Source of the DNA: Bryum argenteum
Lineage: Eukaryota > Streptophyta > Bryopsida > Bryales > Bryaceae
Assembly (NCBI GenBank): GCA_037043015.1
Contig: CM073325.1
Span: 436,501 to 500,500, forward strand
Length of the DNA: 64,000 nt
Reading direction: 5' to 3'
The first letter of the stretch is position 1. Every line of letters starts with the position of its first letter. Positions 1 to 64,000 of the stretch are shown here, piece after piece. Below the pieces are notes generated by a model. The model ran no database searches, had not been told where the DNA came from, and saw only the letters and a list, made by a program, of their open reading frames with translations. The translations under genes and the position numbers were made by a program.

Positions 1-2848
1 TTTATAATCTCAATTGATATATTTATTATTTTCTTATTTTTATTTTATTTTATATTTGAAACTTTTCCTCAAATGTATTTGACTTGCAAAAATAGAATAA
101 GTTTATAGTACCATATAGTTAATTCCAAATTGGGGTGTATCACATCGTTGGTAGAAATGTGAACTATTTGAAGGCAATAGACATGGTATGATTTTACTAA
201 GAATACACAATAATTTTGCATAATTAGACATTTCTACATGAAAAGAGATGACTACTTTTCATTATTATGTGAGCTTCTTGTTGATTAGCATTTGATGATA
301 GCTTGCAAGTTGCAATTTAATTGTAGCTTGAAAGCCCAAATTCGTTCATGAGAAGTAATGATCATACATTTTGGGACTCGTAATATTGAACAATATACAC
401 GTATTGACGATTCTTATATTTCAAGAGCACACACCATTTGCTAAACTCACTTATAGAAATGAAATATTTCGTTAATATGGTATATGAAGATATACTTAAT
501 AAAGTATTTGACTTACCACAGCATCATACATCTTGAGCCAATCTTCTTTGGAGTATCTCAATGTTAAATCTTCCAAGAACATAGCTTGCACAAAGGGTAG
601 AATTTTAACCGGTATTTGACTTGCACAAAGTCGCCTGCTAGAGCGCTTCCAAATTTGTAATTGATGGATTCAAGACTATACTTTAGTTGCAGCCTGTATC
701 ACAAACATATAGATAATGCAAAAAAATTCTAGTATATCGAGGAATTTTTAAAAATTTAGATGCTTTATTATTAGAAACATTTAAAGTAATAAGATGTTTA
801 GCCAACGTACCGAAACTCACTCCATTGAAGTTCATCTAGTCTAAAAACAGCTAAGTACACTAATACTTTGTATAGCAGATAATCCTCTTGGCTAAGCATT
901 GTGGCTTTCACTATGTAGAAATGCTTGATAAATGAATTTATCAACTTATAATATCTACAACATCCAAATAGAACCTGTACACTTTATATTAATAAAAATA
1001 CACCTTCGATTAAAATTACTCTTTTATATGAAGATTTTTTCAAGAATCAAACATTATAAAGTGAAATCTTAGATAATTTCATATTGGGAACTCTCCTTTT
1101 TATTAGATGATTGTAAATATATGTCTATCTAGTTAGATCTTGAAATTTACCGCTTTGTAATAGAGGTTGTAGGGTCAAAATTCCATGTTTTTGTGGTATT
1201 TATAATCATAGTCTCTAAACATGGTGGGGTAGAAGGGGTTTGTTGATCAATCACAAGCCAAACCACTAAACTCTATTCGCCTGATTTATAGAACATTCAC
1301 TCAATATGGACTACTTTCAATGGAAGGTATTTTGTTTTTGATTGTAACGTATTTTGGGTACTTAATTGTGAGATCTTGTCCTTAGCTTAGATATATTTGT
1401 GTGGACCAAATCTTGGATTCAAATTCCTCACTATTCGTAACATCAAATTATTCAAAGCTATAAATTTTGAGCAGATAGTGGTGTGATTGCAGTCCACGAG
1501 GACACATTATGTCCTTTGTCTACCGTAGCTTCTAAACGTTTGGAATGTCATACTTTGACATTTTCTTTTGAAATAATTTTTTTGAAGAAGTTCTACAACC
1601 AAAGTCTACTTTGAATGAAATTGTTGAGTTAGATTCCAAATCAAATTTTCTTTTGTAGGAAAATTTTGTAAATCTATCCAAAATTGTATGAGTTTATTAG
1701 CATCCATTTTTGTGCATGCAGCTCTTGCCTCAAGGTTTTGGGGTAGGGCAAAGGTTCAAAACAAGGAATTAAGATATTGGAGTTCATACTTTGATTTTTG
1801 CTGCCCTACGAAATATCATGATTTTATGAATATATCATGTTTTTGACTATCAATGATAATAATCGGCTGCCAAATGGGTGGTCGCCAATGACCATGGTAA
1901 TTTTGAGTAAAAGACCATGATATCTATGTGGCTGCTACATTGATACATTATGGTCTTGCAATCTATGAGGCCTCATGGCTCAAAATTTGTTCTACATAGT
2001 CTATAGTTTGTTACAAGATTGTACGGTTGAAATCTAAATTGCTTACCATCCTTTACATATGTGACATATTAAAAAAGATAGTGGTTTCTGATTAAAAATA
2101 AACAAGGACATTTAGGGGTTAGGGGTTAGGCCCTTGTAAGAATCAAATAACAATTTTCTCTTATGCATAAATTATATTAATTAAGGATGATAGAAAAGGG
2201 TATTTTTTACACGCGCAATAAAATTATTCTTGTTGTGTTTCATATGATTGGTGGTCATAGGACCAAATTCAAACCTATAAACATAAGTGAATTACATAAT
2301 GCTTTTGCAAGAGAATTTGTAAAGGAAGTTGTGGTATATTGGTCATATGGAAAATGTACCCAAGAGGGATCATTAGGCTTGTGGCGTTGGTGACTGACTT
2401 ATCGGGAATAAATCAACTATGAATAATGAATATGGCTAGCAACGCTAATAAAGAGATGGCATTCCTTTTTTTCGGCTTCACAAGGAAGTGGAACGTTCAA
2501 GAGAGGGGGCATAGAGTACGGCATGCAAATGAAATAGAAGAGAGGAAGTAGAAACTGACCTGTTTGACGAGAATGATGTCATAGGGATGTACAACATTGT
2601 AGAGAGGCAAGAAAACATCAGCATAAACATCAGGAGTTTCTCCAGGAGCAGCTTGCTTCTCATAACTTCCAATGATCTTCTTGCAAGCCTCAATGAGCTC
2701 ACCTGCACAAGTTTGGAGGATTCCACATCACACTTCTCATCATTCTAATTGGAGTAGGAACATATTCATAGACGTTCCCTCGAAAGGGCGATGGGAACTG
2801 TATGTACATTACCTCTGTGTGTATACGATTCTAGTATTAAAACATTGA
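1..2848. other. AT-rich intergenic DNA, no gene seen
   Basis: No frame carries a recognisable protein. The short open frames lack domain similarity, codon bias and splice context. A dispersed repeat copy lies near the right end, and a run of TTAGGGGTTAGGGG-type sequence occurs near 2112. It resembles the AACCCCTAA motif scattered through the first 16 kb rather than telomere repeat. Confidence 0.6.
1948..2036. repeat. Dispersed non-coding repeat, copy A
   Basis: The phrase 'tggtcttgcaatctatgagg' and the following 'cctcatggctcaaaattt ... acaagattgtacggttga' recur in diverged form near 9708-9795 and 16103-16204. The three copies differ by scattered substitutions, so this is an old interspersed family and not a recent duplication. 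No coding capacity is seen. Confidence 0.6.
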
Positions 2849-3153
2849 GATCTAGGATTTTTATGTTTATGTTTTTTCTTTCCTGAATCTTCTCAAAATT
2901 CACAAAGATGAAGATACCTACTCACTGCTCACAAGTTCCCGAATCCGATTACAATCGAGGTATTGTACATCTTACCAAATCGTTGCTTTTGACCTTCTTC
3001 TTAAAAAAAAAAAGAACCACATGAAGGTTCAAAAAGCCAAATGAGTGTCTAAAAATTTGCATAAGCATGCTCGACTTGGTTGTCTACATGGAAAAAAATA
3101 TGAGCAAGATGTTTGAGGTACTAATCATCAAGGTTTCTTTTGCAAGTAGACTA
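2849..3153 (+). repeat. ~305-bp direct repeat, copy 1
   Basis: Starts at 'gatctaggattttt' and runs to 'caaggtttcttttgca..agtagacta'. A second copy in the same orientation lies at 10301-10621, about 7.45 kb downstream. It matches by eye at most positions with small indels, mostly in A-runs. Neither copy encodes a protein. It is probably a non-autonomous element fragment or a segmental duplicate. Confidence 0.8.
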
Positions 3154-5127
3154 TGTTTGGTGAAAAAAGCTTTGAATCAACTTTGAAATCAACTTTGAAT
3201 TTTATGATCTTAAAAATGGAAAAGACCGAGCAATTGAAATTTCAACCATTACCTCAAATGGTAGTTCTCTTCAAGATCTTAGAGGTAAAAAATTTCAAAA
3301 AAATCACAAAAAAGTTTCTCGTATCCGAGAGTCTACAAGGTGGTAGAAAATCGCAGTATCGGAGTTTGGAGCTTCCGAAACACCATAGTCTTTGAGGGGT
3401 TAACAACAACGAATAGAACACCAACTATGAAGATGCAACAAGTATTCTAAAGTAGTGAGTGATGAGGAAGTAGGAATGTCTAGCTATGAAAAACATGAAT
3501 TGTTTCGTGTAGATTCCAACCTGGAGAAAAGCTTCTGGCTTGATGTCGCCAAGCCTTAGCTCGGACGGCTGCTTCATTGGAGGCGCAATGGTCACACGGA
3601 GAAACCTTGATTGTGCTCTCTCGCCAATTTGCAGGTCCCAGATTTTTGAGAGTTGTCTTTCGATGATTCAGCCTTGATATTGGAGTATATCTGAATCATA
3701 GTAAGCCGAAATTGTGCAACTTCAGTAGCATGAATTGAACCTTTTTATGCTAAATATATTGAGATATATATTTCTTGGAATATATATATTCATATTTGAG
3801 CTTAAAACGTGAATAAAGACAAACTTAGGTCCGTCTCATCCGCCATTCCAACATGAAAAAGAATATTAAGTAAATAATATGGCACTACAAGCTAACTAGC
3901 CGCGCTCATGTAGCAATGTAATGAATAATGAATACTCAACCACAACAAATATATATATCTACCACTTAATATAGTTTATTCGTGATTTACCTTCCTTTGG
4001 CCTTGATAAGACTTGTTTGTCTTGGCATATGATGAGCACACACGACATACCCTCCATGACCAGTTTTGCCCATTCTCCTTAATAGTATTCTCTTGATTGA
4101 CTTTATTGATACTTTGTAACCTCCTTAAGTTTGTTTTGAGTATTAGAAGTCCTTGACGATTCTCTTATGTTCATTCACAAGCTTTGAGAGAAGTCATTTT
4201 TGTAATACAATTCGAAATTAACATTTGAGTTTTTTGTAATTGTAATTTTTGAGTGTAGGGAATTGATGGAGAACATAAATCTAACTACTATACCGGAGCA
4301 AGGCATTACCTAATATTGGACAAAGTGATATTTCACGAACATTCTTTGATAAGTGCAAACACTTTGTGTACAATGTGAAGTTCAAGAAAATCAACTATTT
4401 ATATCATATTGAATAAGGTCAAGCATTAGCATGTCATTTGTAGCAAATCAAAGAGACTCATGTGTATGTGCTGAGCTTCATGTTTCGAAGATTGATTCAA
4501 AGATTGTTTCAAAGATGAGTGCATTGAAAGAGAATTGATAACGTGTATTCATATAGTTTTGCTTGAAGAGGTGATTGAAAATTTGAAAATTTGACAACAA
4601 TGTTTTATCCTCATATGTGTAGATATAATTTTATATACCAACCTAAAACTTGTAAAAAGATAGTATGAACAAATGATATTAAAAAGAACAAAGAAAAATA
4701 ATCCAAACGAACACTACACGTAGCCCATCATATCCAGCGATGACGCAATACACAGAGCGCTAACACAATCTCAGAAAAAAAAAAAAAAATTCGTTAAAAC
4801 AGTTCAATGACCTAATTTTAAATGATTGTAGAGAAATTTCGGAAAGTGCAAGGAAGTGAATTGCAGTCCAGAACTCCAGATTGTATTAACCCTACAAGTT
4901 CAGGAAAGCCATAACAGCTTTCTGCGATTTTGAGCAGCCTAGATGAAGGTGTTAAAATTGATATTTTGCTTAACCCCTAAAAATCCAAGCGTTTTCTCGA
5001 CCTCCAAAACCAAAAACTGCCATTTTTCACCTTTGTTGGGAGATGGGGAAATGGAGAATTTTTTTTCTTTTCTTTTCTGGTTTTAGACTTTGAACCGTAA
5101 GATCTTGTACCTAACTTGTATACGAAG
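3154..5127. other. Intergenic, no gene seen
   Basis: AT-rich sequence with short random open frames only. At 4945-5030 there is another diverged copy of a dispersed unit ('agcctagatgaaggtgtta ... cttaacccctaa'), which recurs near 10065-10100. Confidence 0.55.
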
Positions 5128-5757
5128 GACTACCGTAGTAGGAAGGCAGGGTCGGCACTTTTGTGTCGAATAATTAATTAAAGTTCAAAAAATAGGGGTC
5201 GGCACATTCAAAAACAATTCTTGGAAATTCGGCTTCTAAAAGCCACTGTTTATTTTCTTCCGGCGGATGTTCATGAAGTGATAATAGTAATAAATCTCCT
5301 TGCTATTTCACTTAAGAAAAGTTGTGTCAGGGGTGCATGCATTACTTTAAGCAATTCATAAAGCTCAATCCTTCTGACATGCCTGATTTCCGACATTTGA
5401 TTGAGCTTTTTATATATGGAATTGAGCTTTTTATATATGGAATTGAGCTTTTTATATATGGAATTGAGCTTTTTATATATGGAATTGAGCTTTTTATATA
5501 TGGAATTGAGCTTTTTATATATGAAATTTCTGACATGCCCACTCACAGAGTCACAATATGATAGTACCCTCCTTAATTGGGGGCAATTTAATTTTAGTGT
5601 AAATTTTGTCTTGATTGTCATTCTTTCATTTATTTTCGGCTTTTTGTTGCCTTAATTTTTGTTGATTCCGACAAAATACCTAGATAATTTATTTATTTTT
5701 TCAACAATTTTTTAGCGAATTATTTTTTGCCGACCCTGCCTTCCTACTACGGTAGTC
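5128..5757. mobile_element. 630-bp inverted-repeat element (MITE-like)
   Basis: A 30-bp sequence beginning 'gactaccgtagtaggaaggc' at 5128-5157 is repeated as its exact reverse complement at 5728-5757. The interior is AT-rich, non-coding, and holds a six-copy 21-bp tandem array. Size and structure fit a miniature inverted-repeat DNA transposon. I could not identify a convincing target-site duplication (flanks 'cgaag' and 'aaaat'), so the superfamily is open. The outer part of the repeat is itself nearly palindromic (ACTACcGTAGT). Confidence 0.75.
5401..5526 (+). repeat. 21-bp tandem repeat, six copies
   Basis: The unit 'ttgagctttttatatatgga' plus one base starts at 5401, 5422, 5443, 5464, 5485 and 5506. 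Only the last copy varies. Because 21 is divisible by three, all frames stay open and give artefactual repeat peptides. I do not regard these as genes. The array lies inside the 5128-5757 element. Confidence 0.95.
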
Positions 5758-7444
5758 AAAATTTCAACCGTTGGATGTTTGTCATTTGTGAGATCGTAAC
5801 AATCAAAGTTTGTCCAACACTTTTTTTTGCCGCTGCGTGAGAGGCATTGTCTAAATGGTGCCAAGTGCAACTTGATGATTGTTACTCCAAACATTTTTCC
5901 CTCATTTTTTTCATGTAGGTAATCAAGTTGGGTACACTCATGCAAAATTTTAGAAACCAATTCCACTTTTTGACCTTAATGTAAATTATTTCATGAAAGA
6001 AGGTCTAAAAACAACAATATAGTAAAACAAGCACCACATATGATATATTTAGTTTGAGAAAAATCTAGACGGTGAGTAGGTGCATTTATGAGAATGTGAA
6101 TTTTGAAAAAAAAAATTTGGAAAAATTCCAAAATCTCAAATTTTGGCAATTTTTGAAAGAAAAAATTGTAAAATTACTAGAAATTGCGAAGATTGTTTTT
6201 GAAAGTTTTGGAGGCTGCCCTTGTAAAATTGGTAAACTTTTTGACTTTGGATACTTTGGAATTTGAATAGTAATTTGGTAATGAACATATTTCAAAAAAA
6301 AAAAAAAAAAAAAAAAAACTTAAAAAGAATTTATTTTAAAGTGCCCGTTTTGGACTTGAAACCTAAAATTTCTTTATGAAGGTTATAAAATTGAAAATTG
6401 GCTTTGCAAATTTTACCACATACACATTACACTATGGGGAGTGTCCAGTAAAAATCTTAGGCAAAAATATCAATTTAATTGCTTAAAATGAGCTGCCCGA
6501 AATCTCAAAAAACCGAATCGGTTTTCGTGGATTTTTAGGGGTTAAGATTTTAACTGGATGTATCCTATACTACAAGTTGCGTATGTGAGAATTGTTATGG
6601 TCATATCCAAAGTAAGAAATTTTTAATGCAAAATTTTAATTTTCAAGTTGAAAAGGGCGATTTGGGCAGGTCTAAACTTAGTCCTTTGTTTAAAAAATTT
6701 TAAATATATTTCTAACGATACTACTACTCAAATTTTAAAAATTCCAAGTTGAAGCTCTTACCAATTTTACAAAAGGAGCCTCCAAAATTTACAAGGGCAA
6801 GCTTCAGCATTTGCAAAAAAATTTGAGACATCAACTTTGAATATTAGGATCTCACAAAGGTTAAGATTCAAGGGTTAAATTTGACATGGTGTTAGTGCAA
6901 GTAGTCATCATAAAGAACTTACGCTTGGAAATTCCAGAAAAGATTTAAAAACTCTTGAATCATACCTCAACTTGCACAAAGTGGTCAAAAATCACAATTT
7001 TTTGGTTTTGAAGGCTTTTAGCACGCTTGGGCCTTCCTTTTACTCAAGAAGTAAATCAAATCTAGGAGTAGAATGGGCTTCAGGAGGCCCATGGAGGCCC
7101 ATGGAGGCCCATGATGGTCTTGGAGTCACATTCATGGGTTCTAGGGGCATAGACCTTCCACTTATAGTGTAGGTTTTCTAAGGGGCCCAAGGCTAGGGGT
7201 TCCATGGATACGAGTTCCATAGGGATAAGGTTTTACAAAGATAGGATCCCATGCTAAGAGGGTTGAAGGGTAATATCATAGAGGATGAGGGATGATAATA
7301 CTAAGACAAGAAAATGTAATATCCCAAAGGTGAGATGTGGCACTATCTCCCAAAATCTCAGTAACGCCCATGGAATGCGGGTCGCAAAGCACGCCTGAAA
7401 ATGCGGAGAAGAGGGGGTCCAACTGGAGGGGTCTTGGAGGCAGA
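5758..7444. other. Intergenic, no gene seen
   Basis: AT-rich DNA with a poly(A) run at about 6294-6319. A three-copy 'aggcccatgg' tandem lies at about 7083-7112. No supported coding region. Confidence 0.55.
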
Positions 7445-7556
7445 GGGTCTTGGGGGCGGGGGGTCTTGGGGGCGGGGGGTCTTGGGGGCGGGGGGTCTTG
7501 GGGGCGGGGGGTCTTGGGGGCGGGGGGTCTTGGGGGCGGGGGGTCTTGGGGGAGCG
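7445..7556 (+). repeat. 16-bp G-rich minisatellite, G-quadruplex-prone
   Basis: The 16-bp unit 'gggtcttgggggcggg' repeats perfectly six times from 7445, with a seventh partial copy ending about 7556 and degenerate units before it. Each unit supplies two runs of at least five G on the plus strand, so several overlapping four-run G-quadruplexes are possible. Gly-rich and Pro-rich open frames over it are products of the repeat and not genes. Confidence 0.95.
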
Positions 7557-10300
7557 GATTTACCCCATATCGTTTGTAACTGTTTCCTCCCCTAAGAAAG
7601 TACAAGAGGGCTGAGGGTTGTACCCAAAGAATAAAATGTTAATATTAAGTACACCTATGGGGTCCATGTGGAACCTCCTCAAGGGGGTCCATGTGACAAG
7701 AAAAGCCCTAGTTTAATTAATTAATGTTGTTGCATAGTGAAGGTCACTATGGAGCAACATCTCAAGAATGTGGCACTATAATGTTTTTGTAGAATAACAT
7801 CATATAGAAAATGTGAGTGTGTGGGGGTACACATGTTGGTTCCACTTGGTATCGAGCTAGTTGAATATGAAATACACCTGTTTTAACCCTCAAAATTACT
7901 ATTTTTACCCATACTCCGTTATCAAAAAGGCTAGGGGGTAAGTATAACAACTTTAAACTCCTTGAAAACTTCATATTCCCTTGTTGTCACTAGTTATGTT
8001 GAGTTGGAATTTATCTCCTCTATCTAATACTTCCTAAGTCCAGTTGTAATGCTCTTATCCAATATTAGCAAGGTAGTGTAAGAACCCTACAACTCAACCT
8101 CCCCACCATGAACAAGTATCTGGTGCAAATTTAATCGATACAATGTGCAATATTTTTAAGGATACAACCTTTAAAGTCCCTATAAATCAAAATTGAGTAC
8201 CTTCTGTTCAACATACTTAACCCCTCGAGGTTCATAGCATGTTTTGAGCCTTCAAAACCAATAACGGCAAGTTTTTAACACTTTCTGCAAGTTGAGGTTA
8301 ATTCAATATTTACTACTTTTTTGTATTTCCAACCGTAAGATTTTCAAATAATCACTTGCACTAACATCAAGTTAAATTTCAACTTCTTGATCTTTAAAAT
8401 TTTGAAGATCGTAATGTTCAAAGTTGATGCATAAGTTTTTATGCAAAACTTCAAAGCTTGCTTTTGTACATTTTGAAGGTTGCCCATGTAAATTTGGTAA
8501 GAGCTTGGACTTGGATTTCTTGGATTTTTGAGTAATAATATTATTCTAAAAATATTTCCATGTACAAAAAATAAATAATAAACACTTGATAAAAAAAGTA
8601 AAAAATACTACCTTATTTGGGATTTAGTTTTTATTTTTTATTTTTTAAAATATTCTAATTTGGAAATTGACTTTGCAGATTCTCACACATACTGTATACA
8701 CCTTGTCGTATAGGCAACATCATGTACAAATCTCAGGCAATAGAATTAGTATTAATGCCTAAAATTTAGGGCCCAATCGAGCTTAGTTTGTGTGATAAAA
8801 ATTGTAGACCCATACAAGAAATTATGCATTTATGGCATGCATTTTAGTAAAAGTTGCTCTTGTTTTTGGGTTTTCAAAGATGAGGCACGTTTGCCATTGC
8901 AAGCCAATTATGTAAAATTCAACTCATTTTTTTATGAATTTTTTATAAATAGTAAGATCTCAAGATGAAATCCAACAAATTTATAGTTGGAAGATTCTTG
9001 ATCTTAATAATTTAGGTAATGGATTTGCAATGATGTATCTACAATGAATTTTTCCAAGAATATACATGGTTCTTGAGAAGCTTTTTCTCCTTAACCCCTA
9101 ACTTTCCTTAAAACCCGAAACGGGTTTTGGAGGTTCCCGCAGGAGAAAAACTCAACCAACTTTGACCACTATAATCTCACAAATGAGGAAGAATGGACGG
9201 TTCAAATTTGGTATGCGAGAAGAATGTCAAGTGAATTTTGAGATCTTACGGTTGAATCTTTCGAATAATGCTTAGATTGAGATTTTTTGAGCTTAATCTA
9301 GAGGAAGGTCAAATTTTGTGACTTAGACCATTTTGCAACAAGGAAATTTAGGGGTTAATCCATGGTTGAATTTCAAATTTGTTTGTTGAGTTGGACTTGA
9401 ATATGATTCTAGTTAGAGTGGTAGAAACCTTAAAGTCATCAAAATGTATGGAAGAAATGGCATGCATTTCAATGCAAGGGGTCTAATTTTAGGTTTATTC
9501 CCTTTGAGATTTTTGGGGGACTTTTCAACATTGCAAGGCTATTAGTTGAATCAAGTAGTTATGTTGATGATTTTTATGGGCAAAGGTGTTAATGAGATGA
9601 AGGTAAATATCTTTATAGTTGGTCATTTTTCCATTGAAGTAAGTCTATTGGTAACATTTTCACTTCAAAGTGAAAATGCTGAGCTTTAGTGAATTTTTTT
9701 GAATACTAATACGATATGATCTTGCAATCTACAAGGCCTCATGACTCAAATTTTGACATAGTGTACAATATGTTCAATAAAAGATTGTGTGGTTGAGCTT
9801 TGAGAAAGGTAAGCTTATTTTCAATTATTACACGTTTCTTAGGATTGTGTTTTTTCTTACTACAAATGAGTCAAAAAGTTTAGGGATCAATAAAAAATCA
9901 ATGACTATAAACTCTTATGAGGAATTGCAAAGGGTATGAAAGTCAATATGTAATATTTGTGTGCTGCACATAACAAATTACTATTTTTAAAATTTTCCTA
10001 TATTGTTTTAACCCCTAAGTGACCCAAGCCTCTAATTTGGTTGGTTTGTCAATTTAGGTAGCCTAGATGAAGGTGTTAGAATCAACATATTTGCCTGAGA
10101 TTGTTATGTGCTCCCCATACTACAAGGTGTATGTAGGAAAAATTACAAAGTCATACTCCACTCCAAGTGACCCAAGTTGAAACTTTTACCATTTCTATAA
10201 GGCGGGCCTTCAAAACTTAAAAGTGCTAGTTTCAAAGTTTTCCTTAAAATTTCATGTTTTCTTTTTCTTTTTCTTTCTTTCAAAGTTTGTGAAACGTTAG
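7557..10300. other. Intergenic, dispersed repeats, no gene
   Basis: AT-rich. Contains diverged copies of a repeat family at about 8765-8910 and 9455-9800 and several AACCCCTAA motifs. No coding region is supported on either strand. Confidence 0.55.
9455..9800 (+). repeat. Dispersed repeat, copy B
   Basis: The block 'aatggcatgcatttcaatg' through 'cattttcacttcaaagtgaaaatg' to 'cttgcaatctacaaggcctc' is paralleled at 15845-16205 in the same order and orientation. It contains a 24-bp near-perfect palindrome at 9655-9678. Non-coding. Confidence 0.7.
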
Positions 10301-10621
10301 GATCTAGGATTTTCATGTTCTTTTATGTTCTTTTTAAAATAATAAAAAAATTATTCTCAAAATTTACAAACCCATGAAGATACCTACTCACAGTTCACAA
10401 TTTTCTCAATCTGATTACAATTGAGGTATTGTACATCTTATCAAATCGTTGTTTTTGACATTCTTTTTAAAAAAAGCAAACCGCATGGAGGTTCAAAAAG
10501 CCAAATGAGTTTCTAATAATTTGCATAAGCATGCTCAACTTGGTTGCCTACATGGAAAAAAAGATGAGCAAGATGTTTGAGGTACTAATCATCAAGGTTT
10601 CTTTTGCACAAAGTAGACTAA
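10301..10621 (+). repeat. ~320-bp direct repeat, copy 2
   Basis: Second copy of the 2849-3153 repeat, beginning 'gatctaggattttcatg' and ending 'aaagtagacta'. It is slightly longer because of A-rich insertions near 10335. Its right flank runs into the GGTAGGTTGGT-rich segment; copy 1 does not. Confidence 0.8.
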
Positions 10622-10661
10622 ACCTCAACTTTGTTATGATGGCACTATGATGCAAAAAACA

Positions 10662-10760
10662 CAAAAGAAGGTAGGTAGGTTGGTAAGTTCGTAGGTTGGT
10701 AAGTTTGTATGATGGTAGGTCGGTATGTTAGTAGGTTGGTACATTGGTAGGTAGGAAGTA
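10662..10760 (+). repeat. GTAGGTTGGTAAG-type degenerate tandem repeat
   Basis: Imperfect units 'gtaggttggtaagtt' recur with variants such as 'gatggtaggtcggtatgtta'. A shorter similar tract is at about 60375-60432. It is a simple-sequence tract with no coding support. Confidence 0.65.
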
Positions 10761-10783
10761 TCGCCAGATGACGGACTCAATTT

Positions 10784-10788
<5 letters not shown>

Positions 10789-10864
<76 letters not shown>
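10789..10864. repeat. (TA)n microsatellite
   Basis: Uninterrupted TA dinucleotide run of about 76 bp, self-complementary and therefore prone to slippage and to cruciform extrusion. Confidence 0.98.
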
Positions 10865-10865
<1 letters not shown>

Positions 10866-13800
10866 TCAATCCCTATAAGAAAACATATACTCCCTTTGAA
10901 TCAAAATGTCTGATTCATTTCAAACAAGCACAAACATAACATCTTATTTAGCACTTTTATCATCACACTACATTGTGTTGAGACTTCAATCACCTCAAAA
11001 TACCACTTTGCTTCTACTATATTGATGTATGATCAACTTACAATTGGAAGAAACAAAATTCAATCCTCAATACCAACCAACAACCTACATAGTATGAACA
11101 TACTTAGAGGAGTTTTGCTCAACCTTTGGAAAAAAATTTATGATCAGAAGAGCATATATTATCGAATCAAAAATTGCTTCAAAGCTCTTGATGAGAGCCT
11201 TCCACAGACTATCATTGCATCTCTCATTGGCATCATTTGAGCTCAAGACATATGATTCATGGCGGGTCAAGACTTTATGATTATCAAAGCACATATCATT
11301 ACAAAACTCTTGGTGAGAGCTATCTAGTCATTATCATTGCACCTTTCATTATCATTAATTGGGTTATACTCGGGTGATTCTTGGTCTATCAAAATTTGCC
11401 CAACATTTGGCGTCCTAAAACCTTATGAATAATGAAAAAAAAAATTCAAAATTTTTATAAAAAATTAAATTAAAAAAAATTATAAATTATATATCACTAC
11501 AAAGCTCCTCATTAGAGCTATTCATCCACTTAGAATAATACTTTTAATTATCAAATGACCTTAATCCTATGAGGTTTGCAATACCGATCAAACATTATGG
11601 AAGAAATAGAGTATATTATCTAATGTACATAAACCATACGAAACCATACATAAAGTGACCAATCATGTCTCTTGAAAGCTTAACCAATCACGTTCTGAAA
11701 TATGTCCAGGCCCTTATTTCTCCCAACTCTTAATTCTCTCAGTAAGCTTATTTGTTAGCAGAATCACGGCTTACTTTGTTGGTAGGAACACGCCACAACT
11801 TAGCTAACACTCCACATGCCATGCACACCCAATATTAGCATCACTTCTAGTCACGGTGTTCAAGCTACCTTGACTCCCTCAACTTGTTACCTGGAACCGG
11901 TAAAACAGAACGCCAACAAAACACATGGGCATGCCTTCTACAAATGTCCAAACTCCCAAGGGTGGTATTACTTACTCTTGAAGCCAACCGCCCTTGCATG
12001 TTGTCCAACTCCCCACTAGTACCCTTCCACTCATGTCACTTACTCCATTTGCAACACTACCGCAACCGAGACTACTTTTCACGGGGAGTAGTTTGAAGTG
12101 GGGAACTTTTCCAACCCAATGTTTTAAGATGCACAAAAGCATCACATAATCCGCAAGGTGGAGGAAATAGACCCCATTCCAAGCCTCACCCCTTAAAACT
12201 ACCTCGTCTCTTCTTGACACCATGTGGAAGTGAGGAGGAATACCACCTCTCCTCATGATACTCTCTGTTGTCTTCAGTAGCCCCCCTCCCTTTTGTGTTA
12301 AGAAACCTTCCGTGACACACTTTCTTTTGGAAAACCACCCGTCTTTGCCTTAGTCTCAAAAGCAACCCGTAACCTATCATTGAGCTAGTTTCTACCTTAG
12401 GTATCCAAATGGGGCGTCCAAGCCGATTTTTGACATCTACTCTTTGAGTAGAAATTGATAAAGTACCTACTTGCCCCAATCAGAGATTACTCTAGAGAGA
12501 TATACACCTCTCAATATTCGGTGTCCTAAGAAGCAACATTCTCAAGTCCCGAAGTCTCGACCACGTTGAAGAGCCATATCTTGTAAACCATTTTTTTGCT
12601 CACCATGAGTCTTAACATGCAAGAAAGCTTTATTTTGTAGCTTTCCAACAAAATGCAAACATAACACATTTCATGAAGGAAGTCATTTGAAGTCCTGGGA
12701 GGCAACAATCTCGAGTCCCAAAGTGTCATGAGAGCGCGTTCTAAATTTTAAAAGCCATATCTCATGACTCAGACGTTTAAGTTGTGCGTTCTTTCGACAC
12801 TTGGGTGCATGCTTAAATAAGGTTCCCAACCATGTAAGCCACGTCTCATGCACGACGCCATTGCGTGCCATTTGCTTGGGACTCCTTTAGGGCACCTCAC
12901 CTTGTGCCTTGCCAAGCCCAAGACGTTACCGCGGGGGCCTTCTTGGCTTACTACAGTGTAAATCCTCGATATAGTTCACCTTGCCACAAAGCCCTTCATG
13001 CAAGGTTTTATCTTATTCCTACATGTTGGTATAATGTTATCCGTATGATTTAGCTATTTTATTAAATACTCGGTGCAAATTCGGTGTAGATTGGATTGTT
13101 GATTTGATTTCATGATTGTGCCTTGTTTTCTAATATTATTGCAAATTATCATATTTCAAGCCTGAAACTATTTGTATTTAGATGTTTTGAATCAAATGTC
13201 AATTAGTTTGTCATAAATACTTAAGCCTTATAATCACCTATTTATTTTAGTTTGTTCTAACTACTTGATTTACTATTGATAATTGCTTATGTTTGTGGAG
13301 ATTATTCGTGGAGGTGTCAATAGCTCACATTTTATTTATAAGATTAGTAGTTGTTATATGTGTGTAATTAGATAGAATGAAATGCTTGGAGTAGATTTGT
13401 AGTAGTAAATTGAGTAATTGGAAGACTAGTGATTGAATTGTTAAATATGAAGAAGTATAGAGTTAAAAGTCAAATGTTGATAGAGGTTAGAGAAGAACGG
13501 TAATGTAAGAAGGAAAACTAAAGGAAAGAGGGGAGGTGAGAGAATGTCCTCTCTCATCTTTCCGCTCTCATCTTGTCTTTCTTTATGCTTTCCTTATCTT
13601 TTTTGTTGTCTTTGTCCTTCTTGCTAGGGTTTGGATGTTTTTCCTCTTTTTTTGTGTGTGTTTTGTGTGTGTATTGTTATGAGAAATACTTATGGTTTTG
13701 GATTGAAAGGAAAATATGAGTGAGACCCCAATAGTACAAGGGTGATGTCTACTAGTGTTCAACAAGGTGTGTGGTGAATGAAAGTTGTGTAGGTTGAAGA

Positions 13801-14467
13801 AGAATGGAGGAGTAATGACTTCTCCACCAAGGATGGATAACTGCTGACCTTGGAGTGAGATTGTAGGCGCTAGGAGAGAATTCTAGAGGGATCTTTGGTG
13901 GGAAAAAGCATTGGTGAGTTGGCTTTTAAGAACCATGGCCTCATCTTTAGTTGATCAAGGTCGGAGGAGTGGCGATCGTCTTTGTAGAGGTTTGTTTGTT
14001 GTACTGGCGCTTAGAGGGTTCGATTTTGGAGCGGCATAACTCAAGACCTACAAAGAGCTAAAGGACGTGCATTTAGAATCAAGTGCTTTATCAAGATATT
14101 TTTCCATAAAGTCCTAACTTGCTCCAAGAGGAGCAAGGACGAGCAAATGACGACCATTTTAGTGGCTAGAGGTACAGCTGCAGCTTGAACACCAGTTGTA
14201 GACTTCCTCTCTATATAGTTTGTGATTTTGATTGGATGTCTTGTATTCCTTTATAATCAAATGAGATTGAATGTTAAGTACATTGATGATCATTAGCTTC
14301 TTCTTGGTTAAGAAGTCCATTATTTGGAGGGATTATGCTCTCACCTACGTTTCTAGCCCAACTTGTGGGCTCACACGCAGTTTTCGGACATCCTTAAAAA
14401 ATTTTGACCAATCATGACCCTTGATAGGTAAATGAATCATGACTTCAGAAAGAAGGTCGATGCCATT

Positions 14468-14469
<2 letters not shown>

Positions 14470-14509
<40 letters not shown>
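14470..14509. repeat. Poly(T) run of 40
   Basis: A 40-base T homopolymer followed by TTTC-rich sequence. It could be the antisense poly(A) tail of a retrocopy, but no parent gene is recognisable next to it. Confidence 0.9.
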
Positions 14510-15784
14510 CTATCTTTCTTTCTTTCTTCTCGAGCACAATGACTAAAACTTTATATTGTGATTGGTTAAAAGTCACATGATGAGTGGTCATTGTAAATCT
14601 ACTAGGTGGAAATATTAACTTCCCATTAAATATTGAATATTGAAAGATATTAGAGGCATAAAGATCTCTCAAACAATACTAAGCATATCTAATCTAATAT
14701 TTCATGAGTAGGAATCAATCTTATAGATGTAATGTTATGTGGGCATTCATCAAGGTTAGCTAAGTTCAAAAAACACTTTATTCACACCAATTTTATCCGT
14801 GTGTGCTATTCCAACTTTTTTTGAATAAATATAAATTTCACAATTGGTTTGTATTCAATTTCTACATATCTTCAACATGTAAGGTCAAAAAGAGCTAAAC
14901 TGTGGTTTTGGACTTTGATTGAGATTTTTACTAAATTTAGAAGGTATAAAGTTGCAAATTTTGCAAGTTGTAAAATTTTCCCTAATAATTCCAACTAGAC
15001 TATTCATGCTTCAAATTTCCTCCTGCTTAAAGAGGATATCGTTCACAAAGTTTGAAACACTATGCGGGCATGCAAAAATGTGCCCAAAAATTGTACCGTA
15101 TGCTCATATATTCCCAATATGTGTTCAGAATAAATTACAAAAACCTCAAAAATCACCAAAATTTATTTTTAACTCTTTTTCAAGATTTACTTTATATATT
15201 TGTAAGGTTCCAAGGAATGATCTTGCTTTTTGAATTTTCAATTCAATAATTCAACAAGGCATTTTTTGTTGTCAAAGAACGGCTTTTGTATCCGATATTA
15301 GCATATCTTCATGTAAGTAGTTGAGCATTAATTTAAGTTCATAGGTCCCATAAAGGTAAAAAATACTACTACATATATATGTAACCACCTACAAACAAGA
15401 ATTTTAAGAGCCTCAAGTCAAATTACATTTCAAATAGCTTTTTAAGCTCAGACAATACTTCGAACCTATTTTGCAACAAAGAAAAGAAATCGTTTTTATT
15501 ACTTTTGAACATTACAATAATACAGACGGTAAGGAATTTAAAACTAGAATTATAGATACATGTATATATACAAGTGAGATACAAAATCTTACGGTTACTT
15601 TTGTCCAGATACGTTGAAGATTGAAAGTATGCACCTTTTATTGAAAGAGGAAAGTTTGAGAATTTTTGGTTGTTTTAACCCTTAAGCGGGCCGAATGTCG
15701 AAAAACGACATTTTGGATGACAGCAACTTTGGAGAGCCATAACTTCTTCATCCGGACTCCGTTTTGGACGAAATTACTTGGGTT

Positions 15785-16205
15785 GGGTCCCAAATCAAGT
15801 CTAGTTCATGTCGTAGAAATCTCAGACCCATACAATGAAGTATGAATTAATGGCATGCATTTTAGTGACAGCAGCCTAGTTTTAGACATTTTTTCCTTTG
15901 TAAAATTTAGGGAAGTTTTCACCATTGCAGGGCCTTAATTTGCACAAAGAAATTTTTCTCATGGTTTTTTTTTGTTCAAGGATGCTACTGAGATGAAGGT
16001 GAACAACATTCTAATTGGTGACTTTTTCATTGCAATAAGTCTAATGGTAGCATTTTCACTTTAAAGTGAAAATGAGGAAATTATGTGATCATTTTTGAGT
16101 ATTAATACATTATGATCTCGCAATCTATGAAGCCTCATGACTCAAAATTTGACCCACATGATGTTCAATATGTCTACGACAAGATTGTACGGTTGAGATT
16201 TGGAT
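15785..16205 (+). repeat. Dispersed repeat, copy C
   Basis: Longest copy of the family. Its left part ('cccaaatcaagtctagttc ... cagacccatacaa ... aatggcatgcattttagt') matches 8765-8870, and its right part matches 9455-9800 and 1948-2036. It contains a perfect 24-bp palindrome at 16051-16074. Confidence 0.7.
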
Positions 16206-17573
16206 AACACACTTTTACCTCCACCTATGACAATGCTTTTGAGGATGTGTTCATTTTACTACAAATGAGTCAAACTATTTAGGGGTTAAGGTTTTCAACT
16301 TTTTAGGGGTTAACATATAGCTTGAACTCTAAGGGCTATTTTATATGAGGGGCCAAGTTATTAATCCGTACAATTTATGTCAAAATCCTCTCTTGTGATT
16401 GGTCCATTTTTAGAAATTGAAGCCAATGGCTTCACATAGGTAGTTCAAGCCAATTTTTTGAATTTATATTAGAATGGGTGAGGGACAAGTTATGGCATGG
16501 CCCATGCTCCAAAAATTGGGAGATATAAGAAGGGAAGGCCAATTCATGGCCTCGGGGCCTTGGGGCCTTTCCTTATTATTACAGAACTAGTGTTTCACTA
16601 AATTATTTTATTGTGAAAAAATCAAAAGCATGGAATATAAGTAATATCATGGCCTTGTAAATTGGCCCCATGACCTTATTTTTCCTATTATAAATAAGTC
16701 CCAAGGGTTTCGTGCATGGGGAAATTGGCCCTCACTTTACAGATTGTTAAGTGTGCTCTCTTAGTGGCCCATTGAGCTAGTCAGGCTCAAAAGGTGAGTG
16801 AATTGGCTTAGAGATTCTTTCGACTTGACTCCTCGTGCAAAGCATCCCTGAACATGTTGAGAAATACGCATGGATTACTAGCCGGGGAACATAATAAGTA
16901 CTTGAAGGAAGAGCTAGAAATAGCCATACAGTGCAGCCAAGGCTATACACAAAATGATATTAGGATTCAATAGATAGTTGAGAGGAGAGTTATGGTCAAA
17001 GTATCCCAAATTTTTGAATGAGTTATAAGAAAAATTCTCATGATTTGGGTATGAAGGAAAGTGACCATAAGATAATTCCTCCAAGAACAAATTGTTGATA
17101 CTAGGAAAAGCACTGATGAGGATTGCTTATAACAAATTTGTTGTGAGTTTTCAGTTCAATTTTTTATTGGAGATTAAGTAGAACCACTCTCGAGTATATA
17201 CAACTTTCCAACTTGAAGTGATAACATACAAACCGCGTGTAAGGTGAGAGGTAATTTGAGGCGGGACGACCCTCAAGGGTGACAATGATGGGAGGTGGTA
17301 GCAAAATTTTGAAGGAACAGGGAGGTGATGCAGTGAGGTTGGAGAGTTGAAAATTTGGGATGTATAGCTATAGGGCAACCTTGAACGACGAAGCAAGGCT
17401 AGGAGAGACATGAAAGCGAGAAAGGATGGACGAATAGGAGCTGGGAAAGGGATGGACAAGAGTCACGAGACAAGGGAGGCGGGCCGCGGGCTTTGCGGGT
17501 TTAGGAGCAGCAACGGCTACAACGGTAGCTACGTGCTTTCAAAGCGTCGAAGAAAGCTGAGGGAGTGAAACCC

Positions 17574-17600
17574 ACGACGACGACGACGACGACGACGACT
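17574..17600 (+). repeat. (ACG)n trinucleotide repeat
   Basis: Nine ACG triplets about 500 bp upstream of the X8 gene start codon, at the point where base composition changes from AT-rich intergenic to GC- and CT-rich leader. It may lie in the promoter or leader of that gene. Confidence 0.9.
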
Positions 17601-18103
17601 GGGTAACAGGGATGCAATTATGCACTCCTGCACTGGGCCCATCGTCGTTTCCATCGATCAGCCGTGGGCCTACGCTGGTATCATTTAATTGAGTTCTCTC
17701 CTCTCAGCAGCCGCAGCAACGCTCTGGCAAGCTTCCTCTGCAGCTCCTGCGCCTGCCAGGTGTTCTTTTCCTTTCGTCGTTCCTGGTGTGGCGTTTGTTT
17801 CCCATCCCCGGATCACCAGAACTTACTTAGTCTTCAGTCTGTTGCTGTGCCTGCAGGCAGCCAGGCGCCGTAGCTGCCGCAGCCCAAGTTCACCCCCTTC
17901 CCTCCCCCTCTCCCCTCTCCCTCCCCCCATCCCCCTTCCCGTCCTCGTCGTCGCATGCTACTCCTTCCCTGTCTCTGTCCTTGTTCCGCCATCTCCTTAC
18001 TCCCTATCCTCAATCTCTACTCCTCCCCCTGCTCCTCACTTGTTCCTGCCCCCGGAACCTTTGAGCCCTGTTGGGTTCTGGGTCGCCACAGGCTTGCTCT
18101 CGC

Positions 18104-20201
18104 ATGGCGCCTCCCAGTGCCCTGTTGCCCTTCGCCCTCTGCTTCCTCTGTCTACTGCTTCCGGTCTCAGGTCAGTTCCTTCTCCCTTTCTCAGTCTTTC
18201 GGACCGCCTCAATTCGTTGAATCCACATAGCTCTGCGCCTGGCTCTCCCCTTGCCCTCATGCCGTTAGATCTTATCTGCTTCACTGCTCCCACCACGCTC
18301 TCCAGTATCTTTCATTCCCCACTCCTGTTTCACCTTGACGTGAGGTCTTGTGTTTCTAGATCCCGTGTGCTAGCATTGTGTCTGTACAACGCGTACTACA
18401 ACAGGGCTCACTACACTTGGTTTTCGTCCCCCTCTTCGTTAGGTCGCTCGTCGATTATGTAATCTGATTGCCTCCTTTTTGATCTTGGTCACTCAAGTTC
18501 CCATGTTCTCGGAGTCAGCATATTCTGATTTGTGAAGATGAAGATCCCTGGCGGCTGCCACAATTCCCTTCTCAGACTCCCCCATTCTCCCTGATCCATG
18601 TTCTTTTCGACTGAGTGGCGACCTTATGGTTCAATATGTCTGTCAGTTGTACAAGATTGTCCTCATTCTCGGCCAACTCCATCTGCGGAGGAACTCCGGT
18701 TTGATTAGTTCATGTAAGTATCATGCTCCGATTTATTCGACTGATAACACGTTTCCGTGAGTCATTCAGGAAATGCGCGAGCCAATGTCTTGGAGCTTAA
18801 TCACAGAGATGCTAGAGAGAAGGTCTCCACCCCAGAGGAGATTGTCAGGCTGCTGAGAGATCACGCAATCACGAGATTCTGGTTGCCCGATGGCAATCAC
18901 TCCATTCTTAGGGCTTTAAGGAATACTTCTATTGATGTAATCGTGGGGGTTCGTAATGCCGAGCTGGAAGATTTGGCAGGAGATTCAAGTAATGCCCGTG
19001 TGTGGGTTGAGCATAACATTTTGCCTTTCGTGGCGGAAACGAACGTCATTGGGATCGCTGTGGGAGAAGAGTCTCCCATTCGAACTCTTCCACTCACTGT
19101 CAAGCAAGTGCAGGCTATGCGGAACTTGCACCAAGCCTTGTCATCAGCTGAGCTCGAATCGCGCATTGAAGTATCTTCCCCTCGAGCGTTGTCCTCACAT
19201 AATAGTGCGCATTCTTTTGCTACTTTGGAATCAAGTGGCGCTCTCGAACAGGGATTTGTTCTGAGATTCATGGAGAATCCTGCGAAGCATAGACGGCTCG
19301 CCGACAACAGAGGCTTCGTTTGGTGTGTGGTGAGGGAGGGTGCCGACGTTTATGAAGTACAGGACGCTCTGAATTGGGCTTGTGCACGAATAAACTGCGG
19401 CCCAACGTATGTGGGTGGCACTTGCTTTATTCCCAACACTATATGGGCTCATGCTTCATGGGCTTTCAACGCCTACTACAATAGTATGAATGGAGCTCAA
19501 GACTCCTGTAACTTCTCAGGCACAGCCTATGTCAGCTCCAATGATCCTAGTAAGTACCTCGTGTTTGCTCTGCTATCGCCCTTCAATACAAGAGTGTAGC
19601 TGTCGGTGCACGACCTTGCCCTTGGAATATGAGAGAATACTGGCCCTACGGTGTGGTCATCAGCGAATCTTTTACGAAATCCATGCACTCACATTGTCCA
19701 AATCCAGATCATTGGGGAGTGTCTGTATCTAACTTCATCCTGGATGTATTGAGCAGGTTCGGAGACATGTTTCTATCAAGGCACAAACAGGTACTTGTCA
19801 TGCTGACTTGTCAAGCCGTATTGCCTTTCGTGATCTGTGTGATACTTAGGAACAGTTTCCGACATAAAGTTTGGAGGTCTTCAGTTCACACTCTAGACTT
19901 CACAGAGGCCAGTATCACCAGGCTGTTAGCTAATTGGTCCCTTTTGAGATGATTTTACTTGGAAGTGGTGAAAGCATATAAATAGAATTGTATGTCCGTG
20001 GACTTCAATGTACCGCCCTCTTGGAGATGTCATGCTATTCAGTTTTCCTGATAGTTTTTTCAAACTCAAGCGCTTACTGTCGCATCGTTCTACTTGTGCA
20101 GAGCCTTGGCTGTCAACACTGCCTACATGCATGGACGAACAAGTGCGCTGTCTATTGCAACCTCCATTTTCGTGTTCTTGCTCGTGCTCGTGCTTTTGTA
20201 G
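18104..20201 (+). CDS. GPI-anchored X8 (CBM43) protein with half GH17 domain
   Basis: Predicted cell-surface beta-1,3-glucan (callose) binding protein. Exons: 18104-18170, 18770-19549, 19757-19790 and 20102-20201. All introns are GT-AG, phases agree, and the product is 326 aa. Residues 1-22 are a hydrophobic signal peptide; the exon ends CTCAG before a GTCAGT donor. Residues ~25-170 resemble the N-terminal half of glycoside hydrolase 17 (ITRFWLPDG, VIVGVRN, VWVEHNILPF, GIAVGEES). E123 aligns with the acid/base Glu of the usual AVGNE motif, but the half with the nucleophile is absent, so hydrolysis is unlikely. X8 spans ~207-291 with six cysteines (208, 227, 232, 241, 269, 287); the sixth is supplied by the 34-nt exon 3. 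The C-terminus ends in a VFLLVLVLVLL stretch, typical of a GPI signal. The leader before the ATG is CT-rich. Known X8 proteins bind callose at walls and plasmodesmata; that role here is inferred. Confidence 0.88.
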
Positions 20202-21428
20202 ATGCAGTATCAGTAGCAGCATCCGTAGCCTAGTACCATTTTCTATGTCGGCTATTCTGAAGGATGAGGTATATCTTACCCAGTTAATTCTTTTCGATTA
20301 TAGCGTAAGGAACTAAGAAGGTCCGGGGCTCAGTCGGGCTGGATCTTTAGTGCAGCCTCAAAAAAAGCTGCGTAAGGCCTGCTGGTGAAGAGATGCCTGG
20401 TGATAATAAAGGGACGTGGTCCTCCAAGGCTGTTGTGATGATGAGGTTGTTATCTGCCAGGCTGATTGTGCTCAAGACCTTTCTTGTCTAGATCCTTGCA
20501 GATTACTCAAGTATGATATTCTCGGGTCCTCAGGGAGTGAATTGTGTACAAGTAGTGTTGGAGGAAAGCTTCTTTCAGTATCAATATTCTGGAGCTACAA
20601 GTAGAAAACTTGAGAGTTGTATATACCCGATGAAATGTAATTTGGTTACGCATGTGGTTCCAGCATGCTCAAAGTGTTTTGGGCGTAATAATTTCTCCCT
20701 CTCTGGTTTCAGTTCTACAACACCTGTCCTGGGACGCGAAGGCTGCGAGCGATATTAGATGTAAAGACTGGCGACCCTGTGGTGGTATCTGCTTCAGTAT
20801 GATTACCAGACTCTGTCATAGTGATACTGCCACAGTGATAGCTTGGCACGTCACGAAGCTTCGCAAGTATTCAACACCTTGAAGGTGAGCCGATGAGCCA
20901 ATGCGGGTACTGTCCAGAGCGTCCCTGTTGGTTTGGACATCATTTGCTTCAACCCGAGTGTATGCTTCCTGAATGCCGAGGAATATGCAGTATGAGCAGG
21001 GAAAACGCTTGTTTTTGTTTTTGTCTGTGAGAGGAAACTGTAGACAAACTCCCTCATTGAAGGTATACTATTCACACCAAGGAGTAGGAGACTAGGTGTA
21101 AAGTTGGCTATTATAAATCAAAAGAAATAATTAAGCAACAACTTGAGAGGAATTGTGATGAATTGATCTGAAGCTATCTAGGATGGAGACATTTAGCCAC
21201 TGGAAATTTCTCAGATTTCCTGTGACTTCGGGACTTAAAACTGAGTTCCTGGTTACGAATGTTGTGCATCACCACAGAAGATTGTAATCTTGATTGTTCA
21301 AAGTAGTTTGCATGCCCTCTTGGAATGAAGACCCGTCGACTGCTTGACCTCTGGCAATGAGGCTTGGTTGATCACGCAAGAGGCCTTAGAGGCCGATCAA
21401 CGAACCAGCGGAAGATAGTGAGCAATGG
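20202..21428. other. Convergent 3' intergenic region
   Basis: Lies between the stop of the X8 gene (+) and the stop of the CBS gene (-). It presumably holds both 3' untranslated regions. An 'aataaa' occurs at about 20405 on the plus strand. Short open frames have no recognisable content. Confidence 0.5.
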
Positions 21429-24400
21429 TCAAGTGTGCCCAGAGTTTTGCTGTAGTTTTTCCTGGATGGGATCATAGAGGGCCGATATCTGCTGGAGACT
21501 ATGCGCAAGGGTTTCTCTGAATGTGCCACCGAAGTAATTGTTGAAATAGCCTTCCGGTTCGGACACAAAACACCCGATGATATCACGCAATGTCACCACG
21601 CCTGTGAGTTGCGTAGCATTCTCCACCACATAGATGCGGTGATAATTCTGAGCCGAGAGCTGCCCGATGACTTCCCCTAATGTCGTCGTCTTCTCGCACG
21701 TTAGTGCAGGCAACATGCCCGTTTCTGGCGCAGCCCATTTCACGGTCTTCATGAACTCTACGATTGTCAGCTCTCTGCGAACGAGACACTTCTCTCATCA
21801 GCAGCGCAGTTCAGAATTTATGCGAGCGACCGAGGCAGCATTGGCTAGGGCATACTTCGCTTTGCATGCATTCACTTGTTACCACAGTTTGATATTTATA
21901 CAGCTGATGGATCGCTTAAATCTAGGACTCAATTTCGAGTTTGAGGAGCCAAAAAACATGACGATGATAAGTACTGAAGCTGCGAATGCGAGCCGAATGA
22001 TGAGGAAGCAGACAATCGATGAGAAATTTCACAGATTAATCAGAAGCACTAACCTGCGCCTGGCGAACAAGTCCGGTTGTAAAAGCAGGAAGCGGACGTC
22101 GCGGATGCTGATATTACCTTTGAGCTTTCTGTTAGGGCCTTCGACCACTGGAAGGCCACCAACGCCTTTCACCTTCATAAGCATGAAAGCTTCCAGGACC
22201 AGCCGGTTCGCGTCCACAGCGACCACCTGAACACAGCAAAGAGGAGTCCCTCACAGCCGTCAGCGTCATCGTCACCAGATGTCCTCCAACGTGGAATGTT
22301 CTTCCGTCTCGACTGCTTCATTGATGTACTCTCGCATGCATGGGTGCTTGTACTCACTCAGACATGAGGAATATGTGCATAAACCAACTGGTAATTTATC
22401 TACTTCCTCTAATCTTTCAAGCTATTTCGCTAGCTAAATGCCAACAAGGGGTATGGATTTTGATCATCACTTGACGCTTGCTGCAACTCCTTCAATTGCT
22501 GGATTTTCCAATATTTCCAACACTCAGAATCGGTGACGATTAGTCCTCCGCAAGATCGACATCAAGACTATCAAGGAGTACCATACCTTGTCAGGAGGCA
22601 TGAGTGGAAGACCAAGCTGGTCCAAGGATTTGGAGGCCAGGCTGTCGAACCAGTCGCGGCCCTGACATTGTGATAGTCCACGGACAACGGCAGTCTGTGT
22701 GATGATATTCTTCAGTGTAGGCTCGTCATGATTGACCAAGGGAATGCTTCTTAGCCGGAATTTGGACAAGAGCAACAGGACCGTGAGCATGGAATCTTCC
22801 ATTTGGATGGGTAAGAAAGGCGCCCATCTGTAAGCAGTCGTAATCTCCACCACCTACAGGCAGGACACCGTCAGTGATAATCGGAATGATTAACTTCCAT
22901 GCAGCAGTTTTCAATGTTGCCTATGCATCTGCTTACTCTGACGATCAGAGGTCGCTACTGCATGCATGCATTCAGGCAGATGGCAGGCATCCATGTGTGA
23001 TCTCGAAGGTCAAACTGCAGTTTCTGCTTACAACTTAACTTTCAAATCACTCCGGACAGGAGGGTTTGAACTACTGTAGTGGAGATTTACATACGGTCCC
23101 ATGGTTCTAAAAATCTGTATTGAATTCACCTTGGTCGATGCAAAGGGCTCTTCTTGGAGAATGACTCTGTAAAACTCCTCCCCCAAAGTGTTGGCAGCAG
23201 ATGGTGCATCTTTAGCAATTGTTTTCTCCGCAGCCACTCCGCCTAGTATCAGAATCCAGCGTCAACGACAACAGCTACATTATAAACCTCTCGAGCATGC
23301 AAAACTTATATTTGTCAGGTTTGTCTACTTCTGGAAGTCCAGATTTTCATCCTTTATTCAGGCACTTTGAGGAGAACATAGATCCCCTCAGGGTATACAA
23401 ATTGGATTCACTGATGTTTCAGCTTGACTGATACCCTACATATTGTACATAAACTTGAAAATGGGGAGTTTCACCCTCACTGTCCAGTTTTATTGGGGGC
23501 TACGCTTTTCTTGATAGAACGTGCAGTATTTTAACAATGATGAAGATGTTCATTATTGTAAGTAAAGATACTCACCTTCTTAGAATTGGTTAATGGAGAA
23601 GTTCACAGGACATATAGAAATACTACATGGCTTTATTTAAGAGAATCATATTGAGTTATTTAAGAGAAGCCAGACTTGGTAGCATAATTTGTGCAATAGT
23701 ACATTTAGACATTCTAAATTTTAACTTCCAAGCCAATTACATGGACATTCTCCCAACACTTGAATACTCATATTTACATGAAATTGAGCTGCTGCATCTT
23801 AGCTACATTCTCTTAGATTTTATATACTAGAGGCACTTTGTAATGTTTTCTTAATTAACATGATGCTACGTGTCATGAAGAGAAGTGTATGCACGGAGTG
23901 AATGCATATCTGTAAAAGTACTATTTTCTAATTCCTACTATGACTTTACTACCATAAATTATGTTTTTCAACATTGATCAAAGTCATAATCAAGCTCTAA
24001 TAGGAATGTTTAAGAAGGTCAATAAGTACAAACAACTAGTTTTTCTTCTAAAATTTATTATCTTAACTAGTGTGGTGTGGGACAATCTAAGAAGCAACAT
24101 GTCCATCAAATTCTCTTCTAATGAATTATTGAAAAATCCTTGCATGTTGTTTCACATGTATCGTACCATCTGTGGTTGAGGCACTTGTAATTAACAGTTT
24201 TGTTCACAAGATTTTGTTCTACAAAATTAAGCAAAGTGATCCTATCATCTCTTTACATTTTTAACAAATGTAAAAAGATATCTTCAATTTTGGGCAATTT
24301 TAATTTGAGTGAAGCTTTCCCAAACTTGGCTCATGCGTAGGGTATTGTTAAGTTACTACAGGGCACTTGAGAAATCTTGAAAACTTATGTTATCGTGAAT

Positions 24401-27400
24401 AGCACAATTCCTAAGTTTTTATTTACACCAATTAACCAAACTTTTAACCAGAATACTAAAGCGGAAACATCTCATCTAAGAATTTAATGTTAGATTGATA
24501 ATCGAGACGTCTGCACCAATATCACCTACCTATGCTAGAAGGAGTTGTTAAGAAGTATTGACGATACTTTTCCTTCACCTGCTCCTCTGTCAGCGGCGGT
24601 GACATTGCTGACAAGATACAAACCCAAGAAGAAACTCTTAGTAGGCAAGTTCCACTCTCCATGTGTGCACATCACAGCATAGAGCTTGATATGAAGTGTA
24701 ACTCACTAGCACAATCATTGGATAGAACCTCACTTTCGTCAATTGGTAGTATATTTTGGAAAATGAAGAGATATAAGGATGCGAAACTGGTGGATTTGGG
24801 GTGGAAAGTGAACAAAAGAATTGCAAATTATTGTCAGATCTGGCAAGAGGGAAGAGCTTACTGACACAAATTTGACACAATAAAATTCAACCATTTTCAC
24901 TCCAAATCATCGCATGTCAAAATGCAAGATGGGATTATACCAATTTCATGTTATTCGATGTTATCGAACATATAATTATGTAGCTGTACACATCAGGTAC
25001 TTTCTCTCGATTAGAAATTAAATAAGTAATCTCTGATGCAGGCTGACTCCAACTAAGCCGTGCCTGGTTGAATTTGCTTTGGATTACGGTACTAATAAAG
25101 GAAGTGGCTTACCAGGGCATAAGCCCACGGGATACAGTCAATCACACCAGAGAAAATCTCCAAATTTATCCTCATTGGCTTATATGCCTCATGGATCTTG
25201 ACGTCACTCTCAGCTTCTACTTCTGCTCAAAAATAAATATCTGCTGGGAATCTAGACTCTAGAGTATGAGAGTAGAGGACCCGGACTGGGAAGTGGGAAC
25301 CACGTTGTCACAAGTCATTACGTGATCATTAGGGTAATTGTAATTGAAGAAAAAGATGTCAGGAGGTTGAAGAAGATGATATAATCGTCAGACTTGATGA
25401 AATCATCATGATAAGAGAAATGGCAATTGAAAGTAAACATAATGAAATGTAGCCATCCAATAAATTGGGAAGATATGGAAGCCATCCACATTCAAGACTC
25501 AGAATTTCAGAAATAGCTTGCTAGGTGGCTAAGCAATCTACGATGTAAAGTGAGGCTTGCGTTGTACATAAAAAAAGTGGATTTGAAGAAGAGTACTCAC
25601 CGGCAATAGCAGTTCCCACTGCTGCAGCAGCAAGACTGGCAACAGCAACGGGTCCTGTAAAACCCATGACAGCAGCACCAAGAGCTCCAAATGCGCCAGC
25701 ACCCACGCCTACTGCGGCAGCTGTGCCTGGGGAGAGCGACGTGTATCATGCAATAACATGCATGTGCATATAGTCATAGTTAGATACATGTTTGGCATAC
25801 ATGGAAATCTTCAAAACAAACACATCTTAACTTTAGTTAGTGTACGATCCATGTCCTTGTGACACTCAATTATCATGTATACGTTTGCATTGAGTGTGTA
25901 TTTCATTTATTATTTATTTTTTATTATTATCTCTACAAAATCAACGATATCACAGGAGCTACTTTTGAGAACATGACACTAAGGCTAGGGATGTTTTGTG
26001 GAGTGAGTGGTTGAGCAATGGAGGGCCAGCCTGGTGAGGAGGATGGACGCCTATGTAATAAGAATTCAGACGGCGATTCAGACCGCGCGTTCTGGAACAC
26101 TCTTAACTTTACGATGGTTTCCTCCTCCATTCACTTTCTACTCCCAACCACCATCATGCATCATGACTTTACACGACGTAATCTTTCGGAGTATCACGCG
26201 GAGTTTGATTATAAATATATATGGTAATTCATTAAGTAATCTAGCTTGTGGCACTTACAACTTACTCAGCTAGAGCAGAAGGACGGCTAGTTGGGATTGA
26301 CGCCTAGATATTAAGATAGGTGACAAGAAACTATTAGATTGAGATACCGGCAGTGAAGGCAGCGGCAGCCATCTCGGCCTGCTCCAGCACCCACATGACT
26401 ACAGCTGGATAGTCCACCATGCCCAGGTACCGAGTAGACCAGGGGTCTTTTTGAGTTGCTTTCGGATTAGTTACTGGTGCCTGTAAGTCGAATATGTGCA
26501 GCATCACTTAAAACCGTCTGACCCAACATGCAGATTTCAGTCTTCGGTATTCAACTTCTGTAAACTGCATGACAATATGCAGGCGCACAATATCTTCGCA
26601 GCAGTAGTTGAAAACAACCATTCCAGCGTATAGCCGATAGGAATTCCAATGAGAAGAAAGTTTCGCATGGGATGCAGAACGATGCAGGCCATTATGGCCG
26701 TCTGAGGAACATTTGAGTGAATCTCCAGTGAGGCAAATGATAGATAAATTTTCTGGAATAACACTCGATATCTATATTTAACGAATTTAAAAACCATCAA
26801 TGATTACCGAGAAGATGTTGTTTTGCGCCAGGATGTACACAGCGTCGGCAATGGAAACGTCGCCAGGAACCTCCACCACTAGAATGAAGCACAGCAAACC
26901 AAACGTAAGTAGTCAATGCAAGGTACGAATGCACTGAGAGTAGACTGTGCCCTGCACGAGGTTGATCGATTCTGGATGACTCCGGCACATCACTAAACTG
27001 AGCTGGGGGCCGTAGCTTAGAGAGACCCCAATTTCAGGATGCGAAGCGGCAGTGTATACGTTTGTAAGAGTATGTTCAGAATGTGCACAAGATAAAAAGT
27101 AAAAGCATGGACATGTGAGAGAGGATAGGGCGCTGCTGAGGAACGGTCCATGTTGCTGAGGGAGGGTTACGAAAGGTGCAGAGCAAGAATTTGGAAGTTG
27201 GAACCGTACCTTTGCCACTGGGAAGGTCCGGGAAGGATGAAACAGGGACTTTGGTGAAGGCGGCATTTAAGAGGTCACGAACACCTTGCGGCACACCTCG
27301 CTTATCGCCGTGCTCCTCCCAAAAGTCTCGCAGCTGCCAATCCATAGGTCTGGCCCCGCCCCCGGAGGACGCTGTCGCTGGGGCTGGTGATGGTGCTGAC

Positions 27401-27432
27401 ATCACCTCTGCTTCTCCTTGCGTGTCTGTCAT
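21429..27432 (-). CDS. SnRK1 gamma-type regulatory subunit, four CBS domains
   Basis: Eight exons (minus strand): 27432-27210, 26878-26808, 26480-26348, 25726-25601, 23242-23130, 22853-22587, 22226-22054 and 21774-21429. All junctions are GT-AG and the 1,452 nt give 483 aa in one frame. The N-terminus has an LRDFWEEHGD..., FTKVPVSSFPDLPSG motif like plant KIN-gamma proteins. CBS1 is in exons 2-3 (VPGDVSIADAVYILAQNNIF, RYLGMVDYPAVVMWVLEQ), CBS2 in exons 5-6 (RWAPFLPIQMEDSMLTVLLL), CBS3 in exons 6-7 (VKGVGGLPVVEG, GNISIRDVRF) and CBS4 in exon 8 (YHRIYVVEN, GVVTLRDIIG). Exon 4 is an Ala/Gly-rich hydrophobic insert between CBS1 and CBS2. Gamma subunits of the SNF1/AMPK class bind adenine nucleotides through CBS pairs and assemble with the kinase; nucleotide binding here is unproven. 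I chose M at 27432; an in-frame ATG at 27489 would add 19 residues. No defects seen. Confidence 0.93.
23243..25600. other. 2.36-kb intron 4 of the CBS gene
   Basis: The largest intron of the gamma-subunit gene. Its middle (~23450-25550) is more AT-rich than the flanking exons and looks like intergenic DNA, which suggests a past repeat insertion. I found no terminal repeats or coding remnant. Confidence 0.6.
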
Positions 27433-29164
27433 TGGACCTGCCCGCCCTGACGCACGTGCCGAATATGCGACTCTGTTACTGGAGATCAATCAAAGACAAT
27501 CGTCATCTGTCCGTGCCTTTTACTTATTACGATTCTGTAAAGCTCAATCATAGTTTCCTGTCATAGTTTTATTTACCAACTCTAGTCAGTCAAAGTCGCT
27601 CATTCTCGTGCAGGGCACATCTTGTTTGTACCTACAGTTCTGAAAAGCTAGCATACTATCTATTCGCCACATCAACTGTTTACATGAACCGTACGCGCTG
27701 TTACATGTTTGAATGCATGCATGGGATTTATCTGCTAGCGCCAAGTTTGATTTCCGTGCATTACTACTGCTTTTTAGTTCAGTTCTGGTTCGATCAGTTC
27801 AGCAGCATGATTATATCAATCTCTAACATTGCCAGAGAGCATGCAGATAGAGATCGCATATCGTAGCAGCTACTGTGGACATTATCTTAGTACCAATCGT
27901 AATGTCGTTCTTAAATCTGAGGTATAGAACTTTCATCTCCAAATTAGTTGTCACAGTCATGAACTTGGACCATAGCAAAGCAGTATCAAAGTGAAGCCTT
28001 CCCAGTATAACGATTGTGCAATTACATGCCACTGGACGACAATCGTGAAATCTACATCAATATTATAGTTTCAGCAATATATCTCTGCAAAAGGACAGTC
28101 TTCTTTCAATATACCCTCATGATCGACACCATCCTCGCTGTAAGCTTCTCTCCATCGCAACCCCAATAGTCAAGACTATGATTTGAAAAGCTACGTTTTG
28201 TAAGATTGGTCATATCCCATCTGCCAGTTTGACATATTGTGAAGTGAGGTTGGTTGCGATTTTTTGTGCTAGTGCCGGATCACCTGTCTAGGTCAAATAT
28301 GTCATTTCAGCTGCTCACTCTTGCTACGATCTCCAGATATTCTTTCAAAACCTATGATACTTGTAGATTGCGTACCTTAACACGATTGCCGCGACACTTC
28401 AAACCAGCCGCACGTCAGAGCTAAGTTTAATCTGCTTCCTGGTTATGAGTTATAACCAGCATCTCCTGTCCTGAGTCACCGAAGCAGGGAAAGTATGTGC
28501 AATGCAACGGAGTTGCTGTCATTCGATTGATAGGGCATGCAGCTTTATTTTCCTCTGTTTCCCACTGCGACGATACAGAGGTAAATTTCTTAGCGTGGAA
28601 GTACTACATGTTATGTCGTGATAAGTTACGATAACACATCGAGAAGTTTGAGTTATGCAGTAGACGACTAACAGCAATCCAATCCAGGTAACCTGTACGT
28701 GGGACTGCTATTGAGGATCTTGAAATGAAGCGTCATCACAAGCATCGGTAACGATGAGGAAGATTGGATGAAGTGCAATCATAATGCCGACCGATCGAGA
28801 GAGGTACGTTGTGCTTCACATGTACTTACGAGGGCAACCAAGAAGCACTTCGCGTCCTTGTTCGCATGCAGTGGACATGTAAAGAAATCTGTAGACATTA
28901 GTTCCAACTGTCGAACCGTCACGATGTGGAGGTTGCCATCTGGCCTTCTGAGCCAACGCCACAGCGTGATCCTCGCAAGTAGTCACCATCTAATCATATC
29001 ATATCACATTCCATTGCATTTGCTGCTCCTACACGTTTTGATATTCCGGCCGGTCTTGATGGTAGCTCTGGTCGTTTCTCAAGGTCGTCTACAACCTCAT
29101 TTTCACCGTACCAATTGTGAGGTCTGTTGTAATATACAGTATACGTCTCAATGCTGTCAAATGA
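27433..29164. other. 5' flank of CBS gene and intergenic
   Basis: No supported gene. GCATGCA (RY-type) motifs occur near 27717 and 28866. Whether they act on the gamma-subunit gene cannot be told from sequence. Confidence 0.45.
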
Positions 29165-29258
29165 AACCCTGATCAAGTTATGCGGCAGCAGTCATCAACT
29201 GTAACCCTGATCAAGTTATGCGGCATCAGTGATCAAATGTAACCCTGATCAAGTTACC
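29165..29258 (+). repeat. 38-bp tandem repeat, 2.5 copies
   Basis: Unit 'aaccctgatcaagttatgcg...' starts at 29165, 29203 and 29241. Copies differ at a few positions (agcagtcatcaact against atcagtgatcaaat). Each unit contains a TGATCA palindrome. Confidence 0.95.
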
Positions 29259-30479
29259 AATTCGTTACACTATATTTATCAGGTGAAGATAAAGAGATGT
29301 GAAGGCATTCTTCTCGCGTGCAGTATCTGTAAAGAGAGCTGTGCACTGAAATGCGCACCTAAACCACGTACTTCTGATCTTCGCCACTAACCCTTAAAGG
29401 TCCTACGGGAGGCGTAAATCAGTGACCAAGAATATGTTCTGCTCTTCAAATTTAGTAGGATAATCAAAGGCATGTTTTGGGAATTCAACCGTATGGATGT
29501 GACAATTAATGTGCTCTATGTCTAAAGATTTATTGCGAAGTGATCAATCTTGAAGTTTGTGGTGAGATAGTATGAAAAGAAATCAAAAGACAATGATTTA
29601 TATTAGCTGCAAGCTCTTGACATTTTTAGAAAAATGCATGTAATAACTATGACTCAATTCCAACTGTGATCAAAAGTGTATATATGGTGCGCATGCCTCA
29701 AAAAAAATGGGGAGAAAACATTTGAGCCAATTGATTGCAATCCGGGTATGACTTCTCCTATGTATTTGCATACGTTTATTCAAATCTGCATTGAAATTTT
29801 TGAAGACCACAAGATATGTCACAGAATGGCACGAGCAATGTATCTGTTTCAATACAAACTTCCTTTCAGAGTAGACTCCAAGGTACAAAAGAGAAGGCAT
29901 GCAAATTCATAAAAGCACGATATATTGGCGACAACATCATGGCATCATGCTCAACCCTTTAAAGGGTTAACCCTTGAACACCGAGGAAGGAGAAACAAAA
30001 TTTCCCTTCATTGTTTTCTTTGACCTCATTTTGAGAAGAGTGCATTGCTTTCTCTTGGTATCCAATTGTGTAGAAATGAATTGGATCATGACTTCCTTGA
30101 AGAAATTGCTCAAAAATTTAATGGTTGACGAAAAAGGTTAGCATTTAAACAACATTTAAAATTGTAAGTTGTATATTGGTAGTAAAATTTGTGATTTGCG
30201 TGATGTACCATTTTAACCATCAATAGAATTTTGCACAAATAATTCTTAAAATCAGATTTGGTTCATATGTGTATTATGTCCTTATCTATTTATTGACATA
30301 CTATTAAGGTACTTGTCGTCCCCATGGATAAAAGCCCCCTACATAATGTAAAGGTGCAAGTATAGTCTGTACAAAAGTACCTCCTTCTTCAAGTATAATA
30401 TCACATCTATGTAATGTTGATAATAAACAAACTAAAATTTAATTCCAAAAAATAATTATTTATTTTGGGTGACACGATT
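29259..30479. other. Intergenic, no gene seen
   Basis: AT-rich with no recognisable coding content. Contains 'cctttaaagggttaaccctt' near 29955, a short palindrome-rich spot. Confidence 0.5.
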
Positions 30480-30700
30480 CTTTGTTTCATGTCCCTTGTT
30501 TGAGACTCCTAGCCCCCCTTCCCCTCCTCCCTCTACGCTCTTCATGTCTCATCCCTCGTCCCCGCCTCCCCGCTCTCCATGTCTCTTACCCCTCCACCTT
30601 CTCCATGTCCCGTCTCCCCTCTCCTCTCTCCTCTCCGTGTCTTGTCTCCCCTCTCTCCTCTCCATGTCCCGTCCAGGCCCATCTCTGTACCCCGGGCCCC
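30480..30700 (+). repeat. Polypyrimidine tract with TCTCCATGTCTC units
   Basis: Degenerate repeats of 'ctctccatgtctc' and 'cccctctcctctc' produce Pro/Ser/Leu-rich open frames on both strands. Lack of domains and frame-independent openness argue for a simple-sequence tract and not a gene. Confidence 0.75.
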
Positions 30701-32353
30701 CTTTTTTGTGGCTCAGGCCCATTCTACATATTTTGGATCCTAGCACCCAACCCCTTGTTCTGGTCGTCATTCTCTTGATTGCCGTCTCTCGTCCCTTGTC
30801 CCGATTTTCCATTCCTCGTTTCCCATCCTCTACCTCAAGTTCATTCTCGTTTGTTTCCTCATTCTTAGGTTTTTGCCCCTTAATCTCGTAATCCATCTTA
30901 ATTCGTTCTCATATTCCCTCATTTTTGGTCCCCGTTTCATTAGAGAGAATGTGTGGTCTCAGGAAGGCCAACTTCCTTTTCCAAATACGGTCGAAATTAA
31001 TCTCAAAAATATAGGCACCACCTTGGCATATGGTCATACAGGGTGAAAGCATTGGATTTGGAGCAAATGACTACCAATCACAACACAATTACCCAAAATA
31101 TAAAATAAGCACGTACCATGGTTTAGGTATCTTTGGAACCATAATATATTGATGTAACATTGTCCTTGTTTGCTACACCATGAACACGCAATTAAGCAAT
31201 TATGCACTTGGCCAAGTGCGCTAATTGGCACTCAATAACAACAAGATTTTGAGCGGAAATGTTTTTTGGAAGGAAAAAAAATCCAAAAATCCCTATTTTT
31301 TCTTTGCTATATTTTTGTGACAATTTCATGATATATTGGTTTCTCAATGTGTACATAATTGAATAATTTTCACTAATTCCATAAGATTGTGCATATTGTG
31401 CATGCACTGAATTTGAACTAATGAAAAATACTATTGATTAATAATAAATCTTTTGCCAATCATGTTTTATTGCTTTGTGAACATTGCCAAATAATCATGT
31501 TTAAACATTGCCAACATTTGTTTTATTACTTGTGCACCACATGTAAACTTCCATGTTGTACATATATACATATGGCTCTATATATAGTATTTTTGGCATT
31601 CATGAAACAAATATACTTCATAAGAGATATAAGGCCAACATGTGCTATTCAACAAGAAAATATGGAGCATCTCACTCTATATTATATGCAAATCTATACA
31701 AAAAATTCATAACCATACTTGAGTAACTAATAATAGTAAAGACTATAATCAAACTATTAATGATAATACTATAATCAAACATGTATAATAATATAACCAA
31801 ACTTTTGATACCTAATTCAAATATATCAATCAAACATAACAATCCTATCATTAAACCATCCGTGCTTCTCCCAATCGTTGTCAATTGTAGAATTTGTTCT
31901 GGTGGTGCAAGCCATAGCAACCTGAATATCAATGAAACACAATATCATCATGGTCAACATTAATATAGTCTAACATAGTAATTTTTACTTGTTCAATTTT
32001 AAAAATAACCTCATGTGAAAGATGTTCAATAGTTAAAGAATCTCGAATACAATGGTCTATGTCTCGGTAAATTCTATTACTTTTGTGGTATATTCAGATT
32101 TTATTTAAACTTTTTAAAATGACTTCATGTGAATCATGTTAATTGCAAAATCTCTAAACTATATATTTATTATATCTTGCTAAATTCTAGAACAATTTTT
32201 AATTTTGAGTTATTTTAAAAAATTAACAATAGTTGCACAATCTTCGAACTGAATTTATACTTATTATGTCTCGCAAAATAATAGAATTCTTTTAATTTTT
32301 TAATTTTTTACTTTTTTAATTTATTGATTGTTTAATTTTTTAAGCTAGGGGTA
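30701..32353. other. Intergenic, no gene seen
   Basis: AT-rich. From 31179 it lies inside the possible large inverted-repeat element described separately. Confidence 0.5.
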
Positions 32354-33411
32354 GTTGATTTCCTTCAAGGGGTGTGCGTGCACACATTCCTTGTGGAGAA
32401 GGAGAAAATTTTAAAAAAATAAATAAAAATAATAATAATAAAAAAGAAAAAGAAAAAAAAGATGACTGATTTCCTCTAAGGGGGGTGCGTACGCACACCC
32501 CTGGAGCATTCCCTGGAGGCACAAAACAATATAAAAAGTTGAAAATAAAAAATAAAAAAAAATAAAAAAAATAAAAAAAAATAAAAAAATTGGATGGCTG
32601 ATTTGTGCAATTTGGATGGCTGATTTGTTAAACCATCCGCATCCAGCCGGTTTTGTGTCACGGTCGGAAGTGAGTCTGGCCGTTCCATGTGAAGCGATGT
32701 GAGAATTGAACAGAACGGAAGAAACCCTAGAATGAATCACTGTGTGCTTTCACATGTCCTGATATTTTGGTCTTTGTGGGAATTTGAGCGGTCATGCGTG
32801 CGAGGGACCATCCTCGGGTACAAAAGGTATGCTCACGCCAACGAACCAACCCTCTAGTTCACAAGCTCCTCCTCGAATCCAAGCTCGAATCCAAGCTCCT
32901 CCTCGAAAACGCCACTCCACGCCGCGATCCATCAAAACTCCACCCTTCTAACCGAAAAAGCTTGCTAGGGCAAAACCCAATGCGATAGTGGCATGAGCCG
33001 TGAGGGCAAGCAAAGTCTTTGGCCACCGATCCTCGGCGGCGGATCGGGAGCGGGGGAGGTCGGCGCAATGAGATGGGTGAGAATGAGAAGTGGGTCGGCC
33101 CTCGAATCATGCACGAGAAGTAGCGGGAGGGTGGAGCCGAGTCGAATGCGGCGATTGTTGTATTGAGAGATGGGGAAGGAAAGGAGACGAGATGAGAAGG
33201 GAGATGAGCTTGAAGAGGATCGAGTCAACAAGAGCATTTGGTGCTACAAAGCAGAAGAATAATCGGGTGTGACGGCGATGATGGCTCCTGCCGCCTCCGT
33301 TATCGCCGCCGCCGCCACAAACCCTAAAAAAGTTTTTTTTTTTTTTTTCTCCACTGAATCTTTGCGGGGTGTGCGGGCGCACCCTTGGAGGGAATCAGCC
33401 ATCTTCTTCTT

Positions 33412-33459
<48 letters not shown>

Positions 33460-33722
33460 TCCGCCTTCAGGGAATGCTTCAGGGGTGTGTATGCACGCCC
33501 CTTGGAGGAAATTAGCCATCCGTTTTTTTAAAAAAAATTAACAACTTTTTTTAAAAATAATTTTTTAAACTTTTTTATAATTATATTTATTTATCTGTCC
33601 ATTTATTTATCTTTTTTTTATTTTGTTTATTTTTTTATTTTTTACTTTTTTGGTTTGTTTGCTGCCTCCAAGGAATATTTCAGGGGTGTAGATATGCACA
33701 CCCCTTGAAGGAAATCAACCAA
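32354..33722. repeat. Five copies of a palindromic GGGGTGTGC..GCACACCCC repeat
   Basis: Copies at about 32354-32396, 32464-32522, 33352-33403, 33465-33520 and 33664-33721. Each has a core of the form AGGGGTGTGnnnGCACNCCCCTTGG flanked by GGAGGAAATCAGCCATC and CCAGGGAATGCTTC. The first two are inverted relative to the last three. Long A or T runs abut most copies. The 32464 and 33465 copies form ~55-bp inverted repeats bracketing about 0.95 kb of GC-richer sequence. Confidence 0.8.
32523..33351. other. GC-richer segment between inverted repeats, no clear gene
   Basis: Composition changes at about 32640-33330. Overlapping open frames exist on both strands but none shows a recognisable domain. 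It may be a fragment of host sequence carried between the inverted repeats, as in transduplicating elements; this is inference from composition only. Confidence 0.4.
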
Positions 33723-34733
33723 CCTTGTATTTAAAACCTTTTAAATATTTTTTAAAACCTTTTAAATATATATATTTTTTTTTTTTTTTTTTTTTGCTAC
33801 CTCCAAGGAATCCTCCGAATGTAATAAAAAAATGAATTCAAAATAAAGTGTTAAGTTGAGGAAATGTCTGATCAAAGGTGTTTGAATTGCTGCATGAAAA
33901 CAATTTTGTTGTATCTTAAGTTTTTTTTTGAAAAATTTCTAATATGAAAACATCTTAATGATTTCAATAGAAGACTTTTTAAATCTAGGGGTTACTGTTT
34001 CACTAATATTTGAGTTTTTGTTGTATGTTGTGAACCAGAAAGAGTCATGACAGGCCCTAGTTGGAGGAGAAATCACAATGTATTTGGAATACAGGTTCCA
34101 AGCAACATTCGCATTATCCAATCTGCAAAGGCTCACATATTAGAATATATTGTTATGCAAACCGAAGCTATCGACGATGACCGGTTGTAAGCAACATTAA
34201 ATACTAGTATGTAATCCGAGTGTTTTGTGTATGCTAGGTGTTTCTAGGTGTATATATGTACTAGATAGTACAAGATTGCAAAGATGATTTGTAGACAAGT
34301 TCTTGCGATAGACATATGGATTGAATTTCATTGTATTATGAGATTGTATGATATGGAATATATTTTTATCAAATGTCCATTGATGCCTAGTTTTGTAAAC
34401 AATTTGGTGCTTACGTCATTCTGCTCACCAAAAATGTATAAACTACAATCTACACAAAACTTTTGCAGCATATAATATATATTTCAAATATCCTTGGATA
34501 AAGATAATTATATTATTTATAGGAATTTATAAAAAAAATAGGTTGGCAATGCCATTAAAAGACTTCTTATATTACCACTTTTGACAATACGCAATATTCT
34601 CACATAACAACTTTTTTATAAAAAAAATTAAGTTGAAAATTTAAAAAATCATTTTTGCACACAATGACCGTCGTAGTACCTCAAGTGCACTTTTAAATGG
34701 CCAAGTGCATAATTGCTTAATTGCGTGTTCATG

Positions 34734-35239
34734 TAAGTTGCGAATTGTATGAAAAATGATGCAAAGTGAGGACATGTTGTGCGGCATAGAAGAATACAGC
34801 AGTGGAGTTGTGGCAGGTGGTCAATAATGTGACCGCTACCAAGCTTCCTCAATTTTTCAAAAGAACGGCGAGAATCACCACTTAGCTAGTGGCTAGTTGC
34901 GGTTGTGCCTTTCCTCTAAGTTGTCATTGCAGAGTGTTCCTCATGCTAGCTGCTGCAATTCTTTCGAGTCGAGTTTGGCTTGTAAGTATTGAAAATCAAG
35001 GAACACACTGAACACGTAATTCGTTATAATGGTATTATGCAGTGATTTTGAAAAATGTGGGTTTAGGCAGGGTTGTCTTGCTAGACACAGACGGACGTCA
35101 GACAGACATGACATGTCAGACAGACATTGAGCCTCAAAATGTCTAATAGAATCTACAGAATCTTTTTTTTACCCTGGATTTACCCTGTCCACGTTGCATC
35201 CTACGTAGCTGCCACGTGGCATGTACAGCTCAGCAATAC
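34734..35239. other. Intergenic, no gene seen
   Basis: Mixed composition. A 'cagacagacat' short repeat occurs around 35090-35127. No coding support. Confidence 0.5.
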
Positions 35240-35575
35240 GGGTCGCGACCGCGCCACGTAGGACTGGACCGGCGGTCGTGTCATCTAGACCGGCGGTCGC
35301 CTTGGCTGGACCGGCGGTCGCCTTCTCTGGACCGGCGGTCGCCTTAGCGACCGACGATCGCCCAGGTCGACCGACGATCGCCCAGGGTCGACCGACGATC
35401 GCCCATGGTCGAATGACGATCGCCCATGGTCGACCGACGATCGCCCATGAGCGACCGACGATCGCCCATGAGCGACCGACGATCGCCCAGGGCGACCGGC
35501 GGTCTCGCTAGACCGGCGGTCTCGCTGGACCGGCGGTCGCCTATTCTGGCCCCTGGACCGGTGGTCGCCTAGGCT
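35240..35575. repeat. GC-dyad array 1
   Basis: About 15 units of 'gaccggcggtcgcc' and 'gaccgacgatcgccca', mostly at 20-21-bp spacing in the centre. The core GACCGNCGGTC is a near-perfect dyad. This is the only array not followed by a recognisable member of the F(R/P)GW family. It lies ~410 bp beyond the 3' end of the kinase pseudogene. Flanks are AT-rich. Confidence 0.9.
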
Positions 35576-35982
35576 GGCCTTGCATTGGAGGCTTCCCCCG
35601 AGTAGAATAAGTAAATTTTTTTATCCAACATTATCCAAAATTCTTCCGTTCACGTTTTTAAACGTAGATGAAGCATTAAGAATTCAAGATGAAACAAATT
35701 ACAACAATCCACAAACCCCTGAAGAAAAGGCTAACATCAACCATGAGGTTTGAAACTCATGTAACAAAAAATGTGGTGACATACATACGTGACTAGTGTA
35801 AAAAGGGAACATAATTATAAGAGTTGCAAAAATCTATTAGATTTGGAACAATATGTCAAAAAGTAGATTGTATATATTGCAAGTATGAAATGTGAATTAC
35901 ATGGCTAAATGAGCACTCAATGACGTGAGATGGTCATCCAAAGGAGTCTATGAATTGCAAGAAGATATACTGATATTATAAA

Positions 35983-36929
35983 CTAATAACTGTCCTCTCT
36001 AAATACAAGCTCCGGTGGAATCATATGATATGGTTTCGCCATCAAGCGGTTCACCACCTCCGCACAGGTCATTCTCTCATTTAATTCATGCCTGGTCATT
36101 GAAAACACTTTCGTTAGGAATGAATCTCGCACCGTCGAATTCGGTAATAATTCTTCGTCAATTCGTTATGCACACCAATCACCGGATGAGCTTGCCAACC
36201 GCATACGAATCTGATGCTACCGTGGTTGGATGTCGAAGTTCCTGGACGTTCAAATTTGTATCAGAACCTTCAGGTCCATAAGTATAGAACAACTCGGGCG
36301 CCACCCACCATCGACGTGTCATATATTTTTTTTTTTTTTTTTTTTCGTGCTATCCGTAACGTGAAGGCTGTTGTTCTACTATACGAGATGCCATCCCCCA
36401 GTCACACACTCCAATACAAATCTTGGTTCCTCCGAAAGTTGGGAAATGCAATAGTATGTTCGAGGGGGATAGGTCGTTGTGAAGAACTCCTGTCTTATGC
36501 ACGAGATTCATGATGTACACTAAACCCCAAGCTAACTTCATCCTGTGCTGACGGAAAAGGGTAATTCTGAAAGCCTCCTCTGGAGTGAGACTCGGAACTT
36601 CCTTCACTTTCGACCAGTGAAGATGTTTGTCCCCGACCTTCTCATCCAACTTCAACATCTCGTGTAGTGATCCCCCATTCCACCAATATGAGTAAGCTTC
36701 GAATGTCCTTGTATGCAACGCCCAAAACTTGATAATTCCTGGATGATTCAAAGGACATACAAGAGCTTCTGCAGCAGTCTCTATCCTCCTCTTCTGAAGA
36801 TTCATATTCTTGGAAAGATTTGCTGCAAACTCGACATTTTCTGGAACGTGGTCTACTCCAAGTATCTTCACCTTCCGCACCAGTCCATGGCCTCCCTCCA
36901 TATTGCGGCCTGATAGAGCTTCTATTGTA
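35983..36929 (-). pseudogene. Atypical protein kinase, 3' part (left of CACTA insertion)
   Basis: Kinase domain on the minus strand. Visible in order: a glycine-loop-like SGRNMEGGHGLVRKV, a CPLNHPGIIKF region, WWNGGSLHEML, the catalytic loop VLHNDLSPSNILLHF (HND replaces HRD, Asp kept), GVCDWGMA (DWG replaces DFG), then RRWWVAPELFYTYGP and SDSYAVGKLI, and a tail with MTCAEVVNRL. Defects: an in-frame TAG at about 36350 just after RYG, followed in the same frame by a 20-A run; a frameshift near 36183; a further TAA shortly after; the tail then reads to a stop at 35983. The 5' part of the gene is at 50945-51575, separated by the transposon. Atypical motifs may belong to the family or reflect decay. 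Confidence 0.82.
36927..36929. repeat. Target-site duplication GTA (left)
   Basis: GTA immediately precedes CACTACTAG and is matched by GTA at 50945-50947. CACTA elements make 3-bp duplications. Confidence 0.8.
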
Positions 36930-36930
36930 C

Positions 36931-37790
36931 ACTACTAGGAATTAGAGGCATATGCTACAATAGAGGCGTAGCATTTTACTCTAGAACTAGGGTGTGGTGG
37001 TCCCTGTTGAAACGTAGCATGAACCACGGTGACGTCGTTGCCTTCAGTAAAGTTACGGGAGGGGGATAATATTAGTCACGTCGCAATGTGCATGGGAACG
37101 TCCGTTCTCAAACAAGTTCCCTTGCTTTATGTTGTCATATGGTGGCCACGTGGCAGTATATATGGCAGTAGTGATTTTCTTGAATTTCTAACTTGTAAGT
37201 ATGCTCTTCAAAATTACCATGCATGTTTTGGGGGAGGTAAATATAAAAAGAATTTACTATGACTTTTTTACCATGTGCTGTTTAGTTTTACCTTCCGTAC
37301 AATTGAATTCAATTTTCACCTTAACGATATTCGCGGTATTCTATTTTTGGAAGTCAGAACGTGCACCAACGTGTATGCCACGTAGCGTGTCGAGATTCGT
37401 TTTCAGAAAGCGTCCACTGCATACCGTATGGAGTATTCTCACTGGTCTAGTAATAGGATGGACGCTGTCATCTCAATTACCGCACAGAAGGGTATGCCAT
37501 TGATTAATTCCTAATTTTATCCAAGCAAGCGGAAATGGGTAATGCCTTAATTTGAATACGACAAGCACTGAAAAAGATATGCATTGACAAGCATACCACA
37601 GATTTGCGGTAGTAATTTTCACTCCTTCGTTCTGTAAAGAACCTTAAATCCGTATTCGAGTGAGTTCACTGTACAAGAATGTTTAAGAGTCGAGAACGTA
37701 TGTGAACAAGCGCCCAGATTGCTGAAAGTGCACTCCTATGTATGCTGGTCATGGTGTCGTCGATCCCTATGTACAGTAGCAAAAGTTAGT
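36931..37790. other. CACTA left subterminal region
   Basis: About 860 bp between the left terminus and the ORF1 stop. It contains repeated CGTAGC/GCTACG and CCACGTGGC/CCACGTAGC motifs (36951-37025, 37146-37390), as expected of subterminal transposase-binding repeats in CACTA elements. No coding support. Confidence 0.6.
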
Positions 37791-40700
37791 CTAAGAATCT
37801 GTTGGTTCTGTACTGGACCCGTCACGTGGCGGCTGGTGCTCCTCATCTCCGTCATCCTCCTCCCGGTAACTGCCGCCTCCTTCGGCATCGCTGCCGCCAT
37901 CGTCGTTGAGGCCTTCGGTTTCAAAGCCTGACTCCTCTGAGCTCCTCCCGTCGTTGTCGTCGCTCCTCCCGTCGTTGTCGTCGCTCCTCCCGTCGTTGTC
38001 GTCGCTCCTCCCGTCGTTGTCGTCGCTCCCATCAGTCTCACCGTCTTCGTCACTGCTCCTATCGCTGTCTGCTTCCTTGCCTGACTCGTCGTCTTCCTCA
38101 CCGCTCGAGTTGAAGTCCTCTTCGCTCTCGTCATCCTCTGTTGGTGTCTTTGGTTTATGCTTGCTCCCCTTCCGTTTAGCTTTTGTCTGCTCTGCTCGTT
38201 TAGCTTGAACAACTTCCTGCAATTGTCCGCCAATCTCCCCATGGCGCACATGATCCAAAACTGCCGAAATCCCATTTTGCTTCGCAAATCGCACCTCCTC
38301 ATTGGTTGGTTGTCTACCAAATTCGTCCACCTGCGATATAAGATACATAACTTAGACAACATTGAAGCATGAATAAGACAGAGAAGGGGTAATGAGATAA
38401 TGACGGGCATACATGTGAATTTTGAAACTAAACATGAGAGACATCATTGAAATTAGAACGGCAGATTTGACTTACAAAGACTTGGACTAACCCTTGTACT
38501 CCTCGAGGGCCCAGCTTGTAGGTGAATCCCTTCCTCTTGGTACGCTGATCGGCAGCCACCTTGCATTTCTCAGATTTTGCTTGGTAGCTTGCGTTAGAAA
38601 GCGATTTATATATAGCATTCCAAGACTCTAGCGAGACCCCACCAGCCACCGGTACACTGTTTTTACTTACTGCCTTCGCAAAGCTTCTTCTCAGCCTCAC
38701 TCGCCTCTCTCTGATGTTACACCCAACCATTTGCATAACATAGGCTTCATCCCAATCCCCTGGGTAGAGTTTCTTTAATCTAAGTTTGAACCTCACTTTA
38801 GTTAAAGCGTCTTGTTGAGACCAATCTAAATGCCATGGAAAAATGTAAGCTGCTCTCTCAAAGGCAAAGTTTTTCATATGCTTCCAAAACTGACCCACTG
38901 GTTGGGCCATACTATTAACTTGACAAGGTGGGACGTTTCTAACACCATCCCACGTACCTATTGAAAGAGGGTCAGAGAGCATGACACTACCGGAATTAGA
39001 TGGACATGCAAGTGGATTAGACGAGTCGCTAGATAGGTCCTTATCCGCTCCCTTTCCGCCCACATGTTTAACTTTGACTGGGGCCTGAATTTGTGCGCTT
39101 GTCTTGTGCCCTCTCGAGCTTTCTCGTGGGCTAGGATACCTTTGCGATGTTAGTGTGGTCAATTTATCTTGTAATGCACTCATCTGTTGCCGAAGTTCCG
39201 CTAACTCGCTCAACTGAGCGTTCTCTTGGGGTACAGTCGGCTCCTTCTCCTTCTCAAGGACTGCCGGCTTCTTCCCCTTCTCTGCACTTGAACTGCGCCC
39301 ACACACTTCAGCTGGGCCGGCCTTCTTGCTTCTTGTGCCCTTTCTAGCTTTCTTTGCAGCCCTTTCCTTGCGAGCGCTAGTTGACATATTGCAGCCGCAC
39401 TTGCTGGTATTGCAGCCACAATGTGCCTTTTTCTCTTTATGCTTTGAGGTGCAGACAGTAGGTACTGCCAAGTCCCTACAAAGCTACCATGGGAAGCAAA
39501 CAAATGTTAGCATTGTATTTTGTAACTGCAAGTTAAAATTGAAGTGGACTAAAAAGAAAGTGTAAGAAGCGTGTTATACTTACCTTGTCGTTTGTTTCAA
39601 TGAACGAAGCCCGCTGGTCCACCGGTAGAGTCCTCAAAAGCGTTCTAACTGATCCTTTTACTAGCAATGTTTGCAGAGACTCGCTTGGAGGGGAGTTCTG
39701 CAACATCCGGTTTGCAATACTTGGGCAGACTCCTTGGGGCTGCGCATCATTTTCTGTTGCTTTGCTAACCGACTGGGGACTCCTAGGAGGAAGAGTACTA
39801 GCAACAACATTCCTCGTTGGGGACCTAATGAACTTCTGTGCTCTTATTGAGCAGATTAGTGGAGGTGACGACAGTGACTGGAGGGGTGAGCTTTGTAAAG
39901 TAGGGGATGACGGTGTTCTGGGAGAGGTTGGCACAGAATCTGCAAAGGTGGGAGTTCCTCCTGTAGGATTGTCAACACTATGGGCTAACTGATCGTTGAC
40001 TTCCAGAGTTGGTTGGGATGCAGGACTTGCAACAAAACCCCTATCTATACAAGCAGGAGTTCTCAGTTCCGGTATTGTTGACTTAGGAGATTTCGAGGAG
40101 GGATTGGAATCTACGCTTCTTCTATCTTCACACTTGCGACTCTCATCAGTTCCCGGAAAACCAGGGAACTCAATTGCAGGAGCGTGAACTATGGGTGGAA
40201 TAGACGGGAAAACAGTCAATCCGGAATCAGATAATTCTGAGTTTATAATTGATGGATGGGTAGTTGCTGGAGTACCTGGAGAAATCGATTGTGCCACTTC
40301 TTTGGAGACTCGTGCAGGCATAACCTCCGCAATCGTCTGCTGAGGTGAGAAGCAATCTCCTTGTGCATCATTCTGGACTAGATTTCTATCGGCTTCAAAA
40401 AGTGGTGGAACAGCACCTCCTTGTGGGTTCATACCGGCACTTCCTCCATTCGTGTCGGCAGGTGCCCGAATTCTTTTTCCTAAAGCCACAGTGGTTGCCT
40501 GTGCGCCGTCGGCGTGGCCACTCTGTTCACTCGATTGTCCTGGAGGCACAGTGCTTGGCCTTACGTTGTCTGCTTGCCCAGTTGGTAAAACACGGACTTC
40601 TTTTAGAGGAGTTTCTACCTGCGGACATGGAGCAAGTTGACGAATCTCCGTCCGCACCGCGGCTTGGCCATCCGCTGTTGGAAGGAGAACGTGGTCTGCT

Positions 40701-41278
40701 GCCCTGATGCTTACTTGATTACTCGCTGATTGAGTCTCTGGTTCCTGTCTCTGGCCTCCTCGGTGGGACAGTCGTCGCCTCCCAGCTGCCAAGTCCTCAT
40801 CCTCATTTTGTTCGGCTACTACGTAGTTGATAGTGGGCCTCGTCCTCTTTGGTGGAGAAGTTATCACCACTCGTATGTTGTGCGATTCGGAATTTATTTG
40901 GAAGTCGACCTTCTCCTGCGCGTTTGTGGCAGCAGCCTCGAACTCTAACCCGAGATCCTTTGTACGAGGACGCTTTTGTGTGCTTTTGATTCCACACTCC
41001 TCCACTTGGTGATCCACACTTCGTCCACGTCTTGCAGGCGCTGGTGATTCCAGTGAAGACAACAATTTCTTCCTTCTGTGTGGGGAATTAGTCGGCCTTG
41101 TTTGAAGGACCTGTCTCTTCCCCTTGAGTGCAGCGCGTTGATCATCTGTTGTTTTCTCCCGCTTCTTCGATGGCATCCCCTCTCGGCGAGTGTCTGGCTC
41201 GCTTCCGATGCGCTGCCTCCCACTTCGACGACCTCCTTTGAGCCCGTCATCTTCAAGTGCGCGGTTCCTCTTCGCCAT
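37791..41278 (-). CDS. CACTA ORF1, TNPA / Transposase_24-like protein
   Basis: Three exons on the minus strand: 41278-39584, 39483-38476 and 38330-37791, joined in phase by GT-AG introns (GTAAGT donors), about 1,080 aa. Exon 1 is basic, Ser/Pro-rich and low-complexity. Exon 2 begins with a Cys-rich stretch (HCGC..KCGC), then a coiled-coil-like segment (LAELRQQMSALQDKL), then a region with WDEAYVMQMV, WNAIYKSLSNASYQAKSEK and LGPRGVQGLVQVF, which resembles the plant transposase family Transposase_24. Exon 3 continues VDEFGRQPTNEEVRFA and ends in a long acidic tail with four DDNDGRS repeats. It is divergent from TNP2. In CACTA elements the accessory protein binds subterminal repeats; that role is inferred. 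No frame breaks seen. Confidence 0.72.
37940..38030 (-). repeat. 21-bp coding tandem repeat (DDNDGRS x4)
   Basis: Within ORF1 exon 3. The plus-strand unit 'tcgttgtcgtcgctcctcccg' repeats four times and encodes the acidic heptad DDNDGRS. Confidence 0.9.
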
Positions 41279-42487
41279 TGAGTCGTACTGGAGACCTGAA
41301 CGTTCTTCAAAACCTTCAATGTGTTGACAGCCTGTACGCTCGCACGCTAACAGGACATGTACGCCCGCACGCTAAGCGGATACCAAACCGAAACCCTACT
41401 AGCGACTTTAGAAAAACCTATGCGTGTGACGACACTACGAAACAAGGACTACAGAACGCAGCTTCAATAAGCTCAGTTAAGGAAGATAGCGGCATGCCTG
41501 ACGCTCGCAGCTTCAATTAAGCGGATACAATAACGACTACAAGGCGACCAAGAAGGATTATGCTGCAAGGCAGCGTCAGATCAAAGCACAAGGCGACCAA
41601 GAAGGATTGTGTTGCAAGGCAGCATCAGATCAAAGGAAAATGTGAGCAAGAAATGAAAGGACTGAGAGCTCTCAGAATCGGCTATGGCGTGCATTGACAA
41701 CTGAGTGCATACCCATCCCAGCTTGAGGGACGAGAGAGAAAGGTGAGAAGCCCTAGCCCGATATCTACCGACGCTGACCACTGGATGTAAATACGATGTA
41801 CATATTAAAAAGCGCGCGAGGATGTAACGAACCTCCGATATTGTCGTGTTTTTGAAAGTTCCGTTTCCCGCCTGTTATGTTCGCGTACATATCAAAAATC
41901 AACCTTATCGTAACGTTTTACCAGATTTAAAAATAAATAAATATGTAACTTGTATTTCCAACCCTATTTGTAGATACTAATGTGTAAAATTCTTTTAATC
42001 CTAGATCATCAGTGTGTTTGATAGATCTAATTTTTAAGAACATGTATTCAATCATGGTCATTTTTGAAATTGCAATTTCATAGATAATAAGTTCATAAAA
42101 TGTATCTATTGAAAATTGTGGAACATGTAGGATTAAAGATGTTTAGAATGGCACATTCATAGATCTTTTGAGTATTATAATTCTGGGTACCTATTACCAT
42201 AAATGGGAATGTAATAAACATATATATTCAATAGTACCTATCAAAGCACACCATTGTAACCTTTGTTCACTTAAGGCTGGAAAGATATATTTTGAATGGA
42301 ATTGCTATGTTATATTTTATGAAATTGCACAACTACATAATTTTGTGTTTATTACATAGACCATCATAGAAAAATATGAATATAAGTTGTAATTTGATAC
42401 AAATTAGAGTTTGAGAAAAAAAATACTCTACACTTATTTTGCTATGTGATTGACCATAGACTCTTTTGTGTATAGAATTCAGTGACC
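41279..42487. promoter_or_regulatory. Divergent intergenic region between ORF1 and TNP2
   Basis: The two transposon genes start back to back about 1.2 kb apart, so both promoters should lie here. The left third is GC-richer and contains short tandem duplications (see 41541-41638); the right part is AT-rich. No clear TATA assignment. Confidence 0.5.
41541..41638 (+). repeat. 49-bp tandem duplication
   Basis: 'aaggcgaccaagaaggatta...gatcaaag' at 41541 repeats at 41590 with a few substitutions. A smaller duplication, 'acgctcgcacgctaacagga' with 'acgcccgcacgctaagcgga', lies at about 41337-41380. Confidence 0.9.
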
Positions 42488-45400
42488 ATGAGGACTAAAC
42501 CGGCTGTGGAAGCATCGAATCTTGTACCCGCCGATGAATCCATTAGCGATGGGGTATTACCAGAAGAAATTGAGGGGCTCCAACGAAGTAATAAAAGAAG
42601 AAGAACCAAGTTTCCAGATGTAAGGCAAGATCAAGGGCCAGATTTTAGAGTGTATTGCCCTTGTCTCAAATGTGATTCGCGCTCTAAGCCCACATTGAGA
42701 CTTGTACGCATTTGCACTGAACACATTGCAACTCATGGTATAGGCATAAAATGGAAGGTAATGTTCCATACTATAAAATTTCCTTTTATTTTTGTAAGTT
42801 GAGTATGCCCTTAAATATACTTCTTAATAATTAGTCGTTTGCCCATTCTATAGGGGATTCCAAACAATAAATGCACCCAATTTACTACAAGATGTGAAAT
42901 ACTAGCCATAACGTGTTTAGTAAAATTATATAAAGGGGTCAGTTTAGTAAATCCTATTATGAATACATTGACTAAGTTACTAATTTCAATGTTTTTTGTT
43001 ACATACTAGTGACTATGGAAGTAACTAGTAAGGGGCATAGTAATGATTATATTTTGATATCATAAATGAAGACACATCAACAAATATCAAATTTGATTGT
43101 GTAACTTAAGGAGTAATATTCATTGAATATTTGGTTATAATGAAATGAACATCTTCTCATTTATTCTTGCAATAATGCATATCGAACTTCAGTTTTAAGT
43201 AGTTTAGTGTTATGAATACTTTAAAGTACGAATATATTTGAGAATCTAATCTCATTATTATATTTCAATTGATTTTGATGTTTCTCCCAATCGCTACATT
43301 ACGAAATCATAAATGTGTTTTTTAAAAATTCTATGTGGAAATGGGTTTAGAAATTGGTAGAAGTTTGATACTACTATGTTCATTGGGGAGAAAGTAAGAA
43401 ACTATATTTTGAATTTAGTGAAAAAAACAAATGAAATTGGATATTTCTACAATTCATAATTATGGATTAGTAGTTAATTAGAATATTGAATAGGTAGATT
43501 AGTGTTAGATTATAATAAAATTTGAAAATGCTATAAGTTTTTAATTTAGCAATTCATTTTGCCTACAACAATGACTTTGAGACTATGTAAGGACCCCCAT
43601 GTAGACCAATATAAAGGGTGAAAATATTGAACAAGGGTACAACTTATAACATATTTAGTTAATTAGTGTATGTAACACTAAACTAGGTATTTTGTGTAGT
43701 GAATTTTGGAAATAGAACTTCTCAGAGTTCTTGCCCGTACCCACCAAATAGTATGTAGTCACTTAACCACTAACAAGATGACATATAATACACCTCTTAT
43801 ATGTTCTATTTGTTTTGGCTTGACGAACAGACACTCTAATCACGCCGGCCCTGAAAACGGACCGGAGTTTCTATCTATCTATCTTCTATTTGTTCAATGT
43901 AAAAATATAATATGCTTATACTTACAAGCATTCTGCTTTAGTTTATGTGATTTTAAAGAACATAAGCCTTGAAATGATTTGTAGTTTCACCATTCAGTCC
44001 AGACGCTTTCCATAGGAGCACTTTTAATCGGGGACATTATGGGGCCAGGCTGTATACGACAACCAAATGCAGGACATCGAGACAGGTCAAGCCCCAGGTT
44101 TCCCAGTGCAAGCTGCCCAGTCATCCGCGCCTGACATGGGACATGCTAGCGACACGACCCCTGCTACTGCCTCATCCAGTGTGCATAGGGACGAAACTCT
44201 GTGGAATGATGATTTGACTTTCGAGGACATGTTGGCCCACCATGGAGCCAGAGATCCCTCAGTCATACGGGTGGACTCCACCAAGGGCCCTGATTCAGAG
44301 ATGTCATTTCTTGAGAAAGAAGCGTCAACGAAACTCTATGATGGTGCTACTTCGAGTAGGCTAAAAATCATTGTGGAGTTCTTAAATCTCCAAACCCGAC
44401 ATGGATGGTCTAATTTAGCCATGGATGATATTTTTTCCACAATTTCCGATCAAGTTATTGCCAAACACTTGAATTCTCGGATGCCTCAAAGTAGAAAGGA
44501 AGCTCGAAAGATAATATCTGATGTTGGACTTGATTACAGTGTCATACATGCTTGTCCATGTGACAAAACACTGTATTTTGGAGCATTTGAAAAAGCTACA
44601 TTTTGTCCTAAATGCAAGCTTTCCCGCTATGGCAATACAACCTTGAAGACAACTGTTCCAAGAAAGGTATATTTCTCTACATCATTTTTAAAATTGGGAA
44701 TGCACTAATGTATTTACTATATTTTTTATTCTGTCATAAAGAAATGTATTTTATCACATCTAACCATTGTTTATTTGTGGCAGAAAATGTTCTACTTTCC
44801 GGTCATACCTCGACTTCTTGCTCACTATCGGAGCATGGAGCTAGCTCCCTTGATGACATGGCATGCTAAGAACATGAGTGACGACGGGATTATGAGAGTT
44901 CCGGCAGATAGCGGGGCATGGCAAACTATACTAGAGAGCCCAAAGTTCTCATGTATGGTTCAAGAGCCTAGAAATGTGTGGTTAGGATTAGCAATGGATG
45001 GAGTAAATCCCTACTCAAACAACTCCGCTAGTCATTCTACCTGGCCTATCATGATGGTATTGTACAATCTCCCGCCATGGTTAGCGATTCATAAACGTCA
45101 CATCATGCTATCAGCCATTGTTCCAGGTAATATTATTTCCTCAAATTTTATTGCACTAGATAGTATTTTGAATCCATAGTGTCCACCCTCAAAAGAGACA
45201 AGTAATATTGTTCAAATTTCCCCTTGTCCGGTGGGCCTCAGGTCATTCGCATTACTAACTGACACTTCATTCCCACCAGGCCCTTATGGAAGGCACCAAA
45301 GTTTCTATATATCTATCTATCTATCTATTTTCAATTCAGATATTGAGAATAGGCCTTGGAACAACCTTGTAGAAGCCATCCAGAACTTCTGTCCAGCAAG

Positions 45401-48364
45401 CCCACCCAGTATTCTTCAGTCACCATCTGCCAGTTACTACTTTAAAATCATCCCGTATGAGTGGGCAGGTATTAGGATAGTTCGTAGGTGGAGCCAATTT
45501 TAAGTATTCAAACTTACTGTAGTAGGTCGATAATGGTTTAAATAAATTCGAAATGCAAATGAGTAGAGTGGACTGTGGGCATTTCTTTTTTCTAGGATGA
45601 GTTTGGTTTGAAAAAGTTGTTGAGTTCTACATTTAACTTTATTTACCATGTGAAAAGGAATAATTCACATATCTTAAAATCTTATAGTATGACTAATTTT
45701 TTCAGAATTCGTTGTGATTGCACAGGGAAGAAGAAAGTCAAAGACATGAACACGTATTTACAGCCCATGATTAGTGAACTACGTACACTATGGCATACCG
45801 GGGTAGATGCCGTAGATGTGTCTGCACCACATGACAAACAACATTTCAATCTCAAGGGCATTTTACTTTGGACAATGCATGACTTTCCCGGGTATGGGGT
45901 ATGTTCCTCATTGCAAACTCAAGGGCACAATGCTTGCCCCCCTTGCGGACCCCACCAATTGGAGTCACACACTTCAAAAGCCTTAAAGAAGGTGATTTAC
46001 ATGGGGCATAGAAAATACCTACCCTATGGCCACAAGCTACGTCACCCACACCATAATAGAGCATATGGTAGTAAAAGGGCCGGAAAGCTTCCAGTGAGGA
46101 CAGAAGCAAAATTTTGGTCGAAAAGGTGGCAAATGGTGAAAGACAAGGAAATTTTGAAGAAAGACGCTGGAGTGAAGGCAAAGTCCATATTCTATAAACT
46201 GCCCTATTATGAGGTGTGGTTTCTTTTTACTTCTAATTTCTTTTTTCTTCTTTGAATTATAACTATAAATACAAAGTAAAAGTATACTAAAAATTCTAAT
46301 CCTAGTATCAATTTATTTTCAAAGAGCAATTTTACAATTCAAGATAAAATTTGTATGGATGATTTGTACTTTGAAAAGATTGTAAACTACTTTATCTTCT
46401 TATCTTTATAACATATTGTTATGGCAAATGCAGGACCTTCCCATTCCTCATCTATTGGATCCAATGCACATAGAGAAGAATGTGTGCGCGGCATTGTTCA
46501 AAACTTTTTCGAATTGCAAGGGTACTAAGGCGGATAGCCTTGGAGTGCGCAACGCCTTCAAAGAGAATGGAATGCGCCCGGATTTGCACGCACATGAGGA
46601 TGGACGAGACAACAAGGGGAATGTGAAGTTCAAATACGCCAAAGCCCCGTGGATTTGGACTTTGGAGGAATATGACATGGTCATAAATACCATCACATCT
46701 ACTCGAACTCCCACCGGGTATGGCTCATCTTTCTCCTCCAAATTTAGCGATAGGAAAATTGTGGGTATGAAGACTCACGATTACCATAATCTTTTACATG
46801 ATATTCTACCTATAGCTATAAGAGGTACCTTAACAAAGGAGATCCGTGACATAATCTATAGGTTAGGATCCCTTTTTAAATGGATTTGCTCTAAGGAGAT
46901 TAACAAGCTAGAAATAATGTTTAAAAAAGTTGAAGCAGCAGAGATCCTATGTTTAATGGAACTGCATTTGCCACCTTCAATTTTTGACATTCAAATTCAT
47001 TTGATAGTTCACCTTGTAGAAGAGGTAGAATTAGCGGGACCCGTCTCAGCCCGTTGGATGTATTTTTTAGAGATATACATGAAAACTCTAAAAGGGTTTG
47101 TGAGGCAAAAGGCACGACCCGAGGGCAGCATGGCGGAAGGTTACATAGTTTCAGAAACTATGTTCTATGTAACGGAATTTGTTCTACAACTTTACACCAA
47201 GGCACCCCGATTATGGGATTGGGAAGAGGGTGAGCGGTTCTCAGGAATAGTTTTGCCCAAGATGAGGTCAGAGCAAGTTCTAAAGCCAACCCTCAGAGAA
47301 CAAGTGCATAGGTTTATGTTGAAGAACTCCCCTGCTTTGGAGACATGGTGTGCGAGGTATATTCATTAATTGCCTTTTTTTTGTATATTATGAGTTGTGG
47401 TATTTTTTTTTTAACTTCTAAATTAAATTATTCCCCTTACATTAGAATTTTGTGTTGTTGCAATTGAAGGTATGCCACATTAAAAAACTTGGATCCCAAT
47501 TTACCAAGTTTTAGGGATTGGGCTTTAGGGGCGCTACAAGAGGCACAAAGAAAGGGTGAAATAATTTCACAAATGGCATTTGATATTGCCATAGGCCCAA
47601 GAGTAAAGGCAGATTTCTTTTCAGCTATGTGGGCGTATGGGCGTCATTTCCGCATTATGGAAAGGGACATGCACAAAAAAACTACATTTGATTGTGGCAT
47701 TTCCTCCATGTATGTTGAGGACGGAGAAGAAACGGAGTATCTTGGGTTCGTTGACAACATCATGCGAATTCACTTTGACTCTTTTGATACGGTCCTTATA
47801 AAAGGAAAATGGTATAATTCCATAATTGGCCGAGGGTCAGCTGGTACGCTTGTCACAGACGAGTGCGGAGTTGTAAGAGTTAAAGCTGGCCGTTTCATGT
47901 CTGAGTCCGCAATAACAGACGAACCAGTGGTTTTTCCCAAGGACGTCTCCCAAGTGTTTTTTGTTGAAGATAACCTGAATTGAGGGTGGAAGCTCGTTGT
48001 ACATGTTAACACGCGCTCTAGACGCGTCTTTTACAAGCGAGAGAGGGGTGATAACGGGGAATCCGATGATGACGAGAGTCAATATGCTTTCCCAGCACCA
48101 GACGCAACGAGCACAACGCGGCGCGGGGATACCCTAATTTCAGTAGAAGCCGACGATGCTGCAGGTGAGGACGATGTACAGAGCGTCGAGGGCGACGAAG
48201 AAGATAACGAGGAGGGGGTTCATATGGTGGACAACCTGGATTTGGATGACGAAGAGGAAGAGGCGCCACGGTCTTGGCACATAGGGATGAACCTCTCTGA
48301 TTTGGAGCCGAACGAAATGGAAGAGCTGGAAAGTGACGGGGAGTTCGAGGAGGAATCAACGTGA
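42488..48364 (+). pseudogene. CACTA TNP2 transposase with one internal TGA
   Basis: Exons 42488-42757, 44073-44666, 44784-45126, 45726-46213, 46434-47356 and 47470-48364; phases agree throughout, ~1,170 codons. Exon 1 has an N-terminal YCPCLKC segment like the transposase-associated domain. Exons 2-4 carry the Transposase_21 (TNP2) core: VIHACPCDKTLYFG, CPKCKLSRYG, RNVWLGLAMDGVNPY, TWPIMMVLYNLPPW, NTYLQPMISELRTLW, LLWTMHDFPGYG and MGHRKYLP. Exon 5 has LLDPMHIEKNVCAALFKT and a DUF4218-like stretch (HDYHNLLHDILPIAIRG). Exon 6 has a DUF4216-like region (ERDMHKKTTFDCGISSMYVE, LGFVDN) and an acidic tail. The TGA at 47981-47983 falls between VFFVEDNLN and GWKLVVHVN; homology-like sequence continues in the same frame, so it is a premature stop or is read through. 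Exon 1-2 linkage (1.3-kb intron) is the least certain part. Confidence 0.85.
43481..43699. mobile_element. MITE-like insertion in TNP2 intron 1
   Basis: About 219 bp with diverged inverted ends (left 'aataggtagattagtgttag'; right end the reverse complement of 'ctacacaaaatacctagttt'). The interior phrases 'gctataagttttta' and 'ctatgtaaggaccccca' are shared with a better-preserved element at 61820-62042. Confidence 0.6.
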
Positions 48365-48687
48365 GCACCCTATGCTCCGTAAGAGTAGCCGGCTGCGCGA
48401 CCAGCTGGAAAGACATGGTAAGTCGCAAAAGGAACTTTGTGCAACGGCTACCTCCGGTTTTTTTTTTTTTTTTTTGCTTTTAGGTTGTACCGTTCGTGGT
48501 CTAATCGGCAAGGCCTCGAGATAGCAGAAGATGAAGCCATGGGTGGGTTCAGATCGAGGACCGTCGCAGTTATTATTGTCCACTACAGAAACTGTCTGTC
48601 GTCACTTACAAGGCACTCAAACCACCGTCGTAGTCAATTGGGGGGTGAATAGCGTATTGGTTTTGTTTATTTCCCACTTTGCAGACA

Positions 48688-49029
48688 ATGAAGAAATTGA
48701 AGCTTTCGCAATCTCGTTTCGCTAAATGTAGATCCCTGCATGCTATCAGTTTGGAAGATTTTTCAGACTTGATTCCACAATTGCCAGTAGATGTGTTCGT
48801 GGGAAAAGTTTGGCCACTTTTGTTTGAACGCGGAGACAGGTTGAAACAATTAGAGACACTATTGAGTCTTCGACTTGTCTCCACAAGCTGGGCAGATTTT
48901 GTGGACGAATCGAAGGAGATGTTCGAACATCAGCTGCACCTCACACAATGCATGACACAAGTTCAATACAGATGTGCCCCTGGTCGATTCCGGACTTGGT
49001 CCAGGAAATACGAGCCAGGGCATTGTTAG
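48688..49029 (+). CDS. Uncharacterised ORF with F-box-like motif inside CACTA
   Basis: Open frame from ATG 48688 to TAG 49029 (113 aa), preceded by a good acceptor (tttcccactttgcag), so it may be an internal exon. The segment LIPQLPVDVFVGKVWPLLF, with LLSLRLVSTSWADFV ~20 residues later, resembles an F-box (LP.D....W...R.VS..W). It is unlike transposase and lies downstream of TNP2 within the element. It could be a captured host exon or a third element gene. Sequence further down (49390-49575, SEEDILQDLVTWYKKG) may be another exon, but I cannot join them. Confidence 0.35.
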   Translation: MKKLKLSQSRFAKCRSLHAISLEDFSDLIPQLPVDVFVGKVWPLLFERGDRLKQLETLLSLRLVSTSWADFVDESKEMFEHQLHLTQCMTQVQYRCAPGRFRTWSRKYEPGHC

Positions 49030-50944
49030 CACTAACTTATCAATATCTTCTTTGTGTTGTGCGGAGGAAGTTCCAGGGCCTTCTTGCTTTTAATCTTGCA
49101 GCATGCTTTAGTTTCCAGATGTTTTACATTGTCTTCTTTGTTGTGGGGATTTTGTAGGGTTTGGTTGAAGGCCTCCCGTTTTGCGTTATCTCAGGACTAA
49201 GCTATTTAGGTCCCAAATTTGATCTATCACATGGGAATGCATTTTAGGTTTTCTGCTGGTTCTAAAATAAGAGAATAAGGTCTGGTCCTTTTTTTAATAA
49301 AAAATTTGTGATATCATGCAGGCAACGCATTGATCGAGCTAGGCCTTTTCAGGCAATTCGATCGGTCTTCCTGTGATGGCTCACCCTTCAATTGTCGAGC
49401 AGACTACAGTCTTCTTCTACATTTCAACGACATACAACTCCATTCAACGGCAACGGCAGTAGATTAGGTGGAGTAGTGGATTTTTACATGTCGATGTCGG
49501 AGGAGGATATCTTGCAAGACCTGGTCACATGGTACAAGAAAGGTTCTTTGGCTGACCCTAAACCCCAGAAATATTAATAGTTTGATGGAGCTTCGTTTTT
49601 CCATTCTCAACCGCTGTTTGCTTTGGTTTTATGCAGTGAGGAAGAATCGATGGATACCTGCCATTCCTTTTTCCTTCCCCTCTCTCTTCATTAATAAAGA
49701 CGTAAGCTCCTTGTTGGTGTTTCTTGACTCATGTAGAATCATTCATGCGTTTCTTACTTTGCTTCTGAATCTTCGGGCTATGGCGTGCTTGGAGGGAAAG
49801 AAGTGCCTTGTAGAAACAGGAGATCGTATTTAAGATGAAGATGATGCTGATACTTCTATTGCTTGAGACTCATGCGATCGTTGGTAAGATAACCAATTAC
49901 ATGTTCTTCGATCTAATATTTCCTTCTTTATATTAGTAATGTGCTAAATACAACTCTGACCGATTCTTGATTTTCACATACAATGGTTCACCTTCTATGT
50001 TACGCAGGATCTCATCCCGCTGCTCAATGTGAGCTCCGTTGGCGACGTGAAGGCGATGACCAGCCGTATTGGCACCAACATTAGCAGCTCGTCAGAGGAC
50101 TGCCTCCAGTGGATTCAATCTTTCTAAAGTTCTCTTTTTTTTGCGAACATGAACTTGCTGAAGGCATGGTGGGCGTGGTAACAGATGTTGGGCACTGGAT
50201 TACGTTCGAAAGAGTGGGTCGGGACCGAAGCGCTTGCTCAAATGCTTACCACAGAACTGCCTTCTATTGATCATGTTCATTAGGAATCTGTAGTTTATAG
50301 GCATGTTAGCTTAGCGGGGAGATTTATGATGAAATCAGAGCTCCTAGGTGATTTCTGATGTTCCAGTTACCGCCCTGTTTTTCTATAATTAGCAATCTAT
50401 TGTTCGCGACTCCAATGGAGGCAATTTGTTTACCCATGCGAGGATATGAATCATACATTTTTACCCATGTGGAATATGAATTTCTAAGGTTAATAACTCT
50501 TTTACATCTGAAATTGTTTGAATTATTACATAGTCCTAAGTAAAACAAATTTCTGAATTTAACTAACCGCGAAATTGTTTGAGTTATTACTTAGTCCTAA
50601 GTAAAACAAATTTCTGAATTTTACTAACCCCCCACTGATGGTAAATTCGTCTTAAAATTAGAACCTCAAATATTTATTCACAGTTCAAGAGGGGGGGTGA
50701 ATTAAACTCGTGATATTAACTCGAGGTAATTTGAATATCAAAGTAACCAATCCTCAGCAACGTGACTCATTAAGGCTGTACGAACGAGATTGAATTAGGG
50801 GAACGGAAGTTGGGAACACCGGCCATAGTTAAAACGTGGCAGAAAACAGGCTACAGCAACAAATCTGGCTAAATCGCTCAAACGTGGTTTTTTTTTGCGC
50901 CGTAGCTTCTGTGCCGTAGTTTCCACTGGCAGATTCTAGTAGTG
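49030..50944. other. CACTA right portion and terminus
   Basis: No firm gene. Short open frames near 49392-49833 might be exons of the F-box-like ORF. The last ~100 bp holds CTACGGC-type subterminal motifs and ends TAGTAGTG. Confidence 0.5.
50510..50631 (+). repeat. 61-bp tandem duplication
   Basis: 'gaaattgtttgaattattac' at 50510 repeats at 50571 for about 61 bp with four or five substitutions, 315-435 bp from the right end of the transposon. Confidence 0.95.
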
Positions 50945-51575
50945 GTAGCGTCTTGAGGAATCCACACCACCCCCGACCCTGTGTCTCGTTCAAATGTGGC
51001 GAGCAAAGCGGTTTTTTCCCATGACTTCCCTCGGGTTTTATTCTTGCTAAGCTTTTGGATTGTGTGTTGCCACCAATCCATCTTGCGTTTAAACTGGTCC
51101 TCCTCTTGTGTTAGACGCCTCGTTCCAAATCGCTTCTTCCACAACTCCTTTACATTGAAGATGCATTGTTCAACTGTATTATCCATCCACAACGCGTACT
51201 GCGAATGATAATCCACATCTTGGTATTTATCGGTTTCCTCCATGGCCTTCAAAATTACGGCCGCCAATTTCTTCTTGATCTCTCTTTGCCCGTGCTAACA
51301 TTCCCGAGGTAGTTGTCTTTGAGGAATTGAGCCTCCGTTTCCTCATACCAATCCATGCATGCTTTTTCCGCAAACTTAGTATAATCTGTTGTTGGGAATC
51401 CGGGTCTTTCTTCTTTTGGGTGTCTCCTCTTCCTCTTATGGCCTCCACTTCCACTAGGTTGTTCCCCTCCAAGGTCTGGTGCAAATGTTTCGGGGGCATC
51501 CAGATCCCATGCTCGTTGTCCCTTCCCGTGCTTTTTGGATTTACTCATCGTTGAATTTCTTGAAAAAACCGGCAA
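50945..51575 (-). pseudogene. Atypical protein kinase gene, 5' part (right of CACTA)
   Basis: Minus strand. Starts at M 51575 or, more likely, M 51548 (MSKSKKHGKGQRAW). The N-terminus is basic and low-complexity (KRKRRHPKEE), then an unnamed region with AEKACMDWYEETEAQFLKDN. A single-base frameshift near 51296 moves the frame to KKKLAAVILKAMEETDKY, ALWMDNTVEQCIFNVKELWK, QFKRKMDWWQHTIQKL and GSGVVWIPQDA. The coding sequence reaches the target site GTA at 50945-50947. The codon interrupted there (AC|A) is completed at 36928-36926, leading into IEALSGRNMEGGHG. The last ~22 codons of the open frame to 50878 are transposon end, not host. Upstream lie a TATA box (51728-51735) and GC-dyad array 2. 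Confidence 0.75.
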
Positions 51576-51727
51576 AAAATCTCCCCCCTGCTATCAATGT
51601 GCACCAAACCCCAAAAACTCCTCAGACGACCCGGCAGTGCGCATCATTAAGACGAGCAAGGACACAGGGCGGAGGAGAATTCGGTAGCGGTTTGGGGAAA
51701 AGTAATATCAAACCCGCGCGTTGGGGT

Positions 51728-51735
51728 TTATATAT
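51728..51735 (-). promoter_or_regulatory. TATA box of kinase gene
   Basis: TATATAAA on the minus strand, directly at the left edge of GC-dyad array 2 and about 155-180 bp upstream of the candidate start codons. Confidence 0.6.
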
Positions 51736-51744
51736 CCTTGGAGA

Positions 51745-52100
51745 CGGGGGGTCGCCCTACAGTCGCCCACCGGCGGTCGCCCCAGTCCCGCTGTCGCGAC
51801 AACTGCAGACCGGCGGTCGCCCTACGTCCCGCATGATCGCGATATTGGACGGCGGTCGCCTGCGTCATTGCATTGCGCGAACAACAGACCGACGGTCGCC
51901 CTACGCCCATTGCCGCGAAACAACTAGACCGGCGGTCGCCCTACGCCCATTGCCGCGCGAACAACCGTGATCGGGCGCGTCGCTTCGCCTCCCATTGTCG
52001 CGATTAGCTGCACCGGCGTCGCGCTCACTGGACCGGGCGGTCGCCACGCAACGCGATACCTCTATCCGGACCGCCGTCCGCCTTGATTTCTCGGTCGCCC
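51745..52100. repeat. GC-dyad array 2, in a divergent promoter
   Basis: Repeated 'gaccggcggtcgcccta' and relatives (gaccgacggtcgccc, gaccgggcggtcgcc) interleaved with 'cattgccgcg' spacers. It occupies the whole interval between the minus-strand TATA (51728) and the plus-strand TATA (52105), i.e. between the kinase gene and the RING gene. Confidence 0.9.
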
Positions 52101-52104
52101 CGCG

Positions 52105-52112
52105 TATATATT
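52105..52112 (+). promoter_or_regulatory. TATA box of RING gene
   Basis: TATATATT directly at the right edge of GC-dyad array 2, 127 bp upstream of the ATG at 52239. A diverged copy of the conserved leader block follows at 52153-52196. Confidence 0.6.
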
Positions 52113-52238
52113 CCCCCATCGTACCTAAACTTGTTAGTTGGGTTTACTGGCCTAGCGCGTTGTCTTACATCCATTGAATTGGCTGCATGCTCGTGCGGGG
52201 TAGGTAATAACTATTTGCCATTTTTGGCTATTTCATCC

Positions 52239-54572
52239 ATGGCTACTCTCGGGCAACTTCGGAAGGAAGAGAACGACAAGAAGAGGAAGAGGAAGGCCGC
52301 TCCACAACGGAAAAGATTACACGTGCTTCTAAATCCAAATAAGCTTGCCTTCAGAGGTTGGGAAGATGAACCAGATATGTGGATGATGGCCACTTGCAAA
52401 TCGTTCATTGAATGGTGTCACATCGACAAGAAATTCCCTCTGTCTCGTCACCATTTTCATCGGCGTACCAACAAGGCAAATCTTAAGTTTTGCGAATGCC
52501 CAAACTTCAAGCAACGATGCATTGAGGTTTACCAAGTCCTGTATGGCATGCCATGTGTGGAGCGCAACGAGGTTCCATTGTTTCTTGCTCGTGGAGTATA
52601 CGCCGAGGTTGCTCTTGGTAAACGAGTGGATTGGACAACTGTCAAAGAGGGGAAGCATGTAACACGACCTTCAACGAGTGACATTCCGACAGGCATTCTA
52701 AGATTCCCTGACGCTCCTAATGGTGGCATGGCGGTGATGAGGTCTATTACCAAGGCTATGGAAGAGGCTGCCTATCATAGTGCTACATCGGAAGAGGACG
52801 ATGACTCGGATGGTTCGCGGCCTCGTAAGGCGGTGCGTCAAGTTCGACAACCTCTTCCTCCCACCAGCGTTGTGATTGATGCGGATCATCGTTGTAATTT
52901 ACCTGGCCGCGTTCCTGAAATAGGTGGCTCTCGCCCTCCAATAGCAAGTAATCATCCACCCGTAGTAGAGCCCCATGGTACTTGCATCTTACCATTGGAA
53001 GAACTTGACACATCTTCTGATCTCAAAGCTCTTCTGAAGAGTAAAGACGACGTGATAGCAAGATTGGAAGCGGATCTCGAAAAAACACGAGCAATGTATG
53101 AGGAGAAGGTGAAAGAAGGGGACCAGCTTTCCGTGGAATATGCACGCATGCGCGAGAAGATGCAAGAACTATCTCACGCACGTAACATTCGTGGAGATGT
53201 AGAGAAATCTGACATGGCGGATGTTGATAGAGTTGTCATGAACCTTACAGAGGACTTGGCATTTGGAGAAATGTCACCGCAACGCCCTACATTGCGCCGT
53301 CCTGTGAAAGCTCAGCCATGTGTTGTTAATATGTCGGGCCTCGAACGAGAAGAAGATGTACGATGTGATTCTCAAGATTCTTTATCTTTACCGCTGTTCC
53401 CCCCTATTCGTAATCCCCCTTTCATGTCGTCTGATGGATACAACTCCTTATTAAAGGAAAAGCAACAACTGCAAGCCCGTTTGGAGCAGTTGTCTGCCAC
53501 TTACTACCATTGGAAGGTGGCATGTATACTTTCGGTGGATAGAGGGAGACAAGTTGCAGCGGAGCTGGAGAAGATCGATAAGAATTTTACTAGTGGAGCT
53601 GGTCGGCGAACGTTTGGTATGACCTCGTGGCCGAGTGTGGATACATTGTTTGATAATCTTCCTATGATGGACATCAAGATGCAAGATGACACTTCTACAG
53701 AGGTTGTAGATTGGAGCAAGGCCGGGTGGAATTTCAAACACCACATGTCGGCACATGTTGATGTAGAATCCAGGACATTATTGTGGCCCAACCCTCCGCA
53801 GTTTGTATTGGATCACTCTACGTGTCCCATATGCCTAAATCCATTTGGACCTGAGGGTGGATGGGCTTTAGGCTCTTGTGTCCATATGTATCATCCGCAG
53901 TGTCTTTTAGTTCATTGTTTGACTCAAAGTCGTTGTGCTATATGCAAAGCGCCTTTTCACGAGCGGTTCTACGAGATGTTCAATCTAAGAACTTATATGC
54001 CGCCTTCTTGGGAACACAATGCTGAGACTACTGACGAGGTTCGATTCTGGGGTAAAGACCTTATTTGGAGTTGGCGTAGAGGTGAACATGATCTCGAGAA
54101 GAGTACTCCTAGCTCCCAATTGAATTGGGAGACTGACCCAAACGAGATTCTAAGAGTTGCTCCAATACTTGCCGGACACGGTCCACAGCATGAGGGTAAT
54201 CGGATGTTCTTCTTCCAATGCCTTGGAGGCTATTTTGATGTGAGCTCTAATACATTCAAGTGGGGGCCCCATCCAATGGGACATCGATGAAATCAATATG
54301 GGAAGAGAGTAACCGACGGTGAAGGTCGTGCCTCCATGGAAGATTTGGAAGAGTGTCAATATGCTGAGTCTACTTGGGGGCCACGATACCAGTCTCAAGC
54401 TCTAGACTATTTACTGGATGTACATAGTCCCCTCACAAGAAGGACTTTGCAGGACTTGAAAGACTCTAGAGTATTAGATCTGATCTTAAATGCAGATGGT
54501 CCATTCAATCGAACTCGTGCAAAGCGCAAACTTCTTGTTGGAGAATGCTCCAACCCTCAGCCTAGTGAATAA
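52239..54572 (+). CDS. F(R/P)GW-domain / RING-H2 protein with internal TGA
   Basis: Single-exon frame from ATG 52239 (basic start, KKRKRKAAPQRKR). Residues ~35-131 are the family domain: LAFRGWEDE, FIEWCHIDKKFP, HFHRRTNKANL, QRCIEVYQVLYG, VYAEVALGKRVDW. An acidic linker is followed by coiled coils at ~264-320 (IARLEADLEKTRAMYEEKV) and ~402-450. A RING-H2 begins at C529: CPIC-x14-C-x-H-x2-H-x2-C-x10-C-x2-C. Next comes a conserved-looking tail (YMPPSWEHNAETTDEVRFWGKDLIWSWR). The frame meets TGA at 54288-54290 (683 aa). Downstream, in the same frame, it stays open 93 more codons (MEDLEECQYAEST..TLQDLKDSRVLDL) to a stop at 54570-54572. A RING-H2 normally gives E3 ubiquitin-ligase activity; that and the domain's role are inferred. 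The TGA is either the true end, a nonsense mutation, or a readthrough site. Confidence 0.75.
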
Positions 54573-55006
54573 TAATTACGATATTGTGAATCCATACACT
54601 CCAGCATAGCGTATGGTTTTAGCTATATAGGACTATATTTCATCATAGTATTATCGAGTGGTAGCTTTTTGCGCAACAATGTATCTCATCTCCTATTGTA
54701 CTACTTTTTGCATCGATTAAATCAATGGTATGTATTTGGTTCGCTCCTTTGCTTGTGGTCTATTGATTGTACTTTGTCAGCTTTTATTGTATCTTACATC
54801 TTCATAGTCCATATAACCCGCCCAACCCCTTGTACCAATGCACAAACACGTACTTACGCATGATGAAAGGTAAAAACAAACTTCCATATATAAAGAGTAT
54901 GCAAAAAAGTACATAGAAGAAATTACGTACACTTTCCCTACACCTAAATAACGTAAATCAAATATCGTTTGGTGAATGTTGGGGTTGTAAGTCCATCGCC
55001 TCTACG
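54573..55006. other. Convergent 3' intergenic region
   Basis: Separates the stops of the RING gene (+) and the coiled-coil family member (-). AT-rich, no coding support. Confidence 0.55.
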
Positions 55007-56332
55007 TTAAGAATCTTCAACTTTTTCCTTGCCCTTTGAAAAAAGTGATCGTTGCGGTTCCAAATCAACGTCGATTGCGTTTATGTTGATGTCATCTTTT
55101 GCATTACTTTTACGATGAGCCCACTCTGCCCATGCGTCCTCAAATCGAGCATTCTCCTCAGCTACACGTAGTTGCTTTGCGAGTTTTACATTCTGGTCTT
55201 CACTCCATTTCACCAGCCTCTTTAATTTGTCAACTTCCTCTGGAGTCTTGCCATACTTACCCGCTAATGCCAAATCCCGAATGCGTAGCATCTCTTTATC
55301 TACCTCTAGAGCAATAGATTCTTCAATATCCGTCAACTGATCCCTCCACTCAGCTAGGACCCCTTCCAGGTAATTATGTTTAGTTGTCCAGAACTCTACG
55401 TAGTCTTCTATGGAAAGGCTGTTTGAATTTTTCTTCTCGAAAAACTTCTCCTTAGCCTCTTTTCGTAGCACAAGCATGGTCTCCATGTCAGCTATGATGT
55501 CTAGAGCTTTTTCGAAAACCTCCCGACCTTCTTCTTGTACATCGTATGGTGTAGAAAGGGCTCTTTCTTTGAGGGCTTCCAATTCCTTTCTATTCTGCAG
55601 TACTAAATCCAATTCCATGCCTTTTCCTATACTTAAATTGTGCAAAATGATCAAAGTATCCATGGCTTTGGATAATCTTCCACCCACTTTTCAGAATGGA
55701 TTTACCTCAAAGGATATTCCTTCAATCCAATGCATTGGAGGACCAGTTGGTTCATCGAGCTCGTATTCGTGTGTGTGTTCATCCTCCGAGGATTCAAAGA
55801 AGACCTGCTTTGTGTAAAATTCTGCGTCGGCCTTAGGACTCATATGTACCGTTCCAATTCCATCTCCTTCAATAGTCTTTGATGTCTCTCCAACCTCTAT
55901 TGGTTCGGTCTTCTCTTGTATAGGCAAACGTGGATGCGTCCACCAATGCACGTTCTTCCCGAGAATCATTTCCGCATATGCCATTTGTGCCAAAAAGTAG
56001 GGAACCTCATATTTAAAAATATGGTTGTTACCGTATATCATATGCCAAGCATAGATGCATCTCGCTTTGAAATCGTAATGATGGCACTCTCGGAGGTTAG
56101 CTTCATTCTTGTGCCGATGAATATTGTGCCAATGTAGAGGAAAGAGCTTGTTGATGTGGCACCACTCCACATATTTCTCACATATGGCAAAAGACCACGG
56201 CCCCCTCTCTTCCTCCCATCCTCTAAACGCTACTAACTTTGGATTCTTCAAGATATCTCTGCGCTTCTTCGCAATTCGACCTCGCTCATGGAGCACCATG
56301 GATGTGCCCGCTACAACGGGTAGTGCCTCCAT
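55007..56332 (-). CDS. F(R/P)GW-domain coiled-coil protein with internal TGA
   Basis: Minus strand; start chosen at M 56332 (MEALPVV..., parallel to the RING paralogue), though the frame is open to 56431. Family domain at the N-terminus: LVAFRGWEEE, YVEWCHINKLFP, NIHRHKNEANL, ARCIYAWHMIYG, AQMAYAEMILGKNVHW. Then an acidic linker (FESSEDEHTHEYELDEP). A TGA lies at 55691-55693 after EVNPF; the same frame continues KVGGRLSKAMDTL into ~220 residues of predicted coiled coil (LQNRKELEALKERAL, EEVDKLKRLVKWSEDQNVKLAKQL) and a stop at 55007. No RING. Either one gene with a nonsense mutation or readthrough, or a short protein with a decayed tail. Function unknown. Confidence 0.65.
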
Positions 56333-56367
56333 AAGAAAAATTCGTAGAAATACGCAAAGTCTCTCTA

Positions 56368-56415
56368 CGAGCAAGCAAGCAGCAACTCTGAAGTCGATAC
56401 TAGTCAATGCGCGAA
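56368..56415 (-). promoter_or_regulatory. Conserved leader block upstream of family gene
   Basis: On the minus strand reads 'tttcgcgcattgactagtat', then 'cgacttcagagttgctgcttgcttgctcg'. It matches blocks at 58352-58398 and 63134-63179, and weakly 52153-52196, at equivalent positions between array and ATG. Confidence 0.7.
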
Positions 56416-56479
56416 AAGGAGGAACTCGCAAAGTGTGAAAATGGACTGCCCGTCGCGTTCTTAAGCACAGTGATAAGGC

Positions 56480-56795
56480 GACCGGCGGTCTACAAAATGT
56501 GCACCGCCCGGCCGCTCACGGTCCAAATTATCGCCCTATCTCTGCACGCCCCGATCGCCCCGGCGATCGACGTTAAGCCCATGAGCGACCAACGTTCGCC
56601 CATCGTGTATACTCGCCGGGTCGCCTTGTGCCCGACGTTTCGCTCATTGGTTGGACCGCCCGATCGCCCGGCGACCGACGTTCGCCCATGAGTTGGACCC
56701 GGCGAGTCGCCCTAGCGACCGACGTTAAGCCCAAAGCCGGACCGCCCGATCGCCCTAGCGACCGACGTTCGCCCATGAGCTGAATCGGCGGTCGC
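56480..56795. repeat. GC-dyad array 3
   Basis: Units 'gcgaccgacgttcgcccatga', 'accgcccgatcgcccta' and 'gaccggcggtc' in an AT-rich background, 150-460 bp upstream of the minus-strand family gene (ATG 56332). Confidence 0.9.
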
Positions 56796-58104
56796 CCTAT
56801 TTCACCTCTTTATGTTGAATGCGAGGGCATCAGGTTTCATAGCAGCTCCTACGAGGATGAGAATCATGAGATGAGGATGAATATTGGATGGGGGAGGAAT
56901 AAAAGAGCCCTTTAGTTTATAATGTATTAATTTAAAAATTAGGAATGTATGCATAGGGTAGGAATTTCGAATCGTGGGTCCCATAATTCCCATTTTATGA
57001 TCATTCAATTCCTAAGAAATGGACAAGAGATGTGTAAATGGATAATAATGTATGGGAGGAAGGATGGGGTGAGAGTTTTTCGTCCTCTTTGTAGGCATGA
57101 ATGGTATATATTATTTTGTATGGTGTATATTTTAAGAAGTCATATCGTGCCTAATCAATTATAATAATTGATAAAATGTGAAATCATTTATAGAGCATCA
57201 GCCTCTTCAATGCATGAAAACACTTTAATGAATCTAACGATTCAATACCTACAATCTAAGAATGTAATCCAAGGTAGTCAATTCCTAGCATCTAAATTAG
57301 ATACCATTTCTGTACCAAAACTGCACCTCATATTTTAACATCACATTCAAGAACAATTTCTAGTTTCTTTTTATATCAGTGGAGCCTTTAATATATTATA
57401 AGATCTCCGTATATAATATCCGACTAATAGATTATCCTTGCAATGAGTTTATGGGCTCATAACATTATGAAATTGGTTAAATTGAGTGGGGGGAGGAATT
57501 TGAAAATTTTGGCAAGTCAAATAATAAGGCCTTGAAATACAATTAAGTGAATGGAATTAGTGCATATACCCTAGAAAGCACTAAGAGAAATAGTTGCTTA
57601 CCAAATTAAAAGGTGATATATCATGATATATTATATGTTTGGAGAAAAAATGAGTGACCAGTATATAAAGGTAAATATTTGAAGTGAAGAAGACTAATGA
57701 TTTGCGGACATTCTTATCAACCCATTACTGAGCGTACTTTTGGAACCAATATTTGATGAGTATTTTATGTTGAGAATTCTGAGAATGTTGAAAATTATAA
57801 TTTTGTAAATTGTGATTAAACTTGTATCGATCTAAATCCATATTACACCACAAGAGTACCCAATGAGAATAAAATCATTTTTCATGTATCATGGTCACCG
57901 CTCTTGGCAAAATGCCCATGACCATGAGAATCATTTCAATTGGGAATGAGAAGTGAGTGGGAATGAGAGGAAATGAGGGGGGATGAGGGGGGATGAGGGG
58001 GATTGAAGGGGGGAATGGGGGAGATGCTTGAATCGGTTAATTCAAAATTTGAATATTGCATAAAGAGGATCCAAGAAAAAGAGCGGGAGCTCTCGCGAAG
58101 TCGC
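56796..58104. other. Intergenic, no gene seen
   Basis: AT-rich. A GGGGATGAG short tandem repeat lies at about 57975-58010. No supported coding sequence. Confidence 0.55.
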
Positions 58105-58285
58105 CCCTGCAGAGTGCCGGTCGCCCGGCGCTCTCCGAGGGCCGGATTGAAACTCTTCTCAGCCGCACCGCGGTCCCCGGAGGTCTGCTGCAGCTGGACC
58201 GGCGGTCGCCCTGGAGCGAGTCTTGCAAGAAACACTGGACCGGCGGTCGCCCTAACGATGTCGCCGGGACACCGCCGGTCGCCCT
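58105..58285. repeat. GC-dyad array 4
   Basis: Contains 'ctggaccggcggtcgccctg' twice plus variants 'gtgccggtcgcccgg' and 'ccgccggtcgccctg'. Lies 200-380 bp upstream of the decayed family member at 58486. Confidence 0.85.
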
Positions 58286-58338
58286 GCCACAGGAGGTTAA
58301 ATACAATCGTAATTGGCCGTAGTCGTCACTTTTCGACC

Positions 58339-58398
58339 CACGTGCGTGGAATTGCGCATTGTCCGTGTGTCGACTCAAAGTTGCCACTTGCTTGCTCG
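58339..58398 (+). promoter_or_regulatory. G-box and conserved leader block
   Basis: CACGTG at 58339-58344, followed by 'ttgcgcattgtccgtgtgtc' and on to 'ttgccacttgcttgctcg'. The same order (CACGTG, then block) is found at 63121-63179. Confidence 0.7.
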
Positions 58399-58485
58399 AT
58401 TGGAGGCCAACGTGGACTGCACTATTTTTGGTGTTTTGTATCTAACATCACATCATAGCGGCATTTCCGTGATCGGAGGTAACAA

Positions 58486-59962
58486 TGACTACAATTGCAG
58501 AACGTAAAATAGTACTTGGGGAGCGACACAAGAAGAGAGGAAAAACACGAAGAGGAATCACCGTATTCTCCAAGATGCCACTCAACGCGCTTTTCCGGGT
58601 GGGAGACCGAAGAGGGTGTGTGGAGTCGACACAACAATGAAGAATTACATCGCCTGGTGCCACATCGCCAGTTGTTTCCACACTTTCGACATGAGACGCA
58701 CTTGAAATTAAATGCCGCAACTGCACTATTGTAAGCATGACGAATTCGTGCAACGATGTATTGAAGTGTGGAGGTTCCTTTATAAAGGCAAGAATGTCAC
58801 CAAGAACGAGGTTTCGTATCATATTGCTCAAATGGTGTATGCAGAGGTAATATTGGAGAAAGTGGTGGATTGGAGCTCAATGAAAAAATCGCCTCAATTC
58901 TTCCTTCCAACGAAGCAAGATATTCCAAGAGCCCCATTGACAAAAAAACCCACGAGAAGGACTTACGGCAAGAGGCATCGAAAAGATGGGGATGTCGATG
59001 ATGTGTATGTTTGGGTAAATCCTAATTCGATGAAGAAGAGGTTAAGGAGAGTGAGCATCATACTCCTCTTGTAGAAGGTTCTATTGGTGGCGTTGAACAC
59101 TTTCATGTGGGTGAAACAAGCGTGCAAGATTTGGATGTGATTGATGCACTGTGAAGCACATCGAGGACCTACGAATGAAGGAGAAGCGGATGGCATTGAA
59201 TACATGGAGGTTGAAGCAATGTTTGGTGCTTGTACTTTGGGAACACCCGGTTATAGTTCGCCCCGCTATGAGCGCCTCTCCTCAAACAAATGTTAGCGTA
59301 GAGGATGGGACTCTAGAATATCCAATGGAAACGATTGAACAACCCGAAGAGAAGGAAATGAAGAAGTAGAGTCGAGAAGGAAGTTCAAGTAGTCTTCAAA
59401 GCGAAACGCCCGAATGAAAACGATGATTCGTGGATGAAGTTGTTGAACAAGGCTTATGAGGATTATGAATATTTGTTTCATGCTTTGTCATACGAACGGG
59501 CAAAGTGTGTTGAACTCCAACATGACATAGAGGTATTCAAGGATGCAAAAAAGAAGATCCAAGAGGAGGCGACGAATGTTCTCCCTCTGGTTGCATCGGA
59601 TCGTCGATTATGAGGAAGAGCTCATAAAGAAGACGAAACATTTCGAGGATGTGCATAGGAGATACAAGCGCGTCGACGAATGGTTTGTAGTCAATGATTG
59701 GGGTCGCGAGAAGGATTTTATGGTTGAAGGAGCCAAGGACCAAGGTCATTTTGAGAAGGAGCTAAAGGAACTCATTTCGGCATGCGATGCCTTGAGAGCT
59801 GAGATCGAAAGGGTGAACCTAGCATCAATAAGATTGAAGGGGAACAAGGAAAAGTTAGTCCTCAATAGAATAGATGGAACCGTGTATATTGCGAGAAGAG
59901 GGTCAAAGTTCACAAAAATGAAACAACCGAGGAGTTGGTCAAAAAGCTACTTGTGCTCATGA
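58486..59962 (+). pseudogene. Decayed F(R/P)GW-family gene
   Basis: Starts ATG 58486 (MTTIAERKIVLGERHKKRGK, parallel to the 63-kb paralogue's MTPSQERKIARDKDRKRKRK). Domain pieces occur in different frames: FSGWETEE; YIAWCHIA; LHYCKHDEFVQRCIEVWRFLY, VSYHIAQMVYAEVILEKVVDW; so at least three frameshifts. A fragment in another frame (GGVEHFHVGETSVQD) parallels the 3' end of the 63-kb copy. A coiled-coil tail follows at 59543-59962 (YEEELIKKTKHFEDVHRRYKR). It is the closest relative of the 63-kb gene. A tandem segmental duplication about 4.9 kb apart is likely, since promoter block and array are shared too. Confidence 0.75.
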
Positions 59963-60754
59963 GAAGAGGAGAGGTTCTTAAATGCAAGGATCGAAGATCT
60001 ATGTATTGCAAATAAGACAAAGGAGAAATGTCGGAGCTGGTACCATCTAAAAAAAATCTAAAGTACAATGGAAGAAGATTAGAGTAAGCGGAATCAAATT
60101 TTAGAAAGACGTTGGTGTGTTGGTTATATCCATTTACTTTATTTTATTTGTGAACTGAAAGTTGGGAGATAAGTGCTAGGCTGGATGTTATACAATGTAT
60201 CTTTTTGATTATATGATATGTTTTTACTAGTAAGATACCCGTTGAACGATGTTATGTTTATTATTTGTATGTATGCGCACGGTGTTATTTTAATCATCTT
60301 GTTTATTCTTTTTATTTTTTTATTTTTTATTTGAAATGCATGATTTGGAAATATCTAAAAAAAGGTTCTTAGAATGGTATGTAGGTTGGTAATTATTTAA
60401 GTTGGTATGTTTGTATGTTGGTAGGTTGGTGGATACTTTGGACAGTGGTCTTTTAGAAAATTATGTCGTGTATACCATTCCATATGTATATATAATGATA
60501 TTGAATTTTGGAAAGCTTTGATTAGTATTAATCCACGATGAAGTAATGATAAATAATTTGTAAAAATTTGGAATCGTAACTAAGTTGTTGAAGTTACGTA
60601 TAAATATATGGTGGGATTTAGTTGCAAGTATTTAGAGTCAATGAATATTTTTACAAACCCCCCAAAACCTCGAAAGGCAATGATTCGTACATGATTTCAA
60701 ATATGCAGAAAAAGATTTGTAGCAAAAGGGGGGAAGGATATTCGCGCCATCACG
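59963..60754. other. Intergenic, no gene seen
   Basis: AT-rich, with a GTAGGTTGGT tract at about 60375-60432 like that at 10662-10760. No coding support. Confidence 0.5.
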
Positions 60755-61025
60755 TGACCGCCGGTCGCCCTAGCGACCGACGTTAAATATCACCGATCGG
60801 CGGTCGCCCTAGCGACCGACGTTCGCCAAGAACCGACGTTCGCCCATCGCCTAGATCGGGCGGTCGCCCAAAGAGAGGGTGCGCGAGGCTCGCGGACACT
60901 TTCTCCTTGGTGCTTGCCCATCACGTAGACCGCCGGTCGCCCTGTCAGCGTCGTTCGCCCATCAGGTGGATCGGCGGTCGCCCTAGCGACCGACGTTCGT
61001 CCATGCGCTGTATTGGCGGTCGCGC
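60755..61025. repeat. GC-dyad array 5 (orphan)
   Basis: Units 'gaccgccggtcgccctagcg', 'accgacgttcgccca' and 'gatcggcggtcgccct', interrupted by ~50 bp of unrelated sequence near 60875-60925. A CACGTG lies at its left edge. No family gene follows on either side within 1.7 kb, so the downstream gene may have been lost. Confidence 0.85.
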
Positions 61026-61819
61026 AATTTGGAGGTTTTGAATGAAGTTAACACCAAGTATCCTATAGACCTATACCATGCCAAGGTTGAATCAAATTAA
61101 CACCAAGTATTTCCTTCCACGTAAATCCAAGTTCCATGTGGCTTCTTTCATGATTTAATATATTTAATACGGTTAGAGAAAATAATAAAACCACCTCCTC
61201 CCCCCTTTAGTATAACTTCCTCTATTACTTAGCATCCTACAAAGTCAAAGTAAATCATAACATGTAGATACGTTTCTTTTACGGGAAATTTTGTTCTTCC
61301 ATAATTTTTATAAGGTCTTTTTTAGTCAACACAAGTTTTAAAATCGCTATCTCTTTCCACAAATCTATTTTCCGTATATCATTCAATATTCTACTCATTC
61401 AAATGACTTACAAGTAAATGATGACCTATAGATGACATATCCCCACGATTTTCTAAATAACACCATCATTTTCATAGGGTCATCATTAGGTAGTGTAAGG
61501 GTTTAAATTATCCTCTTACCCCCTTTATCTATTTTTTCTTATTTTTTGAAGTTTTGGTGTTTCTAAGTGCTTGCAACCAAAATCCACCCTATAGATCCTT
61601 TACTCCAACGATTTTTTTTTATAGCTCCATCATGTTCATAAGGTAGTTATTACATAGTCCAATTCTTTTTAAAATATTTTTTCTCTCCATTTAACTATTT
61701 TTTATCTTTTATTTAAAGCTCTACTTACTTCGAAAATTCTATATTAATTTGGGAAAAATAGTACAGGTTGTCCTATAATATTTTTGATGGTTCCATCATT
61801 TTTATATGATCCATATTAC

Positions 61820-62042
61820 CTACACTAAATAGGTAGATTAGTGTTAGATACACTAATATACATAAATAGGCTATAAGTTTTTACTATTAGTCAATATTTG
61901 TACCCTCTACAAAGGTGAAGATGGGGATCCTTACATAGTATTGGAATCGATACTCTTGGTAAAATTTTTATCCCAAAAGTAAAAACTTGTAGCATTTTCA
62001 AATCTTATAAAAATCTAACACTAATGTACTTATTTAGTGTAG
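61820..62042. mobile_element. 223-bp MITE-like element
   Basis: Left end 'ctacactaaataggtagatt' and right end the reverse complement of 'ctacactaaataagtacatt'. The inverted similarity runs ~60 bp inward with small indels. Non-coding. A related copy is at 43481-43699 inside the TNP2 intron. Confidence 0.8.
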
Positions 62043-62555
62043 TCCAAATGTTCAAATTACATTCCCCACTTTGTTTTCGTATGCATGTGCGCACACCGCC
62101 TACTTTCACATGACTATTTAATTTTTGGAAATTCGGGAAAAATACTTTCATTCCTGCTGTGCCCCTAAGATTTATATTATATTTTTCACTCAATATGAAT
62201 CACCTAGGAAAGTTTCCAACACCCCTTCTACTCCCTTTTTACTTATATATTTACATATTCCCCGTTCTTGACCCCCGCATTCAAATATCCCCATATAAAC
62301 TCAACCACTTAGTTCGCATTCTCCCATGGTTTTATGAATTCTTCCATTACATTTATGAGGCCCTTATTACCTAATTCAAGTGTTTGTATCACCTCCTGTA
62401 TGCTTTCATCCTCTTTTCCCTTATCATTCAAAGTTGTGGTGGGTGCACCTAAAATATGACATATGGATGCGATTTCCCTATGGTTTTTTTATGATTCTAT
62501 CATTTTCATAGGGTCATTATTAGGAAGTCCAAGTATTAAAATCACATTATTGCCC

Positions 62556-62558
<3 letters not shown>

Positions 62559-62624
<66 letters not shown>
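62559..62624. repeat. (AT)n microsatellite
   Basis: Uninterrupted AT dinucleotide run of about 66 bp. Confidence 0.98.
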
Positions 62625-62627
<3 letters not shown>

Positions 62628-62757
62628 TTTATTTTTATTTTTTTGTTTTTAGTTTTGATGGTTCCAAATACTTGCCACCAAAAGTCATTATATACATTCG
62701 TTACTACTTTGAAAATTCGACACACACACGCGGGAGGAAGGTTAGTACTTCCTCACG

Positions 62758-63062
62758 AGGTGGACCGGCGATCGCCCGGTGACCTACGGTCGCCCACCAC
62801 CGAATCGGCGGTCGCGCAATCCAGTCGGTCGCGCCCCACGCATCGTCCGCGCCCTCCCATTTGGAGGTCGCGCCCTCGACCGATGGTCGCGACACCAGTG
62901 GACCGGCGGTCGCCAATCCGCCGGATCGGCGGTCGCCCCAGCGACCGACGTTCGCCCATCGGGTGGATCGGCGGTCGCCCTGGCGACCGACGTTCGCCCA
63001 TCGGGTGGATCGGCGGTCGCTCGCGACGATCGACACTCGCCACCGGATCGGCGGTCGCCCTA
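62758..63062. repeat. GC-dyad array 6
   Basis: Regular alternation of 'gatcggcggtcgccc' and 'gcgaccgacgttcgcccatc' with ~20-bp units, most regular at 62918-63020. It ends about 290 bp before ATG 63350, and a CATATA sequence at 63075-63080 follows. Confidence 0.92.
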
Positions 63063-63120
63063 GAACCAGGGTTACATATACGCCGCTGACACCGACACCG
63101 CCATCGCCATTTTTCACCTC

Positions 63121-63179
63121 CACGTGTCGGGCCTTGCGCATTGTCTGGTGTCGACCTCTGGTTGCCGCCTGCTTGTTCG
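63121..63179 (+). promoter_or_regulatory. G-box and conserved leader block
   Basis: CACGTG at 63121-63126, then 'ttgcgcattgtctggtgtcg' and on to 'gttgccgcctgcttgttcg' at 63134-63179, matching 58339-58398 and the minus-strand block at 56368-56415. Confidence 0.7.
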
Positions 63180-63349
63180 AGCGCTAGAGCGTGCGGTGAT
63201 TGGCACACACGTGCCACACGGGTGCATTTTACACATACATGCTGCCCGATTTTCGAGTTTTCTAAATTCTGTGTTAGTCCACGGAATAGATATAACTTTG
63301 TTTGGAGTTAGTTTAAAAATTTTCTTCCTTGGTTAGCATTTGGGTCACC

Positions 63350-64000
63350 ATGACGCCTAGCCAGGAGCGGAAGATAGCGAGAGACAAGGACCGCAAGAGG
63401 AAAAGAAAGAAGCAAAGGAGATTTCACAAGATTCTCATAGATCCCACGCAACAGGCTTTTCCGGGGTGGGCGCAAGTAGAGGAACCGTGGACCCTTAAGA
63501 CTTGCAAGTGGTACATTGCTTGGTGCCACATCGGCCATTTGTTTCCACACTATCGTCACGAGTTTCATCGCCGCCTGAATTGCGCAAATTTGCACTATTG
63601 CCATCACGATGAATTTGTGCAACGATGCATTGAAGTGTGGAAGTTCCTCTACGCCGGTGTGCATGTGGTGAGCAACGAGGTTTCGTACAACATAGCACAA
63701 ATGGTGTACGCGGAGGTAATTTTGCAGAGGGACGTGGATTGGAGGACGTTTAAAAAATCCCCTCAAACAATTAAGCCAACAGAACCCCATATTCCGCGAG
63801 CTCCTTATCCAGCGGCCAACCCACGAGAAGGGCTTACAACACCTAGGGGTAACAAAGGAGGAATCCCTGATGAGGACATAGTTTGGTCGGATTCGGAAGA
63901 AGAAGGGACCGAAAGCCGAGAAGTGGATGAAGGGGAGCCGAACTAAACGATGGAGGAAGGTCAGGCACATTTTGATGAAGGGGGGCCAAGCCAAGTTTGT
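63350..64000 (+). CDS. F(R/P)GW-domain protein, runs off window
   Basis: Start ATG 63350 (MTPSQERKIARDKDRKRKRK), with a strongly basic first 35 residues. The family domain is complete: QAFPGWAQVEEPW, TCKWYIAWCHIGHLFP, HEFHRRLNCANL, EFVQRCIEVWKFLYAG, AQMVYAEVILQRDVDW. A Pro-rich then acidic linker follows (SDSEEEGTESREVDEGE). A TAA at 63944-63946 ends the frame at 198 aa, but the same frame stays open to the window edge (MEEGQAHFDEGGPSQV), resembling the decayed paralogue's EHFHVGETSVQD segment. The stop may therefore be premature and a coiled-coil tail may lie beyond the edge. Function unknown. Confidence 0.7.

Follow-up and report, generated by a model that had tools for sequence, protein, structure and literature searches.

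The 64-kb window (the whole stretch of moss DNA that was analysed) contains part of a multi-copy hAT transposon of about 20 kb, to which four genes with an F(R/P)GW domain and the GC-dyad arrays before them belong. The element begins at position 35068 with CAGGGTTGTCTTGCTAGACAC, directly after the left 8-bp target duplication GGTTTAGG (35060-35067), and runs past the window end to position 69012 in window numbering (locus L033), with the right copy of the duplication lying beyond the window. It is split by a nested CACTA element of about 14 kb, separate from the hAT element and recognizable by a GTA duplication and CACTACTAG ends (36930-50944), into a left part (35068-36929, plus strand), whose borders are common to the C8, C9, and C7 copies, and a right part (50945-64000, plus strand). 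The hAT element measured 19.8-22.6 kb and had the termini CAGGGTTGTCTT, and its terminal inverted repeats, CAGGGTTGTCTTGCTAGACAC and CAGGGTTGTCTTATTAGACAC, started with CAGGG, as in the consensus of the hAT superfamily. All four copies that could be followed to both ends were flanked by an 8-bp target duplication identical at 8/8 bases. Searching the genome for the terminus with up to two mismatches returned 697 matches (reversed control: 0), and near-identical copies were dispersed over eleven contigs. The transposase, encoded beyond the window, carries DUF659 (Pfam, 2.4e-34), and Dimer_Tnp_hAT was found in an adjacent open frame with 23.2 bits (cut-off 21.4). The 8-bp duplication, the CAGGG terminal repeats, and these hAT transposase domains place the element in the hAT superfamily.

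Additional genes are carried within the element. A kinase gene on the minus strand is cut by the nested insertion into a C-terminal part (35965-36929; Pfam Pkinase 1.5e-07, and 2.3e-11 in the C9 copy), its start placed with the help of the C9 copy, and an N-terminal part (50948-51560), whose approximate borders follow open frames seen in the window and also in the C9 copy. Gene A (52239-54290, plus strand), which shares one divergent promoter region with the kinase gene, encodes an F(R/P)GW domain and a C-terminal RING-like finger (Pfam zf-RING_2 4.5e-05, below the Pfam cut-off); its frame stops sooner in the window copy than in the C9 copy. Gene B (55007-56332, minus strand) has its F(R/P)GW domain at 55937-56236 and a frame broken at about 55690, downstream of the domain, while the frames of gene C (58485-60100, plus strand, end approximate) are broken in the window copy within the domain itself. 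Gene D was followed in its first open frame (63350-63946, plus strand). Pfam returned no match for the F(R/P)GW domain encoded by genes B and D, its only match among PDB sequences had an E value of 0.14, and a structure predicted from a three-sequence alignment (mean pLDDT 60.4) returned two Foldseek matches at E ≤10 and none at 0.001, so homology lends no support to DNA binding by this domain. No relative was confirmed in viral contigs. The dN/dS values of 1.83 and 0.91 for gene B and 0.80 for the gene C tail, crude figures from simple counting with decayed copies included, show both to be apparently under little constraint. For gene D, dN was zero among 5 copies and the ratio was 0.59 among 29 copies (one further copy was dropped for a stop); these values are biased and are not taken as evidence because the other copies read at length had been picked from the top-scoring protein matches to gene D.

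The arrays consist of repeated units of the form GACCG-N-CG-N-TCGCC, one and the same unit in all eight arrays of the element, and GACCGGCGGTC includes CGGCGG. The window holds 26 matches of GACCGNCGNTCGCC, every one of them in an array, compared with a mean of 0.0 in 50 first-order Markov shuffles of the window and a maximum of 0 in 200 shuffles of the joined array sequence. Genome-wide, GACCGGCGGTCGCC had 1232 exact matches and the reversed control none. A preliminary description had located arrays before the four F(R/P)GW genes, and these were found as described: in the stretch that separates gene A from the divergent kinase gene (51745-52100; ATG at 52239), before gene B (56477-56800; ATG at 56332 on the minus strand), before gene C (58105-58285; ATG at 58485), and before gene D (62758-63062; ATG at 63350), at 139-288 bp from the nearest start codon. 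Two further arrays in the window had been overlooked, namely the left subterminal array (35264-35579), with steps of about 21 bp and not situated before an F(R/P)GW gene, and an array without an obvious gene (60753-61030) that was found in 4/4 copies. The unit is directional and its orientation is independent of the genes: all these arrays lie on the plus strand, the units run mostly plus along the element and are reversed only at the transposase array, and gene B is on the minus strand, yet its array is mostly plus. Neighbouring sites are 11 to 142 bp apart, and because these distances vary, a coding repeat was rejected. A TATA-like sequence, described earlier for at least two arrays, was clear by eye 3′ of the gene A array (52105-52112) and weaker after the gene C and gene D arrays, while none was seen after the gene B array. 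By eye, the upstream regions of genes C and D also appear related outside the array.

Eight arrays occur at matching places in each of the four copies. Two of them lie close to the two ends, a third precedes the transposase, a fourth sits in the divergent region between the kinase and RING-type genes, three more stand in front of the remaining three F(R/P)GW genes, and the last is in a gene-free position. Exactly eight GC/CpG islands were likewise present per copy in 4/4 copies. The high CpG observed/expected ratio of the arrays stems partly from the motif itself. This fixed array-gene layout is inherited through the copying of the element. The association with the F(R/P)GW family holds for all four members in the window but is not exclusive to them, since arrays also precede the transposase and the kinase and occur where no gene is found.

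The arrays had been expected to relate to gene starts and not to form a free satellite, and the linkage analysis agrees with this. Among the first 100 exact motif matches (C1, 0-4.55 Mb), 92 lay within 20 kb of an element marker, i.e., a match to gene C or D, the transposase, or a terminus of the hAT element, versus 18.4% of random points; 24 termini, among the matches listed, served as markers. Adding gene A matches as markers raised the count to 95/100, and satellite DNA was rejected on this figure; the five unlinked matches are at C1 positions 2181077, 2185489, 2864156, 2864198, and 3801055. The protein markers were the best 150 of 1139 (gene D), 738 (transposase), 1266 (second family), and 670 (gene A) candidates, and the terminus lists were limited to 100 entries, which leaves the sets of markers incomplete. 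Two small genome-wide samples gave 17/18 (random points 2.6%) and 7/9 (2.9%) within 20 kb, with only 4/9 matches of the second sample within 5 kb. In the same region of C1, three pairs of termini faced inward at a spacing below 10 kb, each presumed to be one element, and all three had exact motifs 213-335 bp inside both ends. Of 30 copies of gene D, one had no array.

A second hAT family in the genome has a transposase 52-55% identical to that of the first (among the best 150 transposase matches, 108 were at ≥74% identity and 42 at 52-55%) and carries F(R/P)GW relatives together with arrays of a different unit. Its 14-mer lay within 10 kb of own-family markers in 80/100 cases (random points 6.0%) and near first-family markers in 11/100 (random points 7.4%), so that each array motif tracks its own hAT family. 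Between copies of the first element, the difference was 6.9% at core site positions, 9.3% in spacers, and 2.6% in the rest of the element, with core sites defined in either compared copy; defining them in one copy only gave a stronger contrast. The arrays thus change about three times faster than the remaining element, and constraint on the sites is only weakly indicated, since the core value is little below that of the spacers and above that of the rest.

By analogy with TNPA and VANC in other elements, we infer that the arrays would be bound by a protein which the element encodes and which would couple the recognition of its ends to the control of its genes. They are probably docking sites for one of the element's own proteins, and they may represent a self-control system of a mobile element. 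As multi-site binding platforms for a protein encoded by the element itself, the arrays near the ends would allow the transposase complex to recognize the transposon, while through the gene-proximal arrays the same factor would switch on, or keep on, the genes of the element together, probably by protecting their CpG-rich promoters from silencing. Two DNA-binding domains would occupy the dyad GACCG-N-CGGTC, with which the dimeric DNA-binding factor suggested earlier is compatible. A hairpin-forming leader, also suggested, is improbable for arrays that are followed by a TATA-like box, since transcription would then start beyond the array. The methylation-controlled switch put forward alongside these may apply. 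We regard the reading of the arrays as binding platforms for both ends and genes as probable on the whole. The likeliest binder would be the N-terminal finger of the hAT transposase, a tentative choice with a little less than an even chance. A C-x2-C...H-x4-H pattern was seen, by eye only, in the N-terminus of the first-family transposase, and a BED finger gave no Pfam match at E ≤10 in the transposase N-terminus of either hAT family. In Hermes, the subterminal repeats form a quasi-palindrome to which the BED fingers bind (PMC10368747). hAT-derived proteins often favour CGG or CGC, CGGBP1 favouring CGGCGG, and for four hAT proteins the motif agrees with their own subterminal regions (PMC8097297). 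The next candidate, possible at a lower level of confidence, is an F(R/P)GW protein in a VANC-like role.

The latter candidate leads to a competing explanation, VANC-like anti-silencing alone, according to which the F(R/P)GW proteins and not the transposase would bind the arrays and unsilence the whole element, the end arrays being merely part of the binding platform. The occurrence of F(R/P)GW genes in both hAT families, whose array units differ, and the rapid change of the arrays speak for it, whereas the failure of Pfam, PDB sequences, and the fold search to recognize the domain, together with the little constraint suggested for gene B and the gene C tail, weighs against it, leaving it an appreciable but minority chance. 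Somewhat doubtful to us is the broader proposal that a giant multi-gene hAT lineage evolved, independently of VANDAL/VANC, its own sequence-specific self-activation or anti-silencing, in which F(R/P)GW proteins would recognize family-specific GC-dyad arrays and co-diverge with them; this would cover the arrays before genes and near termini in sister families of one genome.

The arrays could also be passive repeats, i.e., one subterminal repeat spread by slippage or duplication, with only the end arrays mattering and the gene-proximal ones having no role. Their roughly threefold faster change, the gene-free array, and the resemblance by eye of the sequences upstream of genes C and D beyond the array would fit; the matching places of eight arrays in 4/4 copies and the same principle with another unit in the second family make this improbable. 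The arrangement had originally been presented as a plant promoter class, in which a plant transcription factor would control a host gene family via the arrays. That each of the four family members in the window is preceded by an array does suit that idea, but genes and arrays are mobile together in a hAT transposon with arrays near both ends too, and the termini, 8-bp target duplications, transposase, and near-identical copies dispersed on eleven contigs led to its rejection, its chance of being correct being minimal.

To our knowledge, hAT elements are usually seen as single-gene transposons. In open-licence PMC papers GACCGGCGGTCGCC was not found, and no such element appeared in titles or abstract openings on hAT accessory genes, anti-silencing, subterminal repeats, or moss genomes; in the passages covered of a 2026 review on how plant elements capture genes (PMC13317346), the word hAT is absent. 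If the preferred binding-platform reading is right, a hAT element can be a multi-gene unit of 20 kb in which one shared binding code coordinates both the genes and transposition, and the presence of two sister families whose codes differ within a single genome would make the co-evolution of protein-DNA specificity and escape from silencing testable outside the VANDAL elements of Arabidopsis. The case also cautions that a seeming host gene family with a common promoter class can consist of transposon genes.

When compared to known systems, Hermes (PMC10368747) and maize Ac/Ds (a subject of PMC3260210) likewise have CAGGG terminal inverted repeats, 8-bp target duplications, a transposase with DUF659/hAT dimerisation domains, and short repeats near the ends. 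In contrast to both, the moss element is about 20 kb long, bears a kinase gene, a RING-type gene, and a set of four F(R/P)GW paralogues, and has its end repeat also placed before genes. With VANDAL/VANC of Arabidopsis (PMC5735166, PMC10398659) it shares motifs clustered as repeats in the non-coding DNA of the transposon, the presence of accessory genes, motifs that differ between related families, and arrays that change fast. However, VANDAL elements are Mutator-like, whereas the moss element has a hAT transposase, and VANC binding and hypomethylation were measured for VANDAL; no VANC-type accessory protein was recognized in the moss element, as Pfam gave no match for the F(R/P)GW domain (genes B and D). 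A further parallel is offered by En/Spm of the CACTA superfamily. Its TNPA is element-encoded, binds subterminal repeats, and also regulates the element promoter; the moss element differs in having eight arrays, including several at internal promoters. Finally, the CGGBP proteins (PMC8097297), described from fish, insects, a fungus, and amniotes and their hATs, are hAT-derived and often show a CGG/CGC preference, and the moss transposase is a candidate for this group.

The unit that bears the arrays, taken in the preliminary description for a host promoter class, is a transposon, although the observation itself was real. The genome (258.8 Mb, 25 contigs) was searched with the domain of gene D, one of the four F(R/P)GW-domain genes A–D of the window, and the best 150 of 1139 candidates were scored; the top ones were 96–100% identical, and the matches were spread over eleven contigs, often with a gene C-like match approximately 5 kb away. 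When the window was compared with the 40-kb surroundings of four other loci, sharp borders were common to the window and three of them, with CAGGGTTGTCTT at both borders, and perfect 8-bp duplications flanked all four copies for which both ends were in view (window, C8, C9, and C7). In two adjacent open frames, the C9 copy encodes DUF659 (2.4e-34) and, with a score above the cut-off, a hAT dimerisation domain. Together, these borders, duplications, and transposase domains identify the element as a hAT transposon. The fourth locus, on C5 at 18.1 Mb, holds two copies, each incompletely seen, in opposite orientation and within approximately 30 kb (loci L040–L042, 18.12–18.15 Mb). The element measures 22.6 kb in C8, 19.8 kb in C9, and 19.9 kb in C7. 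The window copy extends over 33.9 kb owing to a CACTA element of 14.0 kb (36930–50944) nested in its kinase gene, which has CACTACTAG ends, a GTA duplication, and an ORF with DUF4218 (46386–47369). Outside the element, a plant-type glucanase-like ORF with GH17 and X8 domains is located at 18748–19599. ACCCTAA repeats are also present in the genome, and together with this ORF they suggest a land plant.

In the C9 copy, the left end is followed by an array, the kinase gene (minus strand), a further array, and gene A (plus strand), which encodes a RING-like finger in addition to the F(R/P)GW domain. Gene B lies on the minus strand with its array on the right side; beyond it are situated an array with gene C, an array without a gene, an array with gene D, an array with the transposase gene, and a last array before the right end. 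A scan by GC and CpG content found exactly eight islands in each of four copies. In the window, the arrays named in the preliminary description are present, but two had been overlooked, at 35264–35579 and 60753–61030; the latter has no obvious gene and occupies the matching place in 4/4 copies. An array precedes gene D in 29 of the 30 fetched gene D copies, the exception being locus L026, with one weak site versus 6–16 in the others.

The best form of the array unit is GACCG-N-CG-N-TCGCC, whose core, GACCGGCGGTC, is a palindrome about one central base at 10 of 11 positions. Across 130 sites from the window and C9 copies, identified by allowing two mismatches at most, uniformity was 76–98% at the twelve fixed positions, in part by construction, and 46% and 64% at the two free ones. 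All 26 matches in the window fell inside arrays, and Markov shuffles gave none. CpG observed/expected was 1.04–1.54 in the 16 arrays of two copies, the motif itself contributing; five genes gave 0.73–0.92, and one AT-rich spacer gave 0.50. Exact motifs follow strict 21-bp steps, approximately two helical turns, at C1:1081708–1081889 (nine) and C1:3388161–3388279 (six), and steps of this length predominate in the left subterminal array as well. The arrays change fast: with six copy pairs pooled, differences amounted to 6.9% at core positions, 9.3% in the spacers between them, and 2.6% elsewhere. The dN/dS values of gene A (0.30, five copies), the kinase (0.43, four copies), and the transposase (0.49, five copies) are consistent with constraint; constraint was not indicated for gene B (domain 1.83, remainder 0.91) and hardly any for the gene C tail (0.80).

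Genome-wide, GACCGGCGGTCGCC gave 1232 exact matches and its reversed control none. Among the first 100 listed matches (C1, 0–4.55 Mb), 92 had a gene C/D, transposase, or terminus match no more than 20 kb away, and for random points in that region the share was 18.4%; adding gene A matches as markers linked 95 and left five unlinked. In small genome-wide samples, 17/18 matches followed by AA and 7/9 followed by G had an element marker within 20 kb (2.6% and 2.9% of random points, respectively). In C1 0–4.55 Mb, three pairs of termini face inward at a spacing below 10 kb; all three, presumed short derivatives of the element, keep exact motifs 213–335 bp inside both ends, as cis sites needed for transposition would.

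Next to the C9 copy is part of a second hAT element, whose transposase (C9:8389003) is 53% identical. It carries two F(R/P)GW-like genes, one at E 2.2e-46, itself a row of the search profile, and one at 1.4e-14, and four GC-rich arrays of other units, e.g., CGACCGGCCGTCGG. One array stands before the transposase gene, close to the presumed end; each F(R/P)GW-like gene is preceded by one, and the fourth lies elsewhere. One presumed end of this family was seen, but neither a second end nor a target duplication. Among the best 150 of 738 transposase candidates, 15 of 42 second-type matches had a second-family F(R/P)GW gene no farther than 12 kb away (5.1–5.5 kb in 11 cases) and one a first-family gene, whereas 79 of 108 first-family matches had a gene C/D match and five a second-family gene. 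The second-family 14-mer gave 241 exact matches (control 2); of 100 listed, all on C1, 80 had a second-family marker no more than 10 kb away (6.0% of random points), and 11 had a first-family marker at such a distance (7.4% of random points). The presumed terminus CAGGGATGTCACAG... gave 213 matches with up to two mismatches (control 0), and 32 of the 100 listed 14-mer sites were 156–404 bp from one of its 31 termini listed on C1. None of the first 100 listed first-family motif matches on C1 had a second-family marker within 20 kb. The 14-mer and the motif each track their own family's markers, and each hAT family therefore carries its own array unit. The RING-type part of gene A has relatives at 39–42% identity in the genome; one, at C10:15918144–15918779, approximately 4.4 kb from a second-type transposase match (C10:15922589), hints at a further family.

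C1 makes up 44.1 of 258.8 Mb and carries 108 of the best 150 gene C/D matches (1139 candidates); it also carries 82 of the 108 first-family transposase matches (among the best 150 of 738) and 99 of the best 150 second-family F(R/P)GW matches (1266 candidates). One guess is that C1 is a poorly recombining or sex chromosome.

The element is a multi-gene hAT whose termini and gene promoters have one site array in common, and its sister family bears a different unit; searches of open-licence papers turned up no prior description of such an element. Since the arrays are placed before genes, a regulatory role is called for (compare the VANC anti-silencing system of Arabidopsis, PMC10398659), in which an element-encoded protein would bind them. 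The transposase is one candidate binder and an F(R/P)GW protein another, and the dimeric factor suggested in the preliminary description may be right. The transposases of both families gave no Pfam match to a BED finger, and the F(R/P)GW domain no identifying match in Pfam, PDB, or a fold search (fold model poor). In general, hAT transposases are regarded as carrying BED fingers. In Hermes, according to passages of PMC10368747, a quasi-palindrome of the subterminal repeats is bound by two fingers; passages of PMC8097297 describe a frequent preference of hAT-derived proteins for CGG or CGC words and, for four hAT proteins, motif matches within their own subterminal regions. Such finger binding and subterminal motifs fit the dyad and the end arrays found here.
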